This document shows positions 1 through 35,247 of a DNA stretch of 35,247 nt, piece by piece. The position numbers and the translations under genes were made by a program. The stretch is from a virus: positions 1 to 35,247 of the IMG/VR virus record IMGVR_UViG_3300046006_003845, one strand, 5' to 3'. The notes beneath the pieces are model-generated. The model searched no databases, was not told where the DNA came from, and worked only from the letters and a program-made list of their open reading frames with translations. Each line of letters begins with the position of its first letter. Positions within the stretch are counted from its first letter, which is position 1.

Positions 1-1
1 G

Positions 2-361
2 AGATGGGTTATTGTTCGTTCTTATGACGAATTTGTTGAGAAGATTAATGAAATCGGTTTGGAGAACATCGACATGATTTCTTTGGACCATGACTTGGGG
101 GATACCGCAATGGCTGAATGGCACAGAAATGTTTATAAAAACTACGAATTAAACTACGATAACATCACTGAAAAAACTGGTATGGATTGTGCAAAGTGGT
201 TAGTTGAACAATGGATGGATGGGAAACCTGTTGTTGATGTGGTTGTTCACTCTGCAAATGCGATTGGTAGTGGAAATATGATGGGTTATATCAACAATTA
301 CCGTCATATTGCTCGATTACCTCAAAATTGTATCAGGGTTCAAATCGAACACACCGTGTAA
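2..361 (+). CDS. Receiver-like (cREC-type) protein, 5' truncated
   Basis: The reading frame is open from base 2 (codons for RWVIVRSYDEF) to the TAA at 359-361, so the gene starts left of the window and 119 residues are visible. The stretch IDMISLDHDLGD followed by a Trp-rich region, TGMDCAKWLVEQ and a final VVVHSANAIGSGNM resembles the cyclic-phosphate-processing receiver-like domain (cREC family), in which the DHDLG acid cluster replaces the phospho-acceptor pocket of response regulators. The family is small, soluble and common in phages and in toxin or nucleotide-processing neighbourhoods. Its reaction is not established here. The C-terminus looks complete (ends HTV). The family call comes from motif memory, not a search. 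Confidence 0.6.
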   Translation, partial: RWVIVRSYDEFVEKINEIGLENIDMISLDHDLGDTAMAEWHRNVYKNYELNYDNITEKTGMDCAKWLVEQWMDGKPVVDVVVHSANAIGSGNMMGYINNYRHIARLPQNCIRVQIEHTV

Positions 362-403
362 AAATTGGGAATTAGGTATTTAATGTATTAATATAATATT
401 ATC

Positions 404-523
404 ATGACCGACCCCAACATTCAAATCCAAAAACCTGAGGTAGAAGAAATCTTTGATGTGACTGATTCTACTCCAATCGAAGATGCGTGGGATAACATCC
501 ATGGAGACATGGTGTTCTTCTAA
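404..523 (+). CDS. 39-aa acidic small protein
   Basis: ATG at 404 to TAA at 521-523 encodes a 39-residue acidic peptide (MTDPNIQIQKPEVEEIFDVT at the start, GDMVFF at the end). It lies between the receiver-like gene and a tRNA, on the same strand, with an A/T-rich upstream region (TATTAATATAATATTATC). There is no recognisable domain. It is supported only by its clean fit between genes and its A/T-biased wobble positions, so it could be non-coding. Confidence 0.4.
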   Translation: MTDPNIQIQKPEVEEIFDVTDSTPIEDAWDNIHGDMVFF

Positions 524-530
524 CACTTTA

Positions 531-604
531 GGTCCCTTAGCTCAGTAGGTTAGAGCAACTGACTCATAATCAGTAGGTCCACGGTTCGAGCCCGTGAGGG
601 ACCA
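531..604 (+). tRNA. tRNA-Met (CAT)
   Basis: Acceptor GGTCCCT/AGGGACC, anticodon arm ACTGA-CTCATAA-TCAGT giving CAT, T-arm ACGGTTCGAGCCCGT, discriminator A. The loop CTCATAA and lack of initiator features (no run of G-C pairs in the anticodon stem) suggest elongator Met; a lysidine-type Ile reading AUA cannot be excluded. Confidence 0.93.
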
Positions 605-625
605 CAAACTTAATAAAAATAAATC

Positions 626-886
626 ATGCCAGAATTTAGTACATACATCGACATCGAACCGTCAGAATATGTTGACGAGTGTTCACAAAGTGATATTAAA
701 GAACTGATTGAAGAATTGGTTTTTCACGGTTACATTAACAAAAGTGATAGTTTAATTGACAAAGAAAAAATTAGTTTAATGGAACAAGAATTCCATGAAA
801 AACTTGACAATCTTAAATCAAAGTACTACAACTTATCACCTGAAGATGAAGAAACTTTAAAAAATATTTTCTTAAGATACGTTTAG
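626..886 (+). CDS. Hypothetical 86-aa protein
   Basis: ATG at 626 to TAG at 884-886. The protein is highly charged, with an acidic N-terminus (DIEPSEYVDECSQSDIKE) and a predicted helical, heptad-like C-terminal half (LMEQEFHEKLDNLKSKYYNL). There is no signal peptide or membrane segment. It starts 21 bases after the tRNA and could be co-transcribed with it. I do not recognise a family; codon use matches neighbouring phage genes. Confidence 0.65.
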   Translation: MPEFSTYIDIEPSEYVDECSQSDIKELIEELVFHGYINKSDSLIDKEKISLMEQEFHEKLDNLKSKYYNLSPEDEETLKNIFLRYV

Positions 887-923
887 TCCTTAATAATTGG
901 ATGTAGTTTTCCAGTTTAAAGGG

Positions 924-931
924 TATTTATA
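924..931 (+). promoter_or_regulatory. TATTTATA start-proximal element
   Basis: TATTTATA followed by GTC and then the ATG of the OmpA-like gene at 935. It belongs to the family of TATTTATW elements seen in front of many genes in this window, here at the tight 3-base spacing. Confidence 0.5.
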
Positions 932-934
932 GTC

Positions 935-2251
935 ATGATGGATTTAAATGAGCATATTAGAAGAATGAAGGAATTATTTCTTGCAGAACATGGAATAGTA
1001 AAACCTTTAATATCAGAACAAGACCCTAAGAGTAGTTCAGGTCAAGTTACACAATCAGGAGTAGGTAAAGACAATCCAGACGTTTTATTTGATAGCCAAT
1101 TTAATGAAGATTTTCCTATTACGGCTAAGCAAGAAAAACAAATGCTCGCTAAAAACCCTAATCTTGATAATCAAGTAATGGAACTGAGACAAAGTCCTGC
1201 GTATAAACCTTTAATCGATAAAATAAAAGGTGATACAGATATGATGAAAATTTTCTTCTTCTATTTAAATCAATCAAGTCGTCTACAATTTTTAAAACAA
1301 ACTTTAGAATTTTTACGTTCATTCACTAAAAAAAGACAATTAGAAAAACAGATTAAGAAAAATAAAGACTATACTGGTGAAGAAAATCTTTATGGTTGGG
1401 AGGCAAAATTAGTTGAGGGTGACGTTGTCAAAACTAAAACGGAAGCATCCCCTGTTGAAGGAGGTGCAATAGAAATTGAGTTCCCATTAGAAGTTGCAGG
1501 TAAAACAGTATATAAAGAAAACTCAACCGTACCTGACGTAACGTTAGTACAAGCAATTGACACTTGGATTGCGGACGCTAAAGCACAAATAGATGATTTT
1601 AAAGTGACTAACCCCGATGCTGTTGTTGAGTTAGTTTCCATTGATATTGCATCGAGTAGTTCCAGATTGAGAAACACTGGGGAATATGAAGGTAAAACTT
1701 GGGCTCAATTATCAAAAGATAGGGCGGAAGTGGTTTACCAATTAATGACCCAAAAATTAGCATCGATTGGAGTTACATTAAGTCCAAGTCTTCAAAAAGT
1801 ATTAAGAGGTGGATACAATGGAGACGGTTCAAGTGGTCCTGACCCATCAAACAGATTCACATTTTATGATGGAAAAACAACAAATGGTATGAGTTATTCA
1901 AAAACAGGTGCCGAAAAACTATCAGGGCCTGATAGTCAACGACAAGTGTTTAATTATGGTTCATTATTAACAAAACAAATCGACTCCGACCAATACAAAT
2001 TTTGTCTTGTTGTTGCAAAAATTAAAATAAGCGCAAAACAAGGAGGTATTGAACCTGTACAACCTATTATAACAAAATCTCAGGGGTATTCATTAGAATT
2101 AAATCCATTGTATAAACAAAAAGAATGGAATGGTAAACTAAAATCTCCAAAAGGTGCTTATAAACCTAAGGGCGGAGGGTCAAAGTCCGACAAGATTCAC
2201 AAAACGTCAACTGTTCGTGGAAAATTAGTTCAGTGTGCCGCTTACGGTTAA
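935..2251 (+). CDS. OmpA-like domain protein
   Basis: The 438-residue protein contains, at about residues 180-300, a region with the order of an OmpA-like peptidoglycan-binding fold: a beta segment VVELVSIDIASSSS, then LSKDRAEVVYQLMTQKLASIGV, matching the usual LSxxRAxxVxxxL helix. The flanks are Lys-rich and low-complexity. No signal peptide is visible; instead the N-terminus (DLNEHIRRMKELFLAE, then KPLISE) is an amphipathic helix with two I/L-x-E sites, like other proteins here that may be cut by the prohead protease. It could be a virion protein that contacts peptidoglycan. ATG ATG lies at 935-940; either could start. It converges on the CAP-domain gene two bases downstream. The fold assignment is moderate. 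Confidence 0.6.
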   Translation: MMDLNEHIRRMKELFLAEHGIVKPLISEQDPKSSSGQVTQSGVGKDNPDVLFDSQFNEDFPITAKQEKQMLAKNPNLDNQVMELRQSPAYKPLIDKIKGDTDMMKIFFFYLNQSSRLQFLKQTLEFLRSFTKKRQLEKQIKKNKDYTGEENLYGWEAKLVEGDVVKTKTEASPVEGGAIEIEFPLEVAGKTVYKENSTVPDVTLVQAIDTWIADAKAQIDDFKVTNPDAVVELVSIDIASSSSRLRNTGEYEGKTWAQLSKDRAEVVYQLMTQKLASIGVTLSPSLQKVLRGGYNGDGSSGPDPSNRFTFYDGKTTNGMSYSKTGAEKLSGPDSQRQVFNYGSLLTKQIDSDQYKFCLVVAKIKISAKQGGIEPVQPIITKSQGYSLELNPLYKQKEWNGKLKSPKGAYKPKGGGSKSDKIHKTSTVRGKLVQCAAYG

Positions 2252-2253
2252 TA

Positions 2254-2814
2254 TTATTTTACTGAAAAAACAATTACAGTGTAGTAACGGTTTGGGTCTT
2301 TTTTTGATTGAATCAAAGAAATACCACAACGAACATATTTCGCGTCTTTCATAATTGAAGAGTGAGCACTACTAGCAATTAAGTTATCAACTGGTGATAC
2401 AGACACAGTTTTATTTTTGATTGATAACATATCAATTGAACATTCCGCAACCACTTCACCCAATACATCTCTTTCATTAAATTTTAATCCACGAAGATAT
2501 GGGTCAGATAAAGACTCATCCTGTTGGTCGTGAGTTGCAATTAAGTTGTCTGCGCAGTATTGAGATTGTAGTTTTGCCACTTTAGATAAGTTTTCAGTTA
2601 ACTCAAGAGGTTTAACACCGTTCTCAACACGATACTCATTTAACAAAATTAAAACGGAATCAACATAGTTATCACCATTGAAGTTTGATTTCAATACGTC
2701 GTTCATTTGTTTTCTTTTGTTGAATTCACGTAATTCACTTGCAGATGTGATTTTATATTGACCAAGTAAGTTAGTCGCCAAGAATAAAGTAAGAATAAAG
2801 ATTGAATTTTTCAT
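2254..2814 (-). CDS. Secreted CAP-domain (SCP/PR-1-like) protein
   Basis: Starting at the ATG at 2814 (not the TTG further upstream, which lies inside a promoter) gives 186 residues. Residues 1-19 are a signal peptide (MKNSIFILTLFLATNLLGQ). The rest matches the CAP superfamily: LLNEYRVENGVKPLELTENLSKVAKLQ, a central His (ATHDQQ), GEVVAEC, the helix with SSAHSSIMKDAKYVRCGIS and a terminal YYTVIVFSVK strand. CAP domains are secreted and of varied activity. In a phage this could be a host-surface or lysis factor, or a captured host gene. The gene is on the minus strand with its own host-type promoter. Confidence 0.75.
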   Translation of the reverse strand: MKNSIFILTLFLATNLLGQYKITSASELREFNKRKQMNDVLKSNFNGDNYVDSVLILLNEYRVENGVKPLELTENLSKVAKLQSQYCADNLIATHDQQDESLSDPYLRGLKFNERDVLGEVVAECSIDMLSIKNKTVSVSPVDNLIASSAHSSIMKDAKYVRCGISLIQSKKDPNRYYTVIVFSVK

Positions 2815-2832
2815 TTTGTTGTCTTGTTTAAA

Positions 2833-2840
2833 CAAATATA
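2833..2840 (-). promoter_or_regulatory. Bacteroidetes -7 promoter element
   Basis: Reads TATATTTG on the minus strand, a perfect TAnnTTTG, 18 bases before the ATG at 2814. It supports that start over the in-frame TTG contained in the element itself. Confidence 0.65.
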
Positions 2841-2893
2841 CTAATTTTTATTTAAAAAAATGTTTTTATGATTGATTTTTTGACTTTTGATAC

Positions 2894-2901
2894 TATTTAT
2901 A
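2894..2901 (+). promoter_or_regulatory. TATTTATA element
   Basis: TATTTATA 14 bases before the leader ORF at 2916, in the same orientation as the copies before other genes. Confidence 0.4.
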
Positions 2902-2915
2902 CTATTATTACAACA

Positions 2916-2999
2916 ATGAAAAATTTGAATACACTTACGGCAACTTTAGCACCGACAAATGGCGGGGATAGAGATATGTGCTCAAGTGTTCAGATTTAA
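2916..2999 (+). CDS. 27-aa possible leader peptide before tRNA operon
   Basis: ATG at 2916 to TAA at 2997-2999 gives MKNLNTLTATLAPTNGGDRD plus seven residues. It is followed 27 bases later by a strong terminator and then by the promoter and boxA of the first tRNA operon. A very similar layout (short ORF, terminator, promoter, boxA, tRNAs) recurs at 6389. It may be a leader peptide, a small protein, or a small RNA that merely contains an ORF. Confidence 0.35.
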   Translation: MKNLNTLTATLAPTNGGDRDMCSSVQI

Positions 3000-3026
3000 T
3001 CAAAGGTAATAAAGCCAAAAATGATA

Positions 3027-3057
3027 AACCCTGAACACAAAAAGTTCAGGGTTTTTT
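3027..3057 (+). terminator. Rho-independent terminator
   Basis: Stem AACCCTGAAC (3027-3036) / GTTCAGGGTT (3044-3053) with loop ACAAAAA and a T run. It separates the short leader ORF from the tRNA operon; the T run overlaps the -33 box of the next promoter. Confidence 0.85.
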
Positions 3058-3085
3058 GTTTTATTAGGTTTTTTTATTATCTTTG
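3055..3085 (+). promoter_or_regulatory. Host-type promoter of first tRNA operon
   Basis: TTTG (3055-3058), 19-base spacer, TATCTTTG (3078-3085): full match to the Bacteroidetes -33/-7 consensus. It lies 31 bases upstream of tRNA-Pro. Confidence 0.8.
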
Positions 3086-3088
3086 TGG

Positions 3089-3100
3089 TGTTCTTTGACA
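3089..3100 (+). promoter_or_regulatory. boxA-like antitermination element
   Basis: TGTTCTTTGACA, close to the bacterial rRNA boxA (TGCTCTTTAACA) bound by NusB-NusE, and resembling leader sequences I recall upstream of Bacteroidetes rRNA operons. The extended string GTTCTTTGACAT is shared with 6613-6624, upstream of a second tRNA operon. Here it lies only three bases after the -7 element, so the transcript would begin at or within it. Confidence 0.55.
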
Positions 3101-3116
3101 TATGGGAAAATATAAT

Positions 3117-3190
3117 CGGGGTGTAGCGTAGCCAGGTATCGCGCTTGGTTTGGGACCAAGAGGTCGTAGGTTCGAATCCTGCCACCCCGA
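3117..3190 (+). tRNA. tRNA-Pro (TGG)
   Basis: Acceptor CGGGGTG/CACCCCG, anticodon arm CTTGG-TTTGGGA-CCAAG (TGG), T-loop TTCGAAT, discriminator A. First tRNA of the boxA-led operon. Confidence 0.95.
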
Positions 3191-3197
3191 CGATTAC

Positions 3198-3269
3198 GTC
3201 TTCTTAGCTCAGCGGTAGAGCAATTGGCTGTTAACCAATAGGTCCAAGGTTCGAATCCTTGAGGGGACG
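3198..3269 (+). tRNA. tRNA-Asn (GTT)
   Basis: Acceptor GTCTTCT/AGGGGAC (two G-T pairs), anticodon arm ATTGG-CTGTTAA-CCAAT, T-loop TTCGAAT, discriminator G. Confidence 0.95.
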
Positions 3270-3274
3270 CAAAT

Positions 3275-3347
3275 GCGAGAGTAGCTCAGTTGGTAGAGCA
3301 CAACCTTGCCAAGGTTGGGGTCGCGAGTTCGAATCTCGTTTCTCGCT
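3275..3347 (+). tRNA. tRNA-Gly (GCC)
   Basis: Acceptor GCGAGAG/TTCTCGC, anticodon arm CAACC-TTGCCAA-GGTTG. Discriminator T is followed by an encoded CCA (3348-3350). Confidence 0.95.
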
Positions 3348-3350
3348 CCA

Positions 3351-3461
3351 TAAGGGAATCCCGCTTTAAGGTGAAGGACACGCGGGCGGATGACGTTTAG
3401 AGTTGGTCATAAAACAACTCGAAACCTTAAGTCTAATGTAGGAGGTCCCTACCTACAAATT
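3351..3461 (+). ncRNA. Structured inter-tRNA spacer
   Basis: No ORF. Several helices can be seen: a closing stem TTAAGG (3366-3371)/CCTTAA (3425-3430) around the hairpin GAGTTG (3400-3405)/CAACTC (3415-3420), then a separate hairpin GTAGG (3438-3442)/CCTAC (3448-3452). It lies between two Gly tRNAs inside one operon, so it is transcribed. Function unknown: a processing substrate or an RNA of its own. Confidence 0.45.
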
Positions 3462-3534
3462 GCGGGAGTAGCTCAGTTGGTAGAGCTATAGCCTTCCAAG
3501 CTATAGGTCGCGAGTTCGAATCTCGTCTCCCGCT
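3462..3534 (+). tRNA. tRNA-Gly (TCC)
   Basis: Acceptor GCGGGAG/CTCCCGC, anticodon arm ATAGC-CTTCCAA-GCTAT, T-loop TTCGAAT, discriminator T. Nearly identical outside the anticodon arm to the Gly(GCC) gene at 3275. Confidence 0.95.
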
Positions 3535-3906
3535 CAATGAGTAAGAGATACTCAGTAGTTTTGGTACCGTTACTGATAAATGGTATAGCTGACGCCTCAA
3601 ACAGCTTTACAGATGAGGTCGTCGGAAGAAAGGCAAGAACACCATCTTGACCTCCGAGTATATGGTTGACTTTTATGCGGTAAGACGCGATGGGTTTTGA
3701 ATCAGGAAAACTATGAATATCTACTTACCATAATCTCAGGTGGGGAATGTGAGAGTAATCGGTCGAGCTACATTTAGCCGTTAATCACAATATTGGTTTG
3801 GAAACAGAGGTAGCCGTGACTTTTCCAACCGAGCCAACCAAGCTTACTATGATACGGGTTAATACCTGTGGATTAGGGGTGACGGTCAGGAAAGACTGAC
3901 AATTTC
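3535..3906 (+). ncRNA. 372-base structured non-coding region between tRNAs
   Basis: No credible ORF and a more even base composition than the genes. Local hairpins include GTCAG-GAAAGA-CTGAC at 3885-3900 and a long helix GGTTTGGAAA/TTTTCCAACC around 3797-3830. It sits within the tRNA operon between Gly and Asp tRNAs. It does not show the conserved marks of RNase P RNA or tmRNA that I checked for. It may be a novel structured RNA or a graveyard of decayed tRNAs. Confidence 0.4.
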
Positions 3907-3979
3907 GGTCTCATGGTTGAATGGCTACAATTCCACCCTGTCACGGTGCGAGGTACGGGTTCGAATCCCGTTGGGACCG
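3907..3979 (+). tRNA. tRNA-Asp (GTC)
   Basis: Acceptor GGTCTCA/TGGGACC, anticodon loop CTGTCAC (GTC), T-arm ACGGGTTCGAATCCCGT, discriminator G with encoded CCA at 3980-3982. Confidence 0.93.
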
Positions 3980-3987
3980 CCAAAATT

Positions 3988-4061
3988 GCCTCCTTAGCTC
4001 AGCTGGCCAGAGCGCCTCACTTGTAATGAGGATGTCGTGGGTTCGAATCCCTCAGGAGGCT
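3988..4061 (+). tRNA. tRNA-Thr (TGT)
   Basis: Acceptor GCCTCCT/AGGAGGC, anticodon arm CCTCA-CTTGTAA-TGAGG, T-loop TTCGAAT, discriminator T. Confidence 0.95.
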
Positions 4062-4106
4062 CAAATTATTTTAATAAAGAACAACACGATTCCCAAAATA
4101 ATTCGT

Positions 4107-4114
4107 TATATTTG
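4107..4114 (+). promoter_or_regulatory. Bacteroidetes -7 promoter element
   Basis: TATATTTG, perfect TAnnTTTG, 24 bases before the ATG at 4139. Confidence 0.6.
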
Positions 4115-4138
4115 TATAAACTTAAAAATATTAATAAA

Positions 4139-4303
4139 ATGGAAGAAAACGACTTCAAATTTGAACGAAGATTACGTATTGGTTTTGGTCTTATTATTGT
4201 TGGATTTATTATTTGGGCAATGTCATCATGTGCGTCAGGACAACACATTGATTGTGACGCATATAGTCAACAACCAACACAACAAAACAACAGTACTATT
4301 TAA
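4139..4303 (+). CDS. 54-aa small membrane protein
   Basis: ATG at 4139 is preferred over the upstream in-frame start at 4037, which lies inside tRNA-Thr; a TATATTTG promoter supports it. The N-terminus is charged (MEENDFKFERRLR), followed by one membrane segment (about residues 14-30, IGFGLIIVGFIIWAMSS), then CASGQHIDCD and a Gln/Asn-rich tail. The Cys after the membrane segment is an imperfect lipobox (MSSC), so either a membrane anchor or a lipoprotein is possible. It sits between tRNA-Thr and tRNA-Ala, ending two bases before the latter. Confidence 0.6.
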   Translation: MEENDFKFERRLRIGFGLIIVGFIIWAMSSCASGQHIDCDAYSQQPTQQNNSTI

Positions 4304-4305
4304 AA

Positions 4306-4380
4306 GGGGTTACATGTACCAAGGCTTGGCGAGAAACACTTGCAATGTTTCTGAGGTGGGTTCGATTCCCACTAGCTCCA
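4306..4380 (+). tRNA. tRNA-Ala (TGC), unusual D-arm
   Basis: Acceptor GGGGTTA/TAGCTCC with two G-T pairs, anticodon arm AAACA-CTTGCAA-TGTTT (TGC), variable loop CTGAG, T-arm GTGGGTTCGATTCCCAC, discriminator A. The D region (CATGTACCAAGGCTTGGCGAG) does not form the usual four-pair arm; the best stem is CCAA/TTGG with a short loop. It is the only Ala tRNA I found, and its acceptor lacks the G3-U70 pair that alanyl-tRNA synthetase normally reads. Confidence 0.75.
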
Positions 4381-4392
4381 CAAAATAAAATT

Positions 4393-4740
4393 ATGGCACA
4401 TCCAAACTTACATGCAAAAAGTTCCGCAAAGAAATTCGGTGGAAAACCTGAAGACTATATTCATTTACACGAATGGATGGACGAAACCAAAGGTTGGATT
4501 GGAGATTCATTACACAGAATGTTCCGACACCATAGTGAGGGAATTTTTGAAATGGAAAAACGATTTGGTGCTGAATTCAAAAATAGCGATGGAAAAATTG
4601 TTTACACTCGTTATGTTGGAGAACAACATGTAAGAGAAGATTGTAATAATTATCTTCCATCTGCAAAAGAATGGATTGTCAATATCTCAGAAAATAAACG
4701 ACCTCAGTGGATGATGAGGACCATGAACATAGAAGACTGA
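4393..4740 (+). CDS. DUF6915-like protein
   Basis: ATG at 4393 gives 115 residues; starts further upstream fall in tRNA-Ala. The pattern HPNLHAKSSAKKFGG, YIHLHEWMDETKGW, LHRMFRHHSEGIFEMEKRFG and YVGEQHVREDC is the hallmark of a small conserved family that I recall as DUF6915, found in phages and bacteria and rich in invariant His. The His/Glu/Cys set suggests metal binding, which is inference. The stop TGA at 4738-4740 directly abuts the TATTTATT element of the next gene. Confidence 0.7.
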   Translation: MAHPNLHAKSSAKKFGGKPEDYIHLHEWMDETKGWIGDSLHRMFRHHSEGIFEMEKRFGAEFKNSDGKIVYTRYVGEQHVREDCNNYLPSAKEWIVNISENKRPQWMMRTMNIED

Positions 4741-4748
4741 TATTTATT
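4741..4748 (+). promoter_or_regulatory. TATTTATT start-proximal element
   Basis: TATTTATT immediately after the previous stop codon, then AAC and ATG at 4752: the same 3-base spacing as at 935. Confidence 0.5.
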
Positions 4749-4751
4749 AAC

Positions 4752-5468
4752 ATGAAACAAATTTTAACACCAGAAGAAAAACAATACCTTAGAAGAACAT
4801 CAAATTATCTTCAATCAATGGGTATGAGAGAAGGATATATCGAAATTGAACTTGAGCAAGAAGCGGGTTCAATTGATTATGATAGTATTGACTGGCAGTA
4901 TGTGAGGAATTTTTCAAATAACTATTCTGCGGATATTCCAGGAGGATTATTCCCAATATTAAGAAAAATTGTTAAGTATGTAGATTCTTTAGATAATTTA
5001 AATAATGACATTGAAGATTTAAGTTTTCAGAGAATTGAAATTAGAATTGACTGTGAGGATAAAGAAATTTCTGTAAATCATGAATACTTTTATTATGGGA
5101 GAAGTGGTGAAAATTCGATTGACTATGACTCTGAGCAAGATAAAGAAAAATTTAATAAATGGATGGACGAAGACTTGAAAGATGTTGAAGTTCCATCTGG
5201 TGGTATTCTAAGATTAGATTATAATGGTGGGGGAGATTCAGGATATATTAATAACGAATTTCAACCAACGGGAGATGAAGTACCCGCAGGAATTGAAGAT
5301 TGGTGTTACCAACAACTTGAAAATCATTTTGGTGGTTGGGAAATTAATGAAGGTTCTGATGGGTCATTCTTATTTGATTTCAATAATTCAGTTGTTACTT
5401 TGAATCACACATACAATACCGAAGAAAGTGAACGAGACACTTTATATGAAGAAAGTTTCGACAAGTAA
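4752..5468 (+). CDS. DUF6878-like protein
   Basis: ATG at 4752 gives 238 residues; the longer frame from 4707 overlaps the previous gene and skips the start element. The C-terminal third contains GGILRLDYNGGGDSGYI, AGIEDWCYQQLENHFGGWE, NEGSDGSFLFDF and LNHTYN, a pattern I associate with DUF6878. The N-terminal half is acidic with no recognised fold. No membrane segment. It probably acts in the cytoplasm; function unknown. Confidence 0.65.
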   Translation: MKQILTPEEKQYLRRTSNYLQSMGMREGYIEIELEQEAGSIDYDSIDWQYVRNFSNNYSADIPGGLFPILRKIVKYVDSLDNLNNDIEDLSFQRIEIRIDCEDKEISVNHEYFYYGRSGENSIDYDSEQDKEKFNKWMDEDLKDVEVPSGGILRLDYNGGGDSGYINNEFQPTGDEVPAGIEDWCYQQLENHFGGWEINEGSDGSFLFDFNNSVVTLNHTYNTEESERDTLYEESFDK

Positions 5469-5469
5469 G

Positions 5470-5500
5470 TTGTATCTTTAAGTAAAATCAATTATATTTG
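5470..5500 (+). promoter_or_regulatory. Host-type promoter of Leu/Arg tRNAs
   Basis: TTG (5470-5472), 20-base spacer, TATATTTG (5493-5500), 18 bases before tRNA-Leu. Confidence 0.75.
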
Positions 5501-5518
5501 TACCATAGTAAAATAAAT

Positions 5519-5603
5519 GCTCGGGTGGTGGAATAGGTAGACACGCCAGACTTAAAATCTTGTGGGCCTTGCGCCCGTGCGGGTTCGATTCCCGCTCCGA
5601 GTA
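5519..5603 (+). tRNA. tRNA-Leu (TAA)
   Basis: Class II tRNA: D-arm region GTGGAATAGGTAGACACGC, anticodon loop CTTAAAA (TAA), long variable arm, T-arm GCGGGTTCGATTCCCGC, discriminator A plus encoded CCA (5604-5606). Confidence 0.94.
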
Positions 5604-5612
5604 CCAAAATAT

Positions 5613-5686
5613 GTCTTCGTAGCTCAGCTGGATAGAGCAACTGCCTTCTAAGCAGTAGGTCACAGGTTCGAATCCTGTCGGGGATA
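5613..5686 (+). tRNA. tRNA-Arg (TCT)
   Basis: Acceptor GTCTTCG/CGGGGAT, anticodon arm CTGC-CTTCTAA-GCAG, discriminator A. It reads AGA/AGG, the main Arg codons of the genes in this window. Confidence 0.94.
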
Positions 5687-5802
5687 CAATATATCATATC
5701 TTCAGGTACCCGTACCGCCAACGTAGGGTTAAATAAGATACAATTTCGTGTTACATTTATGTATGAGCGGGAAGTAGAATGCCTGTCTGATGTGATATAT
5801 AT
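5687..5802 (+). ncRNA. Structured inter-tRNA spacer
   Basis: No ORF. A closing helix ATATATCA (5689-5696)/TGATATAT (5793-5800) brings the flanking tRNAs together; inside are the hairpin GGTAC-CC-GTACC and a CAGG/CCTG pairing. Confidence 0.45.
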
Positions 5803-5883
5803 GCCTTGGTGGTGGAATGGTAGACACGCTAGTCTTAGGAACTAGTGTCTTATGACGTGAGGGTTCGAGTCCCTCCCTCGGTA
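5803..5883 (+). tRNA. tRNA-Leu (TAG)
   Basis: Class II tRNA with anticodon arm CTAGT-CTTAGGA-ACTAG, variable arm, T-arm GAGGGTTCGAGTCCCTC, discriminator A. The acceptor GCCTTGG/CCTCGGT has two mismatches in the middle. Confidence 0.88.
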
Positions 5884-5885
5884 CT

Positions 5886-6026
5886 ATGAAATTGAATATT
5901 TACGCGGTTGTTATTCTTGCGATAAATGTTGTATTTTCTTTGTTTGTTATGGACAAGTCAAATACGTATCAATCTAGTCTGAAAGATACGACAATTCAAT
6001 CAGATACGTTTTTTAATCATAAGTGA
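5886..6026 (+). CDS. 46-aa small membrane protein
   Basis: ATG at 5886, two bases after tRNA-Leu, to TGA at 6024-6026. One N-terminal hydrophobic segment (about residues 4-22, IYAVVILAINVVFSLFVM), then a Ser/Thr/Asp-rich exterior tail ending TFFNHK. It is either a single-pass protein or an uncleaved signal anchor. The stop directly abuts the TATTTATA element of the next gene. No family recognised. Confidence 0.5.
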   Translation: MKLNIYAVVILAINVVFSLFVMDKSNTYQSSLKDTTIQSDTFFNHK

Positions 6027-6034
6027 TATTTATA
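6027..6034 (+). promoter_or_regulatory. TATTTATA element
   Basis: TATTTATA immediately after the previous TGA and 14 bases before the ATG at 6049. Confidence 0.45.
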
Positions 6035-6048
6035 ATAAAACAAAAACT

Positions 6049-6339
6049 ATGGCAACACTTAATTTTACTACAGCATATTCTACAACACTTGAGGGTGTAT
6101 TAGAATTAACACCATCAACTACAGTATACGCAGAAGACTTAGGTTTATGTCAACCATGTGTAGATATTGTTGGTAGTTGTTGGGCTTGTTTACAGGAAAC
6201 ACAACAAGTATTTTCTGATTCGGCTTTAACTACACCAGTTATTGATGGATATTATAAAGTTTCTTACAGTGAGGAAAATCCAAATGCGGTTTGGAAAATC
6301 GTAGGTGGATACCCACAAGGTGAAGAATTTTTTAATTAA
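6049..6339 (+). CDS. Hypothetical Cys-containing 96-aa protein
   Basis: ATG at 6049 to TAA at 6337-6339. The protein has two CxxC pairs (CQPC, CWAC) around residue 34-54, beta-rich sequence and a C-terminal VSYSEENPNAVWKIVGGYP. The N-terminal MATLNFTTAYSTTLEGVLELT resembles small virion decoration or adaptor proteins, which is only a guess. The cysteine pairs could bind zinc or form disulphides. It is followed by a host-type promoter and a second short leader ORF. Confidence 0.6.
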   Translation: MATLNFTTAYSTTLEGVLELTPSTTVYAEDLGLCQPCVDIVGSCWACLQETQQVFSDSALTTPVIDGYYKVSYSEENPNAVWKIVGGYPQGEEFFN

Positions 6340-6341
6340 AA

Positions 6342-6372
6342 TTTGACAAATATTAAATTTTTCCTATATTAG
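6342..6372 (+). promoter_or_regulatory. Near-consensus host promoter
   Basis: TTTG (6342-6345), 19-base spacer, TATATTAG (6365-6372; one change from TAnnTTTG). It would drive the leader ORF at 6389 and its terminator. Confidence 0.5.
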
Positions 6373-6388
6373 ATATAATTATAATACA

Positions 6389-6490
6389 ATGAGAACAACA
6401 ATGGTCCATATATCGTCGTTTAAGCAACAAGAGATTTGTAGCTGGTATCGCTATGTGGAAAATTGTAGTTCGGAAAATATGGTAAAATAA
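6389..6490 (+). CDS. 33-aa possible leader peptide or small RNA
   Basis: ATG at 6389 to TAA at 6488-6490 encodes MRTTMVHISSFKQQEICSWY plus 13 residues. It is followed by a GAAA-tetraloop hairpin AGTTA-GAAA-TAACT (6493-6506) and a 13-pair terminator, then the second boxA-led tRNA promoter. The arrangement mirrors 2916-3100. It could be a coding leader, or a discrete ~150-base terminated small RNA in which the ORF is incidental. Confidence 0.35.
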   Translation: MRTTMVHISSFKQQEICSWYRYVENCSSENMVK

Positions 6491-6514
6491 CGAGTTAGAA
6501 ATAACTAAAAGGTT

Positions 6515-6552
6515 AAACCCCGAACTTAAAAAAAGTTTGGGGTTTTTTTTTA
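6515..6552 (+). terminator. Strong Rho-independent terminator
   Basis: 13-pair stem 6515-6527/6533-6545 (AAACCCCGAACTT/AAGTTTGGGGTTT, one G-T) with loop AAAAA and a T run. Confidence 0.88.
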
Positions 6553-6582
6553 CCCGATAGTGCAGGAATAGAAAAAAGTTTT

Positions 6583-6590
6583 TATCTTTG
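6583..6590 (+). promoter_or_regulatory. Bacteroidetes -7 element of second tRNA operon
   Basis: TATCTTTG; the -33 region is weak. It lies 49 bases before tRNA-Val, with the boxA-like element between. Confidence 0.65.
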
Positions 6591-6611
6591 TACCATCAAA
6601 CAGAATGAGAG

Positions 6612-6623
6612 TGTTCTTTGACA
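6612..6623 (+). promoter_or_regulatory. boxA-like antitermination element
   Basis: TGTTCTTTGACA, identical to 3089-3100, 22 bases downstream of the -7 element and 17 bases before tRNA-Val. This is the best-positioned of the three copies for a role in the nascent RNA. Confidence 0.6.
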
Positions 6624-6639
6624 TGTTGGAAACCAAAAT

Positions 6640-6711
6640 AGTCCTTTAGCTCAGTGGTAGAGCTCTTGCCTTACATGCAAGTGGTCGTAGGTTCGAATCC
6701 TACAGGGACTA
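6640..6711 (+). tRNA. tRNA-Val (TAC)
   Basis: Acceptor AGTCCTT/AGGGACT, anticodon arm CTTGC-CTTACAT-GCAAG, T-arm GTAGGTTCGAATCCTAC, discriminator A. Confidence 0.95.
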
Positions 6712-6718
6712 CATAAAT

Positions 6719-6790
6719 GGTCGGTTCATCTAGGGGTCAGGATTCAAGGTTTTCATCCTTGCCACACGGGTTCGAATCCCGTACCGACTA
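6719..6790 (+). tRNA. tRNA-Glu (TTC)
   Basis: Acceptor GGTCGGT/ACCGACT, anticodon arm CAAGG-TTTTCAT-CCTTG, T-arm ACGGGTTCGAATCCCGT, discriminator A. Confidence 0.95.
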
Positions 6791-6799
6791 CAAAAAAGA

Positions 6800-6831
6800 T
6801 TTGGTAGATTGAAATAATCTACTTATCTTTG
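6800..6831 (+). promoter_or_regulatory. Host-type promoter inside tRNA region
   Basis: TTTG (6800-6803), 20-base spacer, TATCTTTG (6824-6831). The spacer holds an inverted repeat GTAGATT/AATCTAC that could act as a hairpin or operator. Confidence 0.7.
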
Positions 6832-7089
6832 TAAAACATTGATAGTGGTTTTCCCCACCCAACGGATGTCGACAATCCAGGATGGAATCGGAATTCATCA
6901 CCCTTTCTGCCGAGGCCTCGTAAAACTACGATTAAGCAGTTAAGATTGGAGCGAGATGGGTACTCCTTCACTATCTCTAATTTGTGTTGTTCCCTTGAGA
7001 AAGGAATGGTAACATGACCCAGTAATAAAACACTCAATGAATGGGTATCAGACGTGAGGCAACACAGAGGATTTCTCAACCTCAAATTT
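6832..7089 (+). ncRNA. 258-base structured leader before tRNA-Phe
   Basis: No ORF supported on either strand. It starts at a good promoter and ends at tRNA-Phe, so it would be transcribed. The composition is more balanced than in the genes and includes several short self-complementary stretches (for example GGTTTTCCCCACC). Identity unknown. Confidence 0.4.
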
Positions 7090-7162
7090 GGTGTGATAGC
7101 TCAGTAGGTAGAGCAGTAGACTGAAAATCTACGTGCCGCAAGTTCGATTCTTGCTCTCACCA
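7090..7162 (+). tRNA. tRNA-Phe (GAA)
   Basis: Acceptor GGTGTGA/TCTCACC with one T-T mismatch, anticodon arm GTAGA-CTGAAAA-TCTAC, T-loop TTCGATT, discriminator A. Confidence 0.93.
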
Positions 7163-7237
7163 CGGAGTCCTGAAATAACAGGAAACCCCCACTCCCATAT
7201 GGCAGTCAGTCCGTTAACCTGATGAAGTGGGGTAAAT
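7163..7237 (+). ncRNA. Structured inter-tRNA spacer
   Basis: Hairpin CCTG-AAATAA-CAGG, then a seven-pair helix CCCCACT (7187-7193)/AGTGGGG (7226-7232) enclosing a 32-base loop. Confidence 0.4.
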
Positions 7238-7370
7238 AGTCAAGTGGACGTAATGCGGGATGGTACCCAAGTCCGAAAAACACCACGGTCCATAACCATT
7301 TGGACGCGAGAAGTTATAAGGTTGTCTACTCCGTCTTGTACGGTATTCGGTTCGAGTCCGACCTTGACTA
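7238..7370 (+). tRNA. Aberrant tRNA-like gene A
   Basis: A seven-pair acceptor AGTCAAG (7238-7244)/CTTGACT (7363-7369), discriminator A and a T-loop TTCGAGT flanked by CGG/CCG mark the ends of a tRNA, but 133 bases separate the termini. A GGAC/GTCC pair could be an expanded D-arm with an internal GGG-ATGGTA-CCC hairpin; GTCCA-TAACCATT-TGGAC could be an anticodon arm with an eight-base loop. I cannot assign an anticodon with U33. It may carry an insertion, be a pseudo-tRNA, or be a tRNA-shaped RNA with another job. Confidence 0.45.
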
Positions 7371-7472
7371 CAAAAAATAAAATGGACTATGCAGGTGCGT
7401 ATCCTGAAAAGACGGGGAGAACGATGTACACAACCAACCGTAATCCAATAACATAGATAGTTTTGTTTTTAT

Positions 7473-7570
7473 AGTCAGGGGGCGTGTTGGATAACGCACC
7501 AAGTCCGAGACACCGATGGTGGAGTAGGCATCCAAATGGGGGATAACAGGTTCGAATCCTGTCCTGACTA
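7473..7570 (+). tRNA. Aberrant tRNA-like gene B
   Basis: Acceptor AGTCAGG (7473-7479)/CCTGACT (7563-7569), D-arm GCGT-GTTGGATA-ACGC, perfect T-arm ACAGG-TTCGAAT-CCTGT, discriminator A. The middle is wrong for a tRNA: the only stem in place of the anticodon arm is ACCA (7498-7501)/TGGT (7517-7520) with a 15-base loop, followed by about 25 bases in place of the variable region. The string CAAGTCCGA is shared with gene A. Confidence 0.5.
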
Positions 7571-7739
7571 CAAAAGAAGCCCTCTGCCAAGCGCTTGGTA
7601 AGGAACGAAGATAGAGATTACAGATATAGGTTGAAATAAAAAATACCTTCGGGTACATCTATATTGGCGTGGACGCTCTCCGAATCGTGGGTCGGCATTG
7701 TTTGTGTGTTCAAGGGATATTTTAAAAACACACATTTAT
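7571..7739 (+). ncRNA. Structured inter-tRNA spacer
   Basis: No ORF. Includes the palindrome CCAAGCGCTTGG, a UUCG tetraloop hairpin TACC-TTCG-GGTA enclosed by ATATAG/CTATAT, and GTGTGTT/AACACAC. Confidence 0.4.
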
Positions 7740-7870
7740 AGTCAGGTGGCGGAATTGGTTAGACGCTACATAGATAGTCAACTACAACTGTAATAAACCC
7801 GCTGGCCACGGTTAATAAGAACAGCTCTGTCGTAGAGGTTGACATACAGGTTCGAATCCTGTCCTGACTA
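7740..7870 (+). tRNA. Aberrant tRNA-like gene C (Leu-like D-arm)
   Basis: Same acceptor AGTCAGG/CCTGACT and T-arm ACAGGTTCGAATCCTGT as gene B, with a class II D-arm (GTGGCGGAATTGGTTAGACGC, typical of tRNA-Leu). About 80 bases lie between the D-arm and the T-arm, held by a helix GTCAAC/GTTGAC with inner CTAC/GTAG. No normal anticodon loop was identified; an insertion in a former Leu tRNA is one reading. Confidence 0.5.
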
Positions 7871-8030
7871 CACGTTTCGGTTCATTACCGAATAGTATGT
7901 CCAATACGATGAGAAGCAAGGTGATTCCTTGTATGGAACTTCTGATAGGGAAACGCTCTATCTGGTTTGACTAACCGCGGGGAATATCAAAGAGATGTAA
8001 AGAACAACGTACTCTCATAGTCATTTTTTT
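7871..8030 (+). ncRNA. Structured inter-tRNA spacer
   Basis: No ORF. A row of hairpins: TTCGGT/ACCGAA, CAAGG-TGATT-CCTTG inside AGAAG/CTTCT, GATAG/CTATC and GGTT-TGACT-AACC. Confidence 0.4.
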
Positions 8031-8123
8031 AGTCAGGTTGGATACAAGGTCGGTTCGAGTCCGATGGCAGGTCATGGATGTCGGGTAGCTCCCTGTAGAG
8101 AGGTTCAATTCCTCTCCTGACTA
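8031..8123 (+). tRNA. Aberrant tRNA-like gene D (two T-arm-like segments)
   Basis: Acceptor AGTCAGG (8031-8037)/CCTGACT (8116-8122), T-arm AGAGG-TTCAATT-CCTCT next to it, discriminator A. A second T-arm-like string TCGG-TTCGAGT-CCGA lies near the 5' end, and GGGTAGCTCCCTGTAGAG just before the real T-arm resembles a 5' D-arm. The order of parts looks rearranged or chimeric. No anticodon assigned. Confidence 0.45.
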
Positions 8124-8272
8124 CAATTGGTAGTAAAAGGCGTAGGTTGATAAGCGTGGAGAGACGTGACGCAAGGGTACACACTAAGGATAAGTAGTAA
8201 TACTCAACTCTCTAATGGTGTGTGAAGTCGTGAGACGGGATTCCTGATAAAGTCAATCACTACCTTTTAAAT
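8124..8272 (+). ncRNA. Structured inter-tRNA spacer
   Basis: Closing helix GGTAGT (8129-8134)/ACTACC (8259-8264), inner helix ACACAC (8179-8184)/GTGTGT (8218-8223). No ORF. Confidence 0.45.
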
Positions 8273-8347
8273 GGTGACTATAGCTCAGTTGGTAGAGCAA
8301 AGGTTTGTGGTACCTTGTGCCATGGGTTCGATTCCCATTAGTTACCC
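8273..8347 (+). tRNA. tRNA-His (GTG)
   Basis: Acceptor GGTGACT/AGTTACC, anticodon arm AAGGT-TTGTGGT-ACCTT (GTG), T-arm ATGGGTTCGATTCCCAT, discriminator C as expected for His. Position -1 is encoded T, not G. Confidence 0.9.
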
Positions 8348-8353
8348 AAATAC

Positions 8354-8440
8354 GGAGAGATGGCAGAGTGGTTGATTGCGTCAGTCTTGAAAACTGAATT
8401 ACGGGAAACTGTAACGGGGGTTCGAACCCCTCTCTCTCCG
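8354..8440 (+). tRNA. tRNA-Ser (TGA)
   Basis: Class II: acceptor GGAGAGA/TCTCTCC, anticodon arm TCAGT-CTTGAAA-ACTGA, long variable arm, T-loop TTCGAAC, discriminator G. Confidence 0.94.
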
Positions 8441-8445
8441 CACAT

Positions 8446-8517
8446 TGTCACGTAACTCAGCGGTAGAGTTCTTCTCTGATACGGAAGCGGTCGTAGGTTC
8501 AAATCCTACCGTGACAA
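8446..8517 (+). tRNA. tRNA-Ile (GAT)
   Basis: Acceptor TGTCACG/CGTGACA, anticodon arm CTTCT-CTGATAC-GGAAG, T-arm GTAGGTTCAAATCCTAC, discriminator A. Confidence 0.93.
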
Positions 8518-8523
8518 CTTAAT

Positions 8524-8598
8524 GTCTTCGTAGCTCAGCTGGTTTAGAGCACTTCACTTTTAATGAAGGGGTCACAGGTTCGAACCCTGTCGGGGACA
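8524..8598 (+). tRNA. tRNA-Lys (TTT)
   Basis: Acceptor GTCTTCG/CGGGGAC, anticodon arm CTTCA-CTTTTAA-TGAAG, T-arm ACAGGTTCGAACCCTGT, discriminator A. One base separates it from the next ATG. Confidence 0.95.
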
Positions 8599-8599
8599 C

Positions 8600-8947
8600 A
8601 TGAAAATTTATAGGTTTTATAAAGATGAGTATGGTTGGTTTGTTGACTTACCAGAGTGGGAGGGAAACCGATTTGATTTACAAATGGTGTCAGGTGCCGA
8701 TATCTTTTGTGACATTTTATCGCAAGGAGAAGGTGAAGTTTTTGTAACACTATCTAAAGAACCTTTTGAATATTGTGGAGTTCTTGAATTTTTACATTTG
8801 GGAAGACTCGAAGGTTTTGAATTAGGTGAAGGTGCATGGTATTCATTAAAAGAACACATGGGATTATCGTTTGATTTGAAAATGTGGTTGTGCGATGTAA
8901 CAAAATTTGTTTTTGGTGAATTTCCAAAACAAATTTATTTTAAATAA
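8600..8947 (+). CDS. DUF6717-like protein
   Basis: 115 residues from the ATG at 8600, one base after tRNA-Lys, to the TAA at 8945-8947, which abuts tRNA-Cys. The pattern MKIYRFYKDEYGWFVDLPEW, FDLQMVSGADIF, GEVFVTLS and the C-terminal LWLCDVT-like MWLCDVTKFVFGEFPKQIYF matches a family I recall as DUF6717. It is a soluble alpha/beta protein of unknown role, found in bacteria and phages. No promoter or ribosome-binding signal lies in front; RNase P and tRNA 3' processing should release its mRNA with almost no leader or trailer. Confidence 0.75.
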   Translation: MKIYRFYKDEYGWFVDLPEWEGNRFDLQMVSGADIFCDILSQGEGEVFVTLSKEPFEYCGVLEFLHLGRLEGFELGEGAWYSLKEHMGLSFDLKMWLCDVTKFVFGEFPKQIYFK

Positions 8948-9019
8948 GGTCGGTTGGCCGAGTGGTTTAGGCGGTAGTCTGCAAAACTATCTACACAGGT
9001 TCGATTCCTGTACCGACCT
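8948..9019 (+). tRNA. tRNA-Cys (GCA)
   Basis: Acceptor GGTCGGT/ACCGACC, anticodon arm GTAGT-CTGCAAA-ACTAT, T-loop TTCGATT, discriminator T. It starts on the base after the preceding stop codon. Confidence 0.94.
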
Positions 9020-9025
9020 CTACAC

Positions 9026-9098
9026 ACGTCTGTAGCTCAGTTGGTAGAGCACTGGTCTCCAAAACCAGGTGTCGGTGGTTCGAGCCCATCCAGTCGTG
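9026..9098 (+). tRNA. tRNA-Trp (CCA)
   Basis: Acceptor ACGTCTG/CAGTCGT (one mismatch), anticodon arm CTGGT-CTCCAAA-ACCAG, T-arm GGTGGTTCGAGCCCATC, discriminator G. Confidence 0.93.
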
Positions 9099-9229
9099 CA
9101 AAGGTTGATTGGGGAAGTACATAACGTTAACGTGTCAGTAGTTCGTAGTTGTGGGGGAGTTTTAACTGTCAGAGTAACGCCAATCGTAAAAACAGATGTC
9201 CACCGAACCATCTTCTGTTTTCCTTATTT
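9099..9229 (+). ncRNA. Structured inter-tRNA spacer
   Basis: GATTGG/CCAATC helix and a strong hairpin AAAACAGA (9189-9196)/TCTGTTTT (9214-9221) with inner GATG/CATC. No credible ORF. Confidence 0.4.
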
Positions 9230-9311
9230 GGGAGTGTCGCATAGCGGCAATTGCTGCGGACTGTAAATCCGCTCTCATTAGAGTTCATAGGTTCGAGTCC
9301 TATCACTCCCA
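9230..9311 (+). tRNA. tRNA-Tyr (GTA)
   Basis: Class II: acceptor GGGAGTG/CACTCCC, anticodon arm GCGGA-CTGTAAA-TCCGC, variable arm CTCTCATTAGAG, T-loop TTCGAGT, discriminator A. Confidence 0.95.
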
Positions 9312-9312
9312 C

Positions 9313-9345
9313 AAAAAAAAAAGGAGGATTACTCCTCCTTTTTTG
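9313..9345 (+). terminator. Bidirectional terminator
   Basis: AAGGAGGA-TTAC-TCCTCCTT with A and T runs on both sides, between tRNA-Tyr (plus) and the end of the convergent holin-like gene (minus). Confidence 0.88.
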
Positions 9346-9359
9346 GTTTGTTAAATCAC

Positions 9360-9521
9360 TTATTTCTTTGATGTGATTGACCATACACCCGCAAAAATGG
9401 TTAACGCTGCTCCAATAAGTTCTTGAACAACTGCATCAGTTGCAAGACCTTTCATGACAACAATACCACCAATAAACGTAAGTGCGTGTCTAACAAGCCC
9501 TTGGATTTTTTCTTTACTCAT
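9360..9521 (-). CDS. Small holin-like membrane protein
   Basis: ATG at 9521 gives 53 residues; the longer frame runs into tRNA-Gln on the other strand. The N-terminus MSKEKIQGLVRHALTFIGG is basic and is followed by two hydrophobic segments (about residues 12-25 and 33-48, GAALTIFAGVWSIT), ending in KK. This size and pattern, with VRHxLT at the start and a WS near the end, is typical of small phage holins. The hydrolase at 11088 would be the natural partner. A TATTTATA element lies 29 bases upstream on the same strand. Confidence 0.6.
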   Translation of the reverse strand: MSKEKIQGLVRHALTFIGGIVVMKGLATDAVVQELIGAALTIFAGVWSITSKK

Positions 9522-9550
9522 TATAATATTGATTAAAGGTTTATGCCAAC

Positions 9551-9558
9551 TATAAATA
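9551..9558 (-). promoter_or_regulatory. TATTTATA element (minus)
   Basis: Reads TATTTATA on the minus strand, 29 bases before the ATG of the holin-like gene. Confidence 0.45.
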
Positions 9559-9575
9559 TAAAATAAAAATAAAAT

Positions 9576-9648
9576 TGTCCTGTGGTGTAATTGGCAACAC
9601 GTCTGGTTTTGGTCCAGAAGAGTATAGGTTCGAGACCTGTCGGGACAA
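9576..9648 (+). tRNA. tRNA-Gln (TTG)
   Basis: Acceptor TGTCCTG/CGGGACA, anticodon arm TCTGG-TTTTGGT-CCAGA, T-loop TTCGAGA, discriminator A. Confidence 0.94.
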
Positions 9649-9653
9649 CAATT

Positions 9654-9725
9654 GGTTTTGTGGTGTAACGGAGAGCACATGAAGCTACGGACTTCAGAGC
9701 GAGGGTTCGAATCCTTCCAAAACCA
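9654..9725 (+). tRNA. tRNA-Arg (ACG)
   Basis: Acceptor GGTTTTG/CAAAACC, anticodon arm TGAAG-CTACGGA-CTTCA, discriminator A with encoded CCA (9726-9728). A34 would need deamination to inosine by the host enzyme to read CGU/CGC/CGA. Confidence 0.93.
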
Positions 9726-9729
9726 CCAT

Positions 9730-9801
9730 GGCGATGTAGTTCAGTGGTAGAACACTTGATTCATATCCAAGAAGTCGGAGGTTCAATTCCTCCCATCGCC
9801 A
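9730..9801 (+). tRNA. tRNA-Met/Ile2 (CAT), second copy
   Basis: Acceptor GGCGATG/CATCGCC, anticodon loop TTCATAT (CAT) with an A-C mismatch closing the loop, T-arm GGAGGTTCAATTCCTCC, discriminator A. It differs strongly from the CAT tRNA at 531; no initiator features. Identity between Met and lysidine-modified Ile is open. Confidence 0.88.
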
Positions 9802-9807
9802 CTATAT

Positions 9808-9881
9808 TGGAATGTAGCTCAGTTGGTAAGAGCAGTTGTCTTATACACAACAGGTCGTGGGTTCAATTCCCTCCATTCCGA
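9808..9881 (+). tRNA. tRNA-Ile (TAT)
   Basis: Acceptor TGGAATG/CATTCCG, anticodon arm GTTGT-CTTATAC-ACAAC (TAT), T-arm GTGGGTTCAATTCCCTC, discriminator A and encoded CCA (9882-9884). It reads AUA directly, an anticodon uncommon in bacteria. Its 3' part overlaps the end of the convergent methyltransferase gene. Confidence 0.9.
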
Positions 9882-10645
9882 CCATTAAAATCAAAATGTC
9901 TGTGATAGTGAGTATTAAACATTGGAAAAATTAAATCTTCTTTAGATACCTCAACAACACCAATACCTAAAAAAGAACCTGTCACTGAATCATATTGGTC
10001 CGTAAATTCATGAATATTTTTATGATTACGTTTAATTTCTTCCCACGCAATTTTATTACCTTTTGTTGCGGAATTAACTATGTCATGGAATACAATATAT
10101 TTGGCCCCCATCATTAATGTAGTATAATAGTCTTTTTTTACGCAGGTATAAGAGTGACAACCATCAATAAAAACTAAATCAAATTGGACATTTGGGTATG
10201 GCGATTCATCACCAAGCGTAGTAAATAAAAAAGAACTACCTGAATCTATTTGATGGTAAAAGAATTTTCTATCGTCAAATTTATTTTGGTATATGTCCAA
10301 TATTTCAGATGGTGGGATTAAATCTAATGCGTGAGAATTTAAATAAGGATTATATTTTTTAAGTAATTCATTTATGATAATAAATGTACCACCCCACCTA
10401 CAACCTATTTCAAGATATGAGTCAATTTCCTTATCTTTTAAAAAGGTTAAGAACTTACTGAATTGGTTTGGGTATTGCCAAAACTTAATACCCCAACCAT
10501 AGTAAGATTCAAATTCTTTTGGCATTTCCTCAAGATATTCATTATTCATACCAAATGTTGGTAATATACGTTCTATATCCTGTTGAGATGCTGATTTAAA
10601 ATCAAAATCTTTAACAGCTTGGATTGATTCTATAATTGACTTCAT
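9863..10645 (-). CDS. SAM-dependent methyltransferase (CmcI / Methyltransf_24-like)
   Basis: 260 residues. Motif I is YLEIGCRWGGTF (about residues 97-108), followed by a SHALDLIP strand, then DLVFIDGCHSYTCVKKDYYT, the acidic post-I and His-Ser motif typical of CmcI-like and Methyltransf_24 proteins, and YIVFHDIVN. Such enzymes act on sugars, small molecules or glycans; the substrate here is unknown. The gene is on the minus strand within the tRNA region, and its last codons (FNGRNGGN and stop, 9863-9881) are antisense to the 3' end of tRNA-Ile, so the two genes share sequence. No obvious promoter. Confidence 0.75.
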   Translation of the reverse strand: MKSIIESIQAVKDFDFKSASQQDIERILPTFGMNNEYLEEMPKEFESYYGWGIKFWQYPNQFSKFLTFLKDKEIDSYLEIGCRWGGTFIIINELLKKYNPYLNSHALDLIPPSEILDIYQNKFDDRKFFYHQIDSGSSFLFTTLGDESPYPNVQFDLVFIDGCHSYTCVKKDYYTTLMMGAKYIVFHDIVNSATKGNKIAWEEIKRNHKNIHEFTDQYDSVTGSFLGIGVVEVSKEDLIFPMFNTHYHRHFDFNGRNGGN

Positions 10646-10685
10646 ACGTTAATTATAGTATTTTTCAAATAAAGTTAAACACTTC

Positions 10686-10773
10686 GGAAGGTTACCCAAG
10701 TTGGTGAAGGGGTCAGTTTGCTAAACTGATAGGTCGAGTAATCGGCGCGAGGGTTCGAGCCCCTCACCTTCCG
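10686..10773 (+). tRNA. tRNA-Ser (GCT)
   Basis: Class II: acceptor GGAAGGT/ACCTTCC, anticodon arm TCAGT-TTGCTAA-ACTGA, long variable arm, T-arm GAGGGTTCGAGCCCCTC, discriminator G. Last tRNA of the region. Confidence 0.94.
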
Positions 10774-10824
10774 CAAAAAAAAAATAATTATTCAAATAAT
10801 TGACGAATCACGGTTTCTAACTTA

Positions 10825-10832
10825 TATTTATA
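10825..10832 (+). promoter_or_regulatory. TATTTATA element
   Basis: TATTTATA 11 bases before the ATG of the lipoprotein at 10844. Confidence 0.45.
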
Positions 10833-10843
10833 ATTCATTGAAC

Positions 10844-11041
10844 ATGAAAAACATTATGAAAAACACAATTCTTACATTATTCACAATCGTAGCTTTAGCC
10901 TCTTGTGGAAACGAAACAACCAAAACTAACTCAGATTCAACCGTAGTTGTAGATTCAACTATGTGTGACTCATTAACATCAGATTCAACTAAGTGTTGCA
11001 AAGACACTGCAAGTGTTGAAGAGATGTCAGAAAAAAAGTAA
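10844..11041 (+). CDS. Small lipoprotein
   Basis: ATG at 10844 (not the TTG two codons earlier) gives 65 residues: a basic N-terminus, hydrophobic segment (TILTLFTIVALASC) with lipobox LASC and lipidated Cys at residue 21. The mature part is Ser/Thr/Asp-rich with a C-S-Lys-C-C cluster (MCDSLTSDSTKCCKD). It is exported and membrane-anchored. A phage lipoprotein could alter the envelope, for example in superinfection exclusion, but nothing here proves that. It ends just before a bidirectional terminator. Confidence 0.7.
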   Translation: MKNIMKNTILTLFTIVALASCGNETTKTNSDSTVVVDSTMCDSLTSDSTKCCKDTASVEEMSEKK

Positions 11042-11060
11042 TTGGTTTTTGACTACAAAC

Positions 11061-11088
11061 AAAAAACCCACTTTTCAGTGGGTTTTTT
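11061..11088. terminator. Bidirectional terminator
   Basis: AACCCAC (11065-11071)/GTGGGTT (11078-11084) with A and T runs, between the convergent lipoprotein and hydrolase genes. Confidence 0.88.
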
Positions 11089-12332
11089 TATTTTATTAAT
11101 CCTTTAATTCTTTCAATATTTTCTTCCAATTTTTTATTTGGTTTTCTATCAAAAGATTTTTTTAAATTTTTATATGTACTTAGAAAAAATCCATCATCAG
11201 GTGATGAAGTGTCGTCATCTTTTGGTTCTTTTGGTTTTTCATCGGAAGGGTTTTTTAAACTTCTATATAGACTAGTGAATATACCAACATCTTCACCTTT
11301 ATCTTTTTCAGGATTAGATGATGGTTCATTGTCAAAAACAATTGAAGTCTTGTTTTTATTATGTTTGTAAAGTGTTACCAAAACATTTGAATTTGTTGTC
11401 CCTAAAACAGTACCGACTCCAACCTTATCCTTTATTTTCTTTGATGGAGATGTAATACCACAATATTCTAAAAATCCATCTTCAAATTCTATAATGATTT
11501 GGTTAATACAAGATGTGTTAGTTATTACATCAACGATTTTTCCTGAAACAGGACTTTTAATTTTTGTGTTTGAATTTCTTGGAATTAATACTTTACCACC
11601 TTTAATTTTTGCTCCAACACCAAACGTACCTGGTTTAAATGATTCTTTAATCCCCATCGAATTTAATACTGAAAGACCTATTTTACTTGCGAAATTTGAG
11701 CTAGGTGTTTCTGTGGATTGAATACCGCTCTCGGTTGATGTGGCATCTGTTGATGTTGCATCTGCTGTGTCGGTTGTAGATTGTGTTGTGGTGGGTTGAC
11801 CTGAACTAACCCCACTATTATTTGAAATATGTAGGTGATTAAAGTGATTACCTCCAGTATTAGTTTGCCATAAAACTGCTTTAGGGTTTCCTGACCCCTC
11901 GGCATTTAAATTATAACCCATTGAAACTAACGCATCTTTCAATTTATTTCCAAGGGCTCTAAAATCCGCATTACCATTAGTTGAGTTACTTGCCCCTCCA
12001 GCACCAATCCCATTTAAGATTGCAACATCAACACCAGTACCATTCATGTGTCTACTAACATTATTAGAGCCTTTAACGGTTCTATTATGACCTGTTTTCG
12101 CGGTTGTTATGGTTGCAACAATCCCAACAGATTTTGCTGCTGTTTGTATGTCGTCTAATAAGGCTTTATTAACCGAATCGTTTTGAGTACCATCAGTATC
12201 ATATTTCACATTACTATAACCTGTACTATTAAGTTTTACAAATGTTGCCGCCTCTTTAATAAAAGTTTTATGACTTAATATAGTATCATAACTTGATAGT
12301 ATATCTTCAATTAATTTTTTTTGATAACTCAT
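11088..12332 (-). CDS. Peptidoglycan hydrolase: M15-like domain plus degenerate M23-like domain
   Basis: 414 residues. The N-terminal 170 residues carry the M15 (D-Ala-D-Ala carboxypeptidase/endolysin) signatures SRHMNGTGVDVAI and NHFNHLHIS, giving the His/Asp and His-x-His zinc ligands. A Thr/Ser-rich linker follows (about 178-212). Residues about 230-335 look like an M23/lysostaphin-type beta fold (GGKVLIPRNSN, SPVSGKIVDVITN, EYCGITSPSKKIKDKVGVGTVLG) but without the usual HxH and HxxxD residues, so it may only bind. The tail has two related segments (FTSLYRSLKNP, FLSTYKNLKKS) and ends in a basic helix ENIERIKGLIK. It may be the endolysin or a tail-associated lysin; no signal peptide. TATTTATAGTT precedes the ATG. 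Confidence 0.75.
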   Translation of the reverse strand: MSYQKKLIEDILSSYDTILSHKTFIKEAATFVKLNSTGYSNVKYDTDGTQNDSVNKALLDDIQTAAKSVGIVATITTAKTGHNRTVKGSNNVSRHMNGTGVDVAILNGIGAGGASNSTNGNADFRALGNKLKDALVSMGYNLNAEGSGNPKAVLWQTNTGGNHFNHLHISNNSGVSSGQPTTTQSTTDTADATSTDATSTESGIQSTETPSSNFASKIGLSVLNSMGIKESFKPGTFGVGAKIKGGKVLIPRNSNTKIKSPVSGKIVDVITNTSCINQIIIEFEDGFLEYCGITSPSKKIKDKVGVGTVLGTTNSNVLVTLYKHNKNKTSIVFDNEPSSNPEKDKGEDVGIFTSLYRSLKNPSDEKPKEPKDDDTSSPDDGFFLSTYKNLKKSFDRKPNKKLEENIERIKGLIK

Positions 12333-12335
12333 AAC

Positions 12336-12343
12336 TATAAATA
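12336..12343 (-). promoter_or_regulatory. TATTTATA start-proximal element (minus)
   Basis: TATTTATA then GTT then the ATG of the hydrolase at 12332: exact 3-base spacing. Confidence 0.5.
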
Positions 12344-12355
12344 CATATTCAAATA

Positions 12356-12378
12356 AAAAAACCGACTATTGGTCGGTT
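12356..12378 (-). terminator. Terminator of the minus-strand cassette
   Basis: AACCGAC/GTCGGTT hairpin followed on the minus strand by a T run. The stop codon of the 50-aa gene lies within the hairpin. Confidence 0.8.
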
Positions 12379-12518
12379 CTTTTAGTGTATACCAATCTTT
12401 TAATTTCTGGTTTAACAGGTTCGTCAGATTGGATGGTTTCAATTTTATTTGTTTTCTTTTTAAATAGAGATTTAAAAAAAATAATAATCTTATTCAATAG
12501 TGTCTTAAATGTTTTCAT
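12366..12518 (-). CDS. 50-aa basic small protein
   Basis: ATG at 12518 to TAG at 12366-12368; the start overlaps the end of the PspC gene by 14 bases, in keeping with the coupled genes upstream. The sequence begins MKTFKTLLNKIIIFFKSLFK, a basic amphipathic or weakly hydrophobic helix, then a polar tail ending YTKRTDQ. It may attach to the membrane. No family recognised. Confidence 0.5.
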   Translation of the reverse strand: MKTFKTLLNKIIIFFKSLFKKKTNKIETIQSDEPVKPEIKRLVYTKRTDQ

Positions 12519-12696
12519 GTTCTTTCAATGGAATTATCATCCACATAAATAAGTATGTGATAATAATTGGAAATGGCGTAAAAGTTAATGCAACAAAAAT
12601 AATTCTTATGATTGATTCATCAATATTAAAATATTCGGACAACCCTTTACACACACCACCTATCGTACCATTTGTAGGTCTATATAATTTTTTCAT
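12505..12696 (-). CDS. PspC-domain membrane protein
   Basis: 63 residues matching the PspC domain almost entirely: LYRPTNGTIGGVCKGLSEYFNID, then a hydrophobic helix with TPFPIIITYLFMWMIIPL. PspC proteins respond to envelope stress and bind inner membrane. In a phage it may buffer membrane damage before programmed lysis. Its ATG overlaps the stop of the epimerase gene (ATGA at 12693-12696), so translation is probably coupled. Confidence 0.85.
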   Translation of the reverse strand: MKKLYRPTNGTIGGVCKGLSEYFNIDESIIRIIFVALTFTPFPIIITYLFMWMIIPLKEHENI

Positions 12697-13154
12697 TTTC
12701 CTAATTTGTCTTTTTCTGATATTGTTAATTTATTATTACCAATATAACTCTTAATTACTTCCGATACTTTGGTATTATCGGACCAAACAATACTATGTTC
12801 ACTTTGCGGGTTATACTCACCTTCAACCATGTAAACTACAATTGTATTTGGTTCTAAAGTTAAGAATCCGTGAGCCTTTGTATTTGGTATAAATACCGCT
12901 CCTGTATCTCTTACTTCACAAAAATCAACTTCACCTGTTTCCAAATCGACCATAAAATCAACAATGGAACCTTTAACTACTTTAACATATTTTTTCTGTG
13001 GCGGGTTTGTTTGATAATGTAACCCTCTAAATGTGTAAATGTTATCATTCACACTAATAGAACATTGGTCCCATTTTTCATTAAGAACGTTTAACGGCAT
13101 TGGGGTATAAGAACCCCTACTATCATTATATGTTAAATGACTTACTTCTATCAT
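12693..13154 (-). CDS. RmlC-like dTDP-4-dehydrorhamnose 3,5-epimerase family protein
   Basis: 153 residues with the cupin pattern of RmlC/RfbC: the FRGLHYQTNPPQKKYVKV motif with the catalytic His, GSIVDFMVDL, FIPNTKAHGFLTLE, VVYMVEGEYNPQSEHSIVW. It is shorter than typical RmlC (about 180), lacking part of both ends. Products of this family feed deoxysugar synthesis for surface glycans; a phage copy may help alter the host surface or decorate phage components. It overlaps the HAD gene upstream (ATGA at 13151-13154) and the PspC gene downstream. Confidence 0.8.
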   Translation of the reverse strand: MIEVSHLTYNDSRGSYTPMPLNVLNEKWDQCSISVNDNIYTFRGLHYQTNPPQKKYVKVVKGSIVDFMVDLETGEVDFCEVRDTGAVFIPNTKAHGFLTLEPNTIVVYMVEGEYNPQSEHSIVWSDNTKVSEVIKSYIGNNKLTISEKDKLGK

Positions 13155-13723
13155 GTTAAAAATTTAAGTACTTTATCTTTTATTCCTGATTGTTTAATTC
13201 CTTCATTACCATTTGGAGTTAAGACAAAATTGTCCAATCCCCAATTTTTCCAGTCCTCACCATTCTTACCCATATCCAAATCATCAATAGATACCCAATG
13301 AGTAACTTCAGGATGGTCATGTAAAAATTGTGTTATTTCAATAACACGAGTCATTTCCAAGTCCCAACGAGGAGACCAAATCCAAACTTGGTCGTTATAC
13401 CAAGTACACTGACCTAAATTGGTGGTAACCGCAATTGGTTTTTTGATTATACCTTGTTGTTCATAGTATTCACCAAGTTCTTCAAGTGTTGCATGTAATT
13501 TCCAATCTGAAGATACAACGATTTCTGCACCCGTTTCTTCCAAAATTTTATTAAGTGTTTTAACAGCTTTTTGGTTGAAGTTATCAAATCGGTATTCTAA
13601 TGGAATTACATTATTACTCATGGATAATTTACGACCACCCCATTCCTTTTGTTTCTTATGACGACCTCCCCACTCTGAAGATAAACAGATTACTCCATCA
13701 TGGTCCAAAAATATAACTTTCAT
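13151..13723 (-). CDS. HAD-superfamily phosphatase-like protein
   Basis: 190 residues. The N-terminal MKVIFLDHDGVICL is HAD motif I with nucleophile Asp7 and Asp9; EIVVSSDWKLHATLEEL is motif II; SIDDLDM is the acidic motif III/IV. The WKLHAT and SPRW features recall the HAD_SAK (RNA-repair-like) group, so it could be a nucleic-acid or nucleotide phosphatase, though sugar phosphates are possible given the epimerase next to it. Host promoter TATATTTG lies four bases before the ATG. Confidence 0.75.
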   Translation of the reverse strand: MKVIFLDHDGVICLSSEWGGRHKKQKEWGGRKLSMSNNVIPLEYRFDNFNQKAVKTLNKILEETGAEIVVSSDWKLHATLEELGEYYEQQGIIKKPIAVTTNLGQCTWYNDQVWIWSPRWDLEMTRVIEITQFLHDHPEVTHWVSIDDLDMGKNGEDWKNWGLDNFVLTPNGNEGIKQSGIKDKVLKFLT

Positions 13724-13727
13724 AATG

Positions 13728-13735
13728 CAAATATA
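13728..13735 (-). promoter_or_regulatory. Bacteroidetes -7 element, 4 bases from the ATG
   Basis: TATATTTG on the minus strand, then four bases and the ATG of the HAD gene at 13723; this implies a leaderless or nearly leaderless mRNA. Confidence 0.6.
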
Positions 13736-13738
13736 GTA

Positions 13739-13746
13739 TATTTATA
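13739..13746 (+). promoter_or_regulatory. TATTTATA element
   Basis: TATTTATA on the plus strand, back to back with the minus-strand promoter; 51 bases before the ATG at 13798. Confidence 0.35.
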
Positions 13747-13797
13747 TAAAAACACAAAGCGTAATAAGCATAAAAGTTTAATTTATATCTATGGACG

Positions 13798-14022
13798 ATG
13801 ATAGTGAAAAACAGAACTTGGAGAAGAACGTTTCAGGACAATCTCTCCCAAATCTTTTTAATGTTAGGATTATTCTTCAATCCTTTTGGATTCGATGCCG
13901 TTCAATATGCTCTAATGTTGTGGACAGGGAGTTTATGGAAAGCCAACTTTATCTTGTATTGTGTTGCGGCAGTATTCTTTGGTTTTTACTTATATTTGAG
14001 GAAATTATCTAAAAAACCTTAA
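13798..14022 (+). CDS. 74-aa two-helix membrane protein
   Basis: ATG at 13798 is chosen over the out-of-frame ATG at 13791 because this frame gives a coherent membrane protein: MIVKNRTWRRTFQDNLSQIF, a hydrophobic segment with FLMLGLFFNPFGFDAVQYAL, then a second (about 47-68, ANFILYCVAAVFFGFYLYLR), ending KKP. I recall similar short proteins in other T4-like phages; function unknown. It converges with the TKWCTT paralogue, overlapping by four bases. Confidence 0.65.
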   Translation: MIVKNRTWRRTFQDNLSQIFLMLGLFFNPFGFDAVQYALMLWTGSLWKANFILYCVAAVFFGFYLYLRKLSKKP

Positions 14023-15542
14023 AGGGCTTCAAGTTGTCCTTCTTTAAACCTATCAAAGTTTGGACCTTTTTTCAAATAGAATTGACTACCTTTTTTATTG
14101 TAATCTAATATCCCCGCTAATTTTGCTGAATTAAAAAATCCACTATGTTGACCTCTCCATTTGGATGAGAAATGCCAATCATCCTGACCTGTTCTTGAAT
14201 AATATGGTCTTCCGTTAACGTCTTTCTTTTTTAGAAGACCAGCATCAGTTAAGAAATCCAATTTGGTCCCTTCTTTTCCTGATTCTAAATAATCCACAAG
14301 TTGTTTAACTAAACCTGAATTTTGTCTCTTGAATGTGTATCCATAACTTGACCTATTAGGTGACCACACGGTTTTTCCACCATGTATTTTAGACATAAAT
14401 TCGGGACTGTTTCTTAAAGAATATACCACCCATTTTTTAATCTCTTCACAAAACTTGTTAAATACTTTTTCAGGAAAATTACGACGGTCTGTAAACCAAT
14501 CATAATTAAACAATATTTGTCTATATCCGTCAGGTAAATCAATTCCAGAATCCTCAGGCCATGCCCCTTTTGGTGAAAATGATACATCGAAGAACACTAA
14601 ATTGTTTTGATTACTTGGATGAATTCCATATGAAATTTCTAAATAATAACTATCAATGTTATCTTCATCTATTGATATATTTAAAGTCGCTTGACCTAGC
14701 TGTTCTTTATAGTTAGTTCTTTCCGCTTGGTAGAATTCCAATCCAACCTTTTCTTTAGTCCTAAGTTCTTTACTAATATCAAAGAACGAATAATTTTCCC
14801 AATCAAAGATTTTATCGAAAATATGTTGTTGGTATTTCTCCTGTTCTTTATCCCAATCATTTCTAATTGTTTCAATAACTTTTGGAGCTCCAAGATTAAA
14901 AACTTCTTTTTCTCTTTCGGTCATTCTTTCATCGGTTGCGTCATACCATGTCTCAGCACCAGGTTTTTTGTGAATGGCTATTTTGTAAAATTTATTACTC
15001 CTATCAAATTTTTTCAAAATCACATAATATAAAGCTTGGTCGTTACCTGATGTGTATTGATTAAAATAGGTTGGTGTATTTGCCATGGTTGTACACCATT
15101 TGGTTCCTGAACCATACTTACATGATGCCTCATATGTTAAAGGTTTGACAATTAAAATATTGGAATCTTCATATAATTTCTTGGCTCCTGATGAATCAAA
15201 CTTATTTTGTTGGCTTTTTGAAGTTTCTTTGTGTGATTGTATTGCATTTCTTAAACCAGCGAAACTATACTTATTAATATCTTTTTCTTCTAATGATTGT
15301 TGGAATCTATCAAACTCTTTAATTAATTCAACATCGTCTATAATCTCTTCAATAGATGAATTTGGGTGTAAATTTTTTAATAAGAAATCTCCGTATTTAA
15401 AATTGGTTTGAGCCAAAAAAGGATGACCTAAAGCATAATCCAATACCTCAATATGTTCTGGGTCTGCAGAAAATTTCTCTTCGTATTTTTTACGTAAATC
15501 TTCTTTACGACCTTCGGCAATAAGAATTGGTGTTAATCTCAT
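14019..15542 (-). CDS. TKWCTT-motif protein 1, candidate packaged protein
   Basis: 507 residues, function unknown. Residues 1-11 (MRLTPILIAEG) match a T4 capsid-targeting peptide with LIAE|G as cleavage site. Residues 11-30 (GRKEDLRKKYEEKF) align with GKTEDVAKRLKQKF of the paralogue at 16574. The shared core is LYEDSNILIVKPLTYEASCK, YGSGTKWCTT (143-152), then TYFNQYTSGNDQALYYVI. The invariant Ser-Cys, Lys-Trp-Cys and Thr residues suggest an enzyme or metal site. The C-terminal 110 residues (KLDFLTDAGLLKKKDVNGRP, FKRQNSG) look like a winged-helix-type or small nucleic-acid-binding domain, which is tentative. TATTTATT lies three bases before the ATG. Confidence 0.7.
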   Translation of the reverse strand: MRLTPILIAEGRKEDLRKKYEEKFSADPEHIEVLDYALGHPFLAQTNFKYGDFLLKNLHPNSSIEEIIDDVELIKEFDRFQQSLEEKDINKYSFAGLRNAIQSHKETSKSQQNKFDSSGAKKLYEDSNILIVKPLTYEASCKYGSGTKWCTTMANTPTYFNQYTSGNDQALYYVILKKFDRSNKFYKIAIHKKPGAETWYDATDERMTEREKEVFNLGAPKVIETIRNDWDKEQEKYQQHIFDKIFDWENYSFFDISKELRTKEKVGLEFYQAERTNYKEQLGQATLNISIDEDNIDSYYLEISYGIHPSNQNNLVFFDVSFSPKGAWPEDSGIDLPDGYRQILFNYDWFTDRRNFPEKVFNKFCEEIKKWVVYSLRNSPEFMSKIHGGKTVWSPNRSSYGYTFKRQNSGLVKQLVDYLESGKEGTKLDFLTDAGLLKKKDVNGRPYYSRTGQDDWHFSSKWRGQHSGFFNSAKLAGILDYNKKGSQFYLKKGPNFDRFKEGQLEAL

Positions 15543-15545
15543 ATT

Positions 15546-15553
15546 AATAAATA
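15546..15553 (-). promoter_or_regulatory. TATTTATT start-proximal element (minus)
   Basis: TATTTATT then AAT then the ATG at 15542: 3-base spacing. Confidence 0.5.
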
Positions 15554-15566
15554 TGCGACTTTATGG

Positions 15567-15950
15567 TTATGAATTATTTGATAGATATTCGCACTCATAA
15601 TCTCTACAAGTTTTTGGTCTTACATCATAAATGGTACAGAATTTTAATTTTGTATTGTAAAAAATACATGGAAGTTTTGGGTTATAAAAATCAACTCTAA
15701 ATGCGGGATATGAGTCGGGATTTTGCCAAGCCGATTTGTTTGGAAACATTCTACTACCCTCCTCAAACTTTATGAAGACATCATCTTCATTAACTTCCTG
15801 ACCTATTTTTTCAGATAAATTTTTGACAAATTCTTCTGTATCGTGATGAGGACCAATAATATAATTTCGTTCTTCAATCGAACAACAACTACCATGGTAT
15901 CCATCAATTCCGTAACATTTATTACTACATATATTACAATTTGTTCCCAT
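15567..15950 (-). CDS. YkgJ-like Cys-cluster protein
   Basis: ATG at 15950 gives 127 residues; upstream in-frame starts lie inside the tmRNA gene. The N-terminus MGTNCNICSNKCYGIDGYHG followed by SCCS, and the C-terminal LPCIFYNTKLKFCTIYDVRP followed by KTCRDYEC, form the eight-cysteine pattern of the YkgJ family (zinc- or iron-binding). Molecular role unknown. It ends near the second of the TKWCTT genes and begins 59 bases past the tmRNA 3' end. TATATTTT stands four bases before the ATG. Confidence 0.75.
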   Translation of the reverse strand: MGTNCNICSNKCYGIDGYHGSCCSIEERNYIIGPHHDTEEFVKNLSEKIGQEVNEDDVFIKFEEGSRMFPNKSAWQNPDSYPAFRVDFYNPKLPCIFYNTKLKFCTIYDVRPKTCRDYECEYLSNNS

Positions 15951-15954
15951 GATT

Positions 15955-15962
15955 AAAATATA
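15955..15962 (-). promoter_or_regulatory. TATATTTT start-proximal element (minus)
   Basis: TATATTTT, AATC, ATG (15950): one change from the host TAnnTTTG and the same 4-base spacing as at 13728 and 18395. Confidence 0.4.
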
Positions 15963-15976
15963 GTGAATTACTTGAA

Positions 15977-16004
15977 ATAAAAAAGGGTTCCGAGTGGAAC
16001 CCTT
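15977..16004 (-). terminator. tmRNA terminator
   Basis: AAGGGTTCC/GGAACCCTT with a four-base loop and a T run, starting four bases past the tmRNA CCA end. Confidence 0.9.
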
Positions 16005-16008
16005 AATT

Positions 16009-16405
16009 TGGTGGAGGTAGAGGGATTCGAACCCTCGTCTTGCCCATCTTGACAATAAATGACTACACGCTTAGGACAACATTTAAGCTAATGTTCCGAA
16101 ATTTCACAATTCCCTTATTTTAAAGTGGTTCGGTTTACTGAGAACTAATCCTCCACTTGTTTCTTTTAAGATAGAAACCACACCTTACAAGGACTTCTGT
16201 TCCTGGGTTAGTGTCCTCCCGACCCGATGGTTCTTCCTAATCTGATTAGGCTGCAACCGTAGCATCTTCACGGACTAATCCGATAGCTGCCATTTTGTTT
16301 AAAACGTTGCCGTTTAACTTTTGCTTCCGTAGATTTAAGTGATAGGAAACTTCTCACTGCGTGCCACGTATCCCCAACTATGTCAATCGATACCAGTGTA
16401 CCCCC
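16009..16405 (-). ncRNA. ssrA: tmRNA (transfer-messenger RNA)
   Basis: On the minus strand the 5' end GGGGGTA (16405-16399) pairs with TACCTCC (16019-16013), followed by discriminator A and encoded CCA (16012-16009). Next to the acceptor are GTATCGATTGACA, the usual tmRNA 5' signature, and the T-arm GAGGGTTCGAATCCCTC. The total is 397 bases, a normal length. The tag frame resumes at GGC (16311-16309) and ends at TAA (16248-16246), encoding GNVLNKMAAIGLVREDATVA plus a final A, with more stops downstream. Role: rescue of stalled ribosomes by trans-translation. It has its own host-type promoter, a boxA-like element and a terminator. Confidence 0.92.
16246..16311 (-). CDS. tmRNA tag-peptide frame (21 aa)
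   Basis: The resume codon GGC is preceded by GTTAAAC, as in bacterial tmRNAs where the resume codon follows a conserved A-rich stretch. The tag has 21 residues, about twice the usual length, is basic/acidic mixed, and ends ATVAA rather than the ALAA typical of host tags. The exact resume codon is inferred from the frame that reaches an A-A-stop end. Confidence 0.7.
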   Translation of the reverse strand, partial: GNVLNKMAAIGLVREDATVAA

Positions 16406-16409
16406 ATAT

Positions 16410-16421
16410 TTTCAAAGAACA
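16410..16421 (-). promoter_or_regulatory. boxA-like element before tmRNA
   Basis: TGTTCTTTGAAA on the minus strand, four bases before the mature tmRNA 5' end; one change from the two tRNA-operon copies (TGTTCTTTGACA). Confidence 0.55.
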
Positions 16422-16507
16422 TTAAAATCACTTTCGCCCCCTGTATAGACTTTCGTCGGATGCTTAAGGTCAGCCTTAACTATTAAGGGAGCCACCCGTG
16501 ATTTGTT
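16422..16507 (-). ncRNA. tmRNA leader
   Basis: About 85 transcribed bases between the promoter and boxA, with a hairpin TTAAGG-CTGA-CCTTAA (16464-16479). No ORF. Removed from the mature tmRNA, presumably by RNase P. Confidence 0.5.
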
Positions 16508-16510
16508 ATA

Positions 16511-16541
16511 CAAAGGTAAGTATAAATATGAATATTCCAAA
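16511..16541 (-). promoter_or_regulatory. Host-type promoter of tmRNA
   Basis: Minus strand: TTTG (16541-16538), 19-base spacer, TACCTTTG (16518-16511): a full Bacteroidetes match. It lies ten bases from the divergent TATTTATA element at 16551. Confidence 0.8.
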
Positions 16542-16550
16542 CAAAACTGG

Positions 16551-16558
16551 TATTTATA
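16551..16558 (+). promoter_or_regulatory. TATTTATA element
   Basis: TATTTATA 15 bases before the GTG at 16574, and directly before the GTA codon that aligns with the paralogue's start Met. Confidence 0.45.
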
Positions 16559-16573
16559 GTAAAAAAATCCCCT

Positions 16574-18385
16574 GTGATAATAATTGAAGGTAAAACCGAA
16601 GACGTTGCAAAGAGATTGAAACAAAAGTTTCAGTATGATGGTCCATTTATAGACAGGATATTAAGTGTTGACCCTACGAGATATAAATACGTAGAATACA
16701 TTGCCAAAAAATTAGAAAAAATCATTCCTGAGTTGGCAGGACCTAATGGTGGTCTTAATGTACAACAGGGAGAAGCTCTACAAGATTTATTTGGGACAAT
16801 CATCCCCTGGTTCCACGCAAACGTAAATAGAATTAAAGAGGACGACATTTGGAAAGCTGAAACAGCATTTAGAAACGACATGAACAATGAATATGTTGTT
16901 CCAAATATTGAAGGTATTGCCAAGTCTCCAAAAGATATTAATCAATATGAAAACCCACAATTCATTAAGAAGTTGATGAATACTATTGATGCGAGAAAAA
17001 CTCAAAGGGAGATTGAAAGGGAGATTAAAACTCAAGCCGATAAGATTTATGAAGATTCTGATGTCTTAGTTGTTAGACCTAAATCACATGCTGCGTCATG
17101 TTATTATGGTGCAAATACAAAATGGTGTACAACACAAACGGGAAACCCTGGTTATTTTGAAAAGTATTTTAGAGATGGAAACTTATATTATTTCTTAAAT
17201 AAAAAAACCAATAATAAGTTAGCATTATATAGAAACGAAAGTGAAAGACAAACAGAAGTATATGATGCTTTGGACCGAAAGGTTCCTGTAGAAAATTTAA
17301 GAGAAGAGTTTCCAAACCAAATCGACCTTATTGACGATTTACTTGGTATGGGTGAATTTATTAAAAAATTAAGAGAATTTACAAAAGGTAAAATTAATTC
17401 TCGTGAATTGGAAGAATCTGACGATTCAATTCTTCAAGTTAAACCTTCAGACCCATTAGGTCAAAGTACGATTGTGGTTGATTTTGGTGATGATGAAAAA
17501 TTCTTTAAAAATTTTGATGTAAGTGAAGATGATACGTGGTTTATGAACGCTATATCTTCAAGTTATAGTGATTATGAATTTATTGATTCTTATCAGGTTG
17601 AAGAGGATTTTAAAGAAGGATATATTGTTTTTGGTGATTTAAATGATGAGAATAAAGAAAAATTACAACAAATTGCCGAACTAATATTACCATCAAAAGA
17701 GTTTGATTTAAATAGTGATGAATATAGACAAGAGTTATCTGCAACATTATTAGATTTATTTGAAAGAGAAACCGATAATATTCTAAGTGATTATTTTGTG
17801 GAAAAAAATAGAGAAATGAGTGTTACTGCCAGAGACTCTATTGAAAAAGAAATTAACGACGTTTTAGAATCTGCAGGATTTACTCTTAAAAGAAGATATG
17901 ATGAAATTACAACAACAGCCGCAAATTTGGTAATGTGGTCAACAAGACTTGGAATTAATAAAACCGATGTTATTTCATTATTTAATCAAATTGTTGAAAA
18001 CAATGGTGGTAGTATTGGTGGATGGGCGGAAGACCAATATGAATATCAGGATTATGAAAATTTTGATAGTGATTCATTCAACAGAGAAGTTGAAAGACAA
18101 TTTGATAGTATTTTAGAAAAAATTGAGGATGATGGAACTCAAATTAATGAGTTTATTGATTTAAGAAAACGTATCTTATCTAAATATAAAATGGATACAT
18201 GGTTTGAATTACCAAAAGATAAATCAATAAAATTCAAAATTAAAAATTTTGATAGAGACGACATGAAAATTGTTGTTCTTCTAAATAAACAATTTAAGTC
18301 AGAAAAAACTTTATCTTTAACGGAAGAGCAATTTAATTATTTATTATATCAACCAGAATTATTTGATTTATTTGGTGAAGTGTAA
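16574..18385 (+). CDS. TKWCTT-motif protein 2, candidate packaged protein
   Basis: 603 residues from GTG at 16574, paralogous to the 507-aa protein. Shared parts: the N-terminal IIIE|GKTEDVAKRLKQKF, then IYEDSDVLVVRPKSHAASCY (159-176), YGANTKWCTT (178-187) and NPGYFEKYFRDGNLYYFL. The remainder (acidic, with FDVSEDDTWFMNAISSSYSD) is not shared. Homology to the paralogue extends five codons upstream of the GTG (VKKSP against MRLTP), where no standard start exists; the true start may be a non-canonical codon or the sequence may hold an error. Unknown function; the Cys/Trp motif is likely catalytic or metal-binding. Confidence 0.7.
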   Translation: MIIIEGKTEDVAKRLKQKFQYDGPFIDRILSVDPTRYKYVEYIAKKLEKIIPELAGPNGGLNVQQGEALQDLFGTIIPWFHANVNRIKEDDIWKAETAFRNDMNNEYVVPNIEGIAKSPKDINQYENPQFIKKLMNTIDARKTQREIEREIKTQADKIYEDSDVLVVRPKSHAASCYYGANTKWCTTQTGNPGYFEKYFRDGNLYYFLNKKTNNKLALYRNESERQTEVYDALDRKVPVENLREEFPNQIDLIDDLLGMGEFIKKLREFTKGKINSRELEESDDSILQVKPSDPLGQSTIVVDFGDDEKFFKNFDVSEDDTWFMNAISSSYSDYEFIDSYQVEEDFKEGYIVFGDLNDENKEKLQQIAELILPSKEFDLNSDEYRQELSATLLDLFERETDNILSDYFVEKNREMSVTARDSIEKEINDVLESAGFTLKRRYDEITTTAANLVMWSTRLGINKTDVISLFNQIVENNGGSIGGWAEDQYEYQDYENFDSDSFNREVERQFDSILEKIEDDGTQINEFIDLRKRILSKYKMDTWFELPKDKSIKFKIKNFDRDDMKIVVLLNKQFKSEKTLSLTEEQFNYLLYQPELFDLFGEV

Positions 18386-18394
18386 ATAATTTTC

Positions 18395-18402
18395 TATATT
18401 TG
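18395..18402 (+). promoter_or_regulatory. Bacteroidetes -7 element, 4 bases from the ATG
   Basis: TATATTTG, CTCT, ATG (18407): the same spacing as the HAD gene, implying a leaderless or nearly leaderless transcript. Confidence 0.6.
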
Positions 18403-18406
18403 CTCT

Positions 18407-19246
18407 ATGGAACAAAATTTAGAATTACTTAAAGCCGTTTTGAGCGTGCCTACCGCAACGTATCACGAAGAAAGAATGGTTGAATTTTTGGTTAACTGGT
18501 TAACTGAAAATAATATTGAACACTACGTAGACCAATATAATAACGTCTACGCAACAAAACAAGAATCCAAAGAACTTCCTGAAGGTTTTTATTTCCCATG
18601 TGTAATTTCACATACGGATACGGTACACGGTCTTAATGATATTAATATCAGTGAAGAAATGTTACCAAACGCCCAAAAAGAAATTAAATTGTCGTACAAG
18701 GCGTATGATAATGATGGAGTACCAACAGGTATTGGCGGTGATGATAAATGTGGTGTGTTTGCATGTCTTTCATTATTGAAAGAATTACCATACGTTAAGG
18801 CGGCATTCTTTGTATCTGAAGAAACGGGATGTCATGGTTCCATGAAGGCTGATTCATCATTCTTTGAAAATGTTGGTTATGGAATTCAATTCGACGCACC
18901 TGAGAACTGGATGATTACAGAAAAATGTTTTGGTCAAGTTTTATTTGATAGAGAAACTGAATTCTTTGACGCTTGTGATGAAGTATTAACTGAAGGAATG
19001 GGAAATAGAATGAGATACATGGTTCACCCCTACACTGACGTATATGCGTTAAGAGGTAAGTTTGACTTCTCTTGTATTAACTTCTCAATTGGGTACTACC
19101 AATACCACACAAAGCATGAATACGTCGTTGTTGAAGACGTAATGAACGGTATCGAAATGGGTAAGAAAATGATTGATAAACTTGGTCATAAATTACACTA
19201 CAAAGAAATGGTTGAACATGGTTGGAAATCCAAGTGGGTTTTTTAA
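18407..19246 (+). CDS. M20-type zinc peptidase-like protein
   Basis: 279 residues. Metal and catalytic motifs in order: SHTDTVHG (His69, Asp71), GIGGDDKCGV (about 109-117), SEETGCHGS (Glu138-Glu139), and a C-terminal YHTKHEYVVVEDVMNGIEMG supplying the last His. This order fits M20 peptidases such as peptidase T and carboxypeptidase G2, but the protein is shorter because the dimerisation domain seems missing. It is cytoplasmic. In the phage it may degrade peptides released by Clp proteolysis, as suggested by the nearby clpC-like gene; that link is inference. Confidence 0.75.
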   Translation: MEQNLELLKAVLSVPTATYHEERMVEFLVNWLTENNIEHYVDQYNNVYATKQESKELPEGFYFPCVISHTDTVHGLNDINISEEMLPNAQKEIKLSYKAYDNDGVPTGIGGDDKCGVFACLSLLKELPYVKAAFFVSEETGCHGSMKADSSFFENVGYGIQFDAPENWMITEKCFGQVLFDRETEFFDACDEVLTEGMGNRMRYMVHPYTDVYALRGKFDFSCINFSIGYYQYHTKHEYVVVEDVMNGIEMGKKMIDKLGHKLHYKEMVEHGWKSKWVF

Positions 19247-19251
19247 TTATA

Positions 19252-19279
19252 AATCGGGTGAGAAATCATCCGATTTTTT
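19252..19279. terminator. Bidirectional terminator
   Basis: Nine-pair hairpin ATCGGGTGA-GAAA-TCATCCGAT with A/T flanks, between the convergent peptidase and zinc-ribbon genes. Confidence 0.85.
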
Positions 19280-19548
19280 TATTTCTTTTTTATTTTAACA
19301 CAGTTAGGGTATTTTTTACCAAACATGGTCTTCATACCTTTTTGGGTATAACCCTTCCAACATCTTTCAGTTAATTCACTTTCTTTATGTTCACCTTTTT
19401 TTACGGGTTCGTTATCATGACCACATTCATGACAGATATATAAGTCATCACCTCCATCGGCAATATCCCATGACCATCCACATTTGTCACAAATTATTTC
19501 TTTATCTGTAACGGTTTCTCTGATAACTTTTCTAATTAACTCTCTCAT
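19279..19548 (-). CDS. Zinc-ribbon protein with phage C-terminal motif
   Basis: ATG at 19548 gives 89 residues. The first 45 residues are nearly identical to the neighbouring metalloprotease: MRELIRKVIRETVTDKEIIC, DKCGWSWDI, DLYICHECGHDNEP, a four-Cys zinc ribbon. The tail ELTERCWKGYTQKGMKTMFG followed by KKYPNCVK is a motif I recall at the C-terminus of other phage proteins. The N-terminus up to VIRE resembles a capsid-targeting peptide. The ATG overlaps the upstream stop (TGATG), so the two are co-translated. Confidence 0.65.
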   Translation of the reverse strand: MRELIRKVIRETVTDKEIICDKCGWSWDIADGGDDLYICHECGHDNEPVKKGEHKESELTERCWKGYTQKGMKTMFGKKYPNCVKIKKK

Positions 19549-20312
19549 CAAATAAAGTTTTCTAATTTATCTAAATGTCTTTTAATCATCGGGTGGTCTT
19601 GAATATCGGTATATTCGCCACCTGATTTTTTTATTTGTTTAATACTATCTATAATCATTTTTAATTGGGATAAAACCATCTTGGAGGTTAACGGATAATT
19701 TTCAATATATCCTGATAAACCTAAATTTTCTTTTGCAGTATCAATAGGTAATCCAAGTTTGATTATAAGTTTGGCAATCATCTCTTTCCCAAATCTGTCA
19801 GCGTCCATTTCTAAATCCCAATATTGTTTTGCGATTTTTTCAAAATCTTCTAAATCATAATCTGTTAAAGGATTGTCTAATCCCATTCCATTTTTGTCCA
19901 TTTGTTCTTCATGTCTTATTTCGTGGAATACGGTGTAAATAAAATCACCAAGTGTTGTCATTGCGTTTGGAGAACAAATAATAATTTGGTCTTTGGTTCT
20001 TACACCATTAAAACCTGTTGAACAGGAATTAAGAAACTTAACTGTAAAGTTATGGTCTTGAATATAATTCACAACGAACTTCTCAATCACATCAACTTTA
20101 TCTTTTAAATCGTCAGGAAATTTTGTTTTAAATTTTTCCAATAATTTATTCAAATTTGATTGTGATTTGGGTTCATTATCATGACCACATTTATGACAGA
20201 TGTATAAGTCATCGCCGCCATCGACAATATCCCATGACCATCCACATTTGTCACAAATTATTTCTTTATCTGTGACAGTTTCAATGATAATTCTCCTGAT
20301 TAAATCTCTCAT
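19548..20312 (-). CDS. Zinc-ribbon metalloprotease (HExxH)
   Basis: ATG at 20312 gives 254 residues. An N-terminal peptide MRDLIRRIIIE|T is followed by a zinc ribbon (Cys20, 23, 39, 42), a helical linker, and a zincin-like domain with FHEIRHEEQ (HEIRH at 130-134) and a downstream LEMDADRFG in which Glu168 is the likely third zinc ligand. The ribbon is shared with the next gene by duplication. It is a probable protease of unknown target; if the leader is a capsid-targeting peptide, it would be delivered with the DNA. TATTTATA lies four bases before the ATG. Confidence 0.7.
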   Translation of the reverse strand: MRDLIRRIIIETVTDKEIICDKCGWSWDIVDGGDDLYICHKCGHDNEPKSQSNLNKLLEKFKTKFPDDLKDKVDVIEKFVVNYIQDHNFTVKFLNSCSTGFNGVRTKDQIIICSPNAMTTLGDFIYTVFHEIRHEEQMDKNGMGLDNPLTDYDLEDFEKIAKQYWDLEMDADRFGKEMIAKLIIKLGLPIDTAKENLGLSGYIENYPLTSKMVLSQLKMIIDSIKQIKKSGGEYTDIQDHPMIKRHLDKLENFI

Positions 20313-20316
20313 CAAG

Positions 20317-20324
20317 TATAAATA
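20317..20324 (-). promoter_or_regulatory. TATTTATA start-proximal element (minus)
   Basis: TATTTATA, CTTG, ATG (20312): 4-base spacing, directly after the clpC terminator. Confidence 0.5.
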
Positions 20325-20330
20325 TAAAAA

Positions 20331-20352
20331 AAGGGGGAATAAATTCCCCCTT
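20331..20352 (-). terminator. Terminator of the clpC-like gene
   Basis: AAGGGGGAAT/ATTCCCCCTT hairpin followed on the minus strand by a T run, seven bases past the clpC-like stop. Confidence 0.9.
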
Positions 20353-20358
20353 CCTTAA

Positions 20359-22374
20359 TTATCGTCCTTTCTTTTGGACCACAACATTTTCGTCCACGAC
20401 TTTGATGACATAAGTCTTACCCTCAATCATATTACCCGTTAGAACTTCTTCGGACAATAGGTCTTCAACCTTGTCCTGAATAGCTCTTTTTAATGGACGA
20501 GCTCCGTACAATTCATCGTACCCAATCTTAGCCAAGTATTCGACCAAAGATTCTTCGTAAGTGATTTTGTACTTCATGTCTACAAGACGAGTCATCAACC
20601 TCTTCAACTCGATGTCTGTAATCTTCTTAATGTCTTCTTGACCCAACGAGTTGAATACAATAGTATCATCAATACGATTAATGAACTCAGGTGAGAAGAA
20701 ATTTTTCATTTCCTTCATCAACATTTGTTTCTTAGCTTCTTCATTACTATATGAATTACTTGAGAAACCAATACCTGTTCCAAAGTCTTGTAGTTTTTTA
20801 ACCCCCAAGTTTGATGTCAAGATAATCAAGGTATTCTTGAAGTTAATCTTACGACCCAAACTGTCGGTTACGTGACCATCATCCAAAATTTGAAGTAGGA
20901 TGGTGAACACATCTTTGTGAGCCTTTTCAACCTCATCGAATAGGATTACAGAGTAAGGTTTGTTTTTAACTTTCTCAGTCAACAATCCACCTTCTTCATA
21001 ACCTACGTATCCTGGAGGGGCTCCAACCAATTTAGATACTGTGTGTTTCTCTTGGTATTCAGACATGTCGACACGAATGAGAGCATCTTCGGAGCCGAAC
21101 ATTTCTTTTGCCAATTGTTTCGCCAAATAGGTCTTACCAACACCTGTTGAACCCAAGAACACGAATGACCCGATTGGACGATTAGGGTCTTTGATACCCA
21201 AACGATTTCTTTTGATTGCCTTTGCAATCTTAACCACCGCATTGTTTTGACCGATAACTTTGTCAATCAAAGTTTTGTCCAAGTCCAACAAAGCTTTGGT
21301 GTCATCCACACTCATTTTACTTACAGGGATTTTTGTCATGTTTGATACAACATCATAAACATGTTCCAATAAGATGAGTTGTTTTTCTTTGGATAACTTT
21401 TCCTCAAACTTAATTTTTTCTTGGTCCAACTTTAACAACAACTTTTTCTCTTTGTCTCTAAGTTCTGCCGCTTGTTCGTAGTTTTGTTTTTTAACCACTT
21501 CCATTTTTTGAACTTTAATTTCTGCGGCCTTTTTCTTCAACTCCTCAATTGCTTCAGGAGTCTTTAACTCGGTCTGCATTCTCGCCCCAACCTCATCCAA
21601 GATGTCAAACGCTTTATCAGGGAACTCACGGTCCGTGATATAACGGTCTGCCAACTTAACACAAGTCTCGATTACCTCATCACTGTAATTCACCTTGTGG
21701 AAATCTTCGTATTTGTCACGAACATTCTTAAGGATTTGGATTGTTTCATCAACTGACGATGGTTCAACTACAACCTTTTGGAAACGACGTTCCAAGGCTC
21801 CATCTTTTTCAATGTTTTTACGGAACTCATCTAATGTAGTTGCTCCGATACATTGAACTTCCCCACGTGCCAATGCGGGTTTGAAGATGTTTGAACCATC
21901 CATCGAACCTGAAGAGTTTCCTGAACCTACCAAGGTGTGAATCTCGTCGATGAATACGATGATGTTTGGGTTCGCCTGAAGTTCTTCAATAATCACTTTC
22001 ATACGTTCCTCAAACTGACCACGGTATTTGGTACCAGCAACAACTGATGTAAGGTCAAGATTGACGATACGTTTGTCAATCAAATTACGAGGACAATCAC
22101 CGTTTACAATTTTAATTGCCAATCCTTCGACTAATGCTGTTTTACCACAACCAGGTTCTCCAAGGATAATCGGGTTATTTTTCTTTCTACGAGAAAGGAT
22201 TTGAGCAATCCTTAAAATTTCTCGGTCACGACCAATAACGGGGTCAAGTTTACCAGCTTCGGCTAGTTTAATCAAATCTCTACTGAAATTGTCTAACACG
22301 GGTGTGTTTGATTCTCCTGATGATTTAGTTTTTTTGTTCATCATTTTGTCGTCGTCGTCCATTAAATCGTTCAT
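20359..22374 (-). CDS. clpC: ClpC-like AAA+ protein unfoldase lacking the N-domain
   Basis: 671 residues with two AAA+ modules. D1: Walker A GEPGCGKT (72-79), Walker B VFIDEIH (140-146). A UVR-like segment in the middle (KQNYEQAAELRDKEKKLL, about 296-314) marks it as ClpC-type rather than ClpA. D2: Walker A GSTGVGKT (408-415), Walker B VILFDEVEKAH (476-486). The loop GTGIGFSS (IGF, 535-537) lies where ClpA and ClpC dock on ClpP; ClpB lacks this. Host ClpC has about 150 extra N-terminal residues for adaptors; here only about 25 acidic residues (MNDLMDDDDKMM) precede D1. It should unfold proteins in the cytoplasm and feed host ClpP. Divergent from the UVR gene across a twin-operator region. Confidence 0.9.
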   Translation of the reverse strand: MNDLMDDDDKMMNKKTKSSGESNTPVLDNFSRDLIKLAEAGKLDPVIGRDREILRIAQILSRRKKNNPIILGEPGCGKTALVEGLAIKIVNGDCPRNLIDKRIVNLDLTSVVAGTKYRGQFEERMKVIIEELQANPNIIVFIDEIHTLVGSGNSSGSMDGSNIFKPALARGEVQCIGATTLDEFRKNIEKDGALERRFQKVVVEPSSVDETIQILKNVRDKYEDFHKVNYSDEVIETCVKLADRYITDREFPDKAFDILDEVGARMQTELKTPEAIEELKKKAAEIKVQKMEVVKKQNYEQAAELRDKEKKLLLKLDQEKIKFEEKLSKEKQLILLEHVYDVVSNMTKIPVSKMSVDDTKALLDLDKTLIDKVIGQNNAVVKIAKAIKRNRLGIKDPNRPIGSFVFLGSTGVGKTYLAKQLAKEMFGSEDALIRVDMSEYQEKHTVSKLVGAPPGYVGYEEGGLLTEKVKNKPYSVILFDEVEKAHKDVFTILLQILDDGHVTDSLGRKINFKNTLIILTSNLGVKKLQDFGTGIGFSSNSYSNEEAKKQMLMKEMKNFFSPEFINRIDDTIVFNSLGQEDIKKITDIELKRLMTRLVDMKYKITYEESLVEYLAKIGYDELYGARPLKRAIQDKVEDLLSEEVLTGNMIEGKTYVIKVVDENVVVQKKGR

Positions 22375-22428
22375 GTTTTTAAATTGTTTTACAAATTAAC
22401 GTCAAATTTCATACATATCCAAATATTT

Positions 22429-22441
22429 TGACAAATTGTCA
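22429..22441. promoter_or_regulatory. Operator-like inverted repeat 1
   Basis: TGACAA-A-TTGTCA, a perfect palindrome followed by TG, in the divergent clpC-like/UVR intergenic region. Confidence 0.55.
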
Positions 22442-22458
22442 TGAAAATAATTATTATC

Positions 22459-22471
22459 TGACATTTTGTCA
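22459..22471. promoter_or_regulatory. Operator-like inverted repeat 2
   Basis: TGACA-TTT-TGTCA followed by TG, centred 30 bases from repeat 1 and therefore on roughly the same DNA face. Consensus TGACAWWTTGTCATG. Confidence 0.55.
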
Positions 22472-22496
22472 TGGACTAACTAATTTTTTTGTCCTA

Positions 22497-22504
22497 TATT
22501 TATC
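22497..22504 (+). promoter_or_regulatory. TATTTATC element
   Basis: Within TATATTTATC; followed at 22511 by a nine-codon mini-ORF (MKLDYNKDN) and then the UVR gene at 22564. Confidence 0.4.
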
Positions 22505-22563
22505 ATGGTATGAAACTTGACTACAACAAAGATAATTAATAAATTTAAATAAAACAAAAAAAT

Positions 22564-22971
22564 ATGTTCGGAAACAGAAGAAACAATTTTAACTTTGACG
22601 ACCTGATGGCTCGTTACGAAAAAATGATGAAGGAATTCAATAACCTTGATTGGAAAACAAATAGTTATGAATCTCCTGATGGAAATTACAAGTACACTAG
22701 TTATGTAAAAGTGTTCGACTTGTCAGATATTTTTGATGAAAATAAGTCAAAAGAAATGAGTAAATCGGAATACCTTAACATCAAACTTGAAAGAGCAATC
22801 GAAATGGAAGATTTCGAAGAAGCGGTTAAGTTAAGAGACCAAATTAAAAACTTGGAAACTAATCAAGAAGAAATTCAAAAACTTGAACTAGAGTTAAAAG
22901 AATCAATCAAAGAACAGAACTTTGAAAAGTCTATTGAGATTAGAGACCAATTAAGAAAATTAAGGTCTTAA
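22564..22971 (+). CDS. UVR-motif protein (McsA-like partner candidate)
   Basis: 135 residues. The C-terminal half has two UVR motifs: LERAIEMEDFEEAVKLRDQI (about 79-98) and LKESIKEQNFEKSIEIRDQL (about 114-133). Single UVR helices of this kind occur in UvrB, UvrC, ClpC and the ClpC adaptor McsA. There is no zinc-finger Cys as in McsA. The N-terminus is Asn-rich and charged (MFGNRRNNFNFDDLMARYEK). Because it lies divergently next to a ClpC-like gene that also has a UVR segment, an adaptor role is plausible. Confidence 0.75.
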   Translation: MFGNRRNNFNFDDLMARYEKMMKEFNNLDWKTNSYESPDGNYKYTSYVKVFDLSDIFDENKSKEMSKSEYLNIKLERAIEMEDFEEAVKLRDQIKNLETNQEEIQKLELELKESIKEQNFEKSIEIRDQLRKLRS

Positions 22972-22975
22972 CATA

Positions 22976-23004
22976 AAAACCCTCATCAAATGGTGGGGGT
23001 TTTA
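22976..23004 (+). terminator. Terminator
   Basis: AACCCTCATC-AAAT-GGTGGGGGTT (two G-T pairs) and a T run, directly followed by the next TATTTATA element. Confidence 0.8.
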
Positions 23005-23012
23005 TATTTATA
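23005..23012 (+). promoter_or_regulatory. TATTTATA start-proximal element
   Basis: TATTTATA, ATC, ATG (23016): 3-base spacing, right after a terminator, so it most likely restarts transcription. Confidence 0.55.
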
Positions 23013-23015
23013 ATC

Positions 23016-23348
23016 ATGAAACCATATGAAAAGTTCTTGGAAGACTCATTTACGTTAAGGGAAATACTTAACACGTATCTTGAATTGAGACAACATTTCC
23101 AAGAGTTGGGGTTTAGTGAGCCACAACTAGAAAAACCGCCATCTTATACTCCAACCATGATGAGATTATTTCATAAATTTGGTGATGCTAGAGACACTTT
23201 ACTTAATGATGTAAACTCTTATGGTTTTGATATGAGTTTTGATGAGCTAACCGCTTATCTAACACCATTACTAAAAAAGATAAACGAACTAACACCACTT
23301 AAAGAAAATGGCTATCATAAAAGAAGTAATCGATGGGACGAAGATTAA
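23016..23348 (+). CDS. Hypothetical 110-aa protein
   Basis: Predicted all-helical soluble protein (EKFLEDSFTLREILNTYLEL, MMRLFHKFGDARDTLLNDV, LTAYLTPLLKKINEL) with a basic then acidic tail ending SNRWDED. No recognised domain. Its 3' end overlaps the start of the KTSC gene by 41 bases, so the two are probably expressed together from the promoter element at 23005. Confidence 0.65.
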   Translation: MKPYEKFLEDSFTLREILNTYLELRQHFQELGFSEPQLEKPPSYTPTMMRLFHKFGDARDTLLNDVNSYGFDMSFDELTAYLTPLLKKINELTPLKENGYHKRSNRWDED

Positions 23349-23550
23349 AAACGAAATTAAATCTTCAAATATTAAATCTGCAGAATACGACACAGAGACA
23401 AAAGATTTGGTCGTAGAATTCAATAACGGGGCAAAATATAAGTACAACAACGTACCTCACCAAGTATATACAAAGTTCAGATTGGCGGAATCTCAAGGTA
23501 AATTTTTCACTACCGACATCGCAAAACAATATTCATATAAAAAAGTTTAA
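23308..23550 (+). CDS. KTSC-domain protein
   Basis: 80 residues. The pattern SSNIKSAEYDTETKDLVVEF followed by NNGAKYKYNNVPHQVYTKF, GKFFTTDIAKQYSYKKV matches the KTSC domain (about 60 residues, named for lysyl-tRNA-synthetase C-terminal association), common as a stand-alone protein in phages and bacteria. A role in RNA or protein binding is presumed. ATG overlaps the previous gene. Confidence 0.85.
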   Translation: MAIIKEVIDGTKIKNEIKSSNIKSAEYDTETKDLVVEFNNGAKYKYNNVPHQVYTKFRLAESQGKFFTTDIAKQYSYKKV

Positions 23551-23559
23551 TTAACGGAC

Positions 23560-23567
23560 TATTTATT
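23560..23567 (+). promoter_or_regulatory. TATTTATT start-proximal element
   Basis: TATTTATT, AAGG, ATG (23572): 4-base spacing. The AAGG is the nearest thing to a Shine-Dalgarno sequence in the region. Confidence 0.5.
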
Positions 23568-23571
23568 AAGG

Positions 23572-24315
23572 ATGAATAATTTTCAAAAAATCCTTAGTAG
23601 TTTTTCGGTTAAAGACACTTTAAATCCGAAAATTTGGGAAAATCCAAAAAATCCTGACAAGGCGGTTATGATACCAAAGGTCAGAAAGGCTCTTATGCTC
23701 ATCGCAGAAAAGTTTATTGATTATTTGGGTGATGAGGTTTTTGTTGAAGATATTCACCTTACGGGTTCATTAGCAAATTACAACTGGTCCGAGTTTTCAG
23801 ATTTTGATTTACACGTAATTGTTGATTTACAACAATACGAAAACCAATCGGAACTATATAAGGAACTATTTAATCTAAAAAAACAAGTGTTTAATGATAA
23901 ACATGATATTCGAATCTTCGGATATGATGTCGAACTTTATGCTCAAGACGCTGAAGAATCTCATTATAGCTCAGGTGTATATTCCATTATGAATAATGAA
24001 TGGATATCTGAACCAAAAAAATTCAAAAATAATGTCGACAAAGAAGTCTTAACAAAAAAAATTGAATGTTGGACAGAAAAGATTGATACCGCAATTGATG
24101 AAGGTAAAGATTTGGAAAAAATCAAAGAAAAATTAAAGGACTATAGAAAATCGGGATTGGAAAAAGATGGTGAATTGTCTTACGAAAATCTTGTTTTTAA
24201 ATTCTTAAGAAGGTCGGGTCATATTGAAAAGTTATTTGACACGGCAAACAAAGAAATAGACAAAGAACTATCAGTCGAAAGAACAATTCAAGAATATTCA
24301 AATAATTCACATTAA
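23572..24315 (+). CDS. Pol-beta-superfamily nucleotidyltransferase
   Basis: 247 residues. The catalytic signature LTGSLANYNWSEFSDFDLHV (about 64-83) has the Gly-Ser turn and the Asp-x-Asp metal ligands; a third acidic strand YDVELYAQD follows at about 121-129. The C-terminal part is helical and charged. It should transfer a nucleotide or nucleotidyl group to RNA, protein or a small molecule; the target is unknown. In a phage with many tRNAs, tRNA 3'-end repair is a tempting but unproved option; it lacks the usual CCA-enzyme motifs that I can recognise. Confidence 0.75.
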   Translation: MNNFQKILSSFSVKDTLNPKIWENPKNPDKAVMIPKVRKALMLIAEKFIDYLGDEVFVEDIHLTGSLANYNWSEFSDFDLHVIVDLQQYENQSELYKELFNLKKQVFNDKHDIRIFGYDVELYAQDAEESHYSSGVYSIMNNEWISEPKKFKNNVDKEVLTKKIECWTEKIDTAIDEGKDLEKIKEKLKDYRKSGLEKDGELSYENLVFKFLRRSGHIEKLFDTANKEIDKELSVERTIQEYSNNSH

Positions 24316-24320
24316 TCGTA

Positions 24321-24328
24321 TATTTATT
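24321..24328 (+). promoter_or_regulatory. TATTTATT element
   Basis: Within TATATTTATT, 12 bases before the ATG at 24341. Confidence 0.5.
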
Positions 24329-24340
24329 AAGAAAAATTAA

Positions 24341-25804
24341 ATGTCAATATTAATCACAGTACTTGAAGTAGGGGGAAATGTTGTTTTATCTGGAGGTGGA
24401 ACCGCGAATATTTCATCGTTAGGTGCTCCAAGTAGTACTGGTATCCCACCAGCCTTTTTAAATTTTGGTGAACCACGAGTAATTGTTGGTCCAGCAACAA
24501 CCGCAGATAGATATAATATAGGGTTTGCAGGACCTGCGTCTCCAAATTTAGGTAATATAGATGGAGTATATGCCCCAAGCTCAACAACAGGACCAAGTAT
24601 TTTTGGTATTTTGGGTTATGGTGGAATTGGTTCAAATTTATATCTTCCTGAGAATTATGTTTCAGGTGACCCTCTTTTAGGTACATCAACACTTAATGGG
24701 GAAAGTTTTTCGTCTTTACAGTTAAACCTTGGTACATATGTATGGACTTGGGGTTCAGGTGCAAATGAGGATTCATTAACAATACGAATTGGGGAACCGT
24801 TAGTAACACCAACTCCGACTGTAACATCAACTAATACACCAACAGTAACTAAAACTCCAACTAACACTGCAACACCAACTAATACCGCAAGTGGTGGAGG
24901 AGTAACTCCAACTAATACTGCGACCCCAACTAATACACCAACAGTAACTAAAACTCCAACTAACACTGCAACACCAACTAATACCACAACTAATACTGCA
25001 ACACCAACTAATACTAGTACTCAAACGCAAACACCAAGTAATACACCAACACCAAGTAATACACCTGGTGTATGTAAAACATATCAATTATATGGTGGAA
25101 CGGGTGACACAACATTTGTCGGTAAAGATTGTAATGGATTTACATTTACAGTTCAAGTTCAGGCTTTTCAAACACTTACGACATGTGCCACAGAAATAAT
25201 TATAATTCAAGGTAACGGGTCTTATGTTTCAATAGGTTCTTGTCCATTACCAACACCAACACCAACAGTAACACCAACTAATACTGCAACTAATACACCA
25301 ACACCATCAATAACGGCATCACAAACGCCGACACAAACAGGAACTGCGGCGGTTACGCCAACTCAAACACCAACACAAACTCAAACACCAACACAAACTC
25401 AAACAGGGACAGCATCGGTAACGTCAACACCTACACAAACTCAAACTCCTACACAAACAGGAACTCCAACAGGAACTCCAACTGTAACTCCAACTAATAC
25501 TACAACTCCAACTAATACTACAAGTAATACTCCAACACCAACCAAAACTCCAACACCAACCGTAACTAAAACTCCAACAGGAACTCCAGCTTCAACACCA
25601 ACACCAACACCTACGTATTGGTTTACAGGATTTTCAGCTGACCAACAATACGCATACACTATTGAAATCTTAGGTGGATTTAGTGGTGGAACAGCTCCTG
25701 AAGGAGCAATTGCACCTCACCCAATATTCTTAGATAATGAAGGAATACCAGTACAACAATTAAACGGAATCACATTAGGTGGTTTTAACGGACTAAATAA
25801 CTAA
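24341..25804 (+). CDS. Pro/Thr-repeat surface or fibre-like protein
   Basis: 487 residues. Modules: an N-terminal beta-rich domain (1-155, ending NLGTYVWTWGSGANEDSLTI followed by RIGE), a first Pro/Thr repeat (about 158-243, units TPTNTATPTNTPTVTKTPT), a globular Cys-bearing domain (about 245-302, CKTYQLYGGTGDTTFVGKDC to IGSCPLP), a second Pro/Thr/Gln repeat (303-427) and a C-terminal domain (428-487, YWFTGFSADQQYAYTIEILG and so on). Repeats of this kind act as extended, possibly glycosylated spacers. Its place at the head of the structural block suggests a virion protein such as a fibre or head decoration. No signal peptide. Confidence 0.7.
   Translation: MSILITVLEVGGNVVLSGGGTANISSLGAPSSTGIPPAFLNFGEPRVIVGPATTADRYNIGFAGPASPNLGNIDGVYAPSSTTGPSIFGILGYGGIGSNLYLPENYVSGDPLLGTSTLNGESFSSLQLNLGTYVWTWGSGANEDSLTIRIGEPLVTPTPTVTSTNTPTVTKTPTNTATPTNTASGGGVTPTNTATPTNTPTVTKTPTNTATPTNTTTNTATPTNTSTQTQTPSNTPTPSNTPGVCKTYQLYGGTGDTTFVGKDCNGFTFTVQVQAFQTLTTCATEIIIIQGNGSYVSIGSCPLPTPTPTVTPTNTATNTPTPSITASQTPTQTGTAAVTPTQTPTQTQTPTQTQTGTASVTSTPTQTQTPTQTGTPTGTPTVTPTNTTTPTNTTSNTPTPTKTPTPTVTKTPTGTPASTPTPTPTYWFTGFSADQQYAYTIEILGGFSGGTAPEGAIAPHPIFLDNEGIPVQQLNGITLGGFNGLNN
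24828..24985 (+). repeat. Direct repeats in the Pro/Thr region
   Basis: A 59-base unit (CAACTAATACACCAACAGTA...) occurs exactly at 24828-24886 and 24927-24985, 99 bases (33 codons) apart, keeping the frame. It permits in-frame expansion and contraction by recombination. Confidence 0.85.
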
Positions 25805-25823
25805 AAAATAAATAACAAATAAT

Positions 25824-27128
25824 ATGGCAGACTTAAAACCAATTGGAAGTGAAAGACTTACAGGCCAAGACAAGATAAATAGAATCATGGAGATTGCAAG
25901 ATTTAAAGAAGCGGCTCCTAAGACTATAAATGAAAATGCTACTTCGGAGTATTCAATATCTCTTGCAGACGGAAATAATTATCAAATTGTTAAAGAAAGA
26001 CAAGGATACATTATTAAAAAAACAATCTCTGAATCTGAGACTGACTACATTGAACCAATGAAAAATAGAAAATACTATTCTTCATATTCTCAAGCATTAA
26101 AAAGATTAAATCTTGTTGCAGGTGAGTTAAATAGACTTAATGAAAACGAAGAGGGAGTTTCATTATACGGTGAACAAAAAAGATTTACACTAAAAACTCC
26201 AAAAGCGGCAGCACCTGAAATGCCTGCGGGACCACCAGCAGAATTACCTGCGGCTCCTCCAGCAGTACCAAGTCCTGAATTACCACCATCACCAATGGGT
26301 GGTGAAGAAATGCCTATGGACGACATGGGTGGTGAAGAAATGCCTATGGACGATATGGGTGGTGAAGAAATGGATGTTGATATTGACGTAGATGCTGAAG
26401 AAGGTGGAGAAAGTATGGAAGAAAAAATTACTTTCAAAACAATTCAAAAATTGACAGGTAAATTAACTCAAAAAATTAGAACATTAGATAACGAAGATGG
26501 TATGACATCTGAAGATGTTAAATATGTTATCAATATGGTATTGTCAGCACTTGATTTGACTTCATTAAGTGAAGAAGATAAAGAAGATATCATGGCTAAA
26601 TTTGAGGAAGATGAGACTGAAGAATTTGGTCAAGAGGATGATATGGATGGTGAAGACTTAACTGATGACAGCGAAGTTGAAGATATCCAAGCAGATATGG
26701 ATGTCCCTGTTGAAGGTTATGAAATGGGTGAAGATTATGATGATAGTCGTTATAGTGAAGATTATGATGAAGATTATGACTCTAAAAATAAAAGAGGTTA
26801 TTCAAACCACGGAGCAATATTTGATAGTATCTTTGGTGAATCTAAGGTAGATAAAGTAATTTCAAAATATTTTGAAGTATCTAAATCAGAGATTAGAGAA
26901 CAAAAAGAAAAACAAGTACAAAAACAATTACAAAAAAGAACGGTTGTTAAAACAATTATGGAATCAGTAACAAAAATGACTGAAACTATTGAACAAGAAT
27001 TAGCGGCTGAAAAATTTGTAAAAGAAAATATAAATTCTAAGTTTATTGGGATTACCAATAAAAAGAACTTAGTTTTTGAAACTAAATCAGGTCAAGTTAA
27101 AATTACACCAAACGGAGAAATACTATGA
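25824..27128 (+). CDS. Acidic scaffold- or core-like protein
   Basis: 434 residues. The N-terminal 110 residues are mixed (LADGNNYQIVKERQGYIIKK), followed by a Pro/Ala stretch (130-152), three copies of GGEEMPMDDM-type repeats (about 156-185), an acidic middle (EDDMDGEDLTDDSEVEDIQA), and a helical C-terminus rich in Lys/Gln (EQKEKQVQKQLQKRTVVKTI) ending in a small beta unit FIGITNKKNLVFETKSGQVK. Repetitive, acidic, helix-rich proteins of this sort next to terminase and portal often serve as prohead core; that is inference. Stop overlaps the next ATG (ATGA). Confidence 0.6.
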   Translation: MADLKPIGSERLTGQDKINRIMEIARFKEAAPKTINENATSEYSISLADGNNYQIVKERQGYIIKKTISESETDYIEPMKNRKYYSSYSQALKRLNLVAGELNRLNENEEGVSLYGEQKRFTLKTPKAAAPEMPAGPPAELPAAPPAVPSPELPPSPMGGEEMPMDDMGGEEMPMDDMGGEEMDVDIDVDAEEGGESMEEKITFKTIQKLTGKLTQKIRTLDNEDGMTSEDVKYVINMVLSALDLTSLSEEDKEDIMAKFEEDETEEFGQEDDMDGEDLTDDSEVEDIQADMDVPVEGYEMGEDYDDSRYSEDYDEDYDSKNKRGYSNHGAIFDSIFGESKVDKVISKYFEVSKSEIREQKEKQVQKQLQKRTVVKTIMESVTKMTETIEQELAAEKFVKENINSKFIGITNKKNLVFETKSGQVKITPNGEIL

Positions 27129-27520
27129 GTTATTTAACTTATGTGAATGGACTTGGTCCAAACTATAAGGGAGATAATTTGTATGAGTTCATTTTTTCAG
27201 ATAGTTTGGATGTTTGGGGAGAATCTTGGGAAAGTAAACCTTCCAACGGATACCCGACACCACCTGAATTAAAATATATTAAGAAAGTAGGAGTTCTGAG
27301 AAATACTGATTTAAAATTGGAATTGATTCAGAACTCCGATTTTTTTTGTATGATAGATGCGATGGACGATGTTGTCGCATTAGCCTGGGAAGACGAAGAG
27401 TCAGAAGGACAAAAAAGATTGGTCTTTAGATTTGGTACTCCCGAAAAAGAAATAAAAGATAAACTCTACGAAAGAGATTTAGTTTTAGAATTTGAACAAA
27501 AAGTAGTATATGAAAACTAA
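27125..27520 (+). CDS. Hypothetical 131-aa protein, structural block
   Basis: Soluble alpha/beta protein starting MSYLTYVNGLGPNYKGDNLY, with DSLDVWGESWESKPSNGYPT and LKLELIQNSDFFCMIDAMDD. Overlaps its neighbours on both sides (4 and 11 bases), so translation is coupled within the operon. I have seen similar proteins in T4-like phage operons upstream of terminase, but no function is known to me. Confidence 0.65.
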   Translation: MSYLTYVNGLGPNYKGDNLYEFIFSDSLDVWGESWESKPSNGYPTPPELKYIKKVGVLRNTDLKLELIQNSDFFCMIDAMDDVVALAWEDEESEGQKRLVFRFGTPEKEIKDKLYERDLVLEFEQKVVYEN

Positions 27521-28280
27521 TATAAAAGCACTTCAACTAGTTGAAAAAGGTTTGTCATCTAAGACAATAAGTAACCTTACAGAATCACAAATTGATATCC
27601 TTCATAAAAAAATGATTGGAGAACAAGTATCTAATCCTAAAATTGCATCAAAAATTAAAGACCTTGATATCTTAAATCAAAAAGTAGGTGAGGTAGGAAC
27701 AAAAATGAAAAATATTGGATTGGAAGAGGAAGACGATTTTGATTTAGATGCTGACCAATCATATACAGGACAACAAGGTTCTCACGACGAATATCAAGCG
27801 TCTGATGATGGTATGGACGATGACACATCACCTGAAAACCACGATAGTAAAATGATAGGTATGTCCGAAGAAAAAGACGGAGAACCAAACCCATACTCTA
27901 TTTGTCACGCACAAGTTGGACCTAAAAAGTCAAGAAAATTCGAAAGATGTGTAATGTCTGTAAAAAAACAGTTAAAAGAAGGAAAAAATCCCGTATCTTT
28001 GTTTTTAGAAACTCAAATACAAAAAATCGTGGAAAAACATATGCCTCCAAAAATTACAAAAGGTGATTTAGTGAAATACATTTCCGAACAAGGAACTGCA
28101 CCCGCACCAACAACAAAACCCGCACCAACAACAAAACCTGGTACAAAACCTAATAAAAGACCAAACCCTTTTAAAAATCCAAATCCAGGAGAAAACCCTG
28201 CACCAAAGGCAAAAAAAGTTTCGCCTGAAGATGCAAAAGACAAAGTGATTGATGTAATAATGCAACTATTAGAAAAATAA
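27510..28280 (+). CDS. Hypothetical phage protein with PNPYSICHAQVG motif
   Basis: 256 residues. The central motif NPYSICHAQVGPKKSRKFER followed by CVMSVKKQ, with two conserved Cys, recurs in proteins of many large phages in my memory (often as NPWAIC-type). The N-terminal 50 residues are helical. The C-terminus has the repeat APTTKPAPTTKP, a Pro/Asn/Lys linker, and a final helix DAKDKVIDVIMQLLEK. Sites of I/L-x-E type occur (SLFLE, VKYISE). It is probably virion-associated; function unknown. Confidence 0.6.
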   Translation: MKTNIKALQLVEKGLSSKTISNLTESQIDILHKKMIGEQVSNPKIASKIKDLDILNQKVGEVGTKMKNIGLEEEDDFDLDADQSYTGQQGSHDEYQASDDGMDDDTSPENHDSKMIGMSEEKDGEPNPYSICHAQVGPKKSRKFERCVMSVKKQLKEGKNPVSLFLETQIQKIVEKHMPPKITKGDLVKYISEQGTAPAPTTKPAPTTKPGTKPNKRPNPFKNPNPGENPAPKAKKVSPEDAKDKVIDVIMQLLEK

Positions 28281-28283
28281 TTT

Positions 28284-29573
28284 ATGGCAAAGAAATTAAA
28301 AGAACAAATTGATTACGGGACAACTCCTGAAAGAATGGACCCAAATTTAGAAAGAAAATTGGCTAGTCCTGATAGTCTTTACGCAACAAACCCAGCAATG
28401 AAAAAAGGTTCTGCGGATGTACAAAGATTAGTTAGTAAAAGATTTCAAAAAGTTGCCGATAAATTACGTCAAGTGACAGGTATTGAAGATTTAAGTTCTC
28501 AACAAGTTCAAGGAATGGTTTATCAAGAAATGATGAGAAAACTTCCTAATATCATGAGAATTGAAGCCGCTCACAGAGATGAGTTAATCGAATTGGCGAA
28601 AGAAGCATCTTTAGATGATGCTGAAGTTCCTGAAGGAAGATATCAAATCGAGGCTAGTTTAGGTATGCCTGATACAGGTAATTTTAGAATGGAACCTGAA
28701 GATGAAGACGAGGAAGATGAAGACGAAGAAGAAGGGGAAGAAAAATTACAATTTCCATCTTTTGACCTTGATGAGTTAACTGACGAAGAAATTTTAGAAT
28801 TAGAAAAACACAAAAGAAATATTATTAACGCACTTATTCAAGGTGCTGCGAAGAAAGGACATTACCTTTTCCAAAAACCTGAAGTTAAGTCAAGGTTAGA
28901 TGCTATTGACCCATCTTTATACAGAGATTACTTAGGTATCATGGCAATCAATGATTTCTTATACTTTAGTATGGAACAGATGATTGAACAAATGAGTCAA
29001 ACAGGTCAAGGTGTTGCAGGTAAAGTTGAATTGGATGATGCTGATGATGAGGGTGACGAAGGAGAAAGTGAAGAACAACCTGACACTAAAATCATTGCAA
29101 CAGGATTAATTTTCCCAATTCTTTGTCATGAAATTATTAAAGGATTAGAAGAAGCTAAAGGTAGAGCTGGTTTACCATCAGACCCTGGTATGAGAGAAAA
29201 AGTGTTAGGTCAAACTGATGTATTATCAAACGAACCAATGCAATTACGTATCGGACCTGAAATTGTTGAAAAAATACGTTTCGCATTACCTGATGATGTT
29301 TTTGACCCTCAATATAAAGGATTGATAAATTTTTTCCATGTATTACTATATCAAATAGAGGCCAAAGAATTCTTAGAAATTATAGGAAACGCCATATCTG
29401 AAGACACATCTAAAGTAGGTAAAGCTAAAAAACGATTTGAAGAACTTGTTAGAGAAGCTAAACAAATGCAAGATGAGTTTGAAAATTATAAAGAAGAGGA
29501 AAATATTGACTCTGAAGATGATGACGATTTAGACGATTTCTTGAGTGGTTTAGGCATAAGCAGACCTAAGTAA
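28284..29573 (+). CDS. Acidic structural-block protein before terminase
   Basis: 429 residues. A helical N-terminal domain (about 30-120: VQRLVSKRFQKVADKLRQVT, MVYQEMMRKLPNIMRIEAAH) leads into an Asp/Glu tract (138-152), then a helical domain (160-240), a second acidic tract and a third helical domain ending in an acidic tail with DFLSGLGISRPK. It starts three bases after the previous gene and ends six before terminase. Position would fit a small-terminase or packaging accessory, but I see no DNA-binding motif to prove it. Confidence 0.6.
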   Translation: MAKKLKEQIDYGTTPERMDPNLERKLASPDSLYATNPAMKKGSADVQRLVSKRFQKVADKLRQVTGIEDLSSQQVQGMVYQEMMRKLPNIMRIEAAHRDELIELAKEASLDDAEVPEGRYQIEASLGMPDTGNFRMEPEDEDEEDEDEEEGEEKLQFPSFDLDELTDEEILELEKHKRNIINALIQGAAKKGHYLFQKPEVKSRLDAIDPSLYRDYLGIMAINDFLYFSMEQMIEQMSQTGQGVAGKVELDDADDEGDEGESEEQPDTKIIATGLIFPILCHEIIKGLEEAKGRAGLPSDPGMREKVLGQTDVLSNEPMQLRIGPEIVEKIRFALPDDVFDPQYKGLINFFHVLLYQIEAKEFLEIIGNAISEDTSKVGKAKKRFEELVREAKQMQDEFENYKEEENIDSEDDDDLDDFLSGLGISRPK

Positions 29574-29578
29574 CATGT

Positions 29579-31339
29579 GTGAATAAAGAACAACTGATTA
29601 TAGAGTTAACGAAGTGTATGAGGAATACTCCTTATGCACTTCGAACTTATTTACAGACATACGATAATACCGTATCAAAATACGTCCCATTAGATTTATT
29701 CCCCGACCAAGTTAGTTTAATAGAAGACTACGACAAATACAATGAAAACATTGCATTAAAGTATCGTCAGGCGGGTGTATCTACAGTAACCGCAGCTTGG
29801 ATATCAAAAAAATTGGCATTCGCCCAAAAAAACAAACCTGAAAAAATTCTTATTATTGCCAACAAGTTAGATACATCAATGGAGATGGCTAACAAGGTTA
29901 GAGGGTTTACTGAACAATGGCCTGCGTGGGTTGGTATTTCATTCTCAAAAGAAAAAAACTCTCAAAGACACTTTAAACTTAATAATAATTGTGAAGTTAA
30001 AGCCGTTGCAACATCAAAAGATGCCTTGAGGGGTTATACACCTACCATTCTTGTATTTGATGAAGCGGCGTTTATCGAAGCAGACTCAGATTTCTGGTCA
30101 GCCTGTATGGCGTCCCTATCTACAGGGGGTAAAGTTATCGTTGTATCCACACCAAACGGATATGACCAAATTTATTATGAAATATACGACCAGTCATTAA
30201 GAAACATGAACGATTTTAAAATATCTGAAATGTTTTGGTATCGTGACCCAAGATATACAAAAGATTTGTATATGGTTAAAACTCCTGACTTAGTACATTT
30301 CTTATTAAATCGTGAAGAATATAGTGATAAAGATATCATTAATTTGTCGATGGACAATCCATACGAAAGAGACCATACCGTTGTAACCGATTATATTGAA
30401 CAAGGGTACAAACCATGTTCTGCTTGGTTTGAGGGTATGGTTAAGAAGTTAAAGTTTGATAGAAGAAAAGTTGCACAGGAATTAGAATGTGACTTTTTAG
30501 GTTCGGGTGATAATGTATTCGAATCTGAATTGATGCAAGAAATATCCAAAAATACTTTACGTGAACCACAAGCCAAACTAATGGGAGGTTCCCTATGGAT
30601 ATTTAAAGAACCTGTAAACGGACATAAGTACGTAATGGGTGTCGATGTATCAAGAGGTGACTCTGAGGACTTCTCGTGTATCCAAATCATTGATTTTGAA
30701 ACAAGAGAACAGGTATTAGAATATGTTGCCAAGGTTCCACCTGATGTATTAGCAGAAATCGCATATAAATGGGGGACAATGTACAACGCTTATTGTGTTA
30801 TTGATATCACAGGAGGTATGGGTATTTCTACATCAAGAAAATTACAAGAATTATCATATCAAGGTGGTTTATATGTCGATAATGTCGATACAAGTAATAA
30901 GTGGAAATGGGACCCAAAAATTAATGACCGAATACCAGGTATTAACTTTAACTCAAAAAGGGTACAAATTATATCCGCGTTTGAGGAAAATGTTAGACAT
31001 GGATTTAAAGTATATTCAAGTAGATTATACAATGAAATGAATACGTTTATTTATATTAACGGAAGACCTGACCATCAAAAAGGTCATCACGATGACTGTA
31101 TTATGGGTGTATCTATGGCGTTATATGTTGCCGAAAAATCATTTCAATCATTAGAAAAAGTTACAAACCATACTAAAGCAATGATTAACTCATGGGCAAC
31201 CACTGTTAATGAAAACAAAAACTCTTCTGAATTCTTTAATCCAATGGTTCCTCAAATGGGTAGAGATAATGGTATGAATAATAATGGCGCGGCAACTAAA
31301 GCTGATTACCAAAAATACGGATGGCTATTTGGTGCCTGA
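29579..31339 (+). CDS. terL: Terminase large subunit (gp17-like)
   Basis: 586 residues from a GTG at 29579. ATPase: the Q-motif-like FPDQVSLIEDYD, a deviant Walker A KYRQAGVSTVTAAW (about 61-74), Walker B TILVFDEAAF (156-165), and the coupling motif VVSTPNG. Nuclease (RNase H-like): GVDVSRGDSEDFSCIQIID around 350, YCVIDITGGMG, and HHDDCIMGVSMA, giving the conserved acidic residues. It cuts concatemeric DNA and pumps it into the prohead through the portal encoded next. The Walker A Arg-x-x-Gly form is normal for T4-like terminases. Confidence 0.95.
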   Translation: MNKEQLIIELTKCMRNTPYALRTYLQTYDNTVSKYVPLDLFPDQVSLIEDYDKYNENIALKYRQAGVSTVTAAWISKKLAFAQKNKPEKILIIANKLDTSMEMANKVRGFTEQWPAWVGISFSKEKNSQRHFKLNNNCEVKAVATSKDALRGYTPTILVFDEAAFIEADSDFWSACMASLSTGGKVIVVSTPNGYDQIYYEIYDQSLRNMNDFKISEMFWYRDPRYTKDLYMVKTPDLVHFLLNREEYSDKDIINLSMDNPYERDHTVVTDYIEQGYKPCSAWFEGMVKKLKFDRRKVAQELECDFLGSGDNVFESELMQEISKNTLREPQAKLMGGSLWIFKEPVNGHKYVMGVDVSRGDSEDFSCIQIIDFETREQVLEYVAKVPPDVLAEIAYKWGTMYNAYCVIDITGGMGISTSRKLQELSYQGGLYVDNVDTSNKWKWDPKINDRIPGINFNSKRVQIISAFEENVRHGFKVYSSRLYNEMNTFIYINGRPDHQKGHHDDCIMGVSMALYVAEKSFQSLEKVTNHTKAMINSWATTVNENKNSSEFFNPMVPQMGRDNGMNNNGAATKADYQKYGWLFGA

Positions 31340-31343
31340 TAAG

Positions 31344-31351
31344 TATTTATA
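31344..31351 (+). promoter_or_regulatory. TATTTATA element
   Basis: TATTTATA between terminase and portal, 28 bases before the portal ATG at 31380. Confidence 0.45.
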
Positions 31352-31379
31352 TTATCAAAGTAATTAGTAAAATTGTAAT

Positions 31380-33230
31380 ATGAGTGAACAAAATCTAACG
31401 GTCTGGCAGAGGCTATCGCAAACATTCGGCCCAAATTCACTGTTGAAACAGGATTATCCGACTTTTAAGTTTGATAAAAAAGAACTTCTGCGTACGCCAA
31501 ATCGTGACGATTATGAGAGAGAAAAACTCCAAGCTCAACAAACATTTTATTTAACAAATCAATGGGCTAAAGTTGAGAATAATTTATACTCTCAAGCAAT
31601 CTATTATGAACCATCAAGATTGTCTGCTCAATACGATTATGAGTCAATGGAATACACTCCTGAGATTTCTGCGGCATTGGACATTTACTCTGAGGAGTCT
31701 ACAACAACAAATGAAGATGGTTTTATTTTACAAATTTATTCAGAATCAAAAAGAATTAAATCAGTATTAGCCGATTTATTTAACAACGCCCTTGATATTA
31801 ATACTAACTTACCAATGTGGACAAGAAACACGTGTAAGTATGGTGATAACTTCGTTTATATGAAATTAGACCCTGAAAAAGGTATTATTGGTTGTCAACA
31901 ATTACCAACAATTGAAATTGAACGTCATGAGGTTGGAGTTACTGCTAAGATTACTGTTGATATTACACAAGAAAAAGATGAGAATAAAAAGGCTCTTCAC
32001 TTTACTTGGAAGAATAAAAACATGGAGTTTCAATCATGGGAAATCGCTCACTTTAGATTATTAGGTGATGACAGAAAACTTCCTTACGGTACATCTATGT
32101 TGGAAAAGGCTCGACGTATTTGGAAACAGTTATTGTTATCAGAAGATGCGATGTTAATTTACCGTACATCAAGAGCACCTGAAAGAAGGATGTTTAAAGT
32201 ATTCGTGGGTAACATGAATGATGATGACGTTGAAGCATACGTAAACCGTGTTGCCAACAAATTTAAAAGAGAACAAATTGTTGATGCCAAAACAGGTAAT
32301 GTTGATATGAGGTTTAACCAAATGGCTGTTGACCAAGATTATTTCATCCCTGTTCGTGACCCTGCAGCTCCAGACCCAATTACAACATTACCAGGAGCAA
32401 CAAACCTATCAGAGATTGCCGACATTGAATATATTCAAAAGAAATTATTGACAGCTCTTCGTGTTCCAAAGGCGTTCTTAGGATTTGAAGAAGTTGTTGG
32501 TGATGGTAAAAACTTATCATTACAAGATATCCGTTTTGCTCGTACAATCAATAGAATTCAAAAATCTATGATTGCCGAGTTGAACAAGATAGCAATCGTT
32601 CACTTATTCTTATTAGGGTTTGAGGATGAATTACAAAACTTTACATTAGGACTTACAAACCCATCAACACAAGCCGATTTATTAAAAATCGACGTATGGA
32701 AAGAAAAAGTATTATTGTATAAAGATTTGGTTGCAGACCCAGGAAACGGTATTCAACCTACATCATCAACATGGGCTAAAAAACATATCTTTGGTTGGTC
32801 TGATGAAGAAATCAGGTTGGATTTACAACAACAAAGAATTGAAAGAGCGGTTGGTGAAGAACTTAAAGCAACACCTACAGTTATTACCAAAACAGGTTTA
32901 TTTGATAATATTGATAAATTATACGGTAGTTCTACAGGTGGTACTGCAAGTGCTACTGCAACTACTGCAGGTGATGATACGGGTGCGGTTCCATCATTTG
33001 GTGGTGGCGGATTTGAAACTGCAGAACCAACAGGAGGTGAAGAAGCTCCACCAGCAGAAGCTCCACCAGCAGGAGGTGAATCTGAAGTTACGCCTGAATC
33101 TAAAAAAGAAAGAATGAATATTCTATTAGAAAGCGGATTCGCAGAAAAAAGTAGATTTTTTAATTTAGACCAAGGTCAAGATTCTTTGGGAGAAATTTCA
33201 AAAGAATTGGATAAGTTATTAAACTCGTAA
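31380..33230 (+). CDS. Portal protein (gp20-like)
   Basis: 616 residues, usual size for T4 gp20. Features include YTPEISAALDIYSEESTTTN, MWTRNTCKYGDNFVYMKLD, the clip/stem-like IAHFRLLGDDRKLPYGTSML, the RAPERRMFKVFVGNM motif and QKKLLTALRVPKAFLGFEEV, followed by a Gly/Ala/Pro-rich linker (about 520-575) and a terminal acidic helix. It forms the dodecameric ring at the head vertex for DNA passage and head assembly. Directly downstream of terminase as in T4-like phages. Confidence 0.94.
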   Translation: MSEQNLTVWQRLSQTFGPNSLLKQDYPTFKFDKKELLRTPNRDDYEREKLQAQQTFYLTNQWAKVENNLYSQAIYYEPSRLSAQYDYESMEYTPEISAALDIYSEESTTTNEDGFILQIYSESKRIKSVLADLFNNALDINTNLPMWTRNTCKYGDNFVYMKLDPEKGIIGCQQLPTIEIERHEVGVTAKITVDITQEKDENKKALHFTWKNKNMEFQSWEIAHFRLLGDDRKLPYGTSMLEKARRIWKQLLLSEDAMLIYRTSRAPERRMFKVFVGNMNDDDVEAYVNRVANKFKREQIVDAKTGNVDMRFNQMAVDQDYFIPVRDPAAPDPITTLPGATNLSEIADIEYIQKKLLTALRVPKAFLGFEEVVGDGKNLSLQDIRFARTINRIQKSMIAELNKIAIVHLFLLGFEDELQNFTLGLTNPSTQADLLKIDVWKEKVLLYKDLVADPGNGIQPTSSTWAKKHIFGWSDEEIRLDLQQQRIERAVGEELKATPTVITKTGLFDNIDKLYGSSTGGTASATATTAGDDTGAVPSFGGGGFETAEPTGGEEAPPAEAPPAGGESEVTPESKKERMNILLESGFAEKSRFFNLDQGQDSLGEISKELDKLLNS

Positions 33231-33238
33231 TATTTATA
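33231..33238 (+). promoter_or_regulatory. TATTTATA element
   Basis: TATTTATA immediately after the portal stop, 15 bases before the ATG at 33254. Confidence 0.45.
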
Positions 33239-33253
33239 TTGAAAATAGACAAA

Positions 33254-33955
33254 ATGACTTTCGGGCAAATCAAATCCATAATTGAAAACAACTTATTAGA
33301 ATCCTACAGAAATGAACAGGAGTTTAAAAAATCGTTAAAAGAATTCAAACACAACGTTTTGAGTAATAAAAATATGTCAAAACTATATTCTTTATACGAC
33401 CAATTAACAACACCTCAGGGATTAACTGAAAACGATGCCAAAGATTTTCTTGATGAAGGTATTAGTTTAATTCAAAAATTATTACCATTAATTAAAACTC
33501 CAAAGACCGTAACTGAAAACGTTGAAAACAAATATTCTGACGTTGACGCTCTTGTTTACACAAACAAGTTGGATTTAATGGAAAGATTAAAATCAAAGAA
33601 AAATTTAATTCAAACTTTAAAATTGGCGAAAAAAGAAACCATAAAGGAAACAATTAACATTCCTTTAAAATCTATGGTCTTCATCGCGAATCAAACTTTG
33701 AATAGTTATCTTGACAATCTTGACGAAACCGCAAAAAAAGAATTTATCCAATTAATGTCTGAAGACACTTCATCTCTTAAAGAGAAATTTGAAACTTTAC
33801 GTGAAAGTACTATTGGTAAATTAAATACTCTATTAGAAAACGAACACGAGTTTGAAATTCAAACAAAATTGTCTGAAACAATTGATAGATTGAAAGTTGA
33901 AAAATTTGACCAACTTAATTTCCTTAAGTTAAAAAACTTAGAAGAATCAATCTAA
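33254..33955 (+). CDS. Coiled-coil protein between portal and protease
   Basis: The ATG at 33254 gives 233 residues (a TTG at 33239 would add five). Almost wholly helical and Lys/Glu-rich, beginning MTFGQIKSIIENNLLESYRN with two I/L-x-E sites (IIE, LLE). In T4 the genes between portal (20) and protease (21) encode core proteins (67, 68) with similar character, so a prohead core role is plausible. The last nine bases overlap the end of the convergent bS21 gene. Confidence 0.6.
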   Translation: MTFGQIKSIIENNLLESYRNEQEFKKSLKEFKHNVLSNKNMSKLYSLYDQLTTPQGLTENDAKDFLDEGISLIQKLLPLIKTPKTVTENVENKYSDVDALVYTNKLDLMERLKSKKNLIQTLKLAKKETIKETINIPLKSMVFIANQTLNSYLDNLDETAKKEFIQLMSEDTSSLKEKFETLRESTIGKLNTLLENEHEFEIQTKLSETIDRLKVEKFDQLNFLKLKNLEESI

Positions 33956-34135
33956 TTTAGATTTCAATTTTTGAATGTAAGAAGCCTTCAACTTTTGTTG
34001 TCTTTTTTCTACCGACTTTTTAACAAACTCTTTTTTACCAAACAATATCTGATTTTGTTTAGTTTTAATTACTTTTGACTTTAATGTCTTTAGGGCTTTT
34101 TCTATCCCGTCTTTTTTTACATCTACTTTTAACAT
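33947..34135 (-). CDS. rpsU: Ribosomal protein bS21
   Basis: The ATG at 34135 gives 62 residues: MLKVDVKKDGIEKALKTLKS, then KVIKTKQNQILFGKKEFVKK, SVEKRQQKLKASYIQKLKSK. The order matches Bacteroidetes bS21 (VxxGxxIxxALKxxKxK, REF/QxFxKPSxKxR, KAAYIQxLR). bS21 binds the 30S platform near the 16S 3' end. It is encoded against the direction of all neighbours, within the head gene block. The upstream stretch on its strand is GATATTTGTATAATATG with no Shine-Dalgarno; GATATTTG is one base from the host -7 element. Confidence 0.85.
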   Translation of the reverse strand: MLKVDVKKDGIEKALKTLKSKVIKTKQNQILFGKKEFVKKSVEKRQQKLKASYIQKLKSKLD

Positions 34136-34233
34136 ATTATACAAATATCTTATATTTTCTGAAAGTTTTTGACAATGGAACTATTTTTTGTTATTTTTTT
34201 ACAAACAAATAAACATTGACAATATGAAACTTA

Positions 34234-34665
34234 ATGAAAAAAGGAAAAAGTGTAAAGTTAAATCTCTACAATCCAATTAAATCTGTGTACGGTACTGTAG
34301 ATTCTAAAAATTTGAAATCACTATACATAAACATACAATCATGGGTAACCCCCAAATTTGAACACGACAATTGGAACAGAGTTGTTTGTAACCTAAGCCG
34401 AGACATTAAACATTCGGTATTCAATTCAATAAACCACGAATTATTTAAAGAACAAAGTATAGTAGACTTAGACCTCAGAACAAGCGGAATATCACACGGA
34501 AAAAAATCCTTTCTAAATTTAGAGGTTAATTTATACACCAATAGTGAAATAGATTTTAAATCCCCTGAAGTAAAAGATTCAGTTAAAAAAATTATCAAAA
34601 ACATATTCAAAGAGAATGTTATCCAAAACAAATACTTTGAATTTTCACCATCAAAAAATGATTAA
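34234..34665 (+). CDS. Conserved phage protein, head block
   Basis: 143 residues: KLNLYNPIKSVYGTVDSKNL, SLYINIQSWVTPKFEHDNWN, a basic middle (VVCNLSRDIKHSVFNSI) and IVDLDLRTSGISHGKKSFLN. I have seen closely similar proteins in other T4-like phages beside the prohead protease; no function is known to me. ATG at 34234 is in frame; another ATG at 34224 is in a different frame. It lies upstream of the protease on the same strand. Confidence 0.7.
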   Translation: MKKGKSVKLNLYNPIKSVYGTVDSKNLKSLYINIQSWVTPKFEHDNWNRVVCNLSRDIKHSVFNSINHELFKEQSIVDLDLRTSGISHGKKSFLNLEVNLYTNSEIDFKSPEVKDSVKKIIKNIFKENVIQNKYFEFSPSKND

Positions 34666-34689
34666 ACTTAAAAAGATACTTGTATCGTA

Positions 34690-34697
34690 TATTTATC
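34690..34697 (+). promoter_or_regulatory. TATTTATC element
   Basis: Within TATATTTATC, 13 bases before the protease ATG at 34711. Confidence 0.45.
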
Positions 34698-34710
34698 TTA
34701 AAAAGAATTC

Positions 34711-35247
34711 ATGAAACAATTAAGAATATTAGAAGCAAGTGAAGTAGGTCATGGAATATTGGTTGAAACAGATGCAGGTTGGATATCACCAAAAGATGTT
34801 CGTAATGCCGAGATGTTAAGAGAGGCTAAGGAGTTAGACTACAGAAACCCTTTTGAATTTTATGCGGTATTACAAAAATACGATACACCAAATAGAAACG
34901 GAAGATTTTATCCTGAAAGAATCTTGAAGAGAGAAGCCGAGAACTATAAAAAAGCAATTGATAAAGGTCTATCAACTTCAGAACTTAATCACCCTGAGTC
35001 TTCTCTAATTGACTTAGACAGGGTATCACATATCATCACAGATATATGGTGGGATAAGAATATCTTGATGGGTAAACTTAAATTGTTGACATCACCAGGA
35101 TTTCATGAAAGGGGTATTGTTTCTACTAAAGGAGACCAAGCAGCTAACTTGATGAGACAAGGTGTTACTATGGGAGTTTCTTCAAGAGGAGTTGGTTCGT
35201 TAAAAAAGGTTGGGGAAAGAAATGAAGTACAAGACGATTTTGAATTT
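34711..35247 (+). CDS. Prohead maturation protease (gp21-like), 3' truncated
   Basis: The frame is open from the ATG at 34711 to the window end (179 residues). It has the herpesvirus-assemblin-like arrangement: FYAVLQKYDTPNRNGRFYPE, then SELNHPESSLIDLDRVSHII (catalytic His about 94) and GVTMGVSSRGVGSLKKV (nucleophile Ser about 157-158). This protease degrades the prohead core and cuts other head proteins before DNA entry. Its own N-terminus MKQLRILE|ASEV contains an I-L-E|A site that would suit self-cleavage. Only the third catalytic residue and the tail are beyond the window. Confidence 0.9.
   Translation, partial: MKQLRILEASEVGHGILVETDAGWISPKDVRNAEMLREAKELDYRNPFEFYAVLQKYDTPNRNGRFYPERILKREAENYKKAIDKGLSTSELNHPESSLIDLDRVSHIITDIWWDKNILMGKLKLLTSPGFHERGIVSTKGDQAANLMRQGVTMGVSSRGVGSLKKVGERNEVQDDFEF

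Follow-up and report, generated by a model that had tools for sequence, protein, structure and literature searches.

A phage bS21 gene without a Shine-Dalgarno sequence, placed antisense to head genes, retains the tyrosine that faces the 16S rRNA tail

Main finding

The gene studied here comes from an IMG/VR virus record, a fragment of 35,247 bases whose portal and terminase genes are T4-like; this fragment was analysed over its whole length and is referred to as the window. The phage bS21 gene and its proposed role have already been published, and our extension concerns its Shine-Dalgarno (SD) state, its clade range and its promoter. What is new is that all 54 distinct phage bS21 leaders are SD-less, as opposed to those of Flavobacterium rpsU, and that all but one of 63 distinct phage proteins have the equivalent of Tyr54. 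Also new are the single clade formed by the phage bS21 proteins, the antisense site in a second clade of phages, and a conserved late-type promoter box on the bS21 strand. From these sequences we propose, at about even confidence, that a late, SD-independent bS21 would replace the host protein, keep the anti-SD occluded and, in hosts with an SD-controlled rpsU, also repress that gene.

The bS21 gene and its locus

The bS21 open reading frame runs on the minus strand from the ATG at 34135 to the stop at 33947 and encodes 62 residues. The features of the locus are as follows.

29579..31339, plus strand: terminase large subunit (TerL); PF03237, E 1.2e-13; phrog_2
31380..33230, plus strand: portal protein (gp20-like); PF07230, E 2.2e-76
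33254..33955, plus strand: convergent neighbour, hypothetical, 233 aa; no family match
33947..33955, no strand assigned: tail-to-tail overlap of 9 nt between bS21 and the convergent head-region gene; -9 overlap in 80/80 clade-1 loci
33947..34135, minus strand: bS21 gene, 62 aa, ATG start; PF01165 above cut-off, match to PDB 7jil_z, purifying selection
34234..34665, plus strand: divergent neighbour, hypothetical, 143 aa, alpha/beta fold; kept in both clades; model pLDDT 84.7
34711..35247, plus strand: prohead (head maturation) protease, cut by the contig end; its orthologue L188:15554-16276 is phrog_207 (E 2.2e-43)

The window protein matches Pfam PF01165 (Ribosomal_S21) with 29.9 bits against a gathering cut-off of 27 (E 4.5e-7). 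Among solved structures, it is closest to the bS21 of F. johnsoniae (7jil_z, E 2.8e-6), and in this alignment Tyr53 of the phage protein pairs with Tyr54. It scores 14.1 bits against the NCBIfam equivalog TIGR00030, below the cut-off of 28.95, and is therefore a divergent bS21; with this qualification, the earlier note was right to call the gene a clear bS21. The span given there, 33947-34149, is correct at the stop end but not at the 5' end, since position 34149 lies 14 nt upstream of the ATG and is the first base of the promoter-like box described below. Pairwise dN/dS values against relatives are 0.01-0.19 where dS could be estimated, dS being saturated in several pairs, which indicates a gene under selection; these values and the PF01165 match rule out a pseudogene or a chance open reading frame. 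An AlphaFold2 model has helices at residues 11-34 and 40-61 (pLDDT 84.5, pTM 0.40), and Foldseek returned only four weak matches to it, all with E > 3 and all from ribosome structures. Among named phages, the protein matched only two unannotated metagenomic records of 735 kb, at about 46% identity.

Two sets of relatives were compared. Clade 1 comprises 80 close IMG/VR relatives kept out of 445 found, and clade 2 is a second set of 80 loci, obtained with scan patterns that cover part of the KVIKTKQ motif discussed below, in which bS21 (representatives aligned) is 40-58% and TerL 56-62% identical to the window's. In the window, bS21 is on the strand opposite to TerL, portal, protease and both neighbours. 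Among relatives of both clades with identifiable neighbours, the convergent gene is opposite to bS21 in 156/156 loci and the divergent gene in 157/157. The placement of bS21 against the surrounding head genes, as described in the earlier note, is thus confirmed, and the antisense site also holds in the more diverged clade 2. The divergent neighbour may be the gene that Chen et al. call bS21_CN and describe as co-evolving; its model is confident, its family has no named relative, and the fold search gave one clear match only, to a Myoviridae sp. ctPuP5 protein that is itself uncharacterised. The window protease is 94.9% identical to the copy in L075.

The location among head genes could also point to a virion component that is delivered with the genome, or to an extra-ribosomal role, and delivery in the particle has been raised before (PMC9723584). 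We hold this to be very unlikely, given that the ribosomal features of the protein, including Tyr54, are conserved and that the sequence contains no sign of packaging.

In a tree of these short sequences, all 63 distinct phage bS21 proteins form one clade (support 100/100), which makes one ancestral capture the simplest reading; the nearest host lineage is not resolved by the tree. The host bS21 proteins of L302, L307, L315, L318 and L327 are placed weakly beside the phage clade (support 74/91); they have Val23 in common with the phages, and their rpsU leaders are SD-less, so that the ancestor of phage bS21 may never have carried an SD. L162 (IMGVR_UViG_3300002520_000085) was considered as a third independent phage capture and ruled out on its bacterial-looking neighbour genes; its rpsU, which has no extended SD, adjoins xerC-like and hibernation-factor-like genes, and it was excluded from the phage counts.

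Beside this locus, the window has 26 tRNA genes at 531-10774 (~10 kb), covering most amino acids, and in the same region a gene for a ClpA/ClpB-type AAA+ ATPase of 671 aa (20359-22374, minus strand); a ClpP/head-protease-like gene occurs in a relative (L190:14025-14705). In the speculation of McNutt et al. (PMC9976891), host bS21 might be removed by a protease that phages of this kind encode.

Shine-Dalgarno state of phage and host leaders

SD strength was computed as the pairing of a 25-nt leader with the 16S tail UCACCUCCUUUCU. The bS21 leader of the window reaches -2.2 kcal/mol, i.e. it has no SD, and the extended SD typical of SD-autoregulated rpsU (pairing below -13 kcal/mol) is absent from it. 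The 21 distinct leaders of clade 1 range from -3.8 to +1.0 kcal/mol and the 33 of clade 2 from -4.8 to +3.0 kcal/mol, and hence all 54 are SD-less. The 17 distinct leaders of Flavobacterium rpsU (-18.4 to -21.6 kcal/mol) do not overlap with them, in a set whose selection for resemblance to F. johnsoniae makes the extended SD look commoner than it is. The absence of an SD that the earlier note had observed for the phage copy therefore extends to its relatives. The same applies to its view of phage mRNAs as SD-less, for none of 327 phage gene leaders pairs at or under -8 kcal/mol and their distribution matches that of shuffled leaders. Since phage genes at large are SD-less, bS21 is not special within the phage, and its lack of an SD need not be a selected escape.

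The assumption that host rpsU is under a strong SD holds for Flavobacterium but not class-wide: among 70 Bacteroidia rpsU genes, 13 reach -13 kcal/mol and 44 lie above -5 kcal/mol (essentially no SD). An extended SD on rpsU has been reported for ~80% of Flavobacteriales, nearly all Sphingobacteriales, about half of the Chitinophagales and no Bacteroidales (McNutt et al. 2023, PMC9976891). The proposal that the phage copy escapes SD control is thus sound as far as the missing SD goes; it presupposes a host with an SD-controlled rpsU (13/70) and so may not apply here, and being SD-less is the phage default. The further suggestion that SD-blind ribosomes suit phage mRNAs is weak, because the mRNAs of Bacteroidia hosts are SD-less too (PMC6847099, PMC9976891), which leaves phage mRNAs without an advantage.

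These results bear on a simpler explanation, in which the phage just supplies a loosely bound protein at a time when host rpsU output falls in infection, ribosomes function normally and the choice of mRNAs is unchanged. The absence of an SD would then reflect the SD-less state of all phage genes, as their resemblance to shuffled leaders suggests, and the host-like Tyr54 and Gln56 as well as the late assembly and exchangeability of bS21 (PMC10931766, PMC9976891) fit this explanation. It is less well matched by the seven positions in the N-terminal half at which phage proteins are invariant, or almost so, for a residue other than that of Flavobacterium, which is more than supply needs, although this argument is tempered by the age of the phage copy, which is ancient, and by a host ancestor that the tree does not resolve. 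We consider supply possible but somewhat doubtful.

A conserved tyrosine and phage-specific residues

33977..33979, minus strand: codon of Tyr53 (equivalent to F. johnsoniae Tyr54, which stacks on A1534 of the 16S tail); from alignments

The earlier note had tied its idea to the residues at the 16S 3' end, among which Tyr54 alone was covered here: its equivalent is retained in 62 of the 63 distinct phage proteins, with His in the remaining one, and the equivalent of Gln56 is likewise kept in 62/63. The non-Flavobacterium residues are at positions 5, 8, 21, 23, 24, 27 and 28 in both phage clades, and helix 1 with the following loop reads KVIKTKQ in phages versus KFDKTGT in hosts; the uniformity of KVIKTKQ in clade 2 is biased by the scan patterns, and the Tyr54 count is unaffected by them. 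In clade 1, the otherwise conserved Arg33 is replaced by Phe or Tyr. Taken together, the alignments suggest that phage bS21 is host-like near the 16S tail and different on the mRNA side, in agreement with the pattern of Chen et al. The core idea of a phage bS21 that replaces the host copy with Tyr54 kept is consistent with these features, but it is not new, having been published in 2022 (PMC9723584).

Retention of the tyrosine also bears on a model in which phage bS21 opens the anti-SD and makes SD-using ribosomes. Ribosomes of F. johnsoniae that lack bS21 or its C-terminus do exactly this (PMC9976891); however, the occluding Tyr is conserved and the phage genes have no SDs, and on these grounds the model was rejected, with hardly any probability left to it.

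Promoter-like elements on the bS21 strand

34140..34149, minus strand: promoter-like box GATATTTGTA directly 5' of the ATG (TATTTGTA at -12); conserved in leaders
34166..34175, minus strand: TTGTCAAAAA element; GTCAAAA conserved in both clades in the leader alignment

The motif ATATTT[GC]TA is present in 30 of 33 distinct clade-1 bS21 leaders (shuffled mean 0.2), TATTTAT in 32/32 distinct clade-2 leaders, and GTCAAAA in 33/33 and 24/32 distinct leaders of clades 1 and 2, respectively (shuffled mean 0.7). It should be noted that the leaders are kin by descent; yet among the more distant clade-1 pairs, bS21 is near saturation at synonymous sites or past it. At the position of an A in the late box, the clade-1 box carries G or C, and when scored against each of the two promoter classes, the bS21 box of the window does no better than about the 95% level of the null.

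Promoter boxes were surveyed in the window and in two long relative contigs (182 and 128 kb). In this set, TATTTATA is enriched before genes (31 versus 2.2 expected), as is TATATTTG (9 versus 0.6 expected). The TATTTATA/TATTTAT box precedes portal, tail sheath, head-tail adaptor and protease genes, and TATATTTG precedes genes for the ssDNA-binding protein, polynucleotide kinase/ATPase, RNA ligase, phosphoesterase and the like; the genes downstream suggest that the former marks a late and the latter an early class, to which a ClpP/head-protease-like gene carrying TATATTTG is an apparent exception. Examples of TATTTATA are found at 24341, 31380 and 33254 (plus strand) of the window and in L183-L199. 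Read on the complementary strand, this box corresponds to TATAAATA, the late box of T4. TATATTTG fits the -7 element of Bacteroidota sigma-A, TANNTTTG, and the phage promoters of the type TTG-N18-20-TAnnTTTG resemble the Bacteroidota sigma-A consensus; along with the Bacteroidia-type bS21, they are indirect pointers to a possible Bacteroidetes host. A plain host-type TAnnTTTG was not adopted as the bS21 promoter: the box begins with G, its TTG lies at a spacing of 22-23 and not 18-20, TTTC occurs in some relatives, and the clade-2 box is TATTTAT. No intrinsic terminator was found around the bS21 gene. Most likely, the bS21 strand has a late-type promoter of its own, whose timing the sequence does not prove.

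Late-box positions peak at 11-13 and 20-24 nt before the ATG, and in 12 of 26 cases (p about 4e-16) the distance from TAnnTTTG to the ATG is exactly 12 nt, for instance at 13151-13723 (minus strand) and 18407-19246 (plus strand) of the window and in L183-L199. By the F. johnsoniae rule (T-12..G-5), a TAnnTTTG at -12 places the start site on the A of the ATG. Many genes of these jumbo phages that are probably early are therefore predicted to have leaderless transcripts, in contrast to their mostly leadered hosts: leaderless mRNAs make up only 5.5% in F. psychrophilum and are a small minority in flavobacteria. Leader length could tell phage messages from host ones, and phage bS21 may accordingly shift the choice of mRNAs to phage messages with absent or very short leaders, not via the SD state. 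The box spacings, the scarcity of leaderless host mRNAs and the phage-specific residues on the mRNA-facing helix (PMC9723584) are in line with such a shift; however, the start sites are predicted from sequence by the F. johnsoniae rule. We judge it unlikely. The same holds for a composite in which one ancient capture was freed from SD control with its Tyr kept, turned the host feedback against rpsU and, through an altered mRNA-facing helix, favours leaderless or near-leaderless phage messages, which in its entirety seems improbable to us.

Discussion

In the explanation that we prefer, replacement of host bS21 with the anti-SD kept occluded, a late-type phage promoter on the bS21 strand would drive the gene, its translation would be SD-independent, and the protein would join 30S subunits in place of host bS21. 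Judging from its conservation, Tyr53 would keep the 3' tail of the 16S rRNA folded into the pocket of bS21, bS18 and bS6, and the phage-specific changes of helix 1 and the next loop would sit near the mRNA path. In F. johnsoniae, the Y54A mutation or loss of bS21 raises translation of the SD-bearing rpsU (PMC9976891). As rpsU is best translated by bS21-lacking ribosomes in SD-controlled hosts, 30S subunits saturated with phage bS21 should turn host rpsU off through the feedback loop of the host itself. This loop, a counter-defence in the proposal of McNutt et al. (PMC9976891), would by our inference work for the phage instead. During late-stage infections, bS21 and core structural genes are highly transcribed (PMC9723584).

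Several observations speak against this explanation. Chen et al. describe bS21 and an opposite-strand neighbour as 'transcribed together' (PMC9723584), and that paper's account of the mapping of RNA reads with Bowtie2 mentions no strand-specific protocol; given co-transcription across opposite strands, antisense read-through could add to the reported 'bS21 expression'. In addition, the extended SD is restricted to 13/70 rpsU genes class-wide, and the loss of Arg33 in clade 1, the failure to reach TIGR00030 and the weak score of the window box weigh against it.

Regulation by specialised ribosomes has few clear examples, one of which is the bS21 of Bacteroidia, and no functional test of phage takeover via ribosome composition in Bacteroidota was found in the literature searched. 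An SD-free phage bS21 with the occluding Tyr is a simple tool for this: in F. johnsoniae it should silence an rpsU'-gfp fusion unaided by other phage factors, which would show whether phages use ribosome composition to seize translation.

Comparison with known systems

Chen et al. (2022, PMC9723584) described bS21 on the reverse strand of this site in jumbo phages of Bacteroidetes; they noted the conserved Tyr54, mapped the protein on 7JIL, proposed ribosome substitution by phage bS21, and reported one CRISPR spacer that links a related phage to Flavobacterium. Compared by published description, the window resembles their clades a-e in that bS21 is on the reverse strand, flanked by two hypothetical genes and adjoining TerL, portal, prohead protease and MCP, with Tyr54 conserved, residues 21, 23 and 28 divergent, AT-rich DNA and many tRNAs. 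It differs in that 26 tRNAs are present in a 35-kb fragment versus 5-25 per genome of 293-331 kb, the longest relative contig here being 182 kb. Clade 2 keeps bS21 at 56-62% TerL identity to the window, whereas Chen et al. found none below ~70% TerL similarity, by another measure and reference.

McNutt et al. (2023, PMC9976891) discussed phage bS21 together with rpsU autoregulation. The window gene shares Tyr54, Gln56 and PF01165 with Flavobacterium rpsU, but it lacks the extended SD (-2.2 versus -18 to -22 kcal/mol), and its protein has KVIKTKQ for KFDKTGT, a one-residue deletion at position 9 and Phe for Arg33. Likened by description only, the Pelagibacter phage HTVC008M, another phage with a host of another phylum, also encodes a bS21, which enters E. 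coli ribosomes (Mizuno et al. 2019, PMC6375957, as cited in PMC9723584).
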